Positions 1 to 59,051 of a DNA stretch of 59,051 nucleotides are shown in pieces. The stretch spans positions 1-59,051 of the forward strand of contig JAADFR010000165.1 in assembly GCA_013152755.1 (NCBI GenBank). Direction: 5' to 3'. Position 1 is the first letter of the stretch. Each line of letters begins with the position of its first letter. A program made the translations under genes and the position numbers. Below the pieces are notes generated by a model, which did no database searches, was not told the DNA's origin, and worked only from the letters and a program-made list of their open reading frames with translations. The stretch comes from Alphaproteobacteria bacterium. GTDB taxonomy: Bacteria > Pseudomonadota > Alphaproteobacteria > Sphingomonadales > Emcibacteraceae.

Positions 1-848
1 TTTGGCCCGGATGAGAGCAATTCCCCCCGGACTTTCTCAAGACGCAATTGAAGCACATATTTCATGGGCGTGGTGCCGCGAAAGCTTTTAAACCCTTCAA
101 ACACCGACCGCTGGCTGACCCCGGTGACCGTCACAAGGTCGTCGATGGACAGGGGGTCTTTTAAATGGGCGTGGATATAATCCTCGGCCAGTTTGACATG
201 TTTCGGGGCGGCCTGAACCTCTTGCGCTTGCAGGGCATCCATATAGTTATGCCGGAAGGAATAGAGCAGGCTGGTCAACAGGTTGCGTTCCATATCCTTA
301 TTCCGGGACCGCCAGGGGTCAAGGCCATTGTCAAGGTCATCAATCAGATGCCTGACTTGTCGCCACCAGTTATGGGCCAGATTATTATCGGCGGTGATGC
401 AGGGGTCAAAAAGAATTGGCCTGTCGATGGGCCGCATCAGCAGGCGGGACAGGCGCGACTCCATGGCTTCTGCCCGAACCTGAACCATCAGTTTCTTGCA
501 GTCCTCATTCCAGTGCATCTTGGTATAGTCAGTGGGGTTGATGGCGGATGCCATGCCTACTGTTGTGGTGAATTCCTTATCATCCGCGCTGATACGGGCG
601 GCCCCTTCGATGGGAAGCTGGAACAGGAAGAACCGGCTCAGATAGCCGGGCTCAACCTGTATGTCCGTACCATATTGCATATAGTTGACCGACACCGATG
701 ACAGCCTGGCCCGGTTGTGACAGGCATCAAGCAATCCCGAATGGCTTGGCTTCAAGGTATGATCGCAATATACCTTGCTGACAATCTCCCGCGCCTCATC
801 GGCATCGGTGGTTTGAAACAGGCCATATTTTTTAAGCGGCATAGTCAT
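1..848 (-). CDS. AraC-family transcriptional regulator (C-terminus cut by window edge)
   Basis: Reading the minus strand from the ATG at 848 gives an uninterrupted frame to the window edge, about 282 residues. The N-terminal ~200 residues resemble the AraC_binding_2 ligand domain. From about residue 225 there is a typical AraC helix-turn-helix: a YIHAHLKDPLSIDDL helix, then the GVSQRSVFEGFKSFRGTTP recognition element, then KYVLQLRLEKVR. Only the last part of the second HTH is missing. An in-frame ATG six bases downstream (842) is an alternative start. The gene follows the TonB receptor at 920-3307 in the same direction with a 71-base gap, so the two could be co-transcribed. Proteins of this class usually activate catabolic genes in response to a small molecule. 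I infer that it controls the receptor and/or the divergent molybdoenzyme operon. The ligand is unknown. Confidence 0.85.
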   Translation of the reverse strand, partial: MTMPLKKYGLFQTTDADEAREIVSKVYCDHTLKPSHSGLLDACHNRARLSSVSVNYMQYGTDIQVEPGYLSRFFLFQLPIEGAARISADDKEFTTTVGMASAINPTDYTKMHWNEDCKKLMVQVRAEAMESRLSRLLMRPIDRPILFDPCITADNNLAHNWWRQVRHLIDDLDNGLDPWRSRNKDMERNLLTSLLYSFRHNYMDALQAQEVQAAPKHVKLAEDYIHAHLKDPLSIDDLVTVTGVSQRSVFEGFKSFRGTTPMKYVLQLRLEKVRGELLSSGP

Positions 849-919
849 ATTTTATGACTCACAATCAATGTTTACAGAATTGTAGCATAAAATTTCACTT
901 TTCGCGAATCCGATATGGC

Positions 920-3307
920 CTAAAAATTGAAACGGGCCGTTACATACCATTGTCGCCCTCTGTCATAGAGGCCTTCATAGGACTGAAAAGCATCGCCGAT
1001 AATTCCGGTGATAAGATATTTCTCGTCTGTAAGGTTTTTCACCCCTGCGACCAGAGACATATTCTCATCGTCATTCTCCCATGTAATATTGGCGTTAAGC
1101 AGATTATAGCCGTTTTGGTGAATTTGCGGTGTGTTGAAAGCATCATTTTCAAATGCAGAACGATAGGACCAATCCACCCGTGGGGTAAGTGTTCCACTAT
1201 TACCCAGAGCAATTTCCTTGGAAATGGCCGTACTTAGCGTCCATTTTGACACCCGGTCAAAACGGTTGTTAATATCAACAAAGGTTGTGGCAAAATCAAT
1301 GGCGTCATAGCCCGCGTCCAGATAACCGATACCAGCTTCCACGAACCAGCCATCGGCTGGTGTGGCCTGCATTTCCAGCTCAAAGCCCTTGATGGTGGCG
1401 GCCCCGGCATTTTTGGTGATCGGGGCGACACTGGTGAAGACCTGTACCTGCAAATCGGAATAGTCCGTATAGAAGGCGGCCCCGTTCAGGCGGAGCTTGC
1501 CCTCCATGCCGGAATATTTAAAGCCAAGTTCGTAAACCTGAACAAATTCCGGCAGAAATGTCGGGATCAGGTCTATATCCGGGGTGCCGGGCGGGGCGGT
1601 AAAGGGGGCCACGATCGGCGGAAAGACCCGCTGGGAAAAGCCGCCGGATTTAAAGCCTTCTGAATAGCTGGCATAGACCATCAGATCGTCTGTCATATCA
1701 AAAGACAGGTTCAGATAAGGGTCAAAATTATTATAGCTCAGCTCTTTCTGCAAAAATGGCAGAACACGTTGCCCAGCCTGCATGAAGGGTGCATCCAGTT
1801 GGGGATGGCCGGACCCGGCAAAATAATTCTGGTGAATGATCTGGTCCGGCTTGAATTTCTTTTTCTCGTCCGTATAGCGCACCCCGGCGGTTATATGAAA
1901 GCGGTCTGTAGCATCATAGGTTGCCTGTGCAAAAGCGGCAAGGCTGCGATTGTCATAGGCACCGCCGCTACGAAAACGTGATACGGTGAAATCCAGTTCA
2001 TTGTCATTGTCGCCGGTCTCTTTAAAATAATAAAGCCCGGTAATCCAGTTGAGTTTTTCATGCAGTGCGGTGCCGAGAAGCTGAAATTCCTGGGTGAATT
2101 GCTCCTGAGTCAGGAAATCCTCAAACTGGGAAATCCGGAAGGGGGAATGATCACCGTCCCGGGCAAAATGGGCATCCAGATTGCGGTAGGCAGTGATTGA
2201 GCGGAAGGAGATATTTTCATTTATATCCCAGTCGATATTCAGGTTCGCCGCCCAGAAATCGGTATTTGAGAAAGCCGGAGCCGTCCCTGATGTGCGTTCC
2301 GCGCCATCATAGACATAGCGATTGTCATAACATCCCGGAACCGCCAGATTAAGCGGGGCCGGGGGGATGGCGCAAGGAACTGGCCCCCCGCCAGCAGCCA
2401 GATTGGCCCCCACATTATGGATCACTGCCATGGGCGGCGTGTCCGGATCAATGGGATTGCCTAAATTAATGCCAATCAAGGTCAGGGCCGGGCCGTTTTC
2501 CCGGCTGCGGCTGCCTTCAATGGCAAAATTAATTTCAAGGTCTTCATTGGGGGTGAGCAGGAAAGACGCCCGGCCCGACAAAACATCCTTGTCGCCAAGA
2601 TTGATACCGTCGTCCCGCTTGACATAGCCGTCCTGTTTCAGATAAGCCACGGAGAATTTGCTTAAGAAAACCTCGGAAATCGGCAGGTCAACAGTAGCTT
2701 TGAGGTCAACGCGGTTGTCGCTACCGTAAGTTGCGGAAATTTTACCGCCCAATTCTTCCGAGGGTTTTTTGGTGGTGATGCTGATGGCGCCGCCAATGGT
2801 GTTCCGGCCAAAAAGAGTGCCCTGCGGTCCTTTTAGAACTTCCACCCGTTCCACATCAATCAGGTCCAATATGCCGCCGATGGAGCGGGCGATATAGACG
2901 CCGTCCACATAAAGTCCGACCCCCGGGTCAACGGTGGGCAGGAATTCTTTCTGACCAATGCCGCGAATATAAATGGCGGCGGTATTACCGGCCCCGCCAA
3001 AGCTCGGGTTGTTTTGAAAGGACAAATTCGGGGTGAATTGGGCGATTTCCCCCACATTGGTCACGCCGCGATATTCAAGGCTGTCCCCGGAGAAGGCAGA
3101 AATGGCAATAGGGGTGCTTTGCAGGCTTTCTTCCCGCTTTCGGGCGGTGACAGTGATTTCCTCCAAAAGCCAGCCAGTGCTGCCCGCCTTATCCTCTTGG
3201 GCATAGGCGGAAAGTGGATTTATCAGAATCATGGACGACAGAATTGTGCCGTATAATAATTTTTCGGCGAGATGGTTTTCCTTAAAAGACTTAGACTTCC
3301 TTTGCAT
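920..3307 (-). CDS. TonB-dependent outer-membrane receptor A
   Basis: This 795-residue protein should be an outer-membrane beta-barrel that imports a substrate using TonB energy. It begins with a signal peptide (cleavage near SAYAQ, about residue 36) and then a TonB-box-like stretch EEITVTARKR (about 48-57). The plug domain carries the characteristic VEVLKGPQGTLFGRNTIGGA segment (about 155-175). The rest is barrel, and it ends in the expected aromatic residue (VTARFNF). A strong GAGGAGG ribosome site lies just before the ATG. It is divergent from the molybdoenzyme operon at 3621 and upstream of the AraC gene. Receptors of this iron-complex-receptor-like type are often involved in uptake of organic compounds, not only siderophores. 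The substrate cannot be told from sequence. Confidence 0.93.
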   Translation of the reverse strand: MQRKSKSFKENHLAEKLLYGTILSSMILINPLSAYAQEDKAGSTGWLLEEITVTARKREESLQSTPIAISAFSGDSLEYRGVTNVGEIAQFTPNLSFQNNPSFGGAGNTAAIYIRGIGQKEFLPTVDPGVGLYVDGVYIARSIGGILDLIDVERVEVLKGPQGTLFGRNTIGGAISITTKKPSEELGGKISATYGSDNRVDLKATVDLPISEVFLSKFSVAYLKQDGYVKRDDGINLGDKDVLSGRASFLLTPNEDLEINFAIEGSRSRENGPALTLIGINLGNPIDPDTPPMAVIHNVGANLAAGGGPVPCAIPPAPLNLAVPGCYDNRYVYDGAERTSGTAPAFSNTDFWAANLNIDWDINENISFRSITAYRNLDAHFARDGDHSPFRISQFEDFLTQEQFTQEFQLLGTALHEKLNWITGLYYFKETGDNDNELDFTVSRFRSGGAYDNRSLAAFAQATYDATDRFHITAGVRYTDEKKKFKPDQIIHQNYFAGSGHPQLDAPFMQAGQRVLPFLQKELSYNNFDPYLNLSFDMTDDLMVYASYSEGFKSGGFSQRVFPPIVAPFTAPPGTPDIDLIPTFLPEFVQVYELGFKYSGMEGKLRLNGAAFYTDYSDLQVQVFTSVAPITKNAGAATIKGFELEMQATPADGWFVEAGIGYLDAGYDAIDFATTFVDINNRFDRVSKWTLSTAISKEIALGNSGTLTPRVDWSYRSAFENDAFNTPQIHQNGYNLLNANITWENDDENMSLVAGVKNLTDEKYLITGIIGDAFQSYEGLYDRGRQWYVTARFNF

Positions 3308-3620
3308 TATGGCCTCCTCAAAAAGGGTTGTTATTATATTCTTCTTTCTTATTAAACATGTTAAATAGTATGAATTTTATCTATTCTTTAATAAGTATTT
3401 TTATAATATCTTTATAGTAGTAATTCTGAATGCACTGGGGTGGCTATTCAGATAATGCAGTCACTATTTAGTTTATGCGCTTTTCGGCTTTTCTCGTCTG
3501 CGCGCCGAGCCAACCCTCTAAATATTCAGATGCAGAATCTAGATAGCCTCCGCATCATATGAATAGACCGGCAAAGCTAAAATCTTCACTGTGACATAAT
3601 ATAGTCAGGAGGATATTATT
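3308..3620. other. Divergent intergenic promoter region
   Basis: This 313-base gap separates the minus-strand receptor from the plus-strand molybdenum hydroxylase operon and must hold both promoters. The receptor-proximal half (3330-3420) is very AT-rich. The operon-proximal part contains repeated TATTCAG-type motifs (listed separately) and ends in an AGGAGG-like ribosome site before the ATG at 3621. No coding frame was supported in it. Confidence 0.7.
3423..3535. promoter_or_regulatory. Repeated TATTCAGAT..GCAG motifs, possible AraC-type operator
   Basis: TATTCAGATAATGCAG (3445-3460) and TATTCAGATGCAG (3523-3535) are direct near-repeats differing by a two-base gap. An inverted relative, ATTCTGAATGCAC, lies at 3423-3435. 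AraC-family proteins typically bind two direct half-sites near target promoters, and an AraC gene lies in this cluster, so these are candidate half-sites. The assignment is inference, and the ~78-base separation is more looping-like than adjacent half-sites. Confidence 0.35.
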
Positions 3621-4499
3621 ATGACCAGTCGTGTGATGCGAGATTTTGATTTGCTGTTGCCGGAGTCCGTTCCGGAGGTTCTGGAATTATTGGCCGACCA
3701 TAAAGATAATTGTGCCATATTGTCCGGCGGGACCGATCTGCTGGTGGCTTTGAAATTTGATTACGCCGTTGATAATGTTGTTTCATTGGCACTGGTGCCC
3801 GGGTTGGATGATCTGAGTTTTGATCCTGATCAGGGGCTCAGTATCGGGGCCAAGGTGACCATTGCCGATATTGTGAAATCACAGGATGTAAAGACATACT
3901 ATCCGGCGCTGTGGCAGGCGGCAAAGGTTTTTGCCACGCCCCAACTGCGCAATACGGCCACGGTTCTGGGCAATATTATGCGGGCTTCTCCGGCGGGGGA
4001 TTGCAGTCTGGCCCTCTATGCATTGGGCGGAGATTTGCAGCTGAAAAACGCATCGGGCGTGCGGGATGTCAGTCTGGATGATTTCTGGCTTTCCTACGGC
4101 GTCACCGCCCGGCAGAGTGATGAGCTGGCCATTTCCCTGCGGGTGCCGCCGCCGACAGCGGGGCAGAAAAGCGCTTTTCAACGCATGACCCGCACCACAG
4201 AGGATTTATCCAAGATTAACGCGGCTGTTTCTTTGACTATGGCTGATGGTGTTTGTCAGAGCGCGCGGGTTGCCATGGGATGCGTTGGCCCCACATTAAT
4301 TCGCTTGCCCAAGGTTGAGGCCATGCTTGGGGGGGCTGAGATCACAGAAGACTTGTTGGGGGAAGTCTCGGACATGGTGGCCGCTGAAATTACCCCCATA
4401 GATGACATAAGATCCTCGGCAGATTACCGCCGGAAGGTGGCCGGAATTCTGGTCAGGCGGGTTATTAATCTGGCGCTTACGGAAGGAAATAACCAATGA
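3621..4499 (+). CDS. Molybdenum hydroxylase FAD-binding subunit (CoxM/XdhB type)
   Basis: This 292-residue protein is the electron-transfer flavoprotein subunit of a xanthine-dehydrogenase-family enzyme. It has the two FAD-binding signatures of the family: a SGGTDLLVALK loop at about residues 35-45 and TVLGNIMRASPAGD at about 113-126. The C-terminal CO-dehydrogenase-flavoprotein-like domain follows. Its length fits the ordinary family. The extra iron-sulfur insertion typical of the 4-hydroxybenzoyl-CoA reductase beta subunit is not seen, so that enzyme is not supported. The start has a strong AGGAGG site. The stop overlaps the start of the [2Fe-2S] subunit by four bases, indicating translational coupling. 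Confidence 0.9.
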   Translation: MTSRVMRDFDLLLPESVPEVLELLADHKDNCAILSGGTDLLVALKFDYAVDNVVSLALVPGLDDLSFDPDQGLSIGAKVTIADIVKSQDVKTYYPALWQAAKVFATPQLRNTATVLGNIMRASPAGDCSLALYALGGDLQLKNASGVRDVSLDDFWLSYGVTARQSDELAISLRVPPPTAGQKSAFQRMTRTTEDLSKINAAVSLTMADGVCQSARVAMGCVGPTLIRLPKVEAMLGGAEITEDLLGEVSDMVAAEITPIDDIRSSADYRRKVAGILVRRVINLALTEGNNQ

Positions 4500-4981
4500 A
4501 AAAACATGCGATAACATTGACCGTAAATGGTGAGGAACGGGATTTGGTTGTCCCCTCCAACCGGACGTTACTGGACGCGCTCAGGGAAGATCTGGGCTAT
4601 ACGGATACCAAATATGGTTGCGGCACCGGAGAGTGCGGGGCCTGTACGGTTTTGGTGGATGGGACCACCAGCATTAATGGCTGTCTGACATTGGCGGCGA
4701 CCATGGACGGCGCGTCAATCACCACGGCGGCGGGGCTGGCGCAGGACGGAAATCTGCATCCGGTGCAACAGGCTTTCATTGATAATGATGCCATACAATG
4801 CGGCTATTGCACGCCGGGCATGGTGCTGAAAGTTGTGAGCCTGCTGGATGAAAATCCGACCCCGACCGAAAATGAAATCCGCAGCGGTCTGGAAGGTAGT
4901 ATCTGTCGCTGTACCGGATATACAAAAATTGTCGAGGCCGTACAGGACGCCAGTAATCGCATGGCCGGGGTGGGAGAATAA
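4496..4981 (+). CDS. Molybdenum hydroxylase [2Fe-2S] subunit (CoxS/XdhC-like small subunit)
   Basis: This 161-residue protein carries both 2Fe-2S centres of the XDH family. The plant-ferredoxin-type centre uses Cys42, Cys47, Cys50 and Cys63 (YGCGTGECGAC...GCL). The helical-domain centre uses Cys102, Cys105, Cys137 and Cys139 (QCGYCTPGM...CRC). It passes electrons from the molybdenum site to FAD. It overlaps the FAD subunit by four bases and is separated from the Mo subunit by two bases. The FAD-FeS-Mo gene order is a common one for this family. The complex is expected to be cytoplasmic because none of the three subunits has a signal sequence. Confidence 0.94.
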   Translation: MKKHAITLTVNGEERDLVVPSNRTLLDALREDLGYTDTKYGCGTGECGACTVLVDGTTSINGCLTLAATMDGASITTAAGLAQDGNLHPVQQAFIDNDAIQCGYCTPGMVLKVVSLLDENPTPTENEIRSGLEGSICRCTGYTKIVEAVQDASNRMAGVGE

Positions 4982-4983
4982 TT

Positions 4984-7335
4984 ATGACTGAACTTAAAGT
5001 TGTTGGAAAAAGAGTGGAACGGGTTGACGTTAGGGCCAAGGTCACAGGCGGCGCGCTCTATGCCGCTGATGTACAGCTTGCGGGCATGTTATACGGCAAG
5101 ATCGTGCGCTGTTACGATTATGCCCATGCCCGGGTGACAAGCCTTGACCTTTCCGAGGCCGCAAAATGCAAGGGCGTGATCAAGGTTCTGGGGCCAAAGG
5201 ACGTAACCCAAAAGGAGTATAATGCTTCTGTGCTGGATATGATGGTGTCGGCGGATATGCGCGGCGTTCTGGGTGATATAGATGACCAGAGCATTTTTAC
5301 CGATCATGTGAAGCATTACGGCGATGCGATTGCCGCCGTTATTGCTATCTCGGAAGAGGCCGCTGAACGGGCCGCTGAGAAAATCAAGGTCACTTACGAG
5401 GAACTACCGGTTTATATGACGGCGGAGGCTGCCAAACAGGCGGATGCCCTGCAATTCCGGCCTGAAAAACCGGGAAATTTGGCTTTTCAGCTACCGGAAA
5501 TGGCGTTCCCCGATAATGCCTATGCCTGGGGTGAGGTGGACAAGAGCTTTGACGAGGCTGACATTATTGTTGAGGATACTTTCTATGTGCCCAAACAAAA
5601 GCAATGTCAGATGGAACCGGGCAGCTACATCGCGCTTTATGATGATCAGGAGCGGCTTAATTGCTGGACCTCGACCCAGATGCCGAAACTGGTTCAGAAG
5701 AAGCTGGCCAATCTGTTTGAATTGCCCATGACCCGGGTCCGGATCAATGCCACCGTTATTGGCGGCGGTTTTGGCGCGCGGCTGGGTATGGTTCTGGAAC
5801 CAGAAACCTGCGCATTGGCCATGGCGGTGCCGGGCCGTCCGGTCAAGGTTCTGTCCACACGCGAAGAAGATTGGGTCACATCGCCGTCCCGCCATCCGGG
5901 TAAATACTGGATGAAGATGGGCTTTAAAAAAGACGGCACGCCCGTGGCCTGTGATGCCAAATTTGAAAATTATAAGGGCGCCTATTATGTGGATGCCTCT
6001 GGCACCGCCTTTACCACGGGCGCGTGGCTGGGCGGCATGTATAAATTCGACAGCCTGCGCTACAGGGGCGAATCCTATTATACCAATCAGAGTATTTGCG
6101 GGGCCTTTCGTGGCTACGGCAATCCCCAGACCAATTTTGTTATGGAACAGATGATTGACCGGGGCTGCGCGGAACTTGGGGTTGACCCCATCGAATGGCG
6201 CAAGAAATGGCACAAGGGGGTCGGTGATGACGGCTGGTGCATCGGGGTGCCCTATAACAGCTGCGCGTTGGATGAATGTTTGGACCGGGCGGCAGAGGCG
6301 GCGAACTGGACCGAAAAGCGGGAAAAATACAAGAATCAGACCGGGACAAAGCGGCGCGGGATTGGTGTCGCGGTGATGAACCATACCAGCGGGGCCATGC
6401 CCATGCTGCTGGAACATACGGTTTGTGACGCCTTGCTTCATCAGGATGCCACGGTGACCCTCAATCTGGCCTGCTCTGATATGGGGCAGGGGTCCCATAC
6501 GACCCTGCGGCAGGTGGCAGCGGAAACGCTGGATTTCGCTTATGAGGATATTCATATTGCAACCGGGAATACGGATGCAGCGGGGTTTGATATTGGCGCT
6601 CATGCCAGCCGGACCCTTTATGTGGGCGGCGGGGCTGTGAAGCAGGCCTGCGAAGATGTGCGGCGGCAATTGTTTGAGCGTGCGGCACTGGAACTGGAGG
6701 AGGATGTGGATAATCTCTATATGGAAGACAAGATCATCCATGTGAAGGGCTCATCCAATAAATCCATCTCCGTTCAAACCATTGCTGATCAAGGGGTCAA
6801 TAATTTCATGAACCCGGAAACTGGGGAGCTGATTGGTCAACCCGGCCAGATTCAGGGCTATGCCAGCTTTTTCCCGCCCCATAACGCCCCGCCCTTTGGC
6901 ACAACCATTGCCGAGGTGGAAGTGGATATGGAAACCGGTGAGGTCAAGGTTCTGGAACTGGTCAATGCCCATGATGTGGGACGTGCCATTCATCCGGGCG
7001 TGGTGGAAGGTCAGCTTGACGGCGGCGCACAGCAGGGCCTGGGCATGGCTTTGACCGAGGAAACCTATTATGATGACAAGGGCATTTGTCAGAATAACAG
7101 CTTCACCGATTACAAAATGTTCGGCCCATCTGATATGCCGAAAATGACTAATATTCTGGTGGAAAACCCGGACCCCACCGGGCCGTTCGGGGCCAAGGGT
7201 GTGGGCGAGGCGGGACTAGTGCCGCCGGTGGGGGCCACGGCCAACGCCATCTTTAATGCCATCGGAATCCAGATATTGGAGGCCCCGATCACGCCGGAGA
7301 AAATCCTGAAAGCTCTGGAAGATGCGAATGATTAG
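4984..7335 (+). CDS. Molybdenum hydroxylase catalytic (molybdopterin) subunit, XDH/CoxL/HcrA family
   Basis: This 783-residue protein is the molybdenum-cofactor subunit. Visible family signatures are GGGFGARLG (about residues 259-267), GAFRGYGNPQ (about 370-379), a DMGQGSHTT cofactor loop (about 498-506), and GAKGVGEAG near the C-terminus. In the last, Glu742 corresponds to the catalytic glutamate. The FRGYGNPQ form is that of xanthine/aldehyde/hydroxybenzoyl-CoA-type enzymes and not the CO dehydrogenase active-site loop. The reaction should be hydroxylation of an aldehyde, N-heterocycle or aromatic compound with water as oxygen donor. The substrate is not deducible. No XdhC-type cofactor insertion gene lies nearby. 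The next gene, another molybdoenzyme, starts 147 bases downstream. Confidence 0.92.
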   Translation: MTELKVVGKRVERVDVRAKVTGGALYAADVQLAGMLYGKIVRCYDYAHARVTSLDLSEAAKCKGVIKVLGPKDVTQKEYNASVLDMMVSADMRGVLGDIDDQSIFTDHVKHYGDAIAAVIAISEEAAERAAEKIKVTYEELPVYMTAEAAKQADALQFRPEKPGNLAFQLPEMAFPDNAYAWGEVDKSFDEADIIVEDTFYVPKQKQCQMEPGSYIALYDDQERLNCWTSTQMPKLVQKKLANLFELPMTRVRINATVIGGGFGARLGMVLEPETCALAMAVPGRPVKVLSTREEDWVTSPSRHPGKYWMKMGFKKDGTPVACDAKFENYKGAYYVDASGTAFTTGAWLGGMYKFDSLRYRGESYYTNQSICGAFRGYGNPQTNFVMEQMIDRGCAELGVDPIEWRKKWHKGVGDDGWCIGVPYNSCALDECLDRAAEAANWTEKREKYKNQTGTKRRGIGVAVMNHTSGAMPMLLEHTVCDALLHQDATVTLNLACSDMGQGSHTTLRQVAAETLDFAYEDIHIATGNTDAAGFDIGAHASRTLYVGGGAVKQACEDVRRQLFERAALELEEDVDNLYMEDKIIHVKGSSNKSISVQTIADQGVNNFMNPETGELIGQPGQIQGYASFFPPHNAPPFGTTIAEVEVDMETGEVKVLELVNAHDVGRAIHPGVVEGQLDGGAQQGLGMALTEETYYDDKGICQNNSFTDYKMFGPSDMPKMTNILVENPDPTGPFGAKGVGEAGLVPPVGATANAIFNAIGIQILEAPITPEKILKALEDAND

Positions 7336-7482
7336 ATTCTTCTTTCCTTAAAGGCTCATTGATGTTATTCATATATGTAATTTAATAATAAAAACACTGT
7401 TAAAAATAATTAAAGAGCAGAAAAACATCAATTCGGGCGCAGGAGCCTGAAGAATATAGTGTAAAATATTTGGGAGATCCGA

Positions 7483-10077
7483 ATGACTGATCAAACGCCT
7501 GTCCAAAATTCCATGAAGTCAGGCACATGGAAAAAATCCTCATGCAAGATGTGCATACATTCCTGCAACACTGTTGTCCATGTGACCGATGATGGTGTCA
7601 TTAACAAGATTGAGGGCGACCCGGACAGCCCGGCCAATATGGGGCGGCTCTGTCCCAAGGGTAATGCGGCGATCATGCGCCATTATGACCCCAGCCGGTT
7701 CAAAACACCGCTGAAACGCACCAACCCCGAAAAGGGACCGGGCATTGATCCCATGTGGGAGCCGATCAGCTGGGACGAGGCCATGGAAACCACAATCCGT
7801 GAGCTGAAAACCTCCATTGATGAAGACCCGCGCAAGCTCCTGCCTTCCATTGCCGATTTTCAGAAGCTCTATCTCTGGGCCTGGCCTCTGGTGGTGAATA
7901 ACAGCAACTATTTCTCAACGGCGGGCAGTTTTTGCGGCGGTGGCTATCACCCGATGAATGGTTTTATCCATTCCACCTTTGCGGCGGCCAATGATGTGAA
8001 TTACTGCAATTACTGGATTAATAACGGCAGTGGGGATGGTTTTTCCTCTCACCTGCATACGGCGGCCCAGGCCTATCATGTGGCCAATGCGCGGGTAGAG
8101 CGCAATATGCGGGTGGTTTGCGTAGAGCCGCGGCTGTCCATCGGCGGGGCCAAGGCCGAAGAATGGGTGCCCATCAAACCGGCGTCCGACCGGCATTTTG
8201 CGCTGGGTCTTTGCCATGTTTTGATCAAGGAAGAACTGTGCGATTATGAGACCCTGAAGAATGACACCAATGCCCCCTATCTGGTGGGTGAGGATGGTTA
8301 TTTCATTCGCAATGCTGACGGCAAGATTTATGTCTGGGACGGCAAGGATAATAAAGCGAAACTCTATGATGACAAAACCGTAGGCGAATTTTCCCTTGAG
8401 GGATCATATGAGGTGGACGGCAAGCCCTGCAAACCTGCCTTCCAGAAATTCAAGGATATTCTGGAGGAATGTACGCCGGAAAAAATGTCCGATACCACGG
8501 TGCCTGCCGATACCATTCGGCGTATTGCCCACGAATTTTCCGAGGCCGCCGAAATTGGCAATACCATAACCATTGAGGACCGGACACTGCCTCTGCGTCC
8601 GGCGGGCTATAATTATTACCGGGGCGCGCACGCTCATAAATATTCCAGCCAGTCCAACCACGCTTTCAAGCTGGTCAATATGCTGGTGGGTAGTATTGAT
8701 GTGCCGGGCGGTCATGTGGGGGCGACCCTTGATGATCAAAAGGTGGATAACGGCCATGTGGCCGAAGGCGACAGCGGGCAATTGCTGGGCACACCTCATC
8801 AGCTTGGCCCTCATCCGGGCTTTTCCTTTCCGCCGGACAATATGGATTTGATGAGCTATTTCCCTCTTGGGGTTCATCCGGGTCATTTGAATGTGGAGGT
8901 CTGGAAAAATCCGGAGAAATTCAATCTGGATTTCAAACCGGATGTGATGCTGATTTGTCACTCCAATCCGATCTGGAGTCTGCCGGGAAACAGGGAAGAC
9001 TGGTTCGACATCATGCGTTCTATGCGCTTTATCGTTGCCATCGACATTGTGCCCAATGACACCAACTGTTTTGCGGATATTATCCTGCCCGGTCATGATT
9101 CTCTGGAAAGCTGGAACATGACCATGATCGAGCCGCCCCATACGGAAGGCATGTGCCTGCGTCAGCCTATGACCGAGCCGCTCTATGATACCCGCAGCGA
9201 GGAAGATATATTCAATGATATATCCGAGGGGCTGGGTGTGCTGGAAGTCTGGAACAGCGTGCTGAATATTGTCAATGGCTTTGAGGAAAGTCCAAATCTG
9301 AAATTGGAGCTGGATCAGAAACACGGCGAGAAAGAAATTGCCCGCCGCAAGGGTCTGAACTGGAACGGTAAGGATCTGGACTGGTATATTGAGCATGGCC
9401 ATTCGGTAACCCCGCGCCGGACTGACAAATGGTATAAGCCGTGGGACGGCATGCGGCTGTTGTTCTATATTGAGGATATTATCCGCGAACGGGATGGTCT
9501 GAAAAAAGCTATGGATGAAGCCCAGGTGCCGATCCGCGATGAATGGCACTGGGATGATTATCAACCTCTGCCGACCCCGGTTCTGGAGCCGGTCCTGCGG
9601 GATAACGGTGACTATGATCTCTATGCCATCACCTTCAAGGATATTCAGCTGAATTTCGGCGAAAGCCTGAATAATCCGTGGATCAAGGATATTGTTTACC
9701 GCGATCCAGTCCATACGGCCCTGCAGCTCAACACCAAAACGGCCAAGGCCAAGGGACTTGCTGACGGTGATCTGGTGCTGGTGGAATCACAATATGGCAA
9801 GATTTATGGCCGCCTTGGCCTGACCGAGGGCATCCATCCGGAAACCATCGGCGTGTCCAATTCCCTGTCGCGTATGATGTCCCAGAATGCGGGCGTGCCT
9901 TACGGCGGCGGGCATTTCAATGACATGCTGCCGGCGGATTTGGAAAATACCGATGCCTGCAGTGCCCAGTGTGAATCTGTTTGCCGGGTGAAGCTGACCA
10001 AGCTGGACGAAATTCCCGATGAATTGAAGGGGGATGGAAACCTGTATAGCTATAGCGACGGAAAGGCCATGCAATGA
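7483..10077 (+). CDS. DMSO-reductase-family molybdopterin oxidoreductase, catalytic subunit without Tat signal
   Basis: This 864-residue protein has an N-terminal [4Fe-4S] site at Cys21, Cys24, Cys28 and Cys57 (CKMCIHSC ... LCPKG), the molybdopterin domain, and a C-terminal molydopterin-dinucleotide-binding domain from about residue 720. Cys151 in GSFCGGGYHP is placed where the protein ligand to molybdenum is expected. Unlike PsrA, PhsA, DmsA or TtrA, the N-terminus (MTDQTPVQNSMKSGTWKK) has no twin-arginine signal, so the subunit is probably cytoplasmic. A clear GGGAG ribosome site precedes the ATG. Length is closer to pyrogallol transhydroxylase/resorcinol-hydroxylase-type enzymes than to PsrA. 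It overlaps the Fe-S subunit by four bases. Family membership is secure; the reaction is unknown. Confidence 0.9.
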   Translation: MTDQTPVQNSMKSGTWKKSSCKMCIHSCNTVVHVTDDGVINKIEGDPDSPANMGRLCPKGNAAIMRHYDPSRFKTPLKRTNPEKGPGIDPMWEPISWDEAMETTIRELKTSIDEDPRKLLPSIADFQKLYLWAWPLVVNNSNYFSTAGSFCGGGYHPMNGFIHSTFAAANDVNYCNYWINNGSGDGFSSHLHTAAQAYHVANARVERNMRVVCVEPRLSIGGAKAEEWVPIKPASDRHFALGLCHVLIKEELCDYETLKNDTNAPYLVGEDGYFIRNADGKIYVWDGKDNKAKLYDDKTVGEFSLEGSYEVDGKPCKPAFQKFKDILEECTPEKMSDTTVPADTIRRIAHEFSEAAEIGNTITIEDRTLPLRPAGYNYYRGAHAHKYSSQSNHAFKLVNMLVGSIDVPGGHVGATLDDQKVDNGHVAEGDSGQLLGTPHQLGPHPGFSFPPDNMDLMSYFPLGVHPGHLNVEVWKNPEKFNLDFKPDVMLICHSNPIWSLPGNREDWFDIMRSMRFIVAIDIVPNDTNCFADIILPGHDSLESWNMTMIEPPHTEGMCLRQPMTEPLYDTRSEEDIFNDISEGLGVLEVWNSVLNIVNGFEESPNLKLELDQKHGEKEIARRKGLNWNGKDLDWYIEHGHSVTPRRTDKWYKPWDGMRLLFYIEDIIRERDGLKKAMDEAQVPIRDEWHWDDYQPLPTPVLEPVLRDNGDYDLYAITFKDIQLNFGESLNNPWIKDIVYRDPVHTALQLNTKTAKAKGLADGDLVLVESQYGKIYGRLGLTEGIHPETIGVSNSLSRMMSQNAGVPYGGGHFNDMLPADLENTDACSAQCESVCRVKLTKLDEIPDELKGDGNLYSYSDGKAMQ

Positions 10078-10688
10078 CCAGTTACGGAATGGTATTTGAC
10101 GTCAAACGCTGTATCGGGTGCAATGCCTGTACGGTGGCTTGCAAGCAGGAAAACTCCTTGCCGGACGGTGTGTTTTTCACCCGAACGCTGAGCGCGGAAA
10201 CCGGCGAATTTCCCAATGTGTCGCGGACCTATCTGCCGACGATCTGCAATCATTGCGAGGATGCGCCCTGCGAAAAGGTCTGCCCCAGCGGGGCCACATG
10301 GACCCGCGATGACGGCATTGTCATGGTGGATGCGGATAAATGCATTGGCTGTGGCTCCTGCGCGGTGGCCTGCCCATATGATATGCGCACCCAGATTGAG
10401 GAGACCCAGATTAAAGCCGGGTTGTTCGGCGACGGTAATCTGACCCCCTTTGAGGAACAGGGCTATTCCCGGTTTGAATGCGGCACCTTTACAAAATGTG
10501 ATTTCTGTTCAGAGCGTGTGGATGCGGGCAAGGACCCGGCCTGCGTCGCGACCTGTCCCACGGACGCGCGTATATTTGGTGATCTTGATGATCCGGACAG
10601 CAAGGTAAGCCGCCTGATCCGGGATCGCCTGGGCCGTCAGCCCCTGCCGGAGAAGAATACCCGGCCCAAAGTATTCTATATTGATTGA
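10074..10688 (+). CDS. Four-cluster [4Fe-4S] electron-transfer subunit (DmsB/PsrB type)
   Basis: This 204-residue protein has 16 cysteines arranged as four ferredoxin-like motifs: Cys13/16/19/23, Cys58/61/66/70, Cys90/93/96/100 and Cys142/145/157/161. That is the standard pattern for the beta subunit that wires a DMSO-reductase-family enzyme to its membrane anchor. It overlaps the catalytic subunit by four bases. The membrane subunit starts 16 bases after its stop. The small size (about 200 residues) matches DmsB/PhsB, not the larger pyrogallol transhydroxylase beta subunit, which carries an extra domain. It has no signal peptide, as is usual for these subunits. Confidence 0.93.
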   Translation: MTSYGMVFDVKRCIGCNACTVACKQENSLPDGVFFTRTLSAETGEFPNVSRTYLPTICNHCEDAPCEKVCPSGATWTRDDGIVMVDADKCIGCGSCAVACPYDMRTQIEETQIKAGLFGDGNLTPFEEQGYSRFECGTFTKCDFCSERVDAGKDPACVATCPTDARIFGDLDDPDSKVSRLIRDRLGRQPLPEKNTRPKVFYID

Positions 10689-10704
10689 CCCGAGGAGAAA
10701 GACC

Positions 10705-11613
10705 ATGTTTAACATAAGTTTGAAAAACACCCTTCGCCCCGGATTTGCTGGCCGGACCTTTAAATCCGGCTATCGCTTTCAGCGTTACTGGGGCACGCCC
10801 ATGGCAACCGCCTTCTTTTGCGGGGAGACCGGGGCCGGGCTATTCATCATTTCCATGCTGCTGGATTTCATGCCGGGGATTATCCTTGGCCTGTTGATTA
10901 CGGGCGTGGGCAAGACCTTTTTCCATCTGACCCATATGGGGGTGCCGTCAAAGTCATGGCGGGCCATATTGCGTCCTGACCGCTCGTGGATCAGCCGGGG
11001 CCTGTGGGGGATTATATTCTTTGTGGGCTTTGGCAGTCTTCATATTCTGGGCCAGATATTCGGGGTTATGCCAGAGGCTTTGGCACAGCCCGTTTATTAT
11101 CTAGCCCTTGCCGGGGCGATGGTGGTCATTGTCTATCAGGGGTTCGCCATGTCCCATTCCACGGCTATATCCCTGTGGAGTACAGGATTAATGCCCGTAT
11201 CCAGTATGCTCTATGGTTTGCTGGCGGGAACATCCCTGATTACGATCCTGAGTGTTTTTGGTTTTTCTGCCGCCCATATGGATATGGTTATCACGGTGCA
11301 AAATATTTTACTGGTTGGCGTGCTGGTGACGCTCATCAGTTTGCTCCATGGAGCGAAAAACGGGTCCAAGGGGGCGCAACAATCTTACGTCCTGCTGACC
11401 AGTGATTTTCTGGCGCGGCCTTTCTTGTATGGCGTTGTGGGAATCGGGGTCCTCATTCCCCTGTTGATCGGTCTGCTCGCATCGCAAAACACCATTACCA
11501 TATTGGTTTCAGGCGTCTGTGTGCTGATCGGTTTTTGTCTTTTCAGGCTGCTTATTTTTAAAGCCGGGGTGCTTGACCCTATCCTAAGTCCCGCAGATAT
11601 CTTCAAGAGATAA
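10705..11613 (+). CDS. NrfD/PsrC-type membrane anchor subunit
   Basis: The ATG at 10705 has a GAGGAG site at good spacing. A TTG 24 bases upstream would extend the frame into the preceding gene and is less likely. The product is about 302 residues with around eight hydrophobic segments, matching NrfD/DmsC-type subunits that exchange electrons with quinones. GTPMATAFFCGETGAGLFIIS near residue 30 and FFHLTHMGVPSKSWRAI near residue 75 are typical of the family. It completes an alpha-beta-gamma complex with the two preceding genes. A rho-independent terminator follows 28 bases after the stop. Confidence 0.9.
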   Translation: MFNISLKNTLRPGFAGRTFKSGYRFQRYWGTPMATAFFCGETGAGLFIISMLLDFMPGIILGLLITGVGKTFFHLTHMGVPSKSWRAILRPDRSWISRGLWGIIFFVGFGSLHILGQIFGVMPEALAQPVYYLALAGAMVVIVYQGFAMSHSTAISLWSTGLMPVSSMLYGLLAGTSLITILSVFGFSAAHMDMVITVQNILLVGVLVTLISLLHGAKNGSKGAQQSYVLLTSDFLARPFLYGVVGIGVLIPLLIGLLASQNTITILVSGVCVLIGFCLFRLLIFKAGVLDPILSPADIFKR

Positions 11614-11640
11614 GCGGACTTCATAATAAACTTATTAGAA

Positions 11641-11677
11641 AGCCGATTGATATCGTTGTGTCAGTCGGCTTTTTTTT
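11641..11677 (+). terminator. Rho-independent terminator of the molybdoenzyme operon
   Basis: AGCCGATTGA (11641-11650) pairs with TCAGTCGGCT (11661-11670) with one wobble pair, followed by a run of nine T. It lies directly downstream of the NrfD-type gene and closes the operon. Confidence 0.88.
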
Positions 11678-11703
11678 ATTTTCTGCGAATATGGGAAATA
11701 TGG

Positions 11704-11732
11704 TTGACAAATGGAGTAAATTTATTTTAACA
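11704..11732 (+). promoter_or_regulatory. Possible sigma-70-type promoter for receptor B
   Basis: TTGACA at 11704-11709 is a consensus -35 hexamer. A weak -10 (TAACAT, spacing 18) follows in a very AT-rich stretch about 70 to 100 bases before the receptor start. Only the -35 element is convincing. Confidence 0.35.
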
Positions 11733-11802
11733 TTAAAGTAATAATGAAAATACCGATAAAAAAAACGATAAATTCGTATTATGTCATACCACTTGCGTCA
11801 AA

Positions 11803-14340
11803 ATGGCTCGTTATCATAAAACAGGGAAGAATATTGTGACTCAAAATACTCCAAAAAGAACGAATAATTTTTTGAACAACCTGCTCGGGTTTACGGCACT
11901 GGCGGGCATGATGTTGGCAACCGCGCAGACATCCGTTGCGCAAAGTGATGCAGAGGACGCAAAGCCCGATAGCACGGTTCTGGAAGAAATCACCGTAACC
12001 GCCCAAAAACGTCAACAGAATTTACAGGATGTCGGCATCGCAATTTCGGCCTTTACCGGCGCCATGCTGGACAGGATGGGCGTGACCCAGAGCTATGAAG
12101 TGGCTGACCTGACGCCAGGCGTCCATATCAGCGGAAATCTTGCCGGTCAGAATACCCAGTTTACCATTCGCGGCGTGACCCAGAATGACTTTAATGACAT
12201 CGTGGAATCGCCCAATGCGGTTTATCTGGATGAAGGCTATATCGCCATCGCGCAGGCACAGTCCTTCGCCACATTCGATATTGACCGGGTTGAAATTCTT
12301 AAAGGACCGCAGGGCACGCTCTTTGGCCGGAACGCGACAGGCGGCCTTGTGCATTATATCAGCCGTCAGCCAACCTTTGACGAGGTGAAGGGGTATGTTG
12401 ATGCGACTGTCGGTATTTATGACACACCGGCCAATGCACAAAGTTATGAGGTTACCGGGGCCTTGAATATCCCCATGTCAGACAAGTTAGCGGCGCGGTT
12501 CGCGGTAAAATACCGCAATCATGAAGGCTATTTGAAAAACAATTATCCGGCGGGCCAGTTCGGCGGTTCTCCCGGGGCCGGGGCCGGGGCTAATTTGGGC
12601 GATGATGATACTTTTTCCGCCCGCAGTACTTTCCTGTTCCAGCCCAATGAAGATCTGTCCATCCGCCTTTCCGGCAATTATTCAACCAGTAATCTGGCCA
12701 CAGGCCCCTATCAGTCCAAACCGACCATTGCCGTTTTTGAGAATGTAAATGGCGCGCCGGAACTTGTGAATGTTATTGATGTGGCTGCCGGGGAAACACG
12801 GGCATCGATTGCGCCTGATGGTTCTGATTTTGGGTCTGATCTGGATAATGATGGTATCTTTGGGTTGAATGACCCGGATGATGCCTTTCTGACATCCCGC
12901 TTTGGGACTGGTACTGACTTTTTTGGCTATCTTGATCCCGACGGTGCAGATTTTACCACTTCCAGTGACTTTGCCTTTCAGAATCAGGGAAGTATTGACA
13001 CTTATGGGGTTAACTTGAATATCGGTTGGGATATTAATGAAAATACGACGTTAACTGCCATTACTGACTTTAAAGATTATAAAAAACTGTTGTTCATTGA
13101 TGTGGATGCGGCACCAGTTAATCAAACGGGCAATTTTGCGTCTGTAGATGCGACTAGCTTTACTCAGGAAATACGCCTTAACGGTGAAGGCGAAAGAACC
13201 CGCTGGGTCGCCGGGCTGTTTTACCTGAATATTGACAATGAATCACATAATGGTTTGAAATTTCCTGTGGGCAGTGTGGTTCCCGGTGCCCCGTTTGACC
13301 TGTCATCCGTTGCCAAGTTAAAGACGAATTCCTATTCCGCTTTCGGTCAGGTAGAATATGATTTGAGCGATAAGCTGACCTTCATTACCGGTATCCGATT
13401 GATACGGGAAGAAAAGGATTACGATTTTCTTCAGGGTATATTTTTCACCCAGAGTTCTTTGGAAATTGATCAGGGAACGCCTTTCCAGATCGGCCCGTTA
13501 TTTAACGGACCGGGTGGGTCTCCCTCGTCATTTCTCTCCAAAACCAGCAATACGCTCTGGGCCGGAAATATTCAACTGGATTACCGCCCGAATGATGACC
13601 TTCTGGTTTTTGCCTCCCTTAAACGCGGGGTAAAAGCCGGCAGTTTTAACGCGCAACTGGCTGGCGGCGCGCCGGTCCCGGATCTGGTCAATGCCATTCC
13701 CTATAAGGAAGAAGTCCTCTATAGCTATGAATTGGGATTTAAGAAGACATTTGCCGATGGTCGTGCCCGTTTTAACGGTAACTTCTTCTATTATGATTAT
13801 AATGATTATCAGGCCTTTCTGTTCACGGGTGTTTCCGGGCTTGTCGTTAATGCCGATGCCCGCTATGTCGGGGCTGATTTTGAATTACAGGTAATGCCGG
13901 TTCAGGGGCTGTTGGCACAATTCTCAGGATCATGGATTGACGCAAAACTTAGCAATGTTCCCTTGCGTATTGGCGGCCCGGTCCGGCGCGATTTGCAACC
14001 AACCTATACGCCGAAATTCCAGTTTTCCGGATTGCTGCGCTATGAATGGGAGGCGTTCGGCGGGATGATGTCAATTTTAGGGGATGGTTCATGGTCAGAC
14101 TCTTTCTTCTATAACTTAAGAAATTTCGATGCAGATAAGTTTGGCAGTTATTTTCTGGTCAATGCCCGTTTGGGGTGGACCAATGAAGATGAAACGCTGG
14201 AAGTGGCCTTGCAGGCCCGAAATCTGACCGATGCACGCGCGGGAACCCAAGGGTTTGACCTTGCCACTTTATGCGGCTGTAATGAGGTTGCTTACCGGGC
14301 GCCGCGCTGGTTCGGGTTCAATGTAAAAGTCAACTATTGA
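11803..14340 (+). CDS. TonB-dependent outer-membrane receptor B
   Basis: This outer-membrane receptor is up to 845 residues long. It has a signal peptide ending near TSVAQ, a TonB-box-like EEITVTAQKR, a plug with VEILKGPQGTLFGRNATGG (about 165-183), and a barrel ending in FNVKVNY. The first ATG (11803) lacks a clear ribosome site. A GTG eleven codons later (11836) is preceded by AGGGAAG at good spacing and gives a more normal signal peptide, so it may be the true start. An oxidoreductase gene starts 13 bases after the stop, suggesting a two-gene operon. It shares the plug signature with receptors A and C but has a different insert-rich barrel, including a DNDGIFGLNDPDD-like acidic loop around residue 350. 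The substrate is unknown. Confidence 0.92.
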   Translation: MARYHKTGKNIVTQNTPKRTNNFLNNLLGFTALAGMMLATAQTSVAQSDAEDAKPDSTVLEEITVTAQKRQQNLQDVGIAISAFTGAMLDRMGVTQSYEVADLTPGVHISGNLAGQNTQFTIRGVTQNDFNDIVESPNAVYLDEGYIAIAQAQSFATFDIDRVEILKGPQGTLFGRNATGGLVHYISRQPTFDEVKGYVDATVGIYDTPANAQSYEVTGALNIPMSDKLAARFAVKYRNHEGYLKNNYPAGQFGGSPGAGAGANLGDDDTFSARSTFLFQPNEDLSIRLSGNYSTSNLATGPYQSKPTIAVFENVNGAPELVNVIDVAAGETRASIAPDGSDFGSDLDNDGIFGLNDPDDAFLTSRFGTGTDFFGYLDPDGADFTTSSDFAFQNQGSIDTYGVNLNIGWDINENTTLTAITDFKDYKKLLFIDVDAAPVNQTGNFASVDATSFTQEIRLNGEGERTRWVAGLFYLNIDNESHNGLKFPVGSVVPGAPFDLSSVAKLKTNSYSAFGQVEYDLSDKLTFITGIRLIREEKDYDFLQGIFFTQSSLEIDQGTPFQIGPLFNGPGGSPSSFLSKTSNTLWAGNIQLDYRPNDDLLVFASLKRGVKAGSFNAQLAGGAPVPDLVNAIPYKEEVLYSYELGFKKTFADGRARFNGNFFYYDYNDYQAFLFTGVSGLVVNADARYVGADFELQVMPVQGLLAQFSGSWIDAKLSNVPLRIGGPVRRDLQPTYTPKFQFSGLLRYEWEAFGGMMSILGDGSWSDSFFYNLRNFDADKFGSYFLVNARLGWTNEDETLEVALQARNLTDARAGTQGFDLATLCGCNEVAYRAPRWFGFNVKVNY

Positions 14341-14353
14341 GTAATAGCTTGCC

Positions 14354-15316
14354 ATGCGTGCCATATATTATGAGAAATTTGGTTCTGCCGATGTTTTGAA
14401 AATTGGTGATTTGTCAAAGCCGGACATAAAGCCTGGGCAGGTTCTGGTGCAAATAGCGGCGGCGGCGGTTAACCCCATTGACCGCCGGCTTCGTGCCGGA
14501 GAACTGCAGGAATTCTTTCAAAGAGAATGGCCTATAATCCCTGGTTTTGATTTCTCGGGCCGTATCGTGGAGGTGGGTGACGGCGTTACCGGTTGGCAAG
14601 TGGGTCAGGACGTTGTTGGCCTCGCCTTTAGCTGGTTCCTGCATGGGGGAACCTACGCGGAATATATTGCCGTCGATGCCTCTGCCATTGCCATGAAGCC
14701 AGATAATATTTCCTTTATTGAGGGCGCTGCCCTGCCACTGGTTAGTTTGACGGCCTGGCAGGCTCTGGTGGAATTTTCAGACTTAAAATCCGGGCAGAGG
14801 GTGCTTATACAGGCCGGGGCGGGCGGCCTTGGCAGTACGGCAATTTCAATCGCAAAATATATGGGTGCCTATGTTTATACAACGGCGCGCGAACATAATT
14901 TCGATTATGTCAAATCTTGCGGGGCTGATTTTGCCATTGATTACACGGCGTCCAGCTATGTTGATCTGATCAAGGCGCGGGAGCCGGATGGCCTGGATGT
15001 GGTTCTGGAATCCCTGACAAATGATGAGGCAATTACATCAGCAATTCATCTTGTTAAGCCGGGCGGAGCCGTTCCCTATATGAATAATCCGCCGCCGGAT
15101 ATGGATGAGATACGCCAAAAAAACATCAAGACAGATTTTTTGCATAATCGCCCGGACGGTCAGATGTTGCAGGACATAATGGCGTTATACGGGGCGGGTA
15201 AGGTGCAAATCCCTTATATCGAAACCATGAAAATGGAAGAGGCCGCAGAGGCGCACCGCCGTTCAGAAGGCTGGCATACACGGGGAAAGATGGTTTTGCA
15301 TATTCAGGATATGTAA
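14354..15316 (+). CDS. MDR-superfamily NAD(P)H:quinone oxidoreductase-like protein
   Basis: This 320-residue protein belongs to the medium-chain dehydrogenase/reductase superfamily, zinc-free quinone-oxidoreductase/enoyl-reductase branch. The N-terminal GroES-like domain contains NPIDRRLRAGELQEF and PIIPGFDFSGRIVEVG. The nucleotide-binding Rossmann motif is QAGAGGLGSTAISIAK at about residues 154-169. Structural and catalytic zinc cysteines are absent. It is coupled to receptor B (13-base gap), implying that it acts on a compound imported there or on an intermediate of the same pathway. A terminator follows. Confidence 0.87.
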   Translation: MRAIYYEKFGSADVLKIGDLSKPDIKPGQVLVQIAAAAVNPIDRRLRAGELQEFFQREWPIIPGFDFSGRIVEVGDGVTGWQVGQDVVGLAFSWFLHGGTYAEYIAVDASAIAMKPDNISFIEGAALPLVSLTAWQALVEFSDLKSGQRVLIQAGAGGLGSTAISIAKYMGAYVYTTAREHNFDYVKSCGADFAIDYTASSYVDLIKAREPDGLDVVLESLTNDEAITSAIHLVKPGGAVPYMNNPPPDMDEIRQKNIKTDFLHNRPDGQMLQDIMALYGAGKVQIPYIETMKMEEAAEAHRRSEGWHTRGKMVLHIQDM

Positions 15317-15346
15317 AGGGTGTTTTATAGAGTCTTTTAGAAATTT

Positions 15347-15377
15347 AAAAGGGAAGCTCGAGAGCTTCCCTTTTTTT
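15347..15377. terminator. Bidirectional terminator between convergent genes
   Basis: GGGAAGCTC (15351-15359) and GAGCTTCCC (15362-15370) form a perfect stem flanked by an A run on the left and seven T on the right. It can therefore terminate both the oxidoreductase transcript and the convergent receptor C transcript. Confidence 0.9.
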
Positions 15378-15403
15378 AATGGTTTTAGTGAGAGGTGTCT
15401 GTC

Positions 15404-17857
15404 TTAGAAGTTAAAGACAGCCTCTATCCCGAATGTGCGGGGCAGATTCGGGAAGCGGGCGATTGTTCCGAAGAAGTCCCGCAGATCATCCACATATTTC
15501 CGCTGATCGGTCAGGTTCTTGCCCCAGAGATATATTTCCCAGCTTTCTTCATCAGACATCAATCCGATGCGGGCATTTACCATGGTCAGTGACTCAATGT
15601 AATCAAAGGGAACCGTGCCACCCAAGCGGAGATTGGCCACTCTGTCATTGTTAACGGTGGTGAAATATCCGCTTCTGTGGGTCAGATCAACGCGCATCAG
15701 CAAGGTGGTGTTCAACCCCTCAAGCTCATGATAATATTGCGCACTGAAGGCCGCATTGAAGGTCGTGGCATTTGGCAGGCGATTGCCGGATACATCCGTG
15801 CCGCCCGCGCCGCCTTCCAGAAACTCATCGAATACGGCATCAAGAATACCAAAGGAGCCCGTGAAGGTCAGGTCTTGAGTGGCATGCCATGTTGCTTCGA
15901 CCTCGACACCCTTGGTTGAGACTTTCGCCGCATTGGTAATACGGATAGAGGTCCGCCCGCCGCCAAGGTCCACAAACTGGTTCACTTGATAATTATCATA
16001 GTTGGAAATAAATCCAGCCATATTCAACTTGATCCGGTTGTCAAGGAAGCTGCCCTTGAAGCCGATTTCATAGCTGTCCACCGTTTCCTTGTCGAACTCA
16101 AGGCCTGAATTGGACGCTAGCTCATCAGCGTTGATAAAATCAAGGTTGAAACCACCACTTTTGTAGCCCGATGAATATTTGGCATAAACATTTATATCGT
16201 CATTTACCGCATACATGAAGTTAATAGACGGGGCAAAGAATTTATCCTGCCTTTTATTTATCAGAGGTGAGGGGTTTAAGGGGTCCGGGCCCGTGGACCC
16301 AATGTTAAAGGCAAGTGCGTTTAGTGCAATGAATGGCGCAAGCTGGCCAGCAGCGGCTGGCGAATAAAGGCCCACATCTGTCACAGAATCCAAGTTTAAT
16401 GTTGATCCGATAGGATTGCCATCGGTGCCTGGCAAATTGACAAACGGGTCGGGAATCTCCAGAGGACGCCCGGAAGCCCGGCCATCCAATGTCCAGCTTA
16501 CGTTTTTATTTTCGATAGAATAGCGCATACCGAAACCAATTTTAAATTTATCGGTGACTTTATAAGTTCCGTTGATATAGGCGGCGTAGCTGTTGGTGCC
16601 AACCAGACCAAAATTACTTGTTGCCGAGGCTCCCGGAACGCCAAAGTTCAAAGTTTGCCGAACGATTTCCTGAAAGGGTCCCGGTACGCCAAAGACATCG
16701 AAATATCCGGTGAAGAAGTCAGAACCAATGGTTGCATCACGCTGTGTCTCTGCATTCTGATCATAATAATACAGACCAACCATGTAGGTCAGATTCTCAT
16801 CATCCGGCGAAATAAACTGAAGTTCTTCGGTGAACTGCTTGTATTTATCGGCAAAGCGGATTTTAACAATATCCAATGTGGAATAATCAGTTTCGTTGGT
16901 ATAAACCGCATCGGTCTTGCGGTAACCGGTAATTGATTTAAGGGTAAAGCCGTTATCCATCTCATAGTTAATGTCCAAATGACCGCCGTAAACGTCCCGC
17001 TTGTCATCCGGGTCTTTGTTAAAAGCAACAACACGCTCTTCGGGGGCAACTTGAACCGGGCCGAAAGCAAAAGTGTCGGTCAGGGGCTCCCCAACCAATA
17101 TCAGGGCGTCACTGTTCAACCCGTCAAAGGAGGCGTTGATTTCAAGCTGGTCACTGGCCTGAATGCGTATTTGCGCCCGGTAAGCCAGCGAATCTACCTG
17201 CATCAGTTTATTGTTGGTAACGGTATTGAGTACATAACCGTCACGATCAACCTTTGAAAGGGTGAATTTGGTGAAGACGGTATCGGACAGGGGCAGGTTA
17301 AGCATGCCCTTGAATTCTGTATAGCCAAGGTTACCCACATCGGCACTGAACTGAGCGGAAAGTTCATCGGCGGGTTTCTTGGTGACCAGATTAATGGCGC
17401 CGGCCACGGTGTTTTTACCGAACAGGGTGCCCTGCGGCCCACGCAGGATTTCAACTCGTTCCAGATCAAGAAGTTCTTGATTAAGGGCAGGGGATTGTCC
17501 CATATAGACCCCGTCCACATAAACCCCAACGCGGGCATCAAAGCCAATGTTACGGCTCTGTGCGCCCACACCACGAATGGTCACGGTGGAACGAAAGTCA
17601 TTGGATTCGCTGATTTGCAGGTTCGGGATATATTCGGCGATTGATTTCAAGTCGCGAACACCCGTCTGGTCGATTTCTTCTGCGCCAAGGGCAGACATGG
17701 AGATCGGAACGTCCTTCATGCGCTCGGATCTTTTTGTCGCCGTTACGACAATATCTTCAATGATGAAGTCTTCGTCGGCAGATGCGGTAAAGCTGGCCGC
17801 CGAAGACATTGCGGTGGAAAGCGCAATGACGGACGAAACTGTAATGAATTTTCTCAT
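15404..17857 (-). CDS. TonB-dependent outer-membrane receptor C
   Basis: This 817-residue outer-membrane receptor has a signal peptide ending near SFTASA, the TonB-box-like IEDIVVTATKR, a plug segment VEILRGPQGTLFGKNTVAGA (about 133-152) and a barrel ending in FGIEAVFNF. GGGAGT precedes the ATG at a good distance. It is convergent with the MDR gene and divergent from the symporter at 18081. Three receptors of the same broad class within 17 kb mark this as a specialised uptake region. The differing barrels suggest different ligands or different forms of one ligand. Confidence 0.92.
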   Translation of the reverse strand: MRKFITVSSVIALSTAMSSAASFTASADEDFIIEDIVVTATKRSERMKDVPISMSALGAEEIDQTGVRDLKSIAEYIPNLQISESNDFRSTVTIRGVGAQSRNIGFDARVGVYVDGVYMGQSPALNQELLDLERVEILRGPQGTLFGKNTVAGAINLVTKKPADELSAQFSADVGNLGYTEFKGMLNLPLSDTVFTKFTLSKVDRDGYVLNTVTNNKLMQVDSLAYRAQIRIQASDQLEINASFDGLNSDALILVGEPLTDTFAFGPVQVAPEERVVAFNKDPDDKRDVYGGHLDINYEMDNGFTLKSITGYRKTDAVYTNETDYSTLDIVKIRFADKYKQFTEELQFISPDDENLTYMVGLYYYDQNAETQRDATIGSDFFTGYFDVFGVPGPFQEIVRQTLNFGVPGASATSNFGLVGTNSYAAYINGTYKVTDKFKIGFGMRYSIENKNVSWTLDGRASGRPLEIPDPFVNLPGTDGNPIGSTLNLDSVTDVGLYSPAAAGQLAPFIALNALAFNIGSTGPDPLNPSPLINKRQDKFFAPSINFMYAVNDDINVYAKYSSGYKSGGFNLDFINADELASNSGLEFDKETVDSYEIGFKGSFLDNRIKLNMAGFISNYDNYQVNQFVDLGGGRTSIRITNAAKVSTKGVEVEATWHATQDLTFTGSFGILDAVFDEFLEGGAGGTDVSGNRLPNATTFNAAFSAQYYHELEGLNTTLLMRVDLTHRSGYFTTVNNDRVANLRLGGTVPFDYIESLTMVNARIGLMSDEESWEIYLWGKNLTDQRKYVDDLRDFFGTIARFPNLPRTFGIEAVFNF

Positions 17858-18010
17858 GTATTACTCCCTATATTATTATTATTTAAAACTAACGTTTATA
17901 TTAAAGTCGAAAACGCATGTTAATCCCGAAACAGCCTTATATTCAAGTAATTTATTATGACAATATTGAATGTCATGGAAAATACGCCTAAAGTCTGAGC
18001 CATATGGTCT

Positions 18011-18030
18011 TGATTGAATATAAGCAATCA
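18011..18030. promoter_or_regulatory. Inverted repeat in the receptor C / symporter gap
   Basis: TGATTG (18011-18016) and CAATCA (18025-18030) form a six-base inverted repeat with an eight-base spacer, about 50 bases before the symporter start. It may be an operator; no known regulator motif was recognised. Confidence 0.25.
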
Positions 18031-18080
18031 CGGAAGAACATACAGTATAAAGACGATATAAAAGTCAGAATAGGGAATTA

Positions 18081-19508
18081 ATGTCAAAAGAAACCACCGT
18101 TTTGATCGTCTTGGTCATCTATAAAGTTACATTGATTCTGATTGGGTTCTGGGCGCAAAAAAGGACCCATAATAATACTGACTTCTTCATTGGCGGGCGA
18201 ACGCTTGGCCCGTTTGTCGCCTCCATCAGCTATGCAGCCAGTTCGGCATCGGCCTGGACGATATTGAGTCTGAGCGCGGCGGCTTTTACCATGGGCATAT
18301 CGGTGATCTGGATTTTTCTGGGGCTTATTTGGGGGCATGGGGCATCATGGTTCTGGCTTGCCCCGCGTTTGCAAAAAATATCAGCGGAGAAAAATCTGGT
18401 TACCGTGATCGATCTTCTGGCGCTGGAGGGGACGGATAATACCAGAAGAAATATCAGGTATTTTGCCGCCGCCGTTGTGACATTCTGTTTTGTCTTTTAC
18501 GTGGCAACGCAGTTTATGGGCGCGGGTAAGGCCTTCGCCACCACATTCGATATGTCCATATCGTCCAGTATAGCCATCGGCGGTGGCATCGTCCTGATAT
18601 ATACATTATTGGGCGGTTTTTGGGCGGTAAGCCTTACGGATACGTTGCAGGGTATGTTGATGTTGCTGGCGGCGATCATCCTCCCGGCTATGGCGATGGT
18701 GGAAGTGGGCGGCCTGTCGGCTTTCTGGCAGGGTTTGAAAGACGTATCAACGGCTGACCAGATGTCCCTCACCGGCGCCAACGTGGGTTTGATGGCTGGA
18801 GGGTTCATTTTAGGGACTTTGGCTATGGGCCTTGGTACATTCGGGCAACCCCATTTGCTGACCCGTTTCATGTCAATTCGGGATGCGGCATCGGTCAAGA
18901 CCGCGCAGAAAATGGCCATTTTCTGGTTTCTCATCGTTCTTGGTAATATGGTTGTCCTTGGTCTGTGCGGTAAAATCCTGATCTCTGGCCCGCTGGCGGA
19001 CCCGGAGCGGCTATTTTTCATCATGACTGACAACTTAATGCCGACCGTATTGGGCGGTATTTTGCTGGCAGCGGTGCTGAGCGCGATCATGTCAACGGCG
19101 GACAGCCAGTTACTGGTCAGTGCCTCGGCCATTGCCCATGATATAATGGGCGAACCGGATGAGGGTGAAAGCAGGCTTTGGGTGTCCCGGCTGGTGATCA
19201 GTCTGTTGTGTGGCACATCGGTTTTGGTGGCAATTTTCCTGCCGTCAGATATTTTTTCGCGGGTATTATTCGCTTGGGGCGCGTTGGGGGCGGCCTTTGG
19301 CCCGGTGGTGGTTCTGCGTCTTGCCGGGGTGCGGCTTAATCCAAAATTCATTCTACCCGCCATGGTGACGGGGCTGGGGCTGACCATTTTCTTTTATTTG
19401 CGGCCAAATTCTGTGGGCGATATTCTGGAAAGACTTGTGCCGTTCCTGATTTCTTTTATATTGTTATATGCAACCCGAATTAATTACTCAAAAAAGGATA
19501 ACTTATGA
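18081..19508 (+). CDS. Sodium:solute symporter (SSS family, PutP-like)
   Basis: This 475-residue integral membrane protein has about 13 hydrophobic segments. SSS-family signatures include FFIGGRTLGPFVASISYAAS near residues 34-53, GGFWAVSLTDTLQGMLML near 180-197, and AAVLSAIMSTADSQLLVSAS near 330-350, a well-conserved sodium-site region. It should import an organic solute with Na+. AGGGA precedes the ATG. Its stop overlaps the peroxiredoxin start by four bases, so the two are translationally coupled. The position beside three TonB receptors suggests inner-membrane uptake of a compound brought in through one of them; that link is inference. Confidence 0.88.
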   Translation: MSKETTVLIVLVIYKVTLILIGFWAQKRTHNNTDFFIGGRTLGPFVASISYAASSASAWTILSLSAAAFTMGISVIWIFLGLIWGHGASWFWLAPRLQKISAEKNLVTVIDLLALEGTDNTRRNIRYFAAAVVTFCFVFYVATQFMGAGKAFATTFDMSISSSIAIGGGIVLIYTLLGGFWAVSLTDTLQGMLMLLAAIILPAMAMVEVGGLSAFWQGLKDVSTADQMSLTGANVGLMAGGFILGTLAMGLGTFGQPHLLTRFMSIRDAASVKTAQKMAIFWFLIVLGNMVVLGLCGKILISGPLADPERLFFIMTDNLMPTVLGGILLAAVLSAIMSTADSQLLVSASAIAHDIMGEPDEGESRLWVSRLVISLLCGTSVLVAIFLPSDIFSRVLFAWGALGAAFGPVVVLRLAGVRLNPKFILPAMVTGLGLTIFFYLRPNSVGDILERLVPFLISFILLYATRINYSKKDNL

Positions 19509-19987
19509 CCATAGCTGTTGGCGATAAACTGCCCGAAGCCACCCTTGTTGAAATGACCGGCGATGGTCCGGTTCCGCGTACCACAGGGGATATTTTCGGC
19601 GGCCGTAAGGTTGCGGTTTTTTCTGTACCCGGTGCCTTCACCCCAACCTGTTCGGCAAAACATTTGCCGGGCTTCATTGAGGCGGCGGATAAATTCAAGG
19701 CGGCCGGTATTGATGAGATTATCTGTATGGCGGTCAATGATGCCTTTGTCATGGGCGCATGGGGCAAGGCCCAAGGGGCGGACGGTAAGGTCACAATGCT
19801 CAGCGATGGCAACGGCGATTTTGTCAAGGCGCTTGGCCTTGAAATGGATGGGCGAGCCTTTAGCATGGGCATGCGCGGACAGCGTTTTTCCATGGTGGTG
19901 GATGATGGGGTGGTCACGGTCCTGAATATTGAAGGCCCCGGTGAATTTCATGTCTCCAGCGCGGACCATATGCTCGGTCAGCTATAA
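19505..19987 (+). CDS. Peroxiredoxin (Prx5-type, redoxin family)
   Basis: This 160-residue thiol peroxidase has the peroxidatic Cys49 in VPGAFTPTCSAKHLPGF, as in the Prx5 subfamily, and the downstream conserved RGQRFSMVVDDG segment. It reduces hydrogen peroxide and organic peroxides in the cytoplasm using thiol donors. No second resolving cysteine is seen near the C-terminus, so it is probably a one-Cys enzyme using glutathione/glutaredoxin. It overlaps the symporter gene by four bases. A terminator follows directly. Confidence 0.93.
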   Translation: MTIAVGDKLPEATLVEMTGDGPVPRTTGDIFGGRKVAVFSVPGAFTPTCSAKHLPGFIEAADKFKAAGIDEIICMAVNDAFVMGAWGKAQGADGKVTMLSDGNGDFVKALGLEMDGRAFSMGMRGQRFSMVVDDGVVTVLNIEGPGEFHVSSADHMLGQL

Positions 19988-20005
19988 ACCACAGCGATAT
20001 AATCA

Positions 20006-20033
20006 GGCGGTCCCATATGGGACCGCCTTTTTT
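20006..20033. terminator. Terminator between peroxiredoxin and DUF423 gene
   Basis: GGCGGTCCCA (20006-20015) pairs perfectly with TGGGACCGCC (20018-20027), followed by six T. It lies 19 bases after the peroxiredoxin stop and touches the end of the convergent gene. Confidence 0.88.
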
Positions 20034-20433
20034 ATGCTTTTTTCAGGGTCATGGCCACACGGATCAGGTTAAGCCAGGCCAGCATGCTGGACAGGCCACC
20101 AAAAGGGATCAGAAATTTAACCGGGTGGTCCGGAAAAATGGCCATCAAATATAACAGTCCGCTGAACAGGAAAATACCTGCAAGGAACAGTGCAGCTGAG
20201 ACTTTTAGACGTTTCAGAGCCTTGGCAGGGTCCGATGCATTTGCCTCAACAACCGGCCAGAGAATGGCACAGCCCAACAGGGCCAGGCTGAGCAGATGGT
20301 GGTAAAGGCTGGCCCGGTCAAACAGGTCTTTGCCCACTTCATCCATATAGGGGGCCAGCGCGTGGGAGCCGGACGCGCCAATGGCAACGGCCAGAAAACC
20401 GCTGATAGCGGCAATGATCAGAAGTATTCTCAT
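20032..20433 (-). CDS. DUF423 (YgdD-type) small membrane protein
   Basis: This 133-residue protein has four hydrophobic segments and the DUF423 pattern: GASGSHALAPYM near the N-terminus, a YHHLLSLALLG helix, a FLFSGLLYL segment, and FGGLSSMLAWLNL near the C-terminus. The family is widespread, located in the inner membrane, and has no established biochemical function. GAGGAA precedes the ATG. It stands alone, convergent with the peroxiredoxin gene. Confidence 0.88.
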   Translation of the reverse strand: MRILLIIAAISGFLAVAIGASGSHALAPYMDEVGKDLFDRASLYHHLLSLALLGCAILWPVVEANASDPAKALKRLKVSAALFLAGIFLFSGLLYLMAIFPDHPVKFLIPFGGLSSMLAWLNLIRVAMTLKKA

Positions 20434-20497
20434 GGGACATTCCTCGTATCTATGATGTTAAAATTAGACACCATAGATACGGGAAAAGCAAGATTTG

Positions 20498-21454
20498 TTA
20501 ATTTACCCGGATCAGTTCGACCGTGAAAATCAGGGCTGCATTAGGCGGAATGGCCCCGGGGGAGCCTTGGGGACCGTAGGCCAGATCGGACGGGATGAAG
20601 AATTTATACTTCGCGCCTTCTTTCATGAGCTGTACGCCCTCGGTCCAGCCGGGGATAACCTGATTAAGCCCGAAATCAATAGGTTCGCCCCGATCATAAG
20701 AACTGTCGAATTTGGTGCCGTCAATGAGGGTGCCTTCATAATGAACGCTCACCCGGTCCGTGGCGCGGGGGCTTTTGCCGGTGCCTTCCAGCAGGACTTT
20801 ATATTGCAGGCCGCTTGCGGTGGTTTTGACGCCAGCCTTGCCTTTGTTGTCGGCAAGGAATTTTTCGCCCTCGGCTTTCGCGGCCTTGCTTGCCTGTTCC
20901 GCTTCTGCGCGCATGGCGGCTTCTTTCTTGGCGGCTTCCTCGGCAGATTCAACGGCGAAAAGTTCGACGGTGAAGATCAGGTCGGCATTGGGCGGGATCG
21001 GCCCGCCGCCGGCTTCGCCGTAGGCAAGCTCTGACGGGATGGTAAATTTATACTTACTGCCCACATTCATTAACTGCACGCCCTCGGTCCAGCCTTTGAT
21101 GACCCGGTTGAGCGGAAAGCTGATGGTTTCCCCCCGCTTGTAGGAGCTGTCGAATATGGTGCCATCCATGAGGCTGCCCTCATAATGGACTGTTACAGTG
21201 TCCTCGGCAGTGGGGCTTTCGCCGGTGCCTTTGGTCAGAATTTCATATTTCAGGCCACTGTCTGTGGTATGTATTTCATGGGATGTGGACACGTCTTGTT
21301 CCTTAACTTTTTGTTTTTCTGTTTGTTGTTCTTTGGTTTTGTCGTCCTTGTCCGAACAGGCGGCAATGAGCAGGGTCAATGCTGCTGCCAGAAGGACTGA
21401 TAAAACTGGCCGGGCTATTTTAGTAATTTGGGCAATCATGCCGAAACGCTCCAT
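20498..21454 (-). CDS. Tandem-domain FKBP-type peptidyl-prolyl isomerase lipoprotein
   Basis: This 318-residue protein contains two FKBP domains, about residues 60-165 and 210-318. Each has the VHYEGxLxDGTxFDSSYxRGE and GWTEGVQLM segments and ends in IFTVEL. They are joined by a charged alanine/lysine-rich linker that probably forms a helix. The N-terminus has a lipobox (LIAAC, Cys at about 33), so it should be a lipid-anchored periplasmic proline isomerase/chaperone, probably helping outer-membrane protein folding. An ATG five codons in (21439) has a better ribosome site and may be the real start. Many relatives have a single FKBP domain with an N-terminal dimerisation domain; here the catalytic domain is doubled. 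Confidence 0.92.
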   Translation of the reverse strand: MERFGMIAQITKIARPVLSVLLAAALTLLIAACSDKDDKTKEQQTEKQKVKEQDVSTSHEIHTTDSGLKYEILTKGTGESPTAEDTVTVHYEGSLMDGTIFDSSYKRGETISFPLNRVIKGWTEGVQLMNVGSKYKFTIPSELAYGEAGGGPIPPNADLIFTVELFAVESAEEAAKKEAAMRAEAEQASKAAKAEGEKFLADNKGKAGVKTTASGLQYKVLLEGTGKSPRATDRVSVHYEGTLIDGTKFDSSYDRGEPIDFGLNQVIPGWTEGVQLMKEGAKYKFFIPSDLAYGPQGSPGAIPPNAALIFTVELIRVN

Positions 21455-21558
21455 TATTATCGGTTATGGGCAAGAGCTATAACCCAAAGAATTTTATTTT
21501 CCAAGGTAAATTTTGGGCTCAAAAAAGCCATATTTCAGGATAATGGTGCCGCCGCACT

Positions 21559-21581
21559 TGAGATGTTACATCTCATGTAAC
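21559..21581. promoter_or_regulatory. Nested palindromes upstream of ino1
   Basis: Two perfect seven-base inverted repeats with three-base spacers overlap. TGAGATG/CATCTCA spans 21559-21575 and GTTACAT/ATGTAAC spans 21565-21581. A third GTTACAT lies near 21599. They are about 140 bases before the ino1 start. Such overlapping dyads suggest an operator or an alternative RNA structure. The binding factor was not recognised. Confidence 0.45.
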
Positions 21582-21722
21582 TGTTAAATGCTTGTCGCGT
21601 TACATTTTTATGATATATCTGTGTCATAATTTTGAAACATATGGGCGGGGAATGGTTGTTCCCTTGCCTTTAGCGTGCTTAGTACTTTTAATTTGATGAA
21701 CAAAAAACAAGGTTTTGAAGAT

Positions 21723-22850
21723 ATGTCAAAAATCAAAATAGCCATCGCCGGTATCGGTAACTGTGCCAGTTCCCTGATTCAGGGTATTTATTATTACACG
21801 CAGGAACGGGTTGGTGATGCCAAGCGGGTTCCCGGCCTGATGCATTGGGAAGTGGGGGGCTATCGTCCCTGTGATATTGATGTGGTTGCTGCTTTTGATG
21901 TGGACAAGCGCAAGGTTGGCAAGGATGTCAATGACGCGATCTTTGAAAAGCCAAACTGTACAACTGTATTTCACGGTGACCTGCCAAAAAGCGGCACAAT
22001 CGTTAAAATGGGCAATGTCCTTGACGGTGTGTCCGAGCATATGGCGAATTATGATGATGACCGTACTTTCCTTGTGAAGGATGCCCCATCTGCTACCAAA
22101 GCGGAAATTGTTCAGGAACTGAAAGACAGCGGTGCTGAGATCCTGACCAACTATATGCCTGTGGGTTCCGAAGAAGCCGCTAAATTCTATGCGGAATGTG
22201 CATTGGAAGCTGGAATTGCTTTCATCAATAACATGCCGGTTTTCATTGCGTCCAACCCGGAGTGGGCGGAAAGATTTAAAGCCCGTAACCTTCCTCTTAT
22301 CGGGGATGATATCAAGGCGCAATTGGGCGCGACCATTACCCACCGGACATTGACCGACCTGTTCGCCAAGCGCGGTGTGGTTCTGGAACGTACCTATCAG
22401 CTGAATACGGGCGGTAACACAGACTTCTTGAATATGAAAAATCAGGACCGTCTGGAATCCAAGAAAATTTCCAAGACAGAAGCCGTGCAATCTGTTGCCG
22501 GAACGCGTCTGGCCGATGATAATATCCATATCGGCCCGTCAGACTATATTCCATGGCAGAATGACAACAAGCTCTGCTTCCTGCGTATGGAAGGCGACCT
22601 GTTTGGCGGTGTGCCGATGAATATTGAACTGCGTCTCAGCGTGGAAGACAGCCCCAACTCTGCCGGTGTTGCTATTGACATGATCCGCTGTTGCAAGCTG
22701 GCCTTGCTTAACGGGGAAGGCGGCATTATTCACGGCGCATCCGCTTATTTCTGCAAGCATCCGCCCCAGCAGTTTACCGATGATCAGGCCTATGAAATGA
22801 CCGAAGAATTTATCGCCAGCCGGGTCAGTGCGCTGAAGGTCGCTGAATAA
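21723..22850 (+). CDS. ino1: Inositol-3-phosphate synthase
   Basis: The product makes 1L-myo-inositol-1(3)-phosphate from glucose-6-phosphate with internal NAD+ recycling. From the ATG at 21723 the protein is 375 residues, the size of the actinobacterial/archaeal-type enzyme. It starts with the NAD-binding motif KIAIAGIGNCASSLIQG, and has conserved LTNYMPVGSEEA (about 139-150), GDDIKAQLGATITHR and LNTGGNTDFLNM (about 236-247) segments, the last with catalytic-site residues. A GTG 16 codons upstream is in frame but lacks family similarity. The gene is followed 20 bases later by a sugar-phosphate cytidylyltransferase-like gene, which together implies synthesis of CDP-inositol or an inositol lipid precursor. 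Confidence 0.92.
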   Translation: MSKIKIAIAGIGNCASSLIQGIYYYTQERVGDAKRVPGLMHWEVGGYRPCDIDVVAAFDVDKRKVGKDVNDAIFEKPNCTTVFHGDLPKSGTIVKMGNVLDGVSEHMANYDDDRTFLVKDAPSATKAEIVQELKDSGAEILTNYMPVGSEEAAKFYAECALEAGIAFINNMPVFIASNPEWAERFKARNLPLIGDDIKAQLGATITHRTLTDLFAKRGVVLERTYQLNTGGNTDFLNMKNQDRLESKKISKTEAVQSVAGTRLADDNIHIGPSDYIPWQNDNKLCFLRMEGDLFGGVPMNIELRLSVEDSPNSAGVAIDMIRCCKLALLNGEGGIIHGASAYFCKHPPQQFTDDQAYEMTEEFIASRVSALKVAE

Positions 22851-22870
22851 GCCAACAGGGATTATATCCG

Positions 22871-23587
22871 ATGAAATGTTTGATTGCTGCCGCTGGTCAG
22901 GGAACCAGAATGCGCGAAAAGGGCGAAGTTAAACCCCTGATCGAGCTGAACGGGGTTCCGATAATTGAGCGGGTGATAAAAAACCTGCGGGCGGGCGGTG
23001 TTGATGAATTTTTTGTCATCACCGGCTATCGGGGTACTAAGGTCCGGTCTTTTCTTGATGTCTTGGCGGAGCGGGAAAATATTGCAATCACTCATGTGAT
23101 CAATGAGGATTGGGAACGGCCCAACGGGATTTCGGTCCTGAAAGCCAAAGGGACCATCGAAGGCCCCTTTATCCTGACCATGTGCGATCATCTGTTTGAT
23201 CCGGATATTATCAAATCCCTTTTGGCCCATGATCATGAGCCGGATACGGTGACCCTGTGTGTGGATTATAATATTGAAAATCCTGTGGTTGACCTTGACG
23301 ATGTGACGCGGGTCAATTGTACCCGCAATCATATTGAGAATATCGGCAAGGTGATCCGGGATTATAATGCCTTTGATACGGGCATATTCTATTGTCATGA
23401 CGTTATGTTTGACGCTCTTGAGCAAAGTGCGCGAGAGGGGGATGAAAGCATAAGCGGAGCTATGAATATTCTGGGTAGTCAGGACAGGGCCCGCACCTTT
23501 GACATAGAAGGCAAGTTGTGGCTTGATGTTGACGACCCCACCGCCTTTGGCAAAGCCATCGTCTATGTGGACGAGGGACGTTTGTAA
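22871..23587 (+). CDS. Sugar-phosphate nucleotidyltransferase, probable CTP:inositol-1-phosphate cytidylyltransferase
   Basis: This 238-residue protein has the nucleotidyltransferase fold: AAAGQGTRM (about 6-14) binds the nucleotide, KPLIELNGVPIIERVI follows, and TMCDHLFD (about 107-114) holds the metal-binding aspartate. Coupling to ino1 (20 bases) and similarity of form to the N-terminal half of bifunctional IPCT/DIPP synthases point to activation of inositol-1-phosphate as CDP-inositol. The CDP-alcohol phosphotransferase half of the bifunctional proteins is absent here. A different sugar-1-phosphate substrate remains possible. A terminator follows the stop. Confidence 0.75.
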   Translation: MKCLIAAAGQGTRMREKGEVKPLIELNGVPIIERVIKNLRAGGVDEFFVITGYRGTKVRSFLDVLAERENIAITHVINEDWERPNGISVLKAKGTIEGPFILTMCDHLFDPDIIKSLLAHDHEPDTVTLCVDYNIENPVVDLDDVTRVNCTRNHIENIGKVIRDYNAFDTGIFYCHDVMFDALEQSAREGDESISGAMNILGSQDRARTFDIEGKLWLDVDDPTAFGKAIVYVDEGRL

Positions 23588-23615
23588 AAATATGGATATA
23601 TGAAGATTTTATAAG

Positions 23616-23643
23616 AACCGGGTGAATGTCATCCGGTTTTTTT
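23616..23643 (+). terminator. Terminator of the ino1 operon
   Basis: AACCGGGTGA (23616-23625) pairs with TCATCCGGTT (23629-23638) with one wobble, followed by a T run. It lies about 30 bases after the cytidylyltransferase stop. Confidence 0.85.
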
Positions 23644-23728
23644 GTTTTTAAATACCGCGTTGATCTGTCATTATTGTCACAGGTTACAAGGTGGCCCTGG
23701 AACAAAAAGAGGTTATGGGTATAGTTCG

Positions 23729-25183
23729 ATGATAAATAGAAATATTATTGCTTCCGTAATCGGCAACATACTGTTTTTTGTATGTTTTCTTGAATTGATT
23801 CCCGCCCTTGTTGATTATATTGCGGGGTCCCCGGAATATCGTGTTTTTGTGAGTGCCGCTTTCCTAACCGGTACATTGGGGGGATTGTTATATTTCAGTT
23901 TCAGGGGCTATGAGAATCATTTGCCCAGCCGGAAGATGATATATCTGATCACAACCGTTGCCTGGGTTGTTATGCCGTTGGCGGCTTCTTTACCGATTTA
24001 CATGGCAATTCCAGAAGCCAGTTTTGCTGATGCGGTATTTGAGGCTGTCTCAGGTTTAACCACAACCGGATCAACCGTCTTTACGGGGCTGGACCAAATG
24101 CCAATGGGCATTTTACTCTGGCGGGCCATATTGCAGTGGATTGGCGGGGTTGGCATAATTGTTCTGGGTATCTGGATTTTACCTGTGCTTCAGGTTGGCG
24201 GGATGGCTCTTTTCCAGACAGAATCTTCGGATCAGTCTGAAAAAATTTACCCGCGTACCATTGAATTGGTCAGAAGCATTCTGGTCATATACAGCTTTAT
24301 TACCGTGGTTTGTATATTGGTATATTTTATCATGGGTATGGGCATGTTTGATGCCATATCCCATGCTTTGACAACGGTCTCTACGGGAGGTTTTTCGACC
24401 CACGACCTGTCTATTAAATATTTCAACAACCCCGGGCTTGAATGGGCTGTCATCTTATTCATGTTCGCGGGCGCGGTGCCGTTCGTGGCCTATATGCGGT
24501 GCCTGAAAGGGTCTTTGAAACCCCTTGCCACAGATGCCCAGATACGGGCGCTGGTGCTTTTCCTTTTGATTACCTCAGTCATTATAATATTTCCCCTGTG
24601 GCAGCATCCTGACCTGGATTTCTTGACCTCTTTTAGGGGCGCGGCCTTTTCTGTGATGTCAATCGTTACAACAACAGGATTTATTACCATAGACTATACT
24701 AATTTTGGTGCAGAGGCCGGGACGATTTTCCTGATCCTTACGGTGGTTGGCGGCTGTACAGGCTCGACGGCGGGGGGCATCAAGATATTTCGTTTTGCGG
24801 TTTTGTGGCAGGCTTTACAGAGTGTTTTCCATAAAATGGTTTATCCGCACAGTGTCTATACCAGCCGTTATAATGGCCGGATATTGAGCAATGATATTGT
24901 GGTTTCCGTTCTTATATTCTTTTGTGTTTTTATATTTTTTATGACCTTTTTAGCCATAGCCCTCGGGTTTGCGGGCTTATACCCGTTGGAAGCCTTGAGT
25001 GCGGCGGCAACGGCCATCGCCAATGTCGGGCCGGGCATGGGAGAGGCCATTGGCCCTAGCGGAAATTTTGCGACCATACCAACCAGCGCCAAATGGTTGA
25101 TGAGCTTTGGCATGATCGTCGGGCGGCTGGAATTCCTTACCGTTCTGGTGTTATTTATCCCCCGTTACTGGTATGATTTATAA
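23729..25183 (+). CDS. trkH: Trk-type potassium uptake protein
   Basis: From ATG 23729 the product is 484 residues, matching E. coli TrkH (483). It is a K+ channel-like inner-membrane protein with four pseudo-repeats. The selectivity-filter turns are visible as SGLTTTGSTVFTG, TTVSTGGFSTHD, VTTTGFITIDY and ANVGPGMGEAIG. TrkH works with the cytoplasmic NAD-binding TrkA, which is not in the window. The frame extends upstream into the terminator and is not coding there. No strong ribosome site is seen (GAGG is rather far), so the exact start is less certain. It lies just after the ino1 operon; a shared osmotic-adaptation role is possible but speculative. Confidence 0.92.
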   Translation: MINRNIIASVIGNILFFVCFLELIPALVDYIAGSPEYRVFVSAAFLTGTLGGLLYFSFRGYENHLPSRKMIYLITTVAWVVMPLAASLPIYMAIPEASFADAVFEAVSGLTTTGSTVFTGLDQMPMGILLWRAILQWIGGVGIIVLGIWILPVLQVGGMALFQTESSDQSEKIYPRTIELVRSILVIYSFITVVCILVYFIMGMGMFDAISHALTTVSTGGFSTHDLSIKYFNNPGLEWAVILFMFAGAVPFVAYMRCLKGSLKPLATDAQIRALVLFLLITSVIIIFPLWQHPDLDFLTSFRGAAFSVMSIVTTTGFITIDYTNFGAEAGTIFLILTVVGGCTGSTAGGIKIFRFAVLWQALQSVFHKMVYPHSVYTSRYNGRILSNDIVVSVLIFFCVFIFFMTFLAIALGFAGLYPLEALSAAATAIANVGPGMGEAIGPSGNFATIPTSAKWLMSFGMIVGRLEFLTVLVLFIPRYWYDL

Positions 25184-25252
25184 TATAGCCTTGATATGAT
25201 ATGGGGGTGTTTCGGATGGCCATAGTCGGTCTTTGGATTTCAGGAGAAAAAA

Positions 25253-26572
25253 TTGAAAAAAATATTATGTAAATTTTTGGGGATAATGGTTGCTGTTTCA
25301 GGCATATTTTCCAACGCGGCACTTGCAGAAAAAGCTGATCATTGGTCAATCATTCATGCGGGCACATTGATGGCTGATGCCCGTAAAAAGGTAACGTCAG
25401 CCCAAAGCATTATCGTAAAAAATGGCAAGATATATGATATTCGGGCGGGTTATATTTCACCTTCTGATCTTCCGAATGTGAAAAATGCAAACATTATTGA
25501 CCTGAAAGATCAGTTCGTTATGGCGGGAATGATTGACAGCCATACCCATGTGACGGGTCAGATGGCCCCCCATTCGCGGGAACAGGCCGTTACAACGACG
25601 AATTCTGAATATGCCCTGATCGGGTCGGTCTATGCTCGTCGGATTCTTAACGCCGGCTTTACAACCATTCGTAACGTGGGTGGTCCACGGGAAGCTGTTT
25701 TTGCCCTGCGTAATAGTATCCGCAAGGGTCAGATACTCGGGCCGCGCATTGTGGCCGGGGGTCTGACCATATCTCCCTTGGGCGGGCACGGGGATAACAA
25801 CGGTTTTCGCCCGGACGTTTTTGGCAAACCTCATAGTGGCATATGTAACGGGGCTGATGATTGTCGCCGGGCGGTTCGGGATCAGATAAAATACGGGGCT
25901 GACATGATTAAATATGTGGCCACCGGCGGGGTGTTGAGCAAGATTGCCACCGGCACCGGACAACAATTCACCGATGCAGAGCAGGCGGCTATCGTGCAGA
26001 GTGCCCATGCCATGGGCCGTAAGGTCGCCGCCCATGCGCACGGCAAAGGCGGTATTGATGCGGCACTCAGGGCCGGAGTGGATTCCATCGAACATGGGTC
26101 TTTTCTTGACAAGGGAAGCATCAAGCTGTTCAAAAAAACCGGGGCCTATCTGGTGCCGACCTTATTGGCCGGGGCGACAGTTGTGGATATTGCCACCAAC
26201 AAGCCGGGTTTTTTCATGCCCGAAGTGGCGGCAAAGGCCAAAGCGGTGGGGCCGATCATGGCCCATGCGCTATATGCGGCCTATAAGGCTGGTGTTAAAA
26301 TTGCCTTTGGCACTGACAGCGGGGTCAGTGTTCACGGAATAAACGGGCAGGAGCTTGTCCTGATGGTCAAAGCGGGCATGCAGGCAAAAGACGTGCTGAT
26401 TTCCGCCACCGTCAGCGCAGCAGACCTTCTGGACCGGACGGCGACCATCGGCACCTTGGAAAAGGGCAAATCCGCTGATATTATTGCGGTGTCCGGCAAT
26501 CCTTTGAAAGATATTTCGACCCTGCTTCATCCCACATTCGTTATGGTGCGTGGTGTCGTCGCGGTGGAGTGA
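25253..26572 (+). CDS. Exported metal-dependent amidohydrolase (Xaa-Arg/Xaa-Pro dipeptidase-like)
   Basis: The start is a TTG preceded by AGGAG at proper spacing; no in-frame ATG fits the signal peptide, which ends near NAALA (residue 25). The mature part is an amidohydrolase barrel with metal ligands DSHTH (His97, His99), a lysine likely to be carboxylated in MIKYVATGG (about 219-228), HAHG (about 262-265), SIEHG (about 279-283) and FGTDSG (about 354-359). Total length is 439. Relatives in alphaproteobacteria act as periplasmic dipeptidases that remove C-terminal basic or prolyl residues, and others are imidazolonepropionase-like. The substrate is not certain. It ends nine bases before the next gene. 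Confidence 0.87.
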   Translation: MKKILCKFLGIMVAVSGIFSNAALAEKADHWSIIHAGTLMADARKKVTSAQSIIVKNGKIYDIRAGYISPSDLPNVKNANIIDLKDQFVMAGMIDSHTHVTGQMAPHSREQAVTTTNSEYALIGSVYARRILNAGFTTIRNVGGPREAVFALRNSIRKGQILGPRIVAGGLTISPLGGHGDNNGFRPDVFGKPHSGICNGADDCRRAVRDQIKYGADMIKYVATGGVLSKIATGTGQQFTDAEQAAIVQSAHAMGRKVAAHAHGKGGIDAALRAGVDSIEHGSFLDKGSIKLFKKTGAYLVPTLLAGATVVDIATNKPGFFMPEVAAKAKAVGPIMAHALYAAYKAGVKIAFGTDSGVSVHGINGQELVLMVKAGMQAKDVLISATVSAADLLDRTATIGTLEKGKSADIIAVSGNPLKDISTLLHPTFVMVRGVVAVE

Positions 26573-26581
26573 GGTACTCAT

Positions 26582-26971
26582 ATGATTGAGGGTTATGAAT
26601 ATCCTTCAGAGATGCCAGATATTTTTATTGATGATGATGGCATTGTAAATGTATTGTTCGGGACAATTATGATGACCAGTGAACATGTTATCTATAGTGC
26701 TGGTGTCGTGCGTAAATTGAGGCCAGGCCAGAAAATGCCCATATTGAACATATGTGAAGCTGCGCTCAATGTGGAGAAATCCTTATCGGAAGTTGGGCAA
26801 TTGGATTGGGTATCGGAGACTGTTTCCGCGCTGGCTATTGTTACTGATACTAAAATTGGACGTATTTTGGGTAATATTTTTATGCGCCTTCAGAAGAACC
26901 CTTATCCTACGAAGTTATTTAATTCAGAAGCAGCAGCCCGCAAATGGTTGATGAATTATTGTAATATTTGA
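26582..26971 (+). CDS. SpoIIAA/STAS-like small protein
   Basis: This 129-residue soluble protein was not recognised with certainty. The pattern of two short beta segments, then SALAIVTDTKIGRILGNIFMR and PTKLFNSEAAARKWL at the C-terminus resembles the SpoIIAA-like (DUF7793) STAS-fold proteins, where the tail helix follows a LFxxxxxAxxWL motif. It has no signal peptide or membrane segment. It begins nine bases after the amidohydrolase and may be co-transcribed. Function unknown. Confidence 0.7.
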   Translation: MIEGYEYPSEMPDIFIDDDGIVNVLFGTIMMTSEHVIYSAGVVRKLRPGQKMPILNICEAALNVEKSLSEVGQLDWVSETVSALAIVTDTKIGRILGNIFMRLQKNPYPTKLFNSEAAARKWLMNYCNI

Positions 26972-27000
26972 ACCTTCTGATTGTATCATTGGGCACTTGT

Positions 27001-28095
27001 TTATGACGGGGCAACGACCAGCTTGTGATTGATGTAATCCAGCGGGACAGATATTTCCGTTTGCAAGCCGTCATAACCGCCAAGTTTTTTCAACAAGGGG
27101 TCTATTTGTTGCTTTTCCACCTCGGATAGCCCCTGATAATGGCGCAGGGGCCGCTGGAACATCCATTGTTGATAGGGGAGTATGGCGCGATTGCCATGGG
27201 CATCGCCCAGCGTAAAGTCATGGCGGCCTATGGTCCGGGGAAAATGATCAGCATCCGGGTGTTCAGCAGTCCAGTCTGCGACCGCGCGCACCGTATCCAC
27301 AAGCAAAGGCAACTGATCCCGGAACATGCGGGCCAGCAGGGGGTAGAGGGTCTCCGGTATCTCATCATTTGGCAGAAAGCTGCCTTCGTTGCCACTTGGG
27401 TTTTGCATGCGCCTTGTCCAGTCAAAGACCCGGGGGGCGATGTCCTGCATCCATTGTCTGGGATAGGGGTCTTGCGCCATATGGGCATATAGCGGGGCCA
27501 CTAGGCCGAAATCACCAATGGACGGGCGGCTGCCCAACAGAAAATCATGGTCTTCCAGATGACGGTCAAAGTCTTTCAGAAAAGCCTCGGTTATTTTTTC
27601 CAGCTCCGGCTCTGTATTCTCATCAAGGCCCATAAGCGGCTTATACATCCGGCCAAAATACAGCGCCGCCGGGATGGCGACCAATGGTTTGGCAAAAGCA
27701 GGCCAGTGGGGCTTCATCACATCGCCGAACTGGTTAAGGACAAACCACAGGTTTTGACGTTTGAAGTGCCAGCGGTAATGCATGGCGGGCAGCAACAGCC
27801 ATTCATCACCATAAACCTCCATCAACAGGGCGACAAGCTTTTGCATCGGGCCATCCGGGTAAATGGACGGCGCGGGGAATTTTTCCTCCAAGTGATCAAT
27901 GATGACGGTGGTGTCCTGAATATATTCGCCCTCGGGCGTGATAATCACTGGAATGATTTTGCGCCCGATATGCGCCTGAATCTGGCCGTAATCCTCAGAG
28001 GAAAGCCTTTCCTCAAAGGGGATTTTCTTATAACGCAGATAGGCACGCGTCTTGCCGGAATAAAGTGAAATTCCGTGGGCGAGATGTTGGTACAT
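27001..28095 (-). CDS. Glutathione S-transferase-like protein
   Basis: This 364-residue protein has an N-terminal thioredoxin-like domain (about residues 1-80) with SGKTRAYLRYKKIPFEER, the cis-proline region RKIIPVII, and the QDTTVIIDHLEEKFP glutathione-binding segment. A long helical domain follows. It is larger than standard GSTs (about 210 residues) because of an extended C-terminal part. It starts eight bases after the truncated haemoglobin gene, and both genes have near-identical AAGGAAAAA ribosome sites, so they form an operon. A role in detoxification or redox chemistry alongside the globin is inferred. The substrate is unknown. Confidence 0.82.
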   Translation of the reverse strand: MYQHLAHGISLYSGKTRAYLRYKKIPFEERLSSEDYGQIQAHIGRKIIPVIITPEGEYIQDTTVIIDHLEEKFPAPSIYPDGPMQKLVALLMEVYGDEWLLLPAMHYRWHFKRQNLWFVLNQFGDVMKPHWPAFAKPLVAIPAALYFGRMYKPLMGLDENTEPELEKITEAFLKDFDRHLEDHDFLLGSRPSIGDFGLVAPLYAHMAQDPYPRQWMQDIAPRVFDWTRRMQNPSGNEGSFLPNDEIPETLYPLLARMFRDQLPLLVDTVRAVADWTAEHPDADHFPRTIGRHDFTLGDAHGNRAILPYQQWMFQRPLRHYQGLSEVEKQQIDPLLKKLGGYDGLQTEISVPLDYINHKLVVAPS

Positions 28096-28103
28096 ATTTT
28101 TCC

Positions 28104-28475
28104 TTAGGCTTCGACGATATCGTCTTTCAGGCTGAGGACAAAGGCAACCACATCATCACATTCCTGCGGGGGAACCGACAGGGCCTCCATCGTGGCACCG
28201 GCATGGCCCAGAAATATGGACCAGTCACTTTCACTGATTTTCATACCCTTGTGGGAGAGCAGCATATCCCGGCCTGTATAATAAACCGGCCCGCCGGCAT
28301 TGGCCGACAGATAATCAATGAGCAGTTGTTTTTCGCGTGCGATGCCATCATCCCCCCGGTTTTGCCAGAAACGTCCCAATTGAGGGTCGGCTTGCACGCG
28401 CGGTAACAGGTCGTTGGCAAATGCGGTAATACCGTCATAGCCACCCAAACGGTCATAAAGTGATTTCTGATCCAT
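28104..28475 (-). CDS. Group I truncated haemoglobin
   Basis: This 123-residue globin has the truncated (2-on-2) fold signature: LYDRLGGYDGITAFANDLL at the N-terminus and YTGRDMLLSHKGMKISESDW, with the proximal haem ligand His75. Such proteins bind O2, NO or CO and commonly serve in NO detoxification or oxygen handling in the cytoplasm. A clear AAGGA ribosome site precedes the ATG. The downstream GST-like gene is separated by eight bases. Confidence 0.92.
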   Translation of the reverse strand: MDQKSLYDRLGGYDGITAFANDLLPRVQADPQLGRFWQNRGDDGIAREKQLLIDYLSANAGGPVYYTGRDMLLSHKGMKISESDWSIFLGHAGATMEALSVPPQECDDVVAFVLSLKDDIVEA

Positions 28476-28580
28476 TGTTTTTCCTTTTCTGAAAATTGTG
28501 AAACGAGAGACTTCCTATAAGAAAATATAGTCCTATACTTCATTATAGTCCAGTATTATGCCCTGTCACGATATTGTGAG

Positions 28581-29135
28581 GTGGATGAGATAGATACCAT
28601 ATTAGCTGAAATAGAGAGCCGGATAAAGAAACCGCCAATCACCGTTGGTATTAACGGGCTGGATTGTTCTGGCAAAACCACCGTTGCGCAGGCTTTGTAT
28701 GAAAAGCTTGTCAGTCGGAATATCAACAGTAGGCTGCTTCATATTGATGACTATAATAACAGGGACGTTCAGGACAAGGTTTATACGGCTCATAAAGAAG
28801 GTGTTTTTACGGATGAACTGGCAGACCTTTATTATCAGAACAGCATCCATTATAAGGCTGTGGCAGAGGCAATATGCGCGTCCCGTCAGCAATATGATGT
28901 CACCCTCATAGAGGGCGTTTTCCTGCTTAAGGAAGACCTCAGCCCCTTGTTGGATGTCAAAATCTTCCTGCCTGTATCGCCGGATTTAGCGAAATCGCGT
29001 TATGAAAAGCGCAGGCAGCAGGAATATGACCCGCGCTCAATATCAGTTTTTGATGATATTTGGTTGCCCGCTTTTGAACGCTATTGCCGTGAGCAAAACC
29101 CGGAAAGCAAAAGCGATTTTTTATATTCTTTCTAG
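28581..29135 (+). CDS. P-loop kinase of the uridine kinase/phosphoribulokinase type
   Basis: This 184-residue protein has a Walker A motif GLDCSGKTTVA (about 25-35) and LLHIDDYNNRD, with an acidic pair typical of uridine-kinase-like nucleoside kinases. A LIEGVFLL Walker-B-like strand (about 113-120) and the basic YEKRRQQEYDPR segment near 141-152 follow. It probably phosphorylates a small hydroxylated molecule with ATP. The nucleoside is not evident. The start is a GTG at 28581 with only weak ribosome-site support. The stop abuts the convergent neighbouring gene without a gap. Confidence 0.78.
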   Translation: MDEIDTILAEIESRIKKPPITVGINGLDCSGKTTVAQALYEKLVSRNINSRLLHIDDYNNRDVQDKVYTAHKEGVFTDELADLYYQNSIHYKAVAEAICASRQQYDVTLIEGVFLLKEDLSPLLDVKIFLPVSPDLAKSRYEKRRQQEYDPRSISVFDDIWLPAFERYCREQNPESKSDFLYSF

Positions 29136-29726
29136 TCAGGAAATATTATCCAGCTGAATATTCAGGGATTCCAGCAGGAAATAATAGGCGAGGAAAATAA
29201 GGGCAAACAAGCTGACAATGCCGATAAATTTCAATTTGAAGCCATGACGATGGTATTTCACCCGGTCCCGATGGCGGAAAACATCCATCATTTCATCGCC
29301 GAAATAGATGGAGAGAAAGGTGCCAATCCCGCTTAAAATAATAATGCTCCAATAGGGGTAGGGGGTGGTGAGTATCTTTTTAAAAAGTACTGTCAGAATA
29401 GTCTTGTCATAGGCGGCTGAATTATAGGCAAGGGCGTATAGATTAAGGCTTATGGCAATTGCCCAGACAAGAACTTCACTATACAGCATTCTAATCCCGA
29501 AAATCAGGCGAATGGGAAAATCCAGCAGAAAACCGGCATCTGCGACCGGTGTGCATAAAACAAAGAAGCTCCAGGTCAGGGCGGCGACAATCCCCCCTGT
29601 AAGCAAGCCATATTCATAGGAGAGATAACCGAAATATAAAATCAAAACACCCAGAAGAAGTAAAAATTTCAGCACCACCTCGCGGTGGGTTTCGGTTTTG
29701 TGAAATTGTTTGATACTCAGGGACAT
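29136..29726 (-). CDS. Conserved-looking integral membrane protein of unknown function
   Basis: I did not recognise this 196-residue protein. It has about five hydrophobic segments (near residues 20-40, 43-65, 80-100, 122-142 and 165-188). A charged loop, GDEMMDVFRHRDRVKYHRHG, with several histidines and acidic residues lies between the fourth and fifth. A GAGAG ribosome site precedes the ATG. It begins 11 bases after the CvfB-like gene in the same direction, so the two likely form an operon. No signal peptide or catalytic motif is evident. Confidence 0.75.
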   Translation of the reverse strand: MSLSIKQFHKTETHREVVLKFLLLLGVLILYFGYLSYEYGLLTGGIVAALTWSFFVLCTPVADAGFLLDFPIRLIFGIRMLYSEVLVWAIAISLNLYALAYNSAAYDKTILTVLFKKILTTPYPYWSIIILSGIGTFLSIYFGDEMMDVFRHRDRVKYHRHGFKLKFIGIVSLFALIFLAYYFLLESLNIQLDNIS

Positions 29727-29737
29727 TTTTCTCTCAG

Positions 29738-30583
29738 TTATTTTTGGATCAGGATAATCTGGCCATCTTCCAACTTTATTTTACGTGCCTTGTACAATTT
29801 ACCAAGGGCTTTTTTAAAATTGGATTTGCTCACATGAAAAGTGGCGTAAATATCATCCGGCGGGCTTTTGTCGGTCAGACGGCTTTGACCGTCATTGTCT
29901 TTCAGATAGGCAAGGATTATATCTGCCAGTTCGCCGCGCATTTCCAGAGATGGTTTTTGCAGGGTGATGTTAAGGCGGCCATCTTCCCGTGCTTCACCGA
30001 TATAGCCCTTGAACTCATCCCCGATGGTAATGGGGCGAACGATTTCGTTGTTATGGATCAGGCCAAGGTGGCTGCCGTTTATGATCGCCTTATAGCCAAG
30101 GTCGCTGCGGCTGCCAATCATCAGGTCAACCTCCTGTCCGGTGCTGAACATCCCATCATTTACCTCTGGCAAATGGCGGCTGAGCAGGGAGCTTGCGGCG
30201 ATCCGCCCGGTCACATCCAGATAGAGATAGACAACATAGGAACGGCCAACCTCCATGGGAACACGCTGTTCCTTGAACGGCACCAGCAGGTCTTTCATAA
30301 GACCCCAATCCAGAAAGGCGCCAAATTCGCTTTTACCAACAACGGTGAGACAGGCACAGTCCCCGACCTCGGCCAGGGGAGTTTCCGTGGTGGCGATGGG
30401 CCGATCCTCGGAATCCAGATAGATAAACACGCTCAGGAACTGGCCAATGTCCCAGGCGTCCTCATCCTCGGGCAGATAGCGTTCCGGTAGGAGTATCTCC
30501 TCAAGGTCATCGCCTTCAAGATAGACGCCGAAGTCCACATGCTTTGTGACTTTCAGGGAGTGTGTTTTGCCAATTTCAATCAT
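29738..30583 (-). CDS. CvfB-like S1 RNA-binding protein
   Basis: This 281-residue protein consists of repeated S1/OB-fold-like units and a C-terminal winged-helix-like part. The first starts KVTKHVDFGVYLEGDDLEEILLP. A second similar unit is at VVGKSEFGAFLDWGLMKDLLVPF, and a third is around DLGYKAIINGSHLGLIHNNEI. The C-terminus (ATFHVSKSNFKKALGKLYKARKI) is the typical CvfB/YitL ending. CvfB proteins bind RNA and affect virulence-factor expression in Staphylococcus; the role in proteobacteria is unclear. It is divergent from pnuC with an 84-base gap. Confidence 0.88.
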   Translation of the reverse strand: MIEIGKTHSLKVTKHVDFGVYLEGDDLEEILLPERYLPEDEDAWDIGQFLSVFIYLDSEDRPIATTETPLAEVGDCACLTVVGKSEFGAFLDWGLMKDLLVPFKEQRVPMEVGRSYVVYLYLDVTGRIAASSLLSRHLPEVNDGMFSTGQEVDLMIGSRSDLGYKAIINGSHLGLIHNNEIVRPITIGDEFKGYIGEAREDGRLNITLQKPSLEMRGELADIILAYLKDNDGQSRLTDKSPPDDIYATFHVSKSNFKKALGKLYKARKIKLEDGQIILIQK

Positions 30584-30667
30584 GGAATAGTTTCTACAGT
30601 TAAAATTGACAAATGTCGATAGGACTGTGTACTCTCCTGCATTTGCGTATAGTGAAAGTAAGGGTTT

Positions 30668-31285
30668 ATGACAATCAACGCGTTCGTTGCGGGGTTTCTG
30701 GGGGCCAGCCCTGTTGAAATGATTGCGTCGCTTTCCGGGTTTATCTGTGTGTTCCTGCTGATCCGGCGGAACATCTGGTCATGGGGGTTTGGCCTGTTAC
30801 AGGTCACGCTCTATGTCTGGATTTTTTATCAAAACAAGCTTTATTCTGATACGGTTCTGCATATTTTTTATGTGGGTTTTCAGTTTTACGGCTGGTGGAA
30901 CTGGCGTCATCACAAGGATGGTAAAGCCGAACTTGTTATCGAAGGCACCAGCCTGAGGGATTTAGGCGTCTGGACTGCTGTCAGCCTGATTTCAGCCGTG
31001 GCCATCGGATTTCTGATGGACCGATATACGGATGCGTCCTTTGCCTACGGTGATGCCTTTACCACCAGCACAAGCCTTGTGGCTCAATTGCTGTTGACCC
31101 GCCGCCATCTGCTGAACTGGACCTTCTGGATTGCGGTGGATATTGTGGCGATCGTCATTTATTTTCAAAAGGGGCTTTACCCTACATCGTTGCTCTATAT
31201 CACCTTCCTCATTATGTCCTGTATCGGTCAATATAGCTGGTGGCAACAGTATAAACGTCAAATCCGGGATAGGCGTGCTGTATGA
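30668..31285 (+). CDS. pnuC: PnuC-type nicotinamide riboside transporter
   Basis: This 205-residue membrane protein has about seven hydrophobic segments and the PnuC family pattern: WSWGFGLLQVTLYVWIFYQ (about 38-56), FYVGFQFYGWWNW (about 66-78), and WIAVDIVAIVIYF near the C-terminus. It imports nicotinamide riboside by facilitated diffusion, trapped by phosphorylation inside. The stop overlaps the start of a NadR-like gene by four bases, which supplies the kinase, so the pair is a complete NAD salvage unit. Confidence 0.93.
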   Translation: MTINAFVAGFLGASPVEMIASLSGFICVFLLIRRNIWSWGFGLLQVTLYVWIFYQNKLYSDTVLHIFYVGFQFYGWWNWRHHKDGKAELVIEGTSLRDLGVWTAVSLISAVAIGFLMDRYTDASFAYGDAFTTSTSLVAQLLLTRRHLLNWTFWIAVDIVAIVIYFQKGLYPTSLLYITFLIMSCIGQYSWWQQYKRQIRDRRAV

Positions 31286-32253
31286 AGACAGGGTTAGTTC
31301 TGGGGAAATTTGCGCCGTTGCACCGGGGGCATCAATATGTGATTGAAACGGCCCTGCAACAGGTCGAACAACTTTACATCATGGTCTATGCCTGTGATGA
31401 ATTGCCCAATATTACCATGGACCAACGGATTGGATGGATAGAAAAACTATATCCCGAGGCACAGGTCATCCCGGCTCCGGACGGCCCAAGAGAAACGGGC
31501 TACACGGATTCTATCATGGCCGCGCAGGAGGATTACATTCTTAAAAAGGTAAATGGCGTAAAAATTGATGCTTTTTTCAGTTCGGAACCCTACGGCGCGC
31601 ATGTGAGCCGTGCCCTGAATGCGGTTGATTGCCGGGTGGATGAGGCCAGAGAAAATTTCCCTGTAAGCGCCTCACAGATCAGGCAGGATACCTTTAAAAA
31701 TAAAAAATTCATACCGCCCGCCGTCTATGAGGATTTGATTGAAAAGATTGTGTTTCTGGGTGCGCCATCGACGGGGAAGACAACGACTTCCCGGGCCTTG
31801 GCCAAAGAATTAAATACCGAATGGGTTGCTGAATATGGGCGAACCTATTGGGAGGAAAACCAGAGTGATCGGCGACTGACACCGGAACAACTGCTTTATA
31901 TTGCATCGACCCATAACAGTATTGAGGATGAAACTGCCTTGCAGGCGAATAAATATCTGATCTGTGACACTAATGCCTTTACCACATGGCATTTTGCCAT
32001 AAGTTATCATGACCGTGCGCTGGCGGAGCTGGAACAACTCGCCGATAAGTGCAAAGAACGCTACAAATATGTTTTCCTCTGTGCGGATGATATTCCCTAT
32101 GAGGATACTTGGGAGAGGTCAGGAGAAGGCAACAGAAAAGAGTTTCAGGACTTTCTGGTGGATGAGTTGTCTCGGCGGGAGATTCCTTATATCGAACTTA
32201 GGGGTAGTCTTGCAGAGAGAATAGAGGTTGTATTGGCAGCCTTGGCGAAATAG
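31282..32253 (+). CDS. nadR: NadR-like bifunctional NMN adenylyltransferase/ribosylnicotinamide kinase
   Basis: This 323-residue protein has an N-terminal nucleotidyltransferase domain with GKFAPLHRGHQ (about residues 8-18), the HxGH-type motif, and a SASQIRQD motif near 132-139. The C-terminal kinase domain has Walker A GAPSTGKTT (about 160-168). It phosphorylates nicotinamide riboside and adenylylates NMN to NAD+. The E. coli-type N-terminal helix-turn-helix repressor domain is missing, so this protein is not expected to regulate transcription. It is coupled to pnuC by a four-base overlap. Confidence 0.93.
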   Translation: MKTGLVLGKFAPLHRGHQYVIETALQQVEQLYIMVYACDELPNITMDQRIGWIEKLYPEAQVIPAPDGPRETGYTDSIMAAQEDYILKKVNGVKIDAFFSSEPYGAHVSRALNAVDCRVDEARENFPVSASQIRQDTFKNKKFIPPAVYEDLIEKIVFLGAPSTGKTTTSRALAKELNTEWVAEYGRTYWEENQSDRRLTPEQLLYIASTHNSIEDETALQANKYLICDTNAFTTWHFAISYHDRALAELEQLADKCKERYKYVFLCADDIPYEDTWERSGEGNRKEFQDFLVDELSRREIPYIELRGSLAERIEVVLAALAK

Positions 32254-32264
32254 GGATTACAAGT

Positions 32265-32744
32265 TCATATCTCATCGGGGAATTCAAAACAGGAGCCATA
32301 CATGATGATGTCAACATCTTGTCCGGTTTGGGACAGAGGTAGCCCGATAGAGCAAAAATTCATATATGATTTCCCAGCCCAGAGTAATCTGTCCGAAATG
32401 AGGTAAGGGCGTTTTTCGCGGACGATCCATTCATAGCGGGATTTCAGGTGCCCCTCCATATCACCCAGCTCATCAAGATATTTCCCGGTTATCTCTTTGC
32501 CTAATGCCTTTACGGTTTCTGTGCCAACCAGCCTCATTTTATATCTTTGGGTGTCATGCTCAACATCAATAAGATTTACGTAAGGCAGGAGGCTGACAAT
32601 ATCGGCGGGATGTAAATCGGCGCGGCTTGGCATGGCATGGTCCCCCTTAATGTCCAGCCAATATTGATAAACGCCCTTCAAAATATCATTGGGAAGGTCG
32701 TCAATAGAGAAATTATCAATCAGAATGCCATCATCAGATACCAT
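32265..32744 (-). CDS. PAS_5-type PAS domain protein
   Basis: This 159-residue single-domain protein is of the PAS_5 type common in alphaproteobacteria. It shows the family opening YWLDIKGDHAMPSRADLHPADI (about 25-46), the central RYKMRLVGTETVKALGKEITGK (about 64-85), and the closing strand with IGLPLSQTGQDVDIIMYG. There is no kinase, cyclase or DNA-binding domain, so it is either a sensor that acts through a partner or a flavin/ligand-binding protein of unknown role. A paralogue lies at 36871-37329. Confidence 0.85.
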   Translation of the reverse strand: MVSDDGILIDNFSIDDLPNDILKGVYQYWLDIKGDHAMPSRADLHPADIVSLLPYVNLIDVEHDTQRYKMRLVGTETVKALGKEITGKYLDELGDMEGHLKSRYEWIVREKRPYLISDRLLWAGKSYMNFCSIGLPLSQTGQDVDIIMYGSCFEFPDEI

Positions 32745-32830
32745 AAAATACTCACTATCCCGGTATTGTTATATAGATTTCATAGTCTCTACTTTAAGAT
32801 GAAAATATGAGAAAAAAATTAATATAGATC

Positions 32831-32853
32831 AATTAATTAATTAATTTAATTAA
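32831..32853. repeat. AATT/TTAA low-complexity tract
   Basis: A short run of repeated AATTAATT units in the 248-base, AT-rich gap between the PAS protein and the DUF1499 protein. It probably only marks the AT-rich promoter region; no other motif was recognised in this gap. Confidence 0.55.
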
Positions 32854-32992
32854 GGCCTAATAGTATTAACTGCTGTCGTTAAATGTCAAGGGTAATCGCG
32901 CGCGTGTAGTCGTTGGCATTGTTAAATATATAAAAATTCAGTATCATTGAATTAATTTCATTAAAACAATAATACAGCAAGGGGCATTTATT

Positions 32993-33742
32993 ATGAGCAT
33001 GGGCCAGAAAAAAATATTTATCGGCGCGCGTATTCTTTGGGCTTTGGCCCTGTTACTTCTTTTGATCGTGATAGCAGGCGGTCCGGGCGTTCATTTGGGG
33101 CTATGGTCGCCGTTAGACGGATTCATACTATCCATGAGGGCCGGGTTCATGGGCGGCCTTGCCTTGGCCATATTAGCCCTGATTATTATTATAATGATTG
33201 CGGTGAAGAAAAAGGCCGGGATGGGCAAGGCTATTTTGTCCCTTTTGATCGGGTTGATCCTTGCTGCACCCGTTGGTTATCTGCGGCTTTCAGGCGGTGG
33301 CGGGGTGCCGCCCATCCATGATATTGCTACGGATACGGCGAACCCGCTGGTATTTATGGCCCTTGTGGGCAAACGGGGGGAGGGTGCGAACAGCATAACC
33401 TACGCTGGGGCGGAACTCGCGGCGCAGCAGAAACAGTCCTATCCGGATGTGGGGCCATTATTGGTGGACGGTGATCCGGACAAGGCCTTTTCCCGCAGTC
33501 TGGATGTGGCCCGTGATATGGGGTGGGATATAACGGGTGTTGATGCCAAGGCGCGTCGTTTTGAGGCTACGGATCACTCGTTCTGGTTTAATTTTGCCGA
33601 TGATATCGTTGTGGCTGTAACCGCAACAGATGCCGGTAGCCGGATTGATTTACGCAGTGTATCGCGTGTGGGGCGTAGTGACCTTGGCGTAAATGCTAAG
33701 CGGATTATGGCCTTTCAGAAGAATTATACGGCCACACCTTAA
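32993..33742 (+). CDS. DUF1499 domain membrane protein
   Basis: This 249-residue protein has three N-terminal transmembrane segments (about residues 12-30, 48-68 and 78-95) followed by an extracytoplasmic or cytoplasmic DUF1499 domain (about 105-245). That domain is recognisable from DIATDTANPLVF, the DKAFSRSLDVARDMGWDI segment and FADDIVVAVTATDAGSRIDLRSVSR. The family has no established function. AAGGGG precedes the ATG at a suitable distance. The acyl-CoA dehydrogenase gene starts 17 bases downstream and may be co-transcribed. Confidence 0.87.
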   Translation: MSMGQKKIFIGARILWALALLLLLIVIAGGPGVHLGLWSPLDGFILSMRAGFMGGLALAILALIIIIMIAVKKKAGMGKAILSLLIGLILAAPVGYLRLSGGGGVPPIHDIATDTANPLVFMALVGKRGEGANSITYAGAELAAQQKQSYPDVGPLLVDGDPDKAFSRSLDVARDMGWDITGVDAKARRFEATDHSFWFNFADDIVVAVTATDAGSRIDLRSVSRVGRSDLGVNAKRIMAFQKNYTATP

Positions 33743-33759
33743 ACGGGAAAAATAATATC

Positions 33760-35556
33760 ATGTCTATGATTGTAAATCGTCGGGATCTGGATTTCCTGAT
33801 GTATGAGATGTTTGACCTCGACCGGCTTCTGACGACAGAACGTTACGGCGATTATGACCGGGAGGTGGTGACGGCCGTTCTTGATACGGCACAGGCCATT
33901 GCCGAGGATAAATATCTGCCCTGTGCGGCGGAACTTGATGCCAATGAGCCTACATTTGACGGCAAAGACGTTCATATCATGCCGGAGGTTAAGGCCGCTC
34001 TTGAGGCCTACGCCGAGGCCGGTTTCTTTTCAGCCTCATTTGACGAAGCGGTTGGCGGTATGCAGATGCCCTTCATGGTCAGTTCCGCCCTTGGCGGTAT
34101 TTTTACCTGTGCCAATATGGGCATTGCAAGCTATGCTTTCCTGACACAGGCCAATGCGGGTATGCTGGCGGCTCTTGGCACGGCCTCTCAAAAGGATATG
34201 TTCCTCGGGCCCATGTTAGCGGGCCGCTGGTTTGGCACCATGTGCCTGTCCGAGCCACAGGCTGGGTCATCCCTGTCGGATATTCGCACCAAAGCGGTGG
34301 CGGACGGCGATGGGCGTTATCTGATCAGTGGCACAAAGATGTGGATTTCTGGCGGTGATCAAAATATTTCCGAGAATATTATCCATATGGTATTGGCGCG
34401 GATCCCGGGCGGCCCGCCGGGAGTCAAGGGGTTGTCCCTGTTTATCGTGCCAAAATACCGGGTCAATGAAGATGGCACCCTTGGCGCAGATAATAATATT
34501 GCTCTTGCCGGGCTTAATCACAAGATGGGTCATCGGGGGACCACCAATTGTCTGTTGAATTTTGGGGAGAGCGGGGACTGCCACGGCACATTGATTGGCG
34601 AGCCGCATCGGGGCCTGTCCTATATGTTCCATATGATGAATGAGGCCCGCACCGGGGTTGGTTACGGGGCTGTCATGTCTGGCCTTGCCGGGTATCTCTA
34701 TTCGCTGGATTATGCTCGCCACCGCCCCCAAGGCCGCCATCCCCATGAAAAAGACCCGGTGACGCCGCAGGTCATGATCATTGAACATGCAGATGTTAAA
34801 CGGATGCTGATGGCGCAGAAGGCTTATGTGGAAGGCGGTCTGTCTCTGGTGACCTATTGCGCGGGGTTGATTGACGCCCAGGCGGTGACGGATGATCCAG
34901 CAGAGCAAGGCCGTCTCGGTTTATTGCTGGATATTCTGACCCCTATTGCAAAATCATGGCCATCGGAATACTGCCTCGAAGCCAATAAACACGCCATCCA
35001 GATTTTGGGCGGATATGGCTATACCCGGGAATATCCGGTGGAGCGTTTTTACCGGGATAACCGGCTTAACCATATCCATGAAGGCACCCATGCCATCCAC
35101 GGAATAGACCTGTTGGGGCGGAAGGTGCGCATGCGGGAGGGGGCGGCCCTGGAGGCGCTGGAACGGGAGGTTCGGCAAACCATTGATCAGGCGCGTGAGG
35201 TCGCAGGCTTGTCCGGTTACGCCCGTGAACTTGGGTCGGCCTTTGATATGTTGCGGGATACGGCGGGCAGGGTGGCGCAGACCAAAAATGTCAACCTGAT
35301 GCTGGCCAATGCGACGGCTTATCTGGATGCTTTTGGTCATGTTGTGGTGGCTTGGCTGTGGTTGCAACAAGCACAGGCGGCCCTGAAAGGGTTGGCGGGC
35401 AATGGGGGGGAGCAGGATTTCTATAACGGTAAACTGGCCGCCTGTCAGTATTTTTTCCGTTATGAATTACCGACCGTTGACAGCCGTTTTGCTTTGGTGG
35501 CGTCCCTCGATGATACTTGTCTGATGGCATCGCCAGAACAATTTATCGGTCAGTGA
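33760..35556 (+). CDS. Acyl-CoA dehydrogenase, DmdC-like
   Basis: This 598-residue FAD enzyme is of the long acyl-CoA dehydrogenase type. Acyl-CoA dehydrogenase signatures MCLSEPQAGSSLSDI (about 158-172) and ILGGYGYTREYPVERFYRD (about 411-429) are visible. The expected catalytic glutamate is in HEGTHAIHGIDLLGRK (about 435-450). The last 130 residues form the extra C-terminal domain found in 3-methylmercaptopropionyl-CoA dehydrogenase (DmdC) and related enzymes. DmdC acts in DMSP demethylation in marine bacteria, but no other dmd genes are seen and many paralogues with other substrates exist, so the substrate stays open. Confidence 0.88.
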   Translation: MSMIVNRRDLDFLMYEMFDLDRLLTTERYGDYDREVVTAVLDTAQAIAEDKYLPCAAELDANEPTFDGKDVHIMPEVKAALEAYAEAGFFSASFDEAVGGMQMPFMVSSALGGIFTCANMGIASYAFLTQANAGMLAALGTASQKDMFLGPMLAGRWFGTMCLSEPQAGSSLSDIRTKAVADGDGRYLISGTKMWISGGDQNISENIIHMVLARIPGGPPGVKGLSLFIVPKYRVNEDGTLGADNNIALAGLNHKMGHRGTTNCLLNFGESGDCHGTLIGEPHRGLSYMFHMMNEARTGVGYGAVMSGLAGYLYSLDYARHRPQGRHPHEKDPVTPQVMIIEHADVKRMLMAQKAYVEGGLSLVTYCAGLIDAQAVTDDPAEQGRLGLLLDILTPIAKSWPSEYCLEANKHAIQILGGYGYTREYPVERFYRDNRLNHIHEGTHAIHGIDLLGRKVRMREGAALEALEREVRQTIDQAREVAGLSGYARELGSAFDMLRDTAGRVAQTKNVNLMLANATAYLDAFGHVVVAWLWLQQAQAALKGLAGNGGEQDFYNGKLAACQYFFRYELPTVDSRFALVASLDDTCLMASPEQFIGQ

Positions 35557-35592
35557 CCAAAACCTGCCTACTAACTGAAACCCTAAAAATTA

Positions 35593-35680
35593 ATGTTATG
35601 CTGAACTTGTTTCAGCATCCACCTGTCCACCTTTGTGTTGGTTGAAACATGGATCCTGAACTGAATTCAGGGTTACGATC
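35593..35680. repeat. Interspersed palindromic repeat element
   Basis: Two hairpins lie about 40 bases apart. ATGCTGAA (35598-35605) pairs with TTCAGCAT (35611-35618), and CCTGAA (35655-35660) pairs with TTCAGG (35666-35671). The form, a CTGAACTTGTTTCAGCATCC half and a mirrored CCTGAA..TTCAGGGT half, resembles an intergenic palindromic repeat I have seen in many alphaproteobacterial genomes. It sits between two convergent genes, where it may also act as a terminator. Copy number here is one. Confidence 0.65.
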
Positions 35681-35697
35681 TTGGGGCAATGTGGGGG

Positions 35698-36666
35698 CTA
35701 TTTTTTGTGTTTTTTGGCAATTTTACGGACTAGATTTTCCGGGACGCCGGGGCGGCTCCAGGGGCAAACGGCGAGACAAATAGCGCAGCCCATATTTTCG
35801 TTAAAAAAGGGCAGGCATTTATCGAAATTTACATACCATTTCGTCACACCACGCACCATCTGTTTGGCGGAACCAATGGCATCCGGTGGGCAGGCATTCT
35901 CACAGGCTTTGCACTTCATACAAAAGTCATCCACATGAAAGATGTCAGCCTCGTCCGTAATCAGGGGTAAATCGGTTACCACGGCGGCCAGCCGCAGGGT
36001 TGATCCAAAATCCCGATTGATGATGGAACCATGCTTGCCCAGCTCTCCAAAGCCACAGGCCAACGCCGGGGGGATCAGAAGAATGGGCACATTACCGGAC
36101 CCGCCAAAAGAGGTGGCCTCCCAGCCTTGGGCATGAATCCATCTGGTCAAAGCCCTTGAAACCCGATGCCCCCGATCATATTGGCGGATGACCTCCACCG
36201 CCGCCGGGATGTCGGGTGCGGTTTTTAATTCCTCGTAATCCATGGCAACCGCCACCATAATCACAGTCTTTTGCGGTACATCAAAGGTTTCGATAACCCA
36301 TTCAGGGCGCATTCTGGTGATGCCGACAATATCCGCCCCGTTTTCCTTGCCGATTTTCTTGATCAGGGAAGTCCATTCTTCGGCAGGCCTTTCCTGCTGG
36401 ACAGGGGCAACCGGGGGGATTTCCATGGCCATCGTCTCGGCCCTGTGTTGTTGGACGGCCTTCATGCGCTCATCATCGGGGACCTGTGCATAAAACCACG
36501 TCATCAATGGGCCGAAAGGGGTTAATTCAGGTGCCTGCCAGTAAATTGGTGATGATCGCCGAACCTCTGTTTCCCCCAGACCATTTATATCATTGCCTGA
36601 AACATCCGGCATCAAGGCCATTTGTTCTGGGTTGGGGATAAATTCTGTTTTTGGACTTTTGGGCAT
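35698..36666 (-). CDS. Reductive-dehalogenase/QueG-like double [4Fe-4S] protein
   Basis: This 322-residue protein has two ferredoxin motifs near the C-terminus: Cys249/252/255/259 (FCMKCKACENACP) and Cys284 with Cys294/297/301 (NMGCAICLAVCPW). The preceding IPPALACGFGELGKHGSIINRDFGSTLRLAAVVTDLPL-like region (about 199-235) resembles the cobamide-binding core of reductive dehalogenases and, more distantly, epoxyqueuosine reductase. It lacks a Tat signal and is shorter than classical RdhA proteins. The QueG HEAT-repeat tail is absent. Substrate and cofactor are not proven. It is a single gene with an AGGAA ribosome site. Confidence 0.75.
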   Translation of the reverse strand: MPKSPKTEFIPNPEQMALMPDVSGNDINGLGETEVRRSSPIYWQAPELTPFGPLMTWFYAQVPDDERMKAVQQHRAETMAMEIPPVAPVQQERPAEEWTSLIKKIGKENGADIVGITRMRPEWVIETFDVPQKTVIMVAVAMDYEELKTAPDIPAAVEVIRQYDRGHRVSRALTRWIHAQGWEATSFGGSGNVPILLIPPALACGFGELGKHGSIINRDFGSTLRLAAVVTDLPLITDEADIFHVDDFCMKCKACENACPPDAIGSAKQMVRGVTKWYVNFDKCLPFFNENMGCAICLAVCPWSRPGVPENLVRKIAKKHKK

Positions 36667-36870
36667 ATTTCATTCCTGTAGGAGTGAGTTTACGCCTTGG
36701 CAGATGAGAAATCAACTAATGGCAGGTATATGAGGATTGAAAATGGCGGGTTATTACTTTTTAGTCAGGTTTTTTGTTTTTTATTAACCCAAAATGGTTA
36801 TTATCTGATAGATTGCATTGGATTGGCTTTATTCTATTTAGTTCAGCATATGTTCAAAGGTGCGTAAAAA

Positions 36871-37329
36871 TTGAATGATCAAATTTTGACAGCGTTAGAC
36901 CCGCAAAGTTTCACATCAGATAAACAGCGTGATTTATATGCCTATTGGTTAAAGATTAAAGGTGATCTTTTGATGCCATGCCGCAAGGATTTAAATCCTA
37001 CGGATATTCCCCATTTATTGTCCGCGATCTGGATGGCGGATGTAATTGATGGTGATGAAGTGAATTTCAAGGTGCGTTTGTTCGGTACTGATCTGGTGCG
37101 GGCCTTTAAGCGCGAAGGTACAAGCATGGAACTGGATGAATTTTCTTTCACCGGGGATATTATTGAACGCTTTACCAATCTGGTCCAGACAAGACAGCCT
37201 TATTATCTTGAATGTGAATTTCCAACAGAGTCTGATGATTTCAATTTCTATTCAACACTGACCTTGCCCATGTCCAGTGATAATGAGAATGTAGACATCA
37301 TTATTTCCGCACTGGATTTCTACGAATAA
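36871..37329 (+). CDS. PAS_5-type PAS domain protein (second copy)
   Basis: This 152-residue protein is similar in design to the one at 32265-32744: YAYWLKIKGDLLMPCRKDLNPTDI (about 23-46) and VNFKVRLFGTDLVRAFKREGT (about 65-85) match the family. It starts with TTG; AAAGG lies about ten bases upstream, and the nearby ATG is in another frame that stops at once. It has no effector domain. It is convergent with uppP, with one base between the stops. The role is unknown. Confidence 0.8.
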   Translation: MNDQILTALDPQSFTSDKQRDLYAYWLKIKGDLLMPCRKDLNPTDIPHLLSAIWMADVIDGDEVNFKVRLFGTDLVRAFKREGTSMELDEFSFTGDIIERFTNLVQTRQPYYLECEFPTESDDFNFYSTLTLPMSSDNENVDIIISALDFYE

Positions 37330-37330
37330 T

Positions 37331-38140
37331 TCAGGCGTACACCATCCCAAGCAGAATAACCCCCAATATTACCCGGTAAATGACAAAGGGTGTCATGCTG
37401 GATTTCTCCAACCATTTCATCAGTCCGGCAATGGCCAACAGGGCCATGACAAAGGACAGGCCCGCGCCAAGAAATATATCTGTGCCAAGGGCCACATTTT
37501 CACTTTTGACCAGCTTTAATCCTTCGATAGCCCCCGCCGCCAGAATGGTCGGAATGGACATAAGCATGGAAAAGCGGGCGGCTTCCGTACGGCTGAAGCC
37601 CAGACCCCGGGCCGCTGTCATGGTAATGCCGGATCGGCTGACACCGGGGATGATGGCGAGAACCTGAGCAAAGCCGATGAGGATGGCCTGACCATAACGC
37701 ATGTCGGATATTTTCCGGGAAACTTCAGATTTCTCATCCAGAATATAGAGGAGAATACCGAAAATAATGCTGGTCCAGCCAATGATTTCCAGCGTGCGCC
37801 AGGCCTCGTTCCATCCCATTTTTGAGACCAGACCGCCGATGATAACCACCGGAATGGTGGATAGGACAATAGCGATCATCAGCCGCCTGTCCGTCTGATC
37901 CGGGTTTTTATGAAAGGTGATCATTTGCCAGAAAGCGACCATCATGCGTATCACATCGGCCCGAAAAAAGACTATAACCGCCATCAGGGTGCCCACATGA
38001 ACCCCCACATCCATCATTAAGCCCTGATCCGGCCAGTCGGTCAGCGCCGGCACCAGAATCAGATGGCCCGATGAGCTGATGGGCAGAAATTCGGTGATCC
38101 CCTGAACAATGGCGAGGATGATGATTTGTAATAACGTCAC
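37331..38140 (-). CDS. uppP: Undecaprenyl-diphosphatase
   Basis: This 269-residue membrane enzyme recycles the lipid carrier for peptidoglycan synthesis by dephosphorylating undecaprenyl diphosphate. The signatures are clear: QGITEFLPISSSGHL (about 14-28) with the catalytic glutamate and serines, and IIPGVSRSGITMT (about 162-174). About eight hydrophobic segments. It starts with GTG preceded by AGAGG. The PepSY gene in the same direction ends 15 bases upstream, so it could be read through from the porin operon. Confidence 0.95.
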   Translation of the reverse strand: MTLLQIIILAIVQGITEFLPISSSGHLILVPALTDWPDQGLMMDVGVHVGTLMAVIVFFRADVIRMMVAFWQMITFHKNPDQTDRRLMIAIVLSTIPVVIIGGLVSKMGWNEAWRTLEIIGWTSIIFGILLYILDEKSEVSRKISDMRYGQAILIGFAQVLAIIPGVSRSGITMTAARGLGFSRTEAARFSMLMSIPTILAAGAIEGLKLVKSENVALGTDIFLGAGLSFVMALLAIAGLMKWLEKSSMTPFVIYRVILGVILLGMVYA

Positions 38141-38155
38141 GGCGGCCTCTTGTAA

Positions 38156-38926
38156 TTATTTTCTTTTTTGACTGTCCCGGTCACGACGTCTGTGCTTCAT
38201 GAGTCCGGTAAGTCCCAAGAATATAAGGCTTATGGCCGCCAAGTCCATAAGATAAGGGCCCCATGACCCTAAAATATGCCCGGAATGAATATCAAGGATC
38301 AGACGGGACAGGGAAATGCCCTGTCCCTGAAAATCCAACATGATCTTTTCCGTGATCTGTCCGGGGGCCTTTTGCGTCTTTGAGCTGTGGGTCAGGCGGT
38401 TCGGGGCCGGGGTCCATGACATATAATCATCGGGAGAGATGTAATATCCGTCTGTTGTATCTATCTGGACCAAACCGTTTCCTGTCGGGCCAATAGCAGT
38501 TATTGAGCCGGGTAGGGATGTGCTGTCCAGGCGCTCCACAAGGGTGCCATCTTGCTGAAACAGGGTAAGGCTATCTTTACTGGCCACAAGGATTAGGCCA
38601 TCTGCAAAGGCTGCACCGATCAGACGATCCAAATTCTGATCTATTAGATTGCCGTTCAGATAGAGCCGTCCCTCAAGCCAGCCCAGCCAATGGTCACCGG
38701 TTTTGAAAAATATGGGCTCTTCCGAGGGAGCCATTCCGTAAAGACTGGTGACAAGGCTGTTCTTGACCGTGATTTGGGTGAGGCCGAGTTTTTCGGTCCG
38801 GTTCAGGATCAGCCCGGTGATGCTCAGGATAAAGACAAGAAATATGGAGCCATAACCAACCCATCTGTGCCACCTCCGGATTGTTTTTTGCATTATCCGG
38901 TTATTATTTTTCTTTTGACGGGTCAT
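38156..38926 (-). CDS. PepSY-type transmembrane protein
   Basis: This 256-residue protein has one transmembrane segment after RRWHRWVGYGSIFLVFILS (His20), a large periplasmic part (about 45-220), and a second transmembrane segment near the C-terminus preceded by LILDIHSGHILGSWGP. This is the design of short PepSY_TM (PiuB-like) proteins, where histidines may ligate haem and which are linked to ferric-siderophore reduction. Its start overlaps the end of the FMN-binding protein gene by 23 bases, so the two are translationally coupled. A role as inner-membrane electron carrier is inferred. Confidence 0.78.
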   Translation of the reverse strand: MTRQKKNNNRIMQKTIRRWHRWVGYGSIFLVFILSITGLILNRTEKLGLTQITVKNSLVTSLYGMAPSEEPIFFKTGDHWLGWLEGRLYLNGNLIDQNLDRLIGAAFADGLILVASKDSLTLFQQDGTLVERLDSTSLPGSITAIGPTGNGLVQIDTTDGYYISPDDYMSWTPAPNRLTHSSKTQKAPGQITEKIMLDFQGQGISLSRLILDIHSGHILGSWGPYLMDLAAISLIFLGLTGLMKHRRRDRDSQKRK

Positions 38927-39455
38927 CTTTTTCCATAAGTTTGCTGTTTAAATAGAGGGCCAGGCGGCTGGCCTTTTTCATGGCGTTGGAGGACATGGTG
39001 GCCCCGGATATGCCGTTGATGGGTTTGGACAGGCGCAGTTTTTCGGTCAGGAAAATTTGGTCAAATTGATTTTTAAAAGCCGGAAACCGGATTTCTGACC
39101 CCCGGCTTTCCCGGAATGTCAAAACGGTCAGGTCAATGATTCTGCCGTCTTCGATGGTGATGCCGGTGGTGATGGGCATGGTTCTGCCCACCACATTTAA
39201 AATCCATACGGTACGATTGCCCTGCTGGTAATAGCGATAGCGCAGGGGAAAGACTTTTTTCCGCAGTATCCTTGTAATCTGTGGCTTTAAATCTCTCGTC
39301 ACCCATATGATGCCCGGCTTGTCCGGCCTCGCGCCCAAGGCCGCCACGATATAGTCGGTGGCTTTCAGGTAGCTTTCCTCTATGGCCGTCACCTTTGCCA
39401 TTGCCGGTGACAGAAACAGAACCATGAAAAATATGGATATGAACAATCGTCTCAT
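38904..39455 (-). CDS. Exported FMN-binding (flavinylated) protein
   Basis: This 183-residue protein has an N-terminal signal peptide (cleavage near SPAMA, residue 20) and an FMN_bind domain. The covalent FMN site is visible as ISGATMSSNAM, with Thr153 the expected flavinylated residue (SGAT motif). ApbE-type enzymes attach FMN to such a threonine; an apbE gene is divergently encoded at 40864. The protein should sit in the periplasm and move electrons between the PepSY membrane partner and an acceptor. The porin gene ends 12 bases upstream. Confidence 0.88.
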   Translation of the reverse strand: MRRLFISIFFMVLFLSPAMAKVTAIEESYLKATDYIVAALGARPDKPGIIWVTRDLKPQITRILRKKVFPLRYRYYQQGNRTVWILNVVGRTMPITTGITIEDGRIIDLTVLTFRESRGSEIRFPAFKNQFDQIFLTEKLRLSKPINGISGATMSSNAMKKASRLALYLNSKLMEKDDPSKEK

Positions 39456-39467
39456 TTCAGAATGGTC

Positions 39468-40733
39468 CTAGAATTGTAACCCAAGCCCAAGATTAACCCG
39501 ATTATCTTCCTGAAGGCTATTGGCAAAATTGTCAATCTGATAATCCAGCTTTAGTATAACATTCTCGTGAGGCCAATAGCTGACGCCGAGGGTGGTTTGG
39601 CGAAAGCTGCTGTCTATGTTATCCCCGGCCTCATTATCCCACAGGCTGTATCGGGCAAAGAAACCGATGGCATTATTTTCATCCAGTGTGATTTTATAAG
39701 AGGGTTCCACATACCAGCCGCGCTGTATATTCCGGCCAAGGAGCCGCGCTGTATCGGCCTGAACGTTCCACTGGGCATAGAGGGCGCGAAGACCGAAAGA
39801 CGTATTTTCGCTCACTGCGCGGTTGATTTCGGTATTGATCTCAAACAGGGTCGCTGTGGCTTTTTCGTCTATGCCGCCGCTCTGGGTTATATCATCCTGA
39901 TATTGGAAGCTGGCAGCAACCTTTACCCCGGGCAAGCCATGCCATTTCACCCGTGTAGTAACGGCGGTATTTTTCCACGGCGCGTTGCCAACCTGCTGGC
40001 GACCTTTACGTATTTTATAGCCATAGCCGGTGGTGTCCAGTCCGGAATGCATCATCACATCATAGCTGAAACTGTCATTCAAATTGCCGCTTAGCATCAC
40101 GCCGGCTTCACGCCATGTGGTCGGAATGATCTTGTTTTCGACACTGTTACGTTCTACCCCGTAAAATGTCGCTGGCTCATGGGTTTCATTTACGATGCCC
40201 ACGGGGACAAGCTGCATGCCCACACTGGCCCGGGTGCGTTCAGTCAGGTCAAACTCCATAAAGGCCTGTTCCATTTCAACGGCCCCGACCTGACCGCTAC
40301 CGGATATGGCATGTTCGACTTCCAGTTCGCTGTAAAAACGTATTTTATCGCTGAATTCATGACCGAGGAATATAACAAAACGATGCTGGTCGATTTGATC
40401 CTTTTTGCCGCCGTTATAATGGAGTTCAGCATAGCCGCCAACGGTTGTTGCCCCTGAACTGCCATGAGATGTCTCCAAACCACCCGAGAGGGCAACCTGA
40501 TCCAGTATTTCTCCCGTGGCTTCGATCTTCTTTTCGGTTTCCGCCACTTTTTCAGTGGTAATGCCGACGATAGTTTCCAGTTTTTTGATCTGTTCCTGTT
40601 GGTGCAGGATCATTTGCCACATTTCTGCCCGGGTGGGCATGTCTTGCAGGGGCGGGGTTTGAGCAATGGCTGTTGAAGCTGAAAGAACGAAGGACAGGCC
40701 AAAGATAAGGGGTGTATTCTTAAGGGTCATCAT
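39468..40733 (-). CDS. Outer-membrane porin-like protein with coiled-coil N-terminus
   Basis: This 421-residue protein has a signal peptide (ending near STAIAQ), then a predicted coiled coil of about residues 35-80 (MILHQQEQIKKLETIVG...). The barrel contains GGYAELHYN, many alternating strands, and ends in NLGLGLQF with the C-terminal Phe expected of outer-membrane barrels. The coiled coil resembles that of trimeric Opr-type porins. It is the first gene of the Fur-box-preceded group porin, FMN-binding protein, PepSY protein. Its cargo is unknown; iron-related transport is inferred from context. Confidence 0.82.
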   Translation of the reverse strand: MMTLKNTPLIFGLSFVLSASTAIAQTPPLQDMPTRAEMWQMILHQQEQIKKLETIVGITTEKVAETEKKIEATGEILDQVALSGGLETSHGSSGATTVGGYAELHYNGGKKDQIDQHRFVIFLGHEFSDKIRFYSELEVEHAISGSGQVGAVEMEQAFMEFDLTERTRASVGMQLVPVGIVNETHEPATFYGVERNSVENKIIPTTWREAGVMLSGNLNDSFSYDVMMHSGLDTTGYGYKIRKGRQQVGNAPWKNTAVTTRVKWHGLPGVKVAASFQYQDDITQSGGIDEKATATLFEINTEINRAVSENTSFGLRALYAQWNVQADTARLLGRNIQRGWYVEPSYKITLDENNAIGFFARYSLWDNEAGDNIDSSFRQTTLGVSYWPHENVILKLDYQIDNFANSLQEDNRVNLGLGLQF

Positions 40734-40758
40734 GTGTACTCTGTGTTAATTTTCAATA

Positions 40759-40779
40759 CTAATAATCATTCTCAATATT
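40759..40779. promoter_or_regulatory. Fur-like box 1
   Basis: On the minus strand this reads AATATTGAGAATGATTATTA, containing TGAGAATGATTATTA. That is a close match to classical Fur boxes built from GATAATGATTATC-type units. It is 26 bases before the porin start and 85 before apbE, suitable for repressing both in iron-replete cells. Confidence 0.65.
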
Positions 40780-40802
40780 ATTAATTAATATTAGCTATCA
40801 CA

Positions 40803-40822
40803 AATGATTTGCATTATCAATA
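40803..40822. promoter_or_regulatory. Fur-like box 2
   Basis: AATGATTTGCATTATCAAT resembles the 7-1-7 Fur pattern with TGAT and ATTATCA halves, though less well than box 1. It lies in the same divergent promoter region, 42 bases before apbE. Confidence 0.45.
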
Positions 40823-40863
40823 TTAAAAACATAATATTGTGACAATGATCACCCAATGAATTA

Positions 40864-41862
40864 ATGTCGGTATTTATGAAACGCAGAAGACTGATTAAAT
40901 TGATGGCGGCCAGTTGCCTGATGGGAATTTTACCCAATGGCGCGCTGGCGTTTAGCCAACAGAATAGACCTGAACTATATAAGTGGCAGGGCTTTGCCTT
41001 GGGCGCAGAGGTGTCTCTGCAACTTTACCATACGGATGGTAATGCTGCCCGGCGGATCATTCAAAACGCCCGGAAAATCATTAATGATATGGAGGAGCTG
41101 TTCAGTCTGTACCGACAGGATTCTGTACTGTCACGCCTTAACCGACTGGGGGCCATTGATAATCCGCCAACGGATTTTGTTGATCTGTTACAGATGAGCC
41201 ACGGGGTCAGCCGAATGACATCCGGCGCGTTTGATGTGACGGTTCAGCCCCTTTGGCAGTTTTACAAGGATTTTTTCTCATCGCAGGGCCGGGGAGCCGA
41301 CCCATTACCCAATGCCTTGCGCGCCTTGCAGGGTAAAATTGGTTACGAAAAACTCCAAATTTCACCGGACAGGATTGCCTTTGATCAGACGGGGATGGCG
41401 GTGACCCTGAATGGTATTGCGCAGGGCTATGTGACGGACCGGGTGGCGGACTATCTGAAAAGTGAGGGCATGACGTCGGTTCTGGTGGATATTGGTGAAT
41501 ATCGCGCGTTGGGACCACAGGCAGACCAAAGTCCTTGGCGTATCGGTCTGATGGATCCGATAAAGTTGGGACAGTTTTCGAATATTCTTGAGATTACGGA
41601 TGGGGCGATAGCCACCTCATCCGGGCAGGGCGATGTCTTTGACGGGCGCGGCACCTATCATCACCTATTTGACCCCCATAGCGGCAAAAGCGCAGATCGT
41701 TACCTGTCGGTGACGGTGACGGCGCGAAAGGCTACGTTGGCGGATGCCTTGTCCACCGCCTTTTACGCCATGCCTGTGGCGGCTATAAAAGATTGCCTGA
41801 AAGACCTGCCTCTGGTAAATGCCCGGTTGACCGACAAGGCCGGGGCTGTGATAATAGTCTGA
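40864..41862 (+). CDS. apbE: FAD:protein FMN transferase
   Basis: This 332-residue enzyme attaches FMN from FAD to a threonine in exported flavoproteins. The ApbE signature is visible as RMTSGAFDVTVQPLW (about 118-132), then TLNGIAQGYVTDRV (about 179-192), VDIGEYRALG and a C-terminal LADALSTAFYAMP metal-site region. The N-terminus MSVFMKRRRLIKLMA has twin-arginine-like residues and a hydrophobic stretch, so it is exported. It is divergent from the porin/FMN-binding operon and shares the Fur-like boxes, so its natural target is probably the FMN-binding protein at 38904-39455. Confidence 0.92.
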   Translation: MSVFMKRRRLIKLMAASCLMGILPNGALAFSQQNRPELYKWQGFALGAEVSLQLYHTDGNAARRIIQNARKIINDMEELFSLYRQDSVLSRLNRLGAIDNPPTDFVDLLQMSHGVSRMTSGAFDVTVQPLWQFYKDFFSSQGRGADPLPNALRALQGKIGYEKLQISPDRIAFDQTGMAVTLNGIAQGYVTDRVADYLKSEGMTSVLVDIGEYRALGPQADQSPWRIGLMDPIKLGQFSNILEITDGAIATSSGQGDVFDGRGTYHHLFDPHSGKSADRYLSVTVTARKATLADALSTAFYAMPVAAIKDCLKDLPLVNARLTDKAGAVIIV

Positions 41863-41883
41863 TCATCCTTTACGAGTTTTTCC

Positions 41884-43707
41884 ATGGCGCAGAAATCAGG
41901 CGGAAATTTTTCAGTATTTTTAGATAATAACCGCTCGGAACAGCGGGGCGTATCGTCTTATTCATTTCAGAATCCCGCTCATATGGTTGTTGCCAGAAAA
42001 TCAGGCGAGATCGCGGCGGCCTTTGACCAGATCAGGGATTTTCTGGCGGCGGGCTATTATGCGGCGGGCTGGATCAGCTATGAAACCGGCCTGTTTATGG
42101 AGGGACGTCTTGCCACCTTGGGGCAGGACACCAATGCAGTGCCGTTTTTATGCTTTGGTATTTATGATAAATGTCAAAAAATGACCTCTGCGGAAAGTGA
42201 AGATCATTGGGCCGAAAAATCGGCGGCGGGCTACGCCATAGAAAATATGCGGCTGAATATTACGCGGGCGGATTATGAGGCGGCATTTGACAAGATTCAG
42301 GCTTACCTGACGGCGGGGGATGTTTATCAGGTTAATTTTACCCTGAAGGCCCTGTTTGATTTTTCCGGAAATCCTGAAGCTTGCTTTGCGGCCTTGAGGA
42401 AAGCACAGCGGGTTGAATATGGCGCGATGATTTTGTCCGATAACCTGTCGGTTCTGTCCCTGAGCCCGGAACTTTTCTTCCGGAAAGACGGGCAGAATAT
42501 TATCACAAAGCCCATGAAAGGCACTTGCGGGCGGGGCCGGACTTTGGCGGAGGATGCCATTAAAGCCGACACCATGCAAAAAGATGACAAGAGCCGGGCG
42601 GAAAACCTGATGATTGTGGATCTTCTGCGCAATGATCTGGCCAAAATATCTGAACCGGCATCGGTAAAGCTGAAAAGCCTGTATGATGTGGAGAAATACA
42701 GCACCCTGTTTCAGATGACCTCCACCATAGAGGCCAGAGTACCGGACGGGGCGGATATGGTGGATCTGATCAAGGCTTTGTTCCCCTGTGGCTCTGTCAC
42801 GGGCGCTCCGAAAATTAGGGCCATGGAAATTATTTCAGAATTGGAGAAAAGCCCGCGCGGTATATATACCGGGGCCATAGGCTATATGGGACCGGACGGA
42901 GATTGTTGTTTCAGTGTACCCATACGTACGCTTACCATTGATAAGGATGGCCGGGGCGAGATGGGCATCGGCAGTGCTATCGTGGCGGATTCAGACGTAC
43001 AGTCGGAATATGATGAATGTCTGTTAAAGGCGGATTTTGCGGTCAGACCCTTCCGGGATTTTCATCTGATTGAAAGCCTGCGTTGGGACAAGAAAGGATA
43101 CCATCTGCTTGACCGGCATATGCAACGGCTGTGTGCCTCGGCAGAATATTTTGATTTTGCCTGTGATCAAGAGGCCATATTGAATGATCTGAGTGATCAT
43201 GCGCAGTTCCTCGGTCCGGAAGACGTCTGGAAGGTTCGGCTGTTGTTATCCCTGTCCGGCCAAATTTCCATAACCTCCACCCCTATTGAGGAGAATGGAG
43301 CGGGTAAGGTCATTACCCTGTCCCGGAAAGTTATGGATAGCCGGAATGTGATGCTCTATCACAAGACAACTGACCGGACGTTATATGATCAGGAATTAAA
43401 GCACCACCGGCATGAATATGGCAGCTATGATGTGATCTTCACCAATGAAAAGGATGAGATTACCGAAGGGGCCTTTAACACCATATTCGTCAAACGGGGG
43501 GATAATCTTTATACCCCGCCCGTTGAGTGCGGTCTGCTGGACGGCATATTGCGCCAGTCTTTGTTGGCGGGAGACGCTAAAATTCAGGAAAAGTGCCTGA
43601 CCATCCCCGACCTGTTACAGGCGGACCATATATATATGGGCAACAGCGTTCGGGGACTGGTTGAGGTCACCTTTTCAGCACATAACACCCCTGACCCGCT
43701 TGGGTAA
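41884..43707 (+). CDS. pabB: Fused aminodeoxychorismate synthase I / 4-amino-4-deoxychorismate lyase
   Basis: This 607-residue bifunctional enzyme makes p-aminobenzoate for folate. Residues about 1-385 are PabB-like: the chorismate-binding domain shows PMKGTCGRGR (about 209-218; the lysine distinguishes PabB from anthranilate synthase), GSVTGAPKIRAMEII and PRGIYTGAIGYMGP. Residues about 394-607 are a fold-type-IV PLP lyase (PabC): SLRWDKKGYHLLDRHMQRL, a lysine near 506, and DEITEGAFNTIF. The amidotransferase PabA is separate and not in the window. The gene begins 21 bases after apbE and its last 41 bases overlap the end of the convergent Sel1-SPOR gene. Confidence 0.93.
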   Translation: MAQKSGGNFSVFLDNNRSEQRGVSSYSFQNPAHMVVARKSGEIAAAFDQIRDFLAAGYYAAGWISYETGLFMEGRLATLGQDTNAVPFLCFGIYDKCQKMTSAESEDHWAEKSAAGYAIENMRLNITRADYEAAFDKIQAYLTAGDVYQVNFTLKALFDFSGNPEACFAALRKAQRVEYGAMILSDNLSVLSLSPELFFRKDGQNIITKPMKGTCGRGRTLAEDAIKADTMQKDDKSRAENLMIVDLLRNDLAKISEPASVKLKSLYDVEKYSTLFQMTSTIEARVPDGADMVDLIKALFPCGSVTGAPKIRAMEIISELEKSPRGIYTGAIGYMGPDGDCCFSVPIRTLTIDKDGRGEMGIGSAIVADSDVQSEYDECLLKADFAVRPFRDFHLIESLRWDKKGYHLLDRHMQRLCASAEYFDFACDQEAILNDLSDHAQFLGPEDVWKVRLLLSLSGQISITSTPIEENGAGKVITLSRKVMDSRNVMLYHKTTDRTLYDQELKHHRHEYGSYDVIFTNEKDEITEGAFNTIFVKRGDNLYTPPVECGLLDGILRQSLLAGDAKIQEKCLTIPDLLQADHIYMGNSVRGLVEVTFSAHNTPDPLG

Positions 43708-44650
43708 GCTGTGCGCAGAGTTCGTTGGCTGACGCCCTGTCCTGAAACGGGCTGAGTTGCAGGCGGTAATAGATGCCTTTTTCGCCAAGGTCGGCAAACT
43801 CAATAGTCCCCTGATGACCGCCGATAATATCCGAGAATTTTTCCTGTAAGCTGTCTAGCGTTTTTTGCGCCACGTCTTCGGCCCGAAAGGAACCTAGTTG
43901 GATGCGGTAATTATCGTCTGCTGTTATGCCCGCCGTTTGTTCTGGGGCAGGGGTCTCTGCCACCTTTGACGGCGCAGGCGGGGTAATTTCGGCCATTGTC
44001 GGTGCGGCGGAGTCCGGCTGCTTGACCATCAGGCCCACATCATCGGGGGAGAGTTGCCGGGAAATCATGGCCGGAATCAGTTTTTTCGCCTTTTTAATGT
44101 CCTCTGACGTCATGGCGCCATTCAGCTTGTCAAGGGAGGTCTTGGCATTGCCAAGGCCGCTTTGGGCCGATAATGAGATCCAGGCATAGGCTTTGAGTGG
44201 GTCTTTCTCTACGGCCTCGCCATTGTAATACATAGTGCCGGTCATAAGCTGTGATCTGGGATCGCCGTTTTTGGCGGCTTTCAGAAGCCAGTTATGGGCT
44301 TTGGCATAGTCAACCTCTCCCAAGCGACCAAAATAATACAGGGTTCCCAGATTGCGCTGGGCGCCCACATGGCCCTTTTCCGCCGCACGCAGGTAATATT
44401 CTCTGGCTTTGGCATAATCTTTCTCAACACCGCGCCCCATACGGGATAGCTGGCCTAAGTTATACAAGGCGTTGGGATTGCCCAAGGCGGCATAGGGCAG
44501 CCATTCCATACGTGCTTTTTGATAGTCGCCCTTTTCATAGGCATAGACGCCGTCCGCAACCGTGGCCTTAGCCGGAAGGCTCGTCAGTGACAGGCCACTC
44601 CAGAGTATAACCATGAACCAAAGGCTCTTTTTCAGGGCAGGATATGTCAT
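43667..44650 (-). CDS. Sel1-repeat/SPOR-domain exported protein
   Basis: This 327-residue protein has a signal peptide (ending near LPAKA), then three to four Sel1-type TPR repeats (about residues 35-180; ALYNLGQLSRMGRGVEKDYAKAREY is typical). A proline-rich linker follows, and a C-terminal SPOR domain (about 247-325) with YRIQLGSFRAEDVAQ and YYRLQLSPFQDR. SPOR domains bind denuded septal peptidoglycan glycans, so the protein is likely periplasmic at the division site. It is convergent with the pabBC fusion and divergent from the parA-like gene, which is followed by a second SPOR protein. Confidence 0.87.
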   Translation of the reverse strand: MTYPALKKSLWFMVILWSGLSLTSLPAKATVADGVYAYEKGDYQKARMEWLPYAALGNPNALYNLGQLSRMGRGVEKDYAKAREYYLRAAEKGHVGAQRNLGTLYYFGRLGEVDYAKAHNWLLKAAKNGDPRSQLMTGTMYYNGEAVEKDPLKAYAWISLSAQSGLGNAKTSLDKLNGAMTSEDIKKAKKLIPAMISRQLSPDDVGLMVKQPDSAAPTMAEITPPAPSKVAETPAPEQTAGITADDNYRIQLGSFRAEDVAQKTLDSLQEKFSDIIGGHQGTIEFADLGEKGIYYRLQLSPFQDRASANELCAQLTQAGQGCYVLKR

Positions 44651-44884
44651 CTTCTTTCGTTCCTTCCAGCTATGCGTTGGCGCGTTTGAACAAGAAATAT
44701 GACCTAATATAGTGAAAATTTTATGAATAATCCATTGATTATCAAAGCGTTAGAAAAGAAAAATGCCCGCCTGCTTTACGATTTCTTAAGACCTGAACGT
44801 CATAATCATATCGTAACAGTAATGCCTGTGGATTTTGCAGTTGGGAATCGGGGCGTTTTTTTAAATCGAACAAGGTTGAAATTT

Positions 44885-45595
44885 ATGCGTGTATTAGCAT
44901 TTACCTCACAAAAAGGTGGATCGGGGAAAACGACGCTAAGCGGACATATCGCGGTTCAGGCCGAATTGGCCGACGCGGGCCCGGTGGTCTTGATTGATAC
45001 AGACCCACAGGGAAGTCTTACAGAATGGTGGAATGAGCGGGAAGCCCCGACACCGGCCTTCGCCCAGTCCAATGTATCACGTTTGATGACCGACCTGGAT
45101 GAATTGCGGGCGCAGGGGTTTAAATTAGCGATTATAGACACGCCACCGGCGATTACACTGGCTATTCAGAGCGTTATTGCCGTTGCGGATTTGATTGTTA
45201 TCCCCACAAGGCCAAGTCCCCATGATCTTCGCGCTGCCGGTGGTACAGTAGAACTTGCTGACCGGAGCGATAAACCCTTTATGTTTGTAGTCAACGGCGC
45301 GACACCACGCGCCCGGATTACCTCCGATGCCGCCATTGCCCTCTCACAACATGGGACCGTGGCACCGATTACCCTTCACCATAGAACGGAATATGCCTCA
45401 TCCATGATTGATGGCAGAACGGTTATGGAAGTAAATCCCAATGGGAAATCAGCCAGAGAGGTTGAAGATCTGTGGGACTATATCAATGACCGGCTTGAGA
45501 AGAATTTCAGACGGACAGTTTTCCAGCATCAGGCAACGCAGGTAAAAGGCACGCACCCGCGTAGTGGTTTTGGTCGCAAACAAGTACAGGCTTAA
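44885..45595 (+). CDS. ParA/MinD-family ATPase (orphan)
   Basis: From ATG 44885 the protein has 236 residues. The deviant Walker A motif is SQKGGSGKTT (about 8-17), Walker A' is LIDTDPQGSLTEWW (about 37-50), and Walker B is LAIIDTPPAI (about 84-93). The upstream in-frame extension to 44723 is not ParA-like and is probably untranslated. ParA-type ATPases bind DNA dynamically and position cargo such as plasmids, chromosomes or protein clusters. A ParB-like gene with the usual HTH is not present. Instead a small ribbon-helix-helix-like protein follows after six bases, as in plasmid ParF/ParG-type pairs. Confidence 0.88.
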   Translation: MRVLAFTSQKGGSGKTTLSGHIAVQAELADAGPVVLIDTDPQGSLTEWWNEREAPTPAFAQSNVSRLMTDLDELRAQGFKLAIIDTPPAITLAIQSVIAVADLIVIPTRPSPHDLRAAGGTVELADRSDKPFMFVVNGATPRARITSDAAIALSQHGTVAPITLHHRTEYASSMIDGRTVMEVNPNGKSAREVEDLWDYINDRLEKNFRRTVFQHQATQVKGTHPRSGFGRKQVQA

Positions 45596-45601
45596 AAGAT
45601 T

Positions 45602-46111
45602 ATGACAAAAGATAAAAATGTAAAACAGGTATCCCGTCTAACAGGTGCGTTGCTGGCCAGAAAAGGATCAGCCGCCCCAACACCGGCATCGGCTTTCATG
45701 AATCAGCAGGCCTTTGACAGTTTTGCGGCACCAGTACAGAGTGAAGATGTTTCAACACCTCTGGATGATGCTATTGAGACAATTAAGGAACTGACGGGCC
45801 GTCAAAAAGGCGCCAAGCATAATGAAAGCGTTAGCCTGAAAGAAAAAGAATCCAGACAGAAAAAATCTGTCACCAGAGGGAAGCTTTCGACCAGTAAATC
45901 ACAATCCAGTAAATCGTCTATAGAGCCAGCGGAAAGCAAGCGCATTGCGATGACCTTGCGTATGGTTGAGGAAGATCATCTGAAATTACGGATATTCTCT
46001 GCCCATACCCGCAAAAGCTGCCAAACAATACTCAGTGAAGCCCTTGATATTTATCTGGCTGAAAACGGCGATCAGGTCGCCGAACTGAATGTTGCAACTC
46101 AAAACAGATAG
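45602..46111 (+). CDS. Ribbon-helix-helix-like partner of the ParA-type ATPase
   Basis: This 169-residue protein has a long disordered, lysine/serine-rich N-terminal part (residues 1 to about 105). A C-terminal segment RIAMTLRMVEEDHLKLRIFS (about 112-131) followed by the KSCQTILSEALDIYLAEN helix looks like a ribbon-helix-helix DNA-binding fold (beta strand, then two helices). It lies six bases after the ParA gene, the usual place for a centromere-binding or ATPase-stimulating partner. I do not recognise it as ParB, and its DNA target is unknown. Flexible N-termini that stimulate the ATPase are known in ParG-type proteins; that role here is inference. Confidence 0.65.
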   Translation: MTKDKNVKQVSRLTGALLARKGSAAPTPASAFMNQQAFDSFAAPVQSEDVSTPLDDAIETIKELTGRQKGAKHNESVSLKEKESRQKKSVTRGKLSTSKSQSSKSSIEPAESKRIAMTLRMVEEDHLKLRIFSAHTRKSCQTILSEALDIYLAENGDQVAELNVATQNR

Positions 46112-46153
46112 GGTCGAGCCGTGATAGCGGAAGCCTTATGAACGGAGTGTAAG

Positions 46154-47566
46154 ATGATAAAGAGTGATAATAAAATGACACAGAAAATGCCGCGTAAGAA
46201 ATACGCTGTGACCATGACACGGATGCTGGCTTCGGTCGCGGTCCCGTTGTTCCTAGTGGCCTGTTCCAACGGCCCCGATTACAATACGTCCAGCTATGAA
46301 AGCTCCAGCAGCAAAACAGTGCAGGCGGCGTCAACATCAGCCCCTGTGAGCAGTTTTCTGGCCCTAGCCGATGAAATGGCGGCGCAGGGGGATCATAATG
46401 CGGCCATCCCGCTTTATCGCCGGGCGATGAAATATTATTCTTTTGCTTCAGAACCGCTGGTCGGACTTGGCGACAGCCTGCGGGCCATTGGTCAATATCA
46501 ACAGGCGGAAGAAGCCTATAAAGATGCCCTGTCCCGGGATGAGCAAAACCCCCGTGCCCTTCGTGGTCTGGGCAAGACATTCATTTCCCTTAACCGTCCG
46601 ACCATGGCTGTGCCCATGCTTCGGGATGCGGTTTCTATTAACCCGCGCGATGTGGAGGCCATCAGCAGCCTTGCGGTGGCTTTGGAGCTACAGGGCAATG
46701 GCCGGGCCGCGATGGAAGTCTATAAGGATGGTCTGGAAATTGAACCGGATAACCTGAAACTTTTGAATAATTACGGGCTGTCACTGGCCTTGCAGGCCCG
46801 TCATGGTCAGGCCATAGAGATATTGAAGCTGGCCGCACAACATAAGGATGCCAATGCGAGCCATCGGCAGAATCTGGCCATGGCCTATGCCCTGGCCGGG
46901 GACGAGGTTATGTCCGCACGTTTGTTGTCCATTGATAATGGTCCGGACCTGACCAATGAAAACCTTGGTTATTTCAGAATCCTTGCCAGCCTTCCGGCGG
47001 AGGAACGGTTTAATGCGGTTGTACGTCAGTCCACCAATCCCAAAACCAATACCGCAGAGATCGCCAATGAGACCTATGAAGATAACAGCCGGGTAAAGAA
47101 TATTACCGTGGCCCGCCTTGTGGAGGTGCCGCCAGAGCCCATGGCTGTTGTTGAGCCGGAAGAAGAAAATGTCCCGCCGCTATTGGGTCCACAAGGCTGG
47201 GCCTTGCAGATTGCGGCTTACCGCAAGAAATCTGAATTGATGCCCGGATGGGAAAAGTTGAAAAAGAAATATTTCGATATTATTGGTGATCTGGAACCCC
47301 GCCGGTCAGAAGTTGACCTTGGGGAAGCCAAGTTCTCAGGTGGACCACATGGCTTTTATTACCGTCTGAATGCTGGGCCGTTGACCAGTTTGAAGGAAGC
47401 GCAGGACGCCTGCAAGGAAATCAGACAGCAGGGAACCGATTGCTGGGTCCGTATTCCGGAAGTGGCTGAAGGCACTGTTCCTGACGCGGATGTTGAAAAA
47501 GCCGAAGAATTTCGCCGGAAGGTCTATTCTGACAAGACAGAAAGCGGGCCGGACGGCGGCGTATAA
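46154..47566 (+). CDS. TPR/SPOR-domain lipoprotein
   Basis: This 470-residue protein begins with a basic N-terminus and a lipobox (FLVACSNG, Cys at about 36), so it is a lipoprotein. Several TPR repeats span about residues 70-290 (LVGLGDSLRAIGQYQQAEEAY, LRGLGKTFISLNRP, LNNYGLSLALQARHGQAIE). The C-terminus (about 355-450) is a SPOR-type domain: GWALQIAAYRKKSEL and FYYRLNAGPLTSLKEAQDACK. The TPR part resembles TadD-type pilus lipoproteins, but the SPOR domain points to septal peptidoglycan binding. It follows the ParA/RHH pair by 42 bases with a GGAGTG ribosome site and likely belongs to the same transcript. Confidence 0.87.
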   Translation: MIKSDNKMTQKMPRKKYAVTMTRMLASVAVPLFLVACSNGPDYNTSSYESSSSKTVQAASTSAPVSSFLALADEMAAQGDHNAAIPLYRRAMKYYSFASEPLVGLGDSLRAIGQYQQAEEAYKDALSRDEQNPRALRGLGKTFISLNRPTMAVPMLRDAVSINPRDVEAISSLAVALELQGNGRAAMEVYKDGLEIEPDNLKLLNNYGLSLALQARHGQAIEILKLAAQHKDANASHRQNLAMAYALAGDEVMSARLLSIDNGPDLTNENLGYFRILASLPAEERFNAVVRQSTNPKTNTAEIANETYEDNSRVKNITVARLVEVPPEPMAVVEPEEENVPPLLGPQGWALQIAAYRKKSELMPGWEKLKKKYFDIIGDLEPRRSEVDLGEAKFSGGPHGFYYRLNAGPLTSLKEAQDACKEIRQQGTDCWVRIPEVAEGTVPDADVEKAEEFRRKVYSDKTESGPDGGV

Positions 47567-47588
47567 AAACATTTTATGATTATGGGTC

Positions 47589-47620
47589 AGGGGCCGTTCA
47601 TATTTTATGAGGCGGCCCCT
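47589..47620. other. GC-rich hairpin after the TPR/SPOR gene
   Basis: AGGGGCCG (47589-47596) pairs perfectly with CGGCCCCT (47613-47620). There is no T run, so it is not a classical intrinsic terminator. It may attenuate or stabilise the transcript before the small membrane protein gene. Confidence 0.5.
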
Positions 47621-47645
47621 CTGTATAAGAAAGTAGTGGGTAATT

Positions 47646-47813
47646 ATGACTGAAGTTTCTCATCAATCGGAAGACAAGAAGAACATGAAAAGGATGATCA
47701 TCACCCTGTCCATGGTTCTTGCATTTGCTTTGATTATCGGCATATTCCTACCAGAAAATACCGTGACGGCTCAGACAGCGGCCACGGGAAAATATGCCTT
47801 ACTCAGCGAGTGA
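47646..47813 (+). CDS. Small single-pass membrane protein (55 residues)
   Basis: An ATG frame of 55 codons encodes a hydrophilic start (MTEVSHQSEDKKNMKR), one hydrophobic segment (MIITLSMVLAFALIIGIFL, about residues 17-35), and a short polar tail ending ALLSE. The composition is that of a real membrane segment or an uncleaved signal anchor. GTGGG lies at a weak ribosome-site position. It is in the same direction as the ParA/SPOR genes and convergent with ptsN. No known family was recognised. Confidence 0.5.
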   Translation: MTEVSHQSEDKKNMKRMIITLSMVLAFALIIGIFLPENTVTAQTAATGKYALLSE

Positions 47814-47826
47814 CATCTGATACGGC

Positions 47827-48294
47827 CTAGGCCGCGTGGCTGGATTGGGATGCCGATGTTAATATGGCATAGATGGCTCCACCACCTTCAGAGCCACGTA
47901 ATTTCTCACAAATTGATTTGTCTCTGAGCGTTCGGGATACTTTCGCCAGCGCTTTCAAGTGATCTGCCCCCGCCGTTTCCGGCACCAGAAGCAGGAATAT
48001 CAGATCAACGGGTTGATCATCAAGCGATTCAAAATCAACGGGCTGGTCAAGGCGGGCAAATAGTCCGTAAGGGCGGTCAAGGTTAGGGAACTTGCCGTGG
48101 GGGATGGCAACACCATGCCCCACGCCAGTGGTGCCCAATCGTTCCCGTTCAAGCAACACATCAAGAATATCATGATGGGCCTGCGGGATGATTTTCTCCG
48201 CGTAACATGCCAATTCCTGCAAAGTCTGTTTCTTGCTGGTGGCTTTTAAATCCGGGATGATAGCGCCCAGATCAATTAGGTCAGTAATTTCCAT
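47827..48294 (-). CDS. ptsN: Nitrogen-related phosphotransferase EIIA protein
   Basis: This 155-residue cytoplasmic regulator of the PTS-Ntr system has the phosphorylated histidine His66 in VGHGVAIPHGKFPNLDRPYG. The PTS_EIIA type-2 domain fills the protein. PtsN links phosphoenolpyruvate and nitrogen status to targets such as potassium transport and stress signalling. It is the last gene of the conserved rpoN-hpf-ptsN order, 40 bases after hpf. Confidence 0.95.
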   Translation of the reverse strand: MEITDLIDLGAIIPDLKATSKKQTLQELACYAEKIIPQAHHDILDVLLERERLGTTGVGHGVAIPHGKFPNLDRPYGLFARLDQPVDFESLDDQPVDLIFLLLVPETAGADHLKALAKVSRTLRDKSICEKLRGSEGGGAIYAILTSASQSSHAA

Positions 48295-48334
48295 ACGGAC
48301 TATTTTCTGTTGTTAATCCACTTTCGGTCTGATG

Positions 48335-48916
48335 TTAATCCAGTTTCGGATCAATCCAGCCTATATTTCCATCGCTCCGCCGATAAACCACATTCAGTCC
48401 GCCGTGGGCGCTGTTGCGGAACATGAGGGTTTGCAACTCCCCAAGGTCCAGCCGCATAACCGCATCACTGACGGACACTTCCGGAATATCAAGTTGCATT
48501 TCTGCGATAATTGCCGGTTGGAGGTTCTCATTGGCTTCTTCTGCAGCTTCCGGTTCTGCCTTAAAGACATTATATTGTGCCGCATGAGCCCGCTCTATAT
48601 TGGGGCGTTCTTTATGGTGATTTGTCAGCCGCCTTTTATAGCGGCGCAGACGTTTTTCCATTTTTTCTGCGGCAGCATCAAAGGCTGCATAAACGTCTTT
48701 TTCTTCGGCATGGGTTTGTAAATATACGCCGTGTCCCAAGTGAACATTGCAATCCGCACGGTGCAAATGGGCATTTTTCGACATCGTTACAGTGCCGTCG
48801 ATTGTATCAATCGTATTTTCAAAATATTTATCAACTATGCCGTCGATATGACCTTCAACATATGACTTCAGGCTTTCGCCGATGTCCATTTGTTTGCCTG
48901 TAACGATAATATTCAT
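48335..48916 (-). CDS. hpf: Ribosome hibernation promoting factor, long form
   Basis: From ATG 48916 the protein has 193 residues. The upstream in-frame extension is not similar to the family. Residues 1-95 are the ribosome-binding HPF/RaiA domain (NIIVTGKQMDIGESLKSYVEGH; YAAFDAAAEKMEKRLRRYKRR). The C-terminal 60 residues are the dimerisation domain of the long form (VVYRRSDGNIGWIDPK at the end). It dimerises 70S ribosomes into inactive 100S particles in stationary phase. The location between rpoN and ptsN is conserved in proteobacteria. Confidence 0.94.
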   Translation of the reverse strand: MNIIVTGKQMDIGESLKSYVEGHIDGIVDKYFENTIDTIDGTVTMSKNAHLHRADCNVHLGHGVYLQTHAEEKDVYAAFDAAAEKMEKRLRRYKRRLTNHHKERPNIERAHAAQYNVFKAEPEAAEEANENLQPAIIAEMQLDIPEVSVSDAVMRLDLGELQTLMFRNSAHGGLNVVYRRSDGNIGWIDPKLD

Positions 48917-49009
48917 TTTAACTCGAACCATTCTCAGATAGCTTGTTTTAACGAAAGCCGTAATGACAAAAATACCTGAATTTGTATTAATTATCATCCA
49001 AAGCCGGGG

Positions 49010-49041
49010 AAGTTAGTGTCAGACTTGAGCTTTGTCAAGTC
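49010..49041 (-). promoter_or_regulatory. Possible promoter and palindrome upstream of hpf
   Basis: On the minus strand TTGACA (49033-49038) is a consensus -35 followed 17 bases later by TAACTT. The -35 lies inside a perfect inverted repeat GACTTGA/TCAAGTC (49022-49028 and 49035-49041). This would serve hpf-ptsN independently of rpoN and might be bound by a regulator. The -10 is weak. Confidence 0.4.
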
Positions 49042-49059
49042 CGCGCAATCTTCCGCTTG

Positions 49060-49097
49060 AAAGGATAGGATGAACAGATATATTCATGCTGTCCTTT
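49060..49097 (-). terminator. Hairpin downstream of rpoN
   Basis: AAAGGATAGGATGAA (49060-49074) pairs with the TTCAT..TCCTTT arm (49083-49097) with one mismatch and one wobble. The T run is longer on the plus strand; on the minus strand only three T follow. It plausibly ends the rpoN transcript before the hpf promoter. Confidence 0.45.
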
Positions 49098-49150
49098 TTT
49101 ACTGCTTTCCACAGGAAACGCTATCTGGTTTTTTCCTGATATATATCATT

Positions 49151-50680
49151 CTAGAAAGCAGCATTCTTAATTCTCCGCCGTTGTATGGAGGAGGGGATAT
49201 TTAAAGCTTCTCTGTATTTGGCAACTGTTCTCCTTGCAATATCAATGCCTTCTGACTTGAGGATTGTGACCAGCTTGTCGTCAGAGAGAATTTTTTTCGG
49301 GCTTTCACCGTCGACCAGGGCCTGTATGGTATGCTTGACAGATTCCGATGAGTGGCTTTCGCCGCCTTCCATGGCCGCAATGGCGGTGGTAAAGAAATAT
49401 TTCATTTCAAAGATGCCACGATTGGTGGCAATGAATTTATTGGAGGTCACGCGACTCACCGTACTTTCATGCATCTCTATGGCATCGGCAATGGTTTTCA
49501 GATTCAGGGGTTTGAGGTGCTTGACACCCTTCTCAAAGAAATTTTCCTGATGTTTGACCAATTCTGCGGAAACTTTCAGGATTGTTCGGGCTCTTTGGTC
49601 CAGTGCCTTGACCAGCCAGTTTGCCGAGGCTGCACATTCCGCCAGATATTCCTTGTCTTCCTTGCCCTTGGTATGGCTTTTGATCTCTGTGAAATAACGG
49701 TTGTTAAACAATACCTTTGGCAGGGTTTCACTGTTTAATTCCACAAGCCAGCCGCCCTTTGGGCCTTTTCGGATAAAGACATCAGGGATAACTGTCTGGG
49801 ATATAACGGTGTTAAAGATCATGCCAGGCCGTGGGTTGAGGGCCTGAATCTCCTTAATCATGTCTTTTAAATCCTCGACATCGATCATACACAGGCGCAT
49901 CAGAGCATTATAGTCCCGCTTGGCCAACCGGTCCAGATTATCAAGCAAGGTCTCCATAGCCGGATCCAGCCGGTCATTATTGCGTTGCTGTATCTTCAGG
50001 CATTCTTTCAGGTCGCGGGCAAAAACGCCGACCGGCTCCAATGTCTGGGCAATTTTGATAATCCGTTCGATTTCTTCTACGTCACAGCCAAAACGCTCGG
50101 CAATAAGCTCACTGCTTTCGGACAGATAACCTGCCTCATCCAGCATGCCGATCAGAAAGCGGATGATGATCTTGTCATTGGCTTCTTCGGACAGCAGATT
50201 AAGCTGGGCCAGAAGGTGATCACTTAAGGATATTTCTTCCGTTAGGCGCAGGTCAAAGGCAAAATCGCCGCCATCGAAACTGCCCCCGCCGCCAACCATG
50301 GATTTTGAGCTTAAGCCCAGATCACCGCCGGAGGCCGCCGGGGCCACCGCATCAATGGAGCAGTCATTGTTAAACTCGTTGGAAAAATTGGTGTCCAGCG
50401 CCGTTTCGGCATTCTGATTCTCGCCGCCGGGGTTGTTCAGATAATCATCAGACGTGGCAACAGGTTTCACCTCACTGCTCTCTGGGGCAGCTTCCGCCAC
50501 TTTGGTCGCGGGCTGGTTGCTGTCGCCAAGCTCAAGAAGCGGATTTTTCTCAATCTCCTCAGTCACAAAATCCACCAGGTCAATATTGGAATATTGCAAC
50601 AGCTTGATCGCCTGCTGCAACTGGGGTGTCATGACCAGAGACTGCGATAATTTTAATTCTATTCGTGGCGATAGTGCCAT
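49151..50680 (-). CDS. rpoN: RNA polymerase sigma-54 factor
   Basis: This 509-residue sigma factor shows all regions of sigma-54: an N-terminal glutamine-rich activator-interacting region (LSQSLVMTPQLQQAIKLLQYSN, about 11-32), an acidic, less conserved region II (about 60-130), the core-binding domain, and the C-terminal DNA-binding part. The RpoN box ARRTVAKYREALNIP lies at about 484-498. It recognises -24/-12 promoters and needs enhancer-binding ATPases. It is followed by hpf and ptsN and preceded by lptB with a 17-base gap, the usual alphaproteobacterial arrangement. Confidence 0.96.
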   Translation of the reverse strand: MALSPRIELKLSQSLVMTPQLQQAIKLLQYSNIDLVDFVTEEIEKNPLLELGDSNQPATKVAEAAPESSEVKPVATSDDYLNNPGGENQNAETALDTNFSNEFNNDCSIDAVAPAASGGDLGLSSKSMVGGGGSFDGGDFAFDLRLTEEISLSDHLLAQLNLLSEEANDKIIIRFLIGMLDEAGYLSESSELIAERFGCDVEEIERIIKIAQTLEPVGVFARDLKECLKIQQRNNDRLDPAMETLLDNLDRLAKRDYNALMRLCMIDVEDLKDMIKEIQALNPRPGMIFNTVISQTVIPDVFIRKGPKGGWLVELNSETLPKVLFNNRYFTEIKSHTKGKEDKEYLAECAASANWLVKALDQRARTILKVSAELVKHQENFFEKGVKHLKPLNLKTIADAIEMHESTVSRVTSNKFIATNRGIFEMKYFFTTAIAAMEGGESHSSESVKHTIQALVDGESPKKILSDDKLVTILKSEGIDIARRTVAKYREALNIPSSIQRRRIKNAAF

Positions 50681-50697
50681 ATTTATTCTATCCCGCT

Positions 50698-51480
50698 TTA
50701 TAAACTAAAGCTGTCCCCCAAGTATACACGACGAACGTCCTCATTTGCGACAATTTCTTCCGGCGTGCCGGACATCAAAACCTGTCCGTCATGAATGATG
50801 TAGGCTCTGTCAATGATTTCAAGGGTTTCCCGTACATTGTGATCGGTAATCAAAACGCCGATCCCCCTGTCTTTCAGATGGGAAACAAGATTACGAATAT
50901 CGGAAATAGCGATGGGATCGATTCCCGCAAAAGGCTCATCCAATAAAATAAAGCTGGGCCGGGTGGCCAGGGCGCGGGCGATTTCCACCCGTCTGCGCTC
51001 TCCGCCCGACAGGGCAAGGGCCGATGCATGGCGGATATGAGTAATGGAAAATTCGTTTAGCAGGCTTTCCAGCATTTCTTCCCGTACCTTGCGGTCTTTT
51101 TCGCAAATTTCAAGTACGGCCCAGATATTTTCCTCCACCGTCATGCCGCGAAAGATAGAAGCCTCCTGCGGCAGGTAACCAATACCAAGCTGTGCCCGGC
51201 GATACATGGGCAGGCAGGTAATATCATGACCGTCCAGCAATATGCGGCCCGCATCCGGTTCGATCAGCCCGATCATGGAATAGAAGCTGGTTGTCTTGCC
51301 CGCCCCATTGGGGCCGAGCAGGCCGACCACCTCGCCTTTTTTCACTTGCAGGCTGACGCCTTTAAGGACCGGGCGTTTATTAAATGTCTTTTCAACCGCA
51401 TCAATGACCAGCCCGCTGCTAAGCTGCGGCGTGGTGGTGGTGGCATCTTTTTGAAGTGGTGATAGTTGCGTTTGGTTCAT
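50698..51480 (-). CDS. lptB: Lipopolysaccharide export ABC ATPase
   Basis: This 260-residue ABC ATPase powers LPS extraction from the inner membrane with LptFG. Motifs are Walker [10 protein letters not shown] (about 54-62), signature [15 protein letters not shown] (about 157-171), and Walker [13 protein letters not shown] (about 175-186). It has the LptB-type [20 protein letters not shown] segment. It stands between lptA and rpoN in the conserved order. Confidence 0.96.
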
Positions 51481-51523
51481 GGTTTCTTTTTATCGTATAA
51501 ATGTTAACAGACTACTGTAATGC

Positions 51524-52066
51524 TTATTGTTTTTTTGGCAATGTAAACTGGCCTTTAACCCGTCCGTCACCCTTGGGATCGCTCTCAATGGTAATCAGGC
51601 CGCTTTCAAGGTTATACACCAGCCGCTTGCCCTTGATTTCCCCGTCTTTTCGTTTCAGGACCACCTTACCGCCCAGGGTAATTATCTTGTCCGTGAAATC
51701 ATAAATGCCCCATGTGGAATGGATGGTTTCTGTTTTGGTGGTCAACCGGACACTGCCGGAGGCATCAATACGGTTGATGGCGGAGCCGTCTTTCTTGTCG
51801 CCCTGATAAAAAACCGTTACCCGGTCTGAATTCAGGGTCAGGTCTTTTTGAGCGACCACAACATTGCCGACGAAAATAACAATATCCTTGCGCAGATTTG
51901 CTTCCAGTTCATCGGCGCTGATGTCAACGCTCTTGCTTAAATTCACCGGGGATTTTGTGTCAAGAGCCGTATTGGCGGTAACTTGTGCCATGGCTATCCT
52001 GCCGGGCAGGGCCAGCAGGGTGATCAGCAGGAGAGCGGTAAATATTTGTCTGATGTTTTTATGCAT
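51524..52066 (-). CDS. lptA: LPS transport periplasmic protein
   Basis: From ATG 52066 the protein has 180 residues with a signal peptide ending near RIAMAQ. The frame extends two codons upstream to a TTG. The OstA/LptA beta-jellyroll (about 50-170) is recognisable from DISADELEANLRKDIVIFVGNVVV and GSVRLTTKTETIHSTWGIYDF. It forms the periplasmic bridge carrying LPS from LptC to LptD. It is 27 bases downstream of lptC and 43 upstream of lptB. Confidence 0.93.
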   Translation of the reverse strand: MHKNIRQIFTALLLITLLALPGRIAMAQVTANTALDTKSPVNLSKSVDISADELEANLRKDIVIFVGNVVVAQKDLTLNSDRVTVFYQGDKKDGSAINRIDASGSVRLTTKTETIHSTWGIYDFTDKIITLGGKVVLKRKDGEIKGKRLVYNLESGLITIESDPKGDGRVKGQFTLPKKQ

Positions 52067-52093
52067 AACCAAAATTTTGTTCCATCGGTTTTG

Positions 52094-52789
52094 TTATGAG
52101 TTATCGCCGTTATCGGCTTTGGGGGTATCATCGGCACCCGCCGGATTATAATGCAGTTTTACGTTATGTTTAAGGCGGATGATTTCCTGATCCACATCCA
52201 CGTGAAATTTATCGGCGCTGAAATTTCCAAATGGCATGGACCCGGTAACGCCATTCTCACCCGTGGCAATTTTTTCGTTGATCAGGAAAAAAGCCTGATT
52301 AGTGGCTAGGTTGAAATTATTTTCGGTGGCGATGGTCACAGTTCCATCCAGCGTAACCTCCTGCGCTTCCGCATCCAGCATACCGCTGGCGGCCCGTATT
52401 TTGATACCGGTGCCGTCATGCATTTTCATATCGGCCAAAAGATTTTTCAGGTAATAATCCTTGTCATCATTGCTTTTGCGAAAGGCCATTTCCGCCGAAA
52501 TATTCACTGGTTGATTATATCTGTCGATACCGACGTAGCGCGGCTTGATCAGCTTGGCATTTTCATCCCGTTCTTCCAGCCGGTCAATGGCCAGCGTAAA
52601 GCTGCCCTCTTTGCTGTTAACCACCGGATAGAGAACAAGGGCAACAAGCGTGATCACCGTCAGGACAGGGACGATCTTTTTCAGCCGGGCGATCCGGTCG
52701 ATTTCTTTTTGCATCTGGGCATAGGTAACCGCCGTATTGGGCAATAAATTGCCGCGCGCGTCGGGGGATGCTGTTTGATTAGGTGACAC
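52094..52789 (-). CDS. lptC: LPS export inner-membrane protein
   Basis: This protein of about 231 residues has one N-terminal transmembrane anchor (about 38-58, VPVLTVITLVALVLYPVV) and a periplasmic LptC jellyroll domain with ISAEMAFRKSNDDKDYYLKN and ASGMLDAEAQEVTLDGTVTI. The GTG at 52789 has AGGA at normal spacing; a TTG two codons earlier is too close to it. It receives LPS from LptFG and passes it to LptA. Order lptC-lptA-lptB-rpoN is conserved. Confidence 0.9.
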   Translation of the reverse strand: MSPNQTASPDARGNLLPNTAVTYAQMQKEIDRIARLKKIVPVLTVITLVALVLYPVVNSKEGSFTLAIDRLEERDENAKLIKPRYVGIDRYNQPVNISAEMAFRKSNDDKDYYLKNLLADMKMHDGTGIKIRAASGMLDAEAQEVTLDGTVTIATENNFNLATNQAFFLINEKIATGENGVTGSMPFGNFSADKFHVDVDQEIIRLKHNVKLHYNPAGADDTPKADNGDNS

Positions 52790-52875
52790 AGACAAAGTCC
52801 TGTTATCATGTTTTTTTTAAAAATGTGTTCTTTATAAACCTAGTGTTTTAACGGCCTATATTCAAGTGCTTCACC

Positions 52876-53490
52876 CTAACTATGGGCGAAAATATCCTGA
52901 TCGTTCCAGCCCATCAGGTCAAGATCCGTGCGGGTGGGTAAAAATTCAAAACAGGACTTGGCCAGATCCCGGCGACCCGCTCTCTCCAGCATCACATCCA
53001 GCCGCCCGACCAGCTTATGCAGATACAGCACATCCGAGGCCGCATATTCCAACTGATCCTGCGAAAGCTCGTCTGCGCCCCAGTCAGAGCTTTGTTGTTT
53101 TTTGGATATATCCACTCCGATTAACTCCCGGCACAGGTCTTTCAACCCGTGACGGTCCGTATAGGTACGCACAAGGCGCGAGGCTATTTTGGTGCAATAG
53201 ACAGGCCGTACTCTGGCCCCCAGATATTTATTCAACACCGCCACATCAAAGCGGGCGAAATGAAAAATCTTGGTCAGATTATGATCTTCCAGCATGGCTT
53301 TCAGGTTCGGGGCTTTGGTCTGACCCTGGGCAATCTGGACAAGATGGGCGTTACCATCACCGCTGGACAGCTGGATCAGACACAGCCGGTCCCGATGGGG
53401 ATTTAGCCCCATTGTCTCCGTATCTATGGCCACGGAACCGGTAAATTTTACAGTGTCCGGCAGGTCGCCCCGGTGCAATTCTATTGACAT
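52876..53490 (-). CDS. rnd: Ribonuclease D-type 3'-5' exonuclease
   Basis: From ATG 53490 (AAGGGAC ribosome site) the protein has 204 residues and comprises only the DEDDy exonuclease domain. Exo I is VAIDTETMG (about 18-26), Exo II is KIFHFARFDVAVL (about 73-85), and Exo III is QLEYAASDVLYL with the tyrosine of the DEDDy type (about 153-164). The HRDC domains of E. coli RNase D are absent, as in many alphaproteobacteria. It trims RNA 3' ends. The frame further upstream has no family similarity. It is divergent from the pyrimidine operon. Confidence 0.91.
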   Translation of the reverse strand: MSIELHRGDLPDTVKFTGSVAIDTETMGLNPHRDRLCLIQLSSGDGNAHLVQIAQGQTKAPNLKAMLEDHNLTKIFHFARFDVAVLNKYLGARVRPVYCTKIASRLVRTYTDRHGLKDLCRELIGVDISKKQQSSDWGADELSQDQLEYAASDVLYLHKLVGRLDVMLERAGRRDLAKSCFEFLPTRTDLDLMGWNDQDIFAHS

Positions 53491-53591
53491 AATGTCCCTT
53501 TGTATTTGAAGGCTTAACTCATTTTCCTGAATTATATCGTTAAGTGATGGCGACAGGCAACCACTATCGGGATATGGCCTCAAAATAATAT

Positions 53592-53607
53592 TTGACTAAA
53601 TGGTCAA
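53592..53607. promoter_or_regulatory. RutR-type operator upstream of the pyrimidine catabolism operon
   Basis: TTGACTAAATGGTCAA differs by one base from the RutR consensus TTGACCANNTGGTCAA. It extends to a TTTGAC/GTCAAA palindrome and lies 35 bases before the preT ATG. RutR is the TetR-family regulator of pyrimidine degradation, released by uracil or thymine. The fit of site and genes makes this assignment strong. The rutR gene itself is not in the window. Confidence 0.8.
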
Positions 53608-53642
53608 ATTTCAATAGTATTACCTTCAACAGGAGGACATTT

Positions 53643-54988
53643 ATGACCAATAATGCCAGTGAAAAAAGCGCAATTTCAGGTCAGGCCGCATCAGTATTTT
53701 TTGAGGACTTGCATGAGTCGCTGGATGCTCTGAGTGTTGTGCCTGAGGCCAGTCATTGTCTTTATTGTTATGAGGCTCCCTGTATTCAGGCCTGCCCGAC
53801 CTCTATTGATATTCCAACTTTCATTCATCAGATCAGAACCGGCAATGTGACCGGCGCGGCCCATACGATTTTGTCTGAGAATATTATGGGCGGCACCTGC
53901 GCCCGGGCCTGCCCGACGGAGGTGTTATGCGAACAGGCCTGCGTCCATAATGTGACGGGGCATAAGCCGGTTGAGATCGGACTGTTGCAACGCTATGCCA
54001 CGGATCACCTGATGGCGGAGAATGGCCCTCATCCCTTTAATCGTGCGCCGGATAGCGGACGGCATATCGCGGTTGTGGGCGCGGGGCCTGCGGGTTTGTC
54101 CTTTGCTCATCGGGCCGCCATGCTGGGCCATAAGGTCAGTGTTTATGAGGCAAAGTCAAAACCCGGCGGTTTGAATGAATATGGTCTGGCCGCCTATAAA
54201 ATGGTGGCGGATTTTGCGGCGCGCGAAGTTGATTTTCTGCTTGGGATCGGCGGAATAGAGATTTTCTACAACGAGGAGCTGGGCAAGTCCCTGACAGTGG
54301 AAGACTAGACTTGCAGAAACAGCATGATGCTGTTTTCATAGGGATCGGCCTCGGGACGGCCAATGGCCTTGGTCTTGAGGGGGGGGATAAGGGCGGTATT
54401 CTTGATGCCATTGATTTCATCGCGGACATTCGGCAAACGGGTGACCTGTCCCGGATAAAATTGGGGCGGGATGTGATTATCATTGGCGGTGGCAATACGG
54501 CTATTGATGCGGCGGTACAGGCTAAAAAGCTGGGGGCTGGCAATGTGACGCTGGCATATCGGCGCGGGGCAGACCAAATGGGGGCCACAGAATTTGAGGT
54601 GGAGCTTGCCCGTAAATGCGGGGTCATGGTCCGGCTGTGGTCAAAACCTGTTGCCATACAGGGGGCGGATGCGGTGACCGGCGTTACCTTTGAGCAGACA
54701 ATGCTTAAAGGGGGCAAGCTTGTCGGCACCGGCGAAACTTATGATATTCCCTGTGATATGCTCCTGAAGGCGATTGGGCAAAATCTTGATACGGCCAGCC
54801 TGTCCGGGCTGGATATGGACGGCGGGAAATTGAAAATTTCGGGCGACTATCAAACCTCCCGACCCGGCGTCTTCGCGGGCGGTGATTGCGTGCATAGCGG
54901 CGAAGACCTGACGGTACAGTCGGTCGAGGATGGCAAACAGGCCGCCGTAGCCGTGGATGCCTGGCTAAAGAACAGTAAGGGAGCTTGA
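53643..54988 (+). pseudogene. preT: Dihydropyrimidine dehydrogenase subunit PreT, frameshifted
   Basis: PreT passes electrons from NAD(P)H through FAD and Fe-S clusters to PreA for uracil/thymine reduction. The first part (53643-54308) has an AGGAGG ribosome site, the N-terminal cysteine motifs CLYCYEAPCIQACP and CARACPTEVLCEQAC, and the FAD motif VVGAGPAGLSFAHRAA. The frame then stops at TAG 54306-54308. The rest of the family sequence continues in another frame (54311-54988), with VIIIGGGNTAIDAA for NAD(P)H and GVFAGGDCVHSGEDLTVQSVEDG. AGACT is duplicated in tandem at 54302-54311; deleting one copy restores an uninterrupted protein of about 446 residues (...VEDLQKQHD...). This is a recent mutation or a sequencing error. 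Confidence 0.9.
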
Positions 54989-54989
54989 T

Positions 54990-56264
54990 ATGGCTGATTT
55001 AAGATGTACCATCGCCGGGATTGAGAGCATCAACCCTTTCTGGCTGGCCTCGGCCCCGCCCACCGATAAATACATCAATGTGGTTCGCGCTTTTGAAGCC
55101 GGATGGGGCGGGGTGGTCTGGAAGACGCTCGGCGAAGACCCGCCGGTGATCAATATGTCCAGCCGCTACGGCGCCCATATGAACAGCAACCGTGATGTCA
55201 TCGGCATTAATAATATCGAACTTATTTCCGACCGTCCGCTGGACGTTAACCTGCGCGAAATTGAGCAGGTGCGCAAAGAATGGCCCGACCGGGTGATCAT
55301 TGGCTCCATGATGGCGCAGATTGACGAAAGATCGTGGAAAGAACTTGCCATAAAAATTGCCAATTCCGGCGTACATGGGATTGAACTTAATCTGGGTTGT
55401 CCCCACGGTATGTGCGAGCGGGGGATGGGGTCTTCCATTGGTCAGGTGCCGGAAATGATCGAACAGACCACCCGCTGGGTTCGCGAAGCGGTGGATATTC
55501 CGGTCTTTACCAAACTGACCCCCAATATCACCAATATATTATGGGCGGCGGAGGCGGCCAAGGCCGGGGGCGCTCATGCGGTATCCCTGATCAATACGGT
55601 CAATTCGGTAATATCCGTTGATCTGGACGCCATGGCTCCGAACCCGATAGTGGATGGCAAGGGCAGTCACGGCGGCTATTGCGGGGTGGCGGTCAAGCCC
55701 ATCGCGCTCCATATGGTGGCGGAGATTGCCCGTAACCCGGAAACCAGAGACATTGATATTTCAGCCATTGGCGGCATAGAAAACTGGCGCGATGCGGCGG
55801 AATTTATCGCCTTGGGCGCGACCGCGTTACAGGTCTGTACCGCCGCCATGCTTTACGGGTTTCGCATCGTTGATGATATGATCCTCGGCCTGTCCGCCTT
55901 TATGGATGCCAAGGGCTATAAGACCATTGATGATTTCCGCGGTCTGGCCATGAAAAATACCGTGGACTGGAACGAATTAAACATGAATTTCGACACCAAG
56001 GCGGTCATTGATCAGGACGCCTGCATAGAATGTGGCCGCTGTCATATTGCCTGTGAGGATACGTCCCATCAGGCGATCACTTTCGACGTGGCGGCGGATG
56101 GCAAGCGCCGCTTTACGGTGGTGGATGAGGACTGTGTGGGCTGTAATCTTTGTGCTATTATCTGTCCGGTGCCGAATTGTATTGAAATGATGCCGGTCAA
56201 GAATGACTTGCCGTATCTCACATGGCCCGACCATCCTAAGAATCCTATGGGAGAATCCTCATGA
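54990..56264 (+). CDS. preA: Dihydropyrimidine dehydrogenase catalytic subunit
   Basis: This 424-residue FMN and Fe-S subunit reduces uracil and thymine to the dihydro forms. Residues about 1-310 form a dihydroorotate-dehydrogenase-like barrel with SAPPTDKYINVVRAFEAGWGG, NLGCPHGMCERGMGSS (about 134-149) and FTKLTPNITN. The C-terminal ferredoxin domain has two [4Fe-4S] motifs, CIECGRCHIACEDTSH and CVGCNLCAIICPVPNC. At the loop position of the catalytic Cys of mammalian enzymes (GMGLACGQ) it has GMGSSIGQ, with Ile150 aligned to that Cys. AGGGAG precedes the ATG. One base separates it from the preT stop, and it overlaps the next gene by four bases. Confidence 0.94.
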   Translation: MADLRCTIAGIESINPFWLASAPPTDKYINVVRAFEAGWGGVVWKTLGEDPPVINMSSRYGAHMNSNRDVIGINNIELISDRPLDVNLREIEQVRKEWPDRVIIGSMMAQIDERSWKELAIKIANSGVHGIELNLGCPHGMCERGMGSSIGQVPEMIEQTTRWVREAVDIPVFTKLTPNITNILWAAEAAKAGGAHAVSLINTVNSVISVDLDAMAPNPIVDGKGSHGGYCGVAVKPIALHMVAEIARNPETRDIDISAIGGIENWRDAAEFIALGATALQVCTAAMLYGFRIVDDMILGLSAFMDAKGYKTIDDFRGLAMKNTVDWNELNMNFDTKAVIDQDACIECGRCHIACEDTSHQAITFDVAADGKRRFTVVDEDCVGCNLCAIICPVPNCIEMMPVKNDLPYLTWPDHPKNPMGESS

Positions 56265-57577
56265 CCCTGCGCCCAAATGATCTTAATGCCTATTGGATGC
56301 CCTTTACCGCCAACCGGCAGTTTAAAGCCAATCCCCGAATGATTGTCGGTGCCGATGGCATGTATTTCAAGACCTCTGACGGGCGCGATGTTCTGGACGG
56401 TATTGCCGGTCTGTGGTGCTGTAACGCCGGGCATAATCGCCCGCGCATTGTGGAGGCGATAAAGAAACAAGTATCTGAGCTGGATTATGCCCCGGCATTC
56501 CAGATGGGCCACCCAAAACAATTTGAACTGGCGAGCCGTCTGGCGTCCATGATGCCCGGCGATCTGAACCGGGTGTTTTTCACCAACAGCGGTTCTGAAT
56601 CTGTCGAGACCGCCCTTAAAATGGCGCTGGCCTATCATCGCGTCCGTGGGGAAGGTCACCGCACCCGCCTGATTGGCCGGGAAAAAGGCTATCACGGGGT
56701 TAATTTCGGCGGCATGTCCGTGGGCGGTATGCCTGCCAACCGCAAGATGTTTGGCACTCTGGTGGCGGGGGTTGATCACCTGCGCCATACGCATGGTGTT
56801 GAGGGTAATTTGTTTGCCAAGGGTCAGCCGGAGAATGGCGCCGAGCTTGCCGATGATCTGGAACGTTTATGCCAATTGCATGACCCGTCCACCATTGCGG
56901 CGGTGATTGTGGAACCGCTGGCCGGCTCCGCTGGGGTTATTCTGCCGCCCAAAGGCTATCTGGAACGGCTGCGCAAGATATGTGATACCCACGGTATTCT
57001 GCTGATCTTTGATGAGGTTATCACTGGATTTGGACGTCTGGGTACGCCGTTCGCGGTTGATAAATTCGGTGTGGAGCCGGATATTGTGACCACGGCCAAG
57101 GGGCTGACCAACGGGGTTATTCCCATGGGCGCGGTTTTCGTTCAGGACAAGATTTACGAGGCCTTTATGGAAGGGCCGGAAAATATGGTGGAATTTTTCC
57201 ACGGCTATACTTTTTCCGGTAATCCCATGGCCTGCGCGGCGGCCCTCGGCACCCTTGATACTTATCAGGAAGATGGCCTTCTGACCCGCGCCACCGACCT
57301 GTCCGATTATTGGCAGCAGGCGGTTCATTCGCTGAAGGGCCTGCCCCATGTGATTGACCTGCGCAATATGGGCTTTATCGCGGGAATAGAGCTGGAGCCT
57401 TATCCCGGCAAGCCGACGAAACGGGCTTTTGAGGCGTTTCTGAAAGCCTATGAGATGGGGCTTCTTATCCGCACCACGGGCGATACCATCGCCCTCTCAC
57501 CGCCGCTTATCATTGAAAAAACGCATATTGACTTTGCCTTTGAGACCTTGGCAACCATCATCAGGAATCTGGAATGA
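56261..57577 (+). CDS. Omega-amino acid--pyruvate aminotransferase (beta-alanine type)
   Basis: This 438-residue class III PLP aminotransferase is of the beta-alanine:pyruvate type. Signatures are NSGSESVETALKMALAYHR (about 107-125), EKGYHGVNFGGMSVGG (about 140-155), LLIFDEVITGFGRLG (about 247-261), and the PLP lysine in TTAKGLTNGVIPMGAV (about 277-292). In this operon it should convert beta-alanine (from uracil) and beta-aminoisobutyrate (from thymine) into malonate and methylmalonate semialdehyde. It overlaps the preA stop and the mmsA start by four bases each. Confidence 0.92.
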   Translation: MTLRPNDLNAYWMPFTANRQFKANPRMIVGADGMYFKTSDGRDVLDGIAGLWCCNAGHNRPRIVEAIKKQVSELDYAPAFQMGHPKQFELASRLASMMPGDLNRVFFTNSGSESVETALKMALAYHRVRGEGHRTRLIGREKGYHGVNFGGMSVGGMPANRKMFGTLVAGVDHLRHTHGVEGNLFAKGQPENGAELADDLERLCQLHDPSTIAAVIVEPLAGSAGVILPPKGYLERLRKICDTHGILLIFDEVITGFGRLGTPFAVDKFGVEPDIVTTAKGLTNGVIPMGAVFVQDKIYEAFMEGPENMVEFFHGYTFSGNPMACAAALGTLDTYQEDGLLTRATDLSDYWQQAVHSLKGLPHVIDLRNMGFIAGIELEPYPGKPTKRAFEAFLKAYEMGLLIRTTGDTIALSPPLIIEKTHIDFAFETLATIIRNLE

Positions 57578-59051
57578 CCATTATCGAACATATCATCGGG
57601 GGACAGAATACATCCGGCGCAAGTGGCGAGACACAAAATGTCTATAACCCGGCAACGGGGGAGGCCATTCATCAGGTGGTTTTGGGGGCTGAGGCCGAAA
57701 TCGATGCCGCCGTTCGCGCCGCCAAAGACGCTTTTCCCGCATGGTCCGGAACCTCGCCTGCTAAACGGGCCGCAATTATGTTTGCCCTCAGAGGGGTCAT
57801 GACCCGCCGGGCGGATGAGATCGCCCGCACTATAAGTGCCGAACATGGCAAGACCCATGATGACGCTCTGGGCGAAGTGGCAAGGGCGTTGGAGGTGGTT
57901 GAATATGCTTGCGGCATCCCCGACAAGCTGAAGGGTGATTTCAGCCGTGAGGTCGGCCCCGGCATTGATACTTGCGCCGAGCGACAGGCTTTGGGCGTGG
58001 TGGCGGGCATCACGCCGTTTAATTTCCCGGCCATGGTGCCTCTGTGGATGATTCCCATGGCGCTGGCCTGCGGCAATACTTTTGTCCTCAAACCGTCAGA
58101 GCGCGATCCGTCAAGTGCCAATCTGATCTATGACCTGTTTCGGGAAGCTGGACTTCCGGACGGGGTCTTGAATGTGGTTCACGGCGGCAAGCAAGCCGTT
58201 GATGCGGTTATTGCCCACCCTGATATTCAGGCCATCAGCTTTGTTGGCTCCACCCCCATCGCCCATTATATCTATAGTAATGGCTGCGCAGCGGGTAAGA
58301 GGGTTCAGGCTTTGGGCGGCGCGAAAAATCATATGATTATCCTGCCCGATGCGGATATTGATCAGGCTGCCGATGCCCTGATGGGGGCTGGCTTTGGTTC
58401 TGCCGGTGAACGTTGTATGGCGATTAGCGTGGCAGTGCCGGTGGGGGAAGAAACGGCCAATCGGCTGGTTGAGAAATTGGTGCCTATGGTGCGCGCCCTA
58501 AAAATCGGCCCATCAACGGATACTGACGCTGAAATGGGGCCTGTCATCACCAAAGAGGCCAAAGACCGTATTGAAAATCTGATCAGCGCCGGAGAAGGCG
58601 AGGGGGCCGAGGTTCTGGTGGATGGACGCGGGCTTAAATTACAGGGCTATGAAGGCGGCTTCTGGGTCGGCGGCACCTTGCTGGACCGGGTGACCGAGGA
58701 TATGACTGTTTACAAACAGGAAATTTTTGGCCCCGTACTATCGGTATTACGTGCGGACAGCTATGACACGGCGGTGGAGCTGATCAACAAACATCAGTAC
58801 GGCAATGGCACGGCGATTTTCACCCGTGACGGCGATGCGGCGCGGGATTTTGCCAAGCGTATTCAGGTGGGCATGGTCGGCATCAATGTGCCCATACCGG
58901 TGCCGGTGGGCTATCACAGTTTTGGCGGCTGGAAACAGTCTATCTTTGGTGCGCATGGCATTTACGGGCCGGAAGCCATCCATTTTTACACGCGGCTGAA
59001 AACCGTCACCTCACGCTGGCCCACGGGCATCCGGTCCGGCGCCGAATTTAC
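57574..59051 (+). CDS. mmsA: Methylmalonate-semialdehyde dehydrogenase (CoA-acylating), 3' end cut
   Basis: This gene runs off the right edge after about 492 residues; the family is near 500, so only a few residues are missing. ALDH motifs are ITPFNFPAMVPLWMIPMALA (about 150-169), QALGGAKNHMIILPDADID (about 248-266; the Asn form typical of CoA-acylating enzymes), and the catalytic Cys in GSAGERCMAISVAV (about 279-292). It turns malonate/methylmalonate semialdehyde into acetyl-/propionyl-CoA. It overlaps the aminotransferase by four bases. Dihydropyrimidinase and beta-ureidopropionase are probably outside the window. Confidence 0.94.
   Translation, partial: MTIIEHIIGGQNTSGASGETQNVYNPATGEAIHQVVLGAEAEIDAAVRAAKDAFPAWSGTSPAKRAAIMFALRGVMTRRADEIARTISAEHGKTHDDALGEVARALEVVEYACGIPDKLKGDFSREVGPGIDTCAERQALGVVAGITPFNFPAMVPLWMIPMALACGNTFVLKPSERDPSSANLIYDLFREAGLPDGVLNVVHGGKQAVDAVIAHPDIQAISFVGSTPIAHYIYSNGCAAGKRVQALGGAKNHMIILPDADIDQAADALMGAGFGSAGERCMAISVAVPVGEETANRLVEKLVPMVRALKIGPSTDTDAEMGPVITKEAKDRIENLISAGEGEGAEVLVDGRGLKLQGYEGGFWVGGTLLDRVTEDMTVYKQEIFGPVLSVLRADSYDTAVELINKHQYGNGTAIFTRDGDAARDFAKRIQVGMVGINVPIPVPVGYHSFGGWKQSIFGAHGIYGPEAIHFYTRLKTVTSRWPTGIRSGAEF

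Follow-up and report, generated by a model that had tools for sequence, protein, structure and literature searches.

Two neighbouring molybdoenzyme gene sets as candidate consecutive steps of oxygen-independent indole catabolism

Among described molybdoenzymes, PadBCD oxidises a CH2 group flanked by an aromatic ring and a carbonyl. Indole occurs widely as a signal, as a tryptophan product and as a pollutant; studies since the 1980s have traced its O2-independent breakdown through metabolites. For anaerobic indole degradation, oxindole, isatin, dioxindole and anthranilate are reported in a 2018 review, which in the part concerned refers to the mechanism as a black box (PMC6221969). We found no paper in the open literature that assigns genes to this route. 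As to ring opening, isatin hydrolases carry, according to the part of the source dealing with their signatures, a Mn motif HxG[T/A]HxDxPxH, a WxW/FxW pocket and a GLAS/GLQC element (PMC6117287).

Here, we describe a contig of an Emcibacteraceae genome (JAADFR010000165.1; "the window" denotes the whole stretch analysed, 59,051 nucleotides) in which a hydroxylase of the XDH type and a membrane-anchored complex of the DMSO reductase type (DMSOR) are encoded side by side. Judging from sequence comparisons, it is quite probable that the two enzymes catalyse consecutive steps of oxygen-independent indole catabolism.

Layout and family assignment of the two molybdoenzymes

The ORF list places the hydroxylase in three forward-strand genes (3621-7335), encoding a FAD subunit of the CoxM/XdhB type (3621-4499), a 2Fe-2S subunit (4496-4981), both assigned by Pfam above cut-off, and a Mo subunit (4984-7335), a predicted indole 2-hydroxylase forming oxindole, assigned by Pfam, solved relatives and orthologues. 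The three genes of the complex follow on the same strand (7483-11613): the catalytic subunit, a predicted oxindole dehydrogenase forming isatin (7483-10077; Pfam, tree and predicted fold), a ferredoxin-like 4Fe-4S electron-transfer subunit (10074-10688) and an NrfD/DmsC-type membrane anchor, the predicted quinone-reducing subunit (10681-11613). This arrangement had been described in a sequence-only reading of the locus, and all six ORFs were recovered with Pfam matches above cut-off. The tight spacing was likewise borne out, with a 4-base overlap, a 2-base gap, a 147-base gap (7336-7482), a 4-base overlap and an 8-base overlap in succession, and at the place of the terminator after the complex there is a terminator-like hairpin with a T-run at 11637-11674 (+). 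The terminator scan gave 16 such sites against a shuffle mean of 18.7, i.e., no excess, and this hairpin has by far the longest stem among them. The 8-base overlap belongs to an NrfD-like ORF with a TTG start at 10681; an in-frame ATG near 10705 is the more likely start. Of the claim of one operon, a part stands: a single transcript for both units is plausible in the window, but the units lie apart in four of ten genomes of the genus and the 147-base gap holds one weak promoter-like site (7382-7410, 9/12 match), so that a second promoter may exist.

The divergent genes noted earlier upstream of the hydroxylase were also found, i.e., a TonB-dependent receptor (920-3307, minus strand; Pfam), a neighbour conserved in the genus, and an AraC-type regulator (3-848, minus strand) with AraC_binding_2 above and HTH_18 below cut-off. 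The contig end, and with it the start of the window, falls within the regulator gene and truncates its C-terminus; the region beyond is hidden. Downstream, a second TonB-dependent receptor (11803-14340, plus strand; Pfam) is the same neighbour as in five relatives (L026, L027, L028, L030 and L032). Across genomes, positions were taken from gene ends and identities, not starts; the script gene caller trims some starts. Labels such as FdhD, LLM, FAH, peptidase, MarR and SDR were given by eye unless Pfam or NCBIfam is named.

Membership of the hydroxylase in the XDH family is supported by MoCoBD_1/2, FAD_binding_5 and Fer2_2 domains above Pfam cut-off across its three subunits. The NCBIfam equivalog cut-offs were reached neither for XdhABC (XdhA 642 vs 780, XdhB 166 vs 310 and XdhC 178 vs 217 bits) nor for 4-hydroxybenzoyl-CoA reductase (515 vs 995 bits). 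Among solved enzymes, the three best matches to the Mo subunit are 4-hydroxybenzoyl-CoA reductase, 6-hydroxypseudooxynicotine dehydrogenase and quinoline 2-oxidoreductase. We considered xanthine/purine catabolism, suggested by the XDH models and a hydantoinase-type enzyme, and rejected it given the scores below cut-off and the isatin hydrolase and PadEFGHI-type genes (see below), which do not fit purines.

The complex, composed of molybdopterin, Fe-S and NrfD/DmsC anchor subunits by Pfam, has the subunit plan of PadBCD. Its catalytic subunit possesses no twin-arginine pair at the N-terminus, Cys151 as the predicted Mo ligand and an N-terminal Fe-S motif of four Cys, against three aligned in PadB. 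It falls short of the type II DMSO reductase cut-offs (TIGR03479 116 vs 985 bits; EbdA 57 vs 2000). By sequence, the solved proteins closest to it are ArrA and the PsrA-type reductase 2vpw, and ArrA is also the best fold match of its AlphaFold model (mean pLDDT 85), which confirms the fold and says nothing on the substrate. The phylogenetic placement suggested earlier for this 864-residue protein was carried out as a quick tree (LG+G4; SH-aLRT as the only support), in which PadB of the Aromatoleum pad clusters forms a clade apart (SH-aLRT 100; identity 29-31%) and the Emcibacter clade adjoins gammaproteobacterial copies, not those of Aromatoleum. Relatives of roughly 31% identity also occur in the order. 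A search of 388 plasmid records yielded no copy of the complex at 60% identity or more, and the collection scan for the DMSOR gene uses exact peptide patterns, absence from which proves nothing.

Gene context in the genus and in other lineages

We found the DMSOR gene in ten genomes of the genus, the window's own included, all of which keep the XDH gene; XDH orthologues occur in 13 of the 16 genus genomes. The hydroxylase is located directly upstream of the DMSOR gene in six of the ten carriers, and in the remaining four the two are on different contigs, the DMSOR gene being preceded by other genes; thus, adjacency within the genus is not obligatory. In close relatives, the genes that follow beyond AraC are those for isatin hydrolase and an IOR-type 2-oxoacid oxidoreductase, with the order AraC-isatin hydrolase-IOR at L120 and L140. 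Isatin hydrolase lies beyond AraC in all four relatives that share the window arrangement and whose upstream flank can be read (L026, L027, L030 and L032), as well as in G014 (L140), whose receptor and XDH are 97% and 99% identical to the window's. In G002 (L123), a gene other than isatin hydrolase occupies the position beyond AraC, and three genomes (G004, G010 and G015) retain isatin hydrolase and IOR without either molybdoenzyme. In the window's own draft genome, isatin hydrolase was not found (best match 41%), probably owing to an assembly gap; the IOR alpha gene of this genome begins at base 3 of contig C153. Against solved isatin hydrolases, the neighbour hydrolase gives E values of 1.6e-100 to 2.6e-94. 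All three signature motifs were present in 22 of 22 rows checked (21 different genes), while five of five control PF04199 cyclases had the metal motif only and lacked the other two signatures.

The co-occurrence of the 4984-7335 and 7483-10077 proteins, a check proposed by the sequence-only reading, was followed across genomes, and the pair was detected in Alphaproteobacteria, Betaproteobacteria and Desulfobacterota-type genomes, mostly accompanied by a cyclic-amide hydrolase and a 2-oxoacid oxidoreductase. A complex with 59-68% identity stands beside isatin hydrolase in Aromatoleum and others, usually with phenylglyoxylate-dehydrogenase-type genes, and an orthologous hydroxylase is encoded as well. 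PadE/G/H/I-type genes are found at 10 of the 11 non-genus loci that have isatin hydrolase next to the complex, and one representative of each passed its NCBIfam cut-off (PadE 318/300, L034; PadG 762/700, L064; PadH 573/475, L041; PadI 833/700 bits, L064). At the A. buckelii locus (L035), isatin hydrolase is present without Pad-type genes in the stretch read, and A. toluclasticum has both IOR-type and PadEFGHI-type oxidoreductases. Four genomes without isatin hydrolase carry a hydantoinase-type gene at the same place, and in Desulfocarbo such an enzyme replaces isatin hydrolase within one 12-gene run; G077 (Thiodiazotropha) encodes both molybdoenzymes, and neither ring-opening enzyme was found there.

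Among 26 hand-chosen, non-random genomes out of 39 DMSOR-bearing ones outside the genus, 14 carry XDH orthologues (62-70% identity) and 12 have no XDH relative above about 40%, two of the latter (G074 and G084) with isatin hydrolase. Neither an XDH-type nor a DMSOR-type orthologue appeared in any of 397 other sampled Pseudomonadota at E <= 1e-200, in scans where many rows were scored with just two first-look candidates per genome. Many gammaproteobacterial copies of the complex sit among other genes, and relatives that lack the orthologous hydroxylase may use other substrates. NF006101, a model that cannot separate 2-aminobenzoyl-CoA from salicylyl-CoA enzymes, exceeds its cut-off in the window's genome and matches 27-41 kb from the DMSOR gene in four Aromatoleum genomes; no complete copy of the gene was found in G064 and G065.

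A candidate indole pathway and its alternatives

From the observed gene content, order, homology, co-occurrence and motifs we infer a substrate, a series of reactions, their direction and an electron acceptor. The XDH-type enzyme (3621-7335) would convert indole to oxindole by placing water-derived oxygen on C2, the carbon adjacent to the ring nitrogen. The DMSOR complex (7483-11613), anchored in the membrane and facing the cytoplasm, would then oxidise the C3 methylene of oxindole, which is both benzylic and alpha to the carbonyl, to isatin in a four-electron oxidation, probably via dioxindole, the electrons passing from the Fe-S clusters through NrfD to quinone. PadBCD carries out the same type of chemistry on phenylacetyl-CoA. 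Isatin hydrolase would open the lactam to isatinate (2-aminophenylglyoxylate), which a CoA-acylating 2-oxoacid oxidoreductase, of the IOR type in Emcibacter and of the PadEFGHI type in most other lineages with a ring-opening gene, would convert to 2-aminobenzoyl-CoA; in aerobes, the route may continue by way of an operon that includes a salicylyl-CoA/2-aminobenzoyl-CoA family monooxygenase. Two successive water-derived oxidations with electrons delivered to quinone via NrfD had been proposed earlier, and the comparative evidence favours two steps of one pathway, with chemistry and electron route deduced from homology; to a substrate formerly left blank it adds a specific candidate, indole. In its broader form, the proposal appears reasonably likely: an XDH-type indole 2-hydroxylase and a new DMSOR clade (oxindole:quinone oxidoreductase) would form the upper oxygen-independent indole pathway, common to sulfate-reducer-type genomes, Aromatoleum and marine Alphaproteobacteria, with two unrelated cyclic-amide hydrolases recruited for ring opening.

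That the natural substrate is instead another fused N-heterocycle or an indole bearing a substituent (e.g., a methyl-, hydroxy- or carboxy-indole), taken up through the TonB receptors and opened by the same logic, seems unlikely to us. Two such receptors flank the cluster, unexplained under the indole reading because indole diffuses freely; the isatin hydrolase fixes the intermediate just as isatin-like, and the other surroundings of the gammaproteobacterial relatives suggest that the family may be versatile. Yet the isatin-pocket motifs are kept in all 22 rows, and from an unsubstituted ring the PadEFGHI/IOR step together with the NF006101-family enzyme leads to plain 2-aminobenzoyl-CoA. Indoleacetate catabolism was rejected as a candidate; in PMC8360864, which deals with an iaa-operon enzyme, the main text contains none of "molybd", "oxindole", "hydantoinase", "xanthine" or "hydroxylation".

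It is very unlikely that the two enzymes are mere genome neighbours acting on unrelated substrates, as their separation in four genus genomes, the weak promoter-like site between the units and the 12 of 26 non-genus genomes with the complex alone might suggest; the XDH gene accompanies the DMSOR gene in ten of ten genus genomes, and the pair recurs in distant classes though each orthologue is missing from the 397 other Pseudomonadota. Still less do we favour a variant phenylacetate pathway with an incidental XDH-type enzyme, for which the shared subunit plan and the PadEFGHI-type neighbours exceeding phenylglyoxylate dehydrogenase cut-offs would speak. Identity with PadBCD was rejected, given that three of the Aromatoleum genomes with the DMSOR cluster also contain true pad clusters, which are laid out alike but include phenylacetate-CoA ligase (above cut-off in L107; 66-69% matches in L107-L109) and lack isatin hydrolase, their distant PadB branching apart. 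Conversely, no such ligase was seen beside the DMSOR/isatin hydrolase clusters at the loci read, and the XDH gene is often conserved alongside the complex. A reductive role, as a respiratory reductase or dehydroxylase similar to ArrA, PsrA or catechol dehydroxylase, is extremely improbable in spite of the ArrA and 2vpw relationships, in view of the missing twin-arginine pair, the adjoining oxidative ring-opening genes and a layout mirroring that of PadBCD, generally known as an oxidative enzyme.

If true, the indole reading would supply the missing genes for a route known mainly by its chemical intermediates, and two named enzymes, a ring-opening partner and a CoA step allow a direct test of the question in Aromatoleum species that can be cultivated. 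The reading would also suggest that some Pad-like genes passing phenylglyoxylate dehydrogenase models have another substrate, and would provide markers of indole turnover for sediments, groundwater and marine settings.

Comparison with described systems

The hydroxylase shares the FAD/2Fe-2S/Mo three-subunit plan of 4-hydroxybenzoyl-CoA reductase, 6-hydroxypseudooxynicotine dehydrogenase and quinoline 2-oxidoreductase, and differs from them in its predicted substrate, a five-membered ring. With the PadBCD and PadEFGHI systems of Aromatoleum and Thauera, the DMSOR clusters have in common a DMSOR-type subunit, a 4Fe-4S subunit, a membrane anchor, a CoA-acylating 2-oxoacid dehydrogenase and a nearby FdhD-like gene (named by eye), and the predicted oxindole step would again be a CH2 oxidation between aromatic ring and carbonyl. 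In contrast to those systems, isatin hydrolase replaces the CoA ligase and the complex is paired with an XDH-type hydroxylase. The neighbour hydrolase of the relatives shares all three signature motifs with the isatin hydrolases of Labrenzia and Ralstonia, yet here it belongs to a set of genes by which indole could be turned into isatin independently of O2. The earlier remark that no described pathway has this combination holds for genes, but oxindole, isatin and anthranilate are already known as metabolites. The predicted oxindole, isatin and anthranilate-level product match those reported, in the part of the review concerned, for anaerobic indole degradation by Desulfobacterium indolicum and denitrifying communities (PMC6221969); whereas the route is known there by its metabolites, here genes are proposed for it, which are present also in a marine alphaproteobacterial genus.

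Layout and nature of the two molybdoenzymes

The six molybdoenzyme genes lie where the sequence-only reading had placed them, and every subunit scored above its Pfam cut-off. The XDH-type hydroxylase (3621–7335) comprises FAD, 2Fe-2S and Mo subunits. In the DMSOR-type complex (7483–11613), the molybdopterin subunit bears a 4Fe-4S motif at its N-terminus and is joined by a ferredoxin-like subunit and an anchor of the NrfD/DmsC type. Downstream of the complex genes lies a hairpin with T-run (11637–11674). An AraC-type regulator and a TonB receptor are encoded on the strand opposite to the molybdoenzyme genes. The window corresponds to one contig (C165) in a draft assembly of 2.9 Mb. Its first bases already lie within the AraC gene; thus, the gene beyond AraC is out of sight.

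The solved structures nearest to the hydroxylase Mo subunit are 4-hydroxybenzoyl-CoA reductase, 6-hydroxypseudooxynicotine dehydrogenase and quinoline 2-oxidoreductase, and the subunit falls under the curated cut-offs for xanthine dehydrogenase and 4-hydroxybenzoyl-CoA reductase. The DMSOR subunit (7483–10077) passed no NCBIfam cut-off among the models listed. By sequence, the closest solved proteins are ArrA and the PsrA-type reductase 2vpw, and ArrA was the top match in a fold search with the predicted model, a confident one (mean pLDDT 85, pTM 0.89). Cys151 is invariant across a 33-row alignment including PadB, and aligns with one cysteine each in ArrA and 2vpw, the Mo ligand of those enzymes. 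No twin-arginine pair is present at the N-terminus of the subunit, which predicts a complex oriented toward the cytoplasm.

Elsewhere in the window, genes recognized by eye as PepSY-like, FMN-binding-like, porin-like and ApbE-like flavin transferase stand in a row (38156–41862), a possible flavin-based electron-transfer unit. A PreT-like oxidoreductase, also assigned by eye, occupies two ORFs (53592–54988), reflecting a frameshift, a sequencing error or a true split, and is neighbored by a PreA-like gene (54990–56264) and an aminotransferase gene (56261–57577).

Co-occurrence within and beyond Emcibacter

Among 16 Emcibacter genomes, the window's own counted, we found the DMSOR gene (at least 91% identity) in 10 and the XDH-type gene (at least 89%) in 13, in two pieces in G001. 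The XDH gene is present in all 10 genomes carrying the DMSOR gene, and the two are adjacent in six of these; the three genomes with XDH and no DMSOR gene are all drafts 62–67% complete. The alpha subunit gene of an IOR-type 2-oxoacid oxidoreductase (at least 75%) was detected in 16/16 genomes, split over contigs in two, and isatin hydrolase (at least 76%) in 15, the sole exception being the window's genome, where the best match reaches 41%. There, IOR alpha begins at base 3 of a 3-kb contig (C153), and the gap separating C153 from C165 is the most likely location of the missing hydrolase gene.

The order in relatives is IOR beta-IOR alpha-isatin hydrolase-AraC-TonB receptor, then hydroxylase-DMSOR complex-TonB receptor, kept in full at L026, L027, L030 and L032; in some relatives a CMD/AhpD-like gene, slightly under the Pfam cut-off, lies between AraC and the TonB receptor. 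The nearest relative by XDH identity (G014, 99%) keeps the receptor-AraC-hydrolase-IOR portion. Other arrangements speak against a simple story: in G002 the gene after AraC differs from isatin hydrolase, in G012 and G013 the hydrolase and IOR are located away from the hydroxylase, and G004, G010 and G015 (L137–L139) possess isatin hydrolase and IOR with both molybdoenzymes absent. In these last three genomes an oxygenase or some other source may supply isatin.

A scan of species genomes for the DMSOR subunit yielded 51 loci: nine of the genus, 41 others with 59–67% identity to the window's protein, and one false or remote match. The joint occurrence of the two enzymes, which the sequence-only reading had put forward as a check, extends beyond the genus: in the 26 of 39 non-genus genomes with a DMSOR gene covered by the XDH search, 14 encode an XDH orthologue (62–70% identity), in eight cases on the same contig and at most 13 kb from the DMSOR gene, and 12 have no match above ~40%. 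In 398 evenly drawn Pseudomonadota genomes (E ≤ 1e-200), each orthologue was detected in the window's own genome alone. The pairing is not due to chance.

Isatin hydrolase sits beside the complex at 11 non-genus loci (Aromatoleum, a Telmatospirillum-like genome, groundwater and related genomes), accompanied at 10 by PadE/G/H/I-type genes, which are absent from the stretch read in A. buckelii (L035); one representative apiece of PadE, PadG, PadH and PadI exceeded the curated cut-off. At L135, in a betaproteobacterium from groundwater, genes for molybdenum-cofactor maturation of the XdhC and MobA types, assigned with Pfam (3717–6052), adjoin the isatin hydrolase cluster on the opposite strand.

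Ring opening, substrate and downstream steps

Against structurally solved isatin hydrolases, the hydrolase gives an E-value of 1.6e-100. The reported determinants of isatin hydrolases are an Mn motif, a WxW/FxW pocket and a GLQC/GLAS signature (PMC6117287). All three were found in 22/22 rows (21 different genes); cyclases of another PF04199 group have the metal motif alone (5/5). Isatin hydrolase is absent from G067, G081, G082 and G085, which form one clade of the DMSOR tree, and exactly these four of the 31 genomes searched encode a hydantoinase/dihydropyrimidinase-type enzyme (E ≤ 1e-100), its gene either preceding the one of PadE type or adjoining XDH. The XDH orthologue is absent from G085, a 2.2-Mb draft. 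In Desulfocarbo (L068), 12 co-directional genes encode the hydroxylase trio, the hydantoinase-type enzyme, PadE-F-G-H-I-type proteins and the DMSOR trio. That two unrelated cyclic-amide-opening enzymes occupy one and the same position suggests a cyclic-amide intermediate, which, taken with the isatin hydrolase, points to isatin. G074 (62%) and G084 (57%) likewise encode isatin hydrolase, with XDH relatives of ~40% only, and in Thiodiazotropha (G077) both molybdoenzymes are present and, at the cut-offs applied, neither of the ring-opening enzymes was detected.

Phylogenetic placement of the 864-residue DMSOR protein, likewise proposed from the sequence, came from a quick tree: in it, the Emcibacter clade neighbors gammaproteobacterial copies of other gene context, by eye LLM-type flavoprotein, FAH-family, ketopantoate-reductase-like and peptidase-like genes, in genomes whose XDH relatives reach ~40% only (G077 excepted). 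Because these copies sit in another context, the putative substrate assignment for the window draws on its neighbors (isatin hydrolase and IOR in relatives, and the XDH orthologue) rather than on the DMSOR sequence by itself. The gammaproteobacterial loci L046–L073 also hold creatinase-like and M20 peptidase genes (by eye) and a different PF04199-type cyclase near the DMSOR complex relatives, with an XDH-type trio of ~40% identity at L049 and L066; they possibly represent another heterocycle pathway built, like the first, around two molybdoenzymes.

NF006101, a monooxygenase/reductase family that takes its name from salicylyl-CoA 5-hydroxylase and includes the 2-aminobenzoyl-CoA monooxygenase of A. 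evansii, scored over cut-off in 12 of the 17 genomes examined, the window's included, and in 0/14 control genomes; the gene is in pieces in G002, G008 and G012 and was not found in G064 and G065. In the window's genome it lies at C76:39301–41607, in a co-directional run with genes for a short-chain dehydrogenase, a MarR-like regulator, an enoyl-CoA hydratase, an acyl-CoA dehydrogenase and a benzoate-type CoA ligase, the ligase slightly under its model cut-off (349 of 375 bits). Four Aromatoleum genomes have NF006101 and the DMSOR gene on one contig, 27–41 kb apart, and in A. toluclasticum NF006101 is ~4 kb from IOR genes (alpha 60%, beta 46% identical to Emcibacter IOR).

Comparison with known pathways

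For anaerobic indole degradation, a 2018 review gives the metabolites, states that oxygen should derive from water and calls the mechanism a "black box" (PMC6221969). Among the matches listed from the open full-text literature (titles and abstract openings), none gave genes for O2-independent conversion of indole to oxindole and isatin. We consider the gene set described here probably responsible for oxidizing indole independently of oxygen. Both enzyme families are known already; in the open literature searched, no description of the DMSOR clade, of the reaction proposed for it or of the pairing was apparent, and an earlier description may exist.

Ordinary pad clusters are present in three Aromatoleum genomes (L107–L109) and offer a parallel with PHENYLACETATE. 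They contain an FdhD-like gene, PadB, PadC, PadD, PadE-F-G-H-I and a phenylacetate-CoA ligase; in L107 the ligase, PadG and PadI are over cut-off. DMSOR paralogues (33–35%) at G063:C5:74506–77124, G064:C20:301900–304533 and G065:C234:74184–76802 gave matches that cross in-frame TGA codons and probably overrun the gene, as the open frames called at L111 and L112 span 856 and 865 aa. PadB of L107–L109 is 29–31% identical to the window's DMSOR subunit and forms a separate clade, whereas PadEFGHI (phenylglyoxylate dehydrogenase) shares 57–73% identity between pad and isatin-hydrolase-type clusters. The pad route leads from phenylacetyl-CoA via phenylglyoxylate to benzoyl-CoA; the parallel route would lead from oxindole via isatin and isatinate (2-aminophenylglyoxylate) to 2-aminobenzoyl-CoA, and by this analogy the two kinds of cluster look like duplicated logic.
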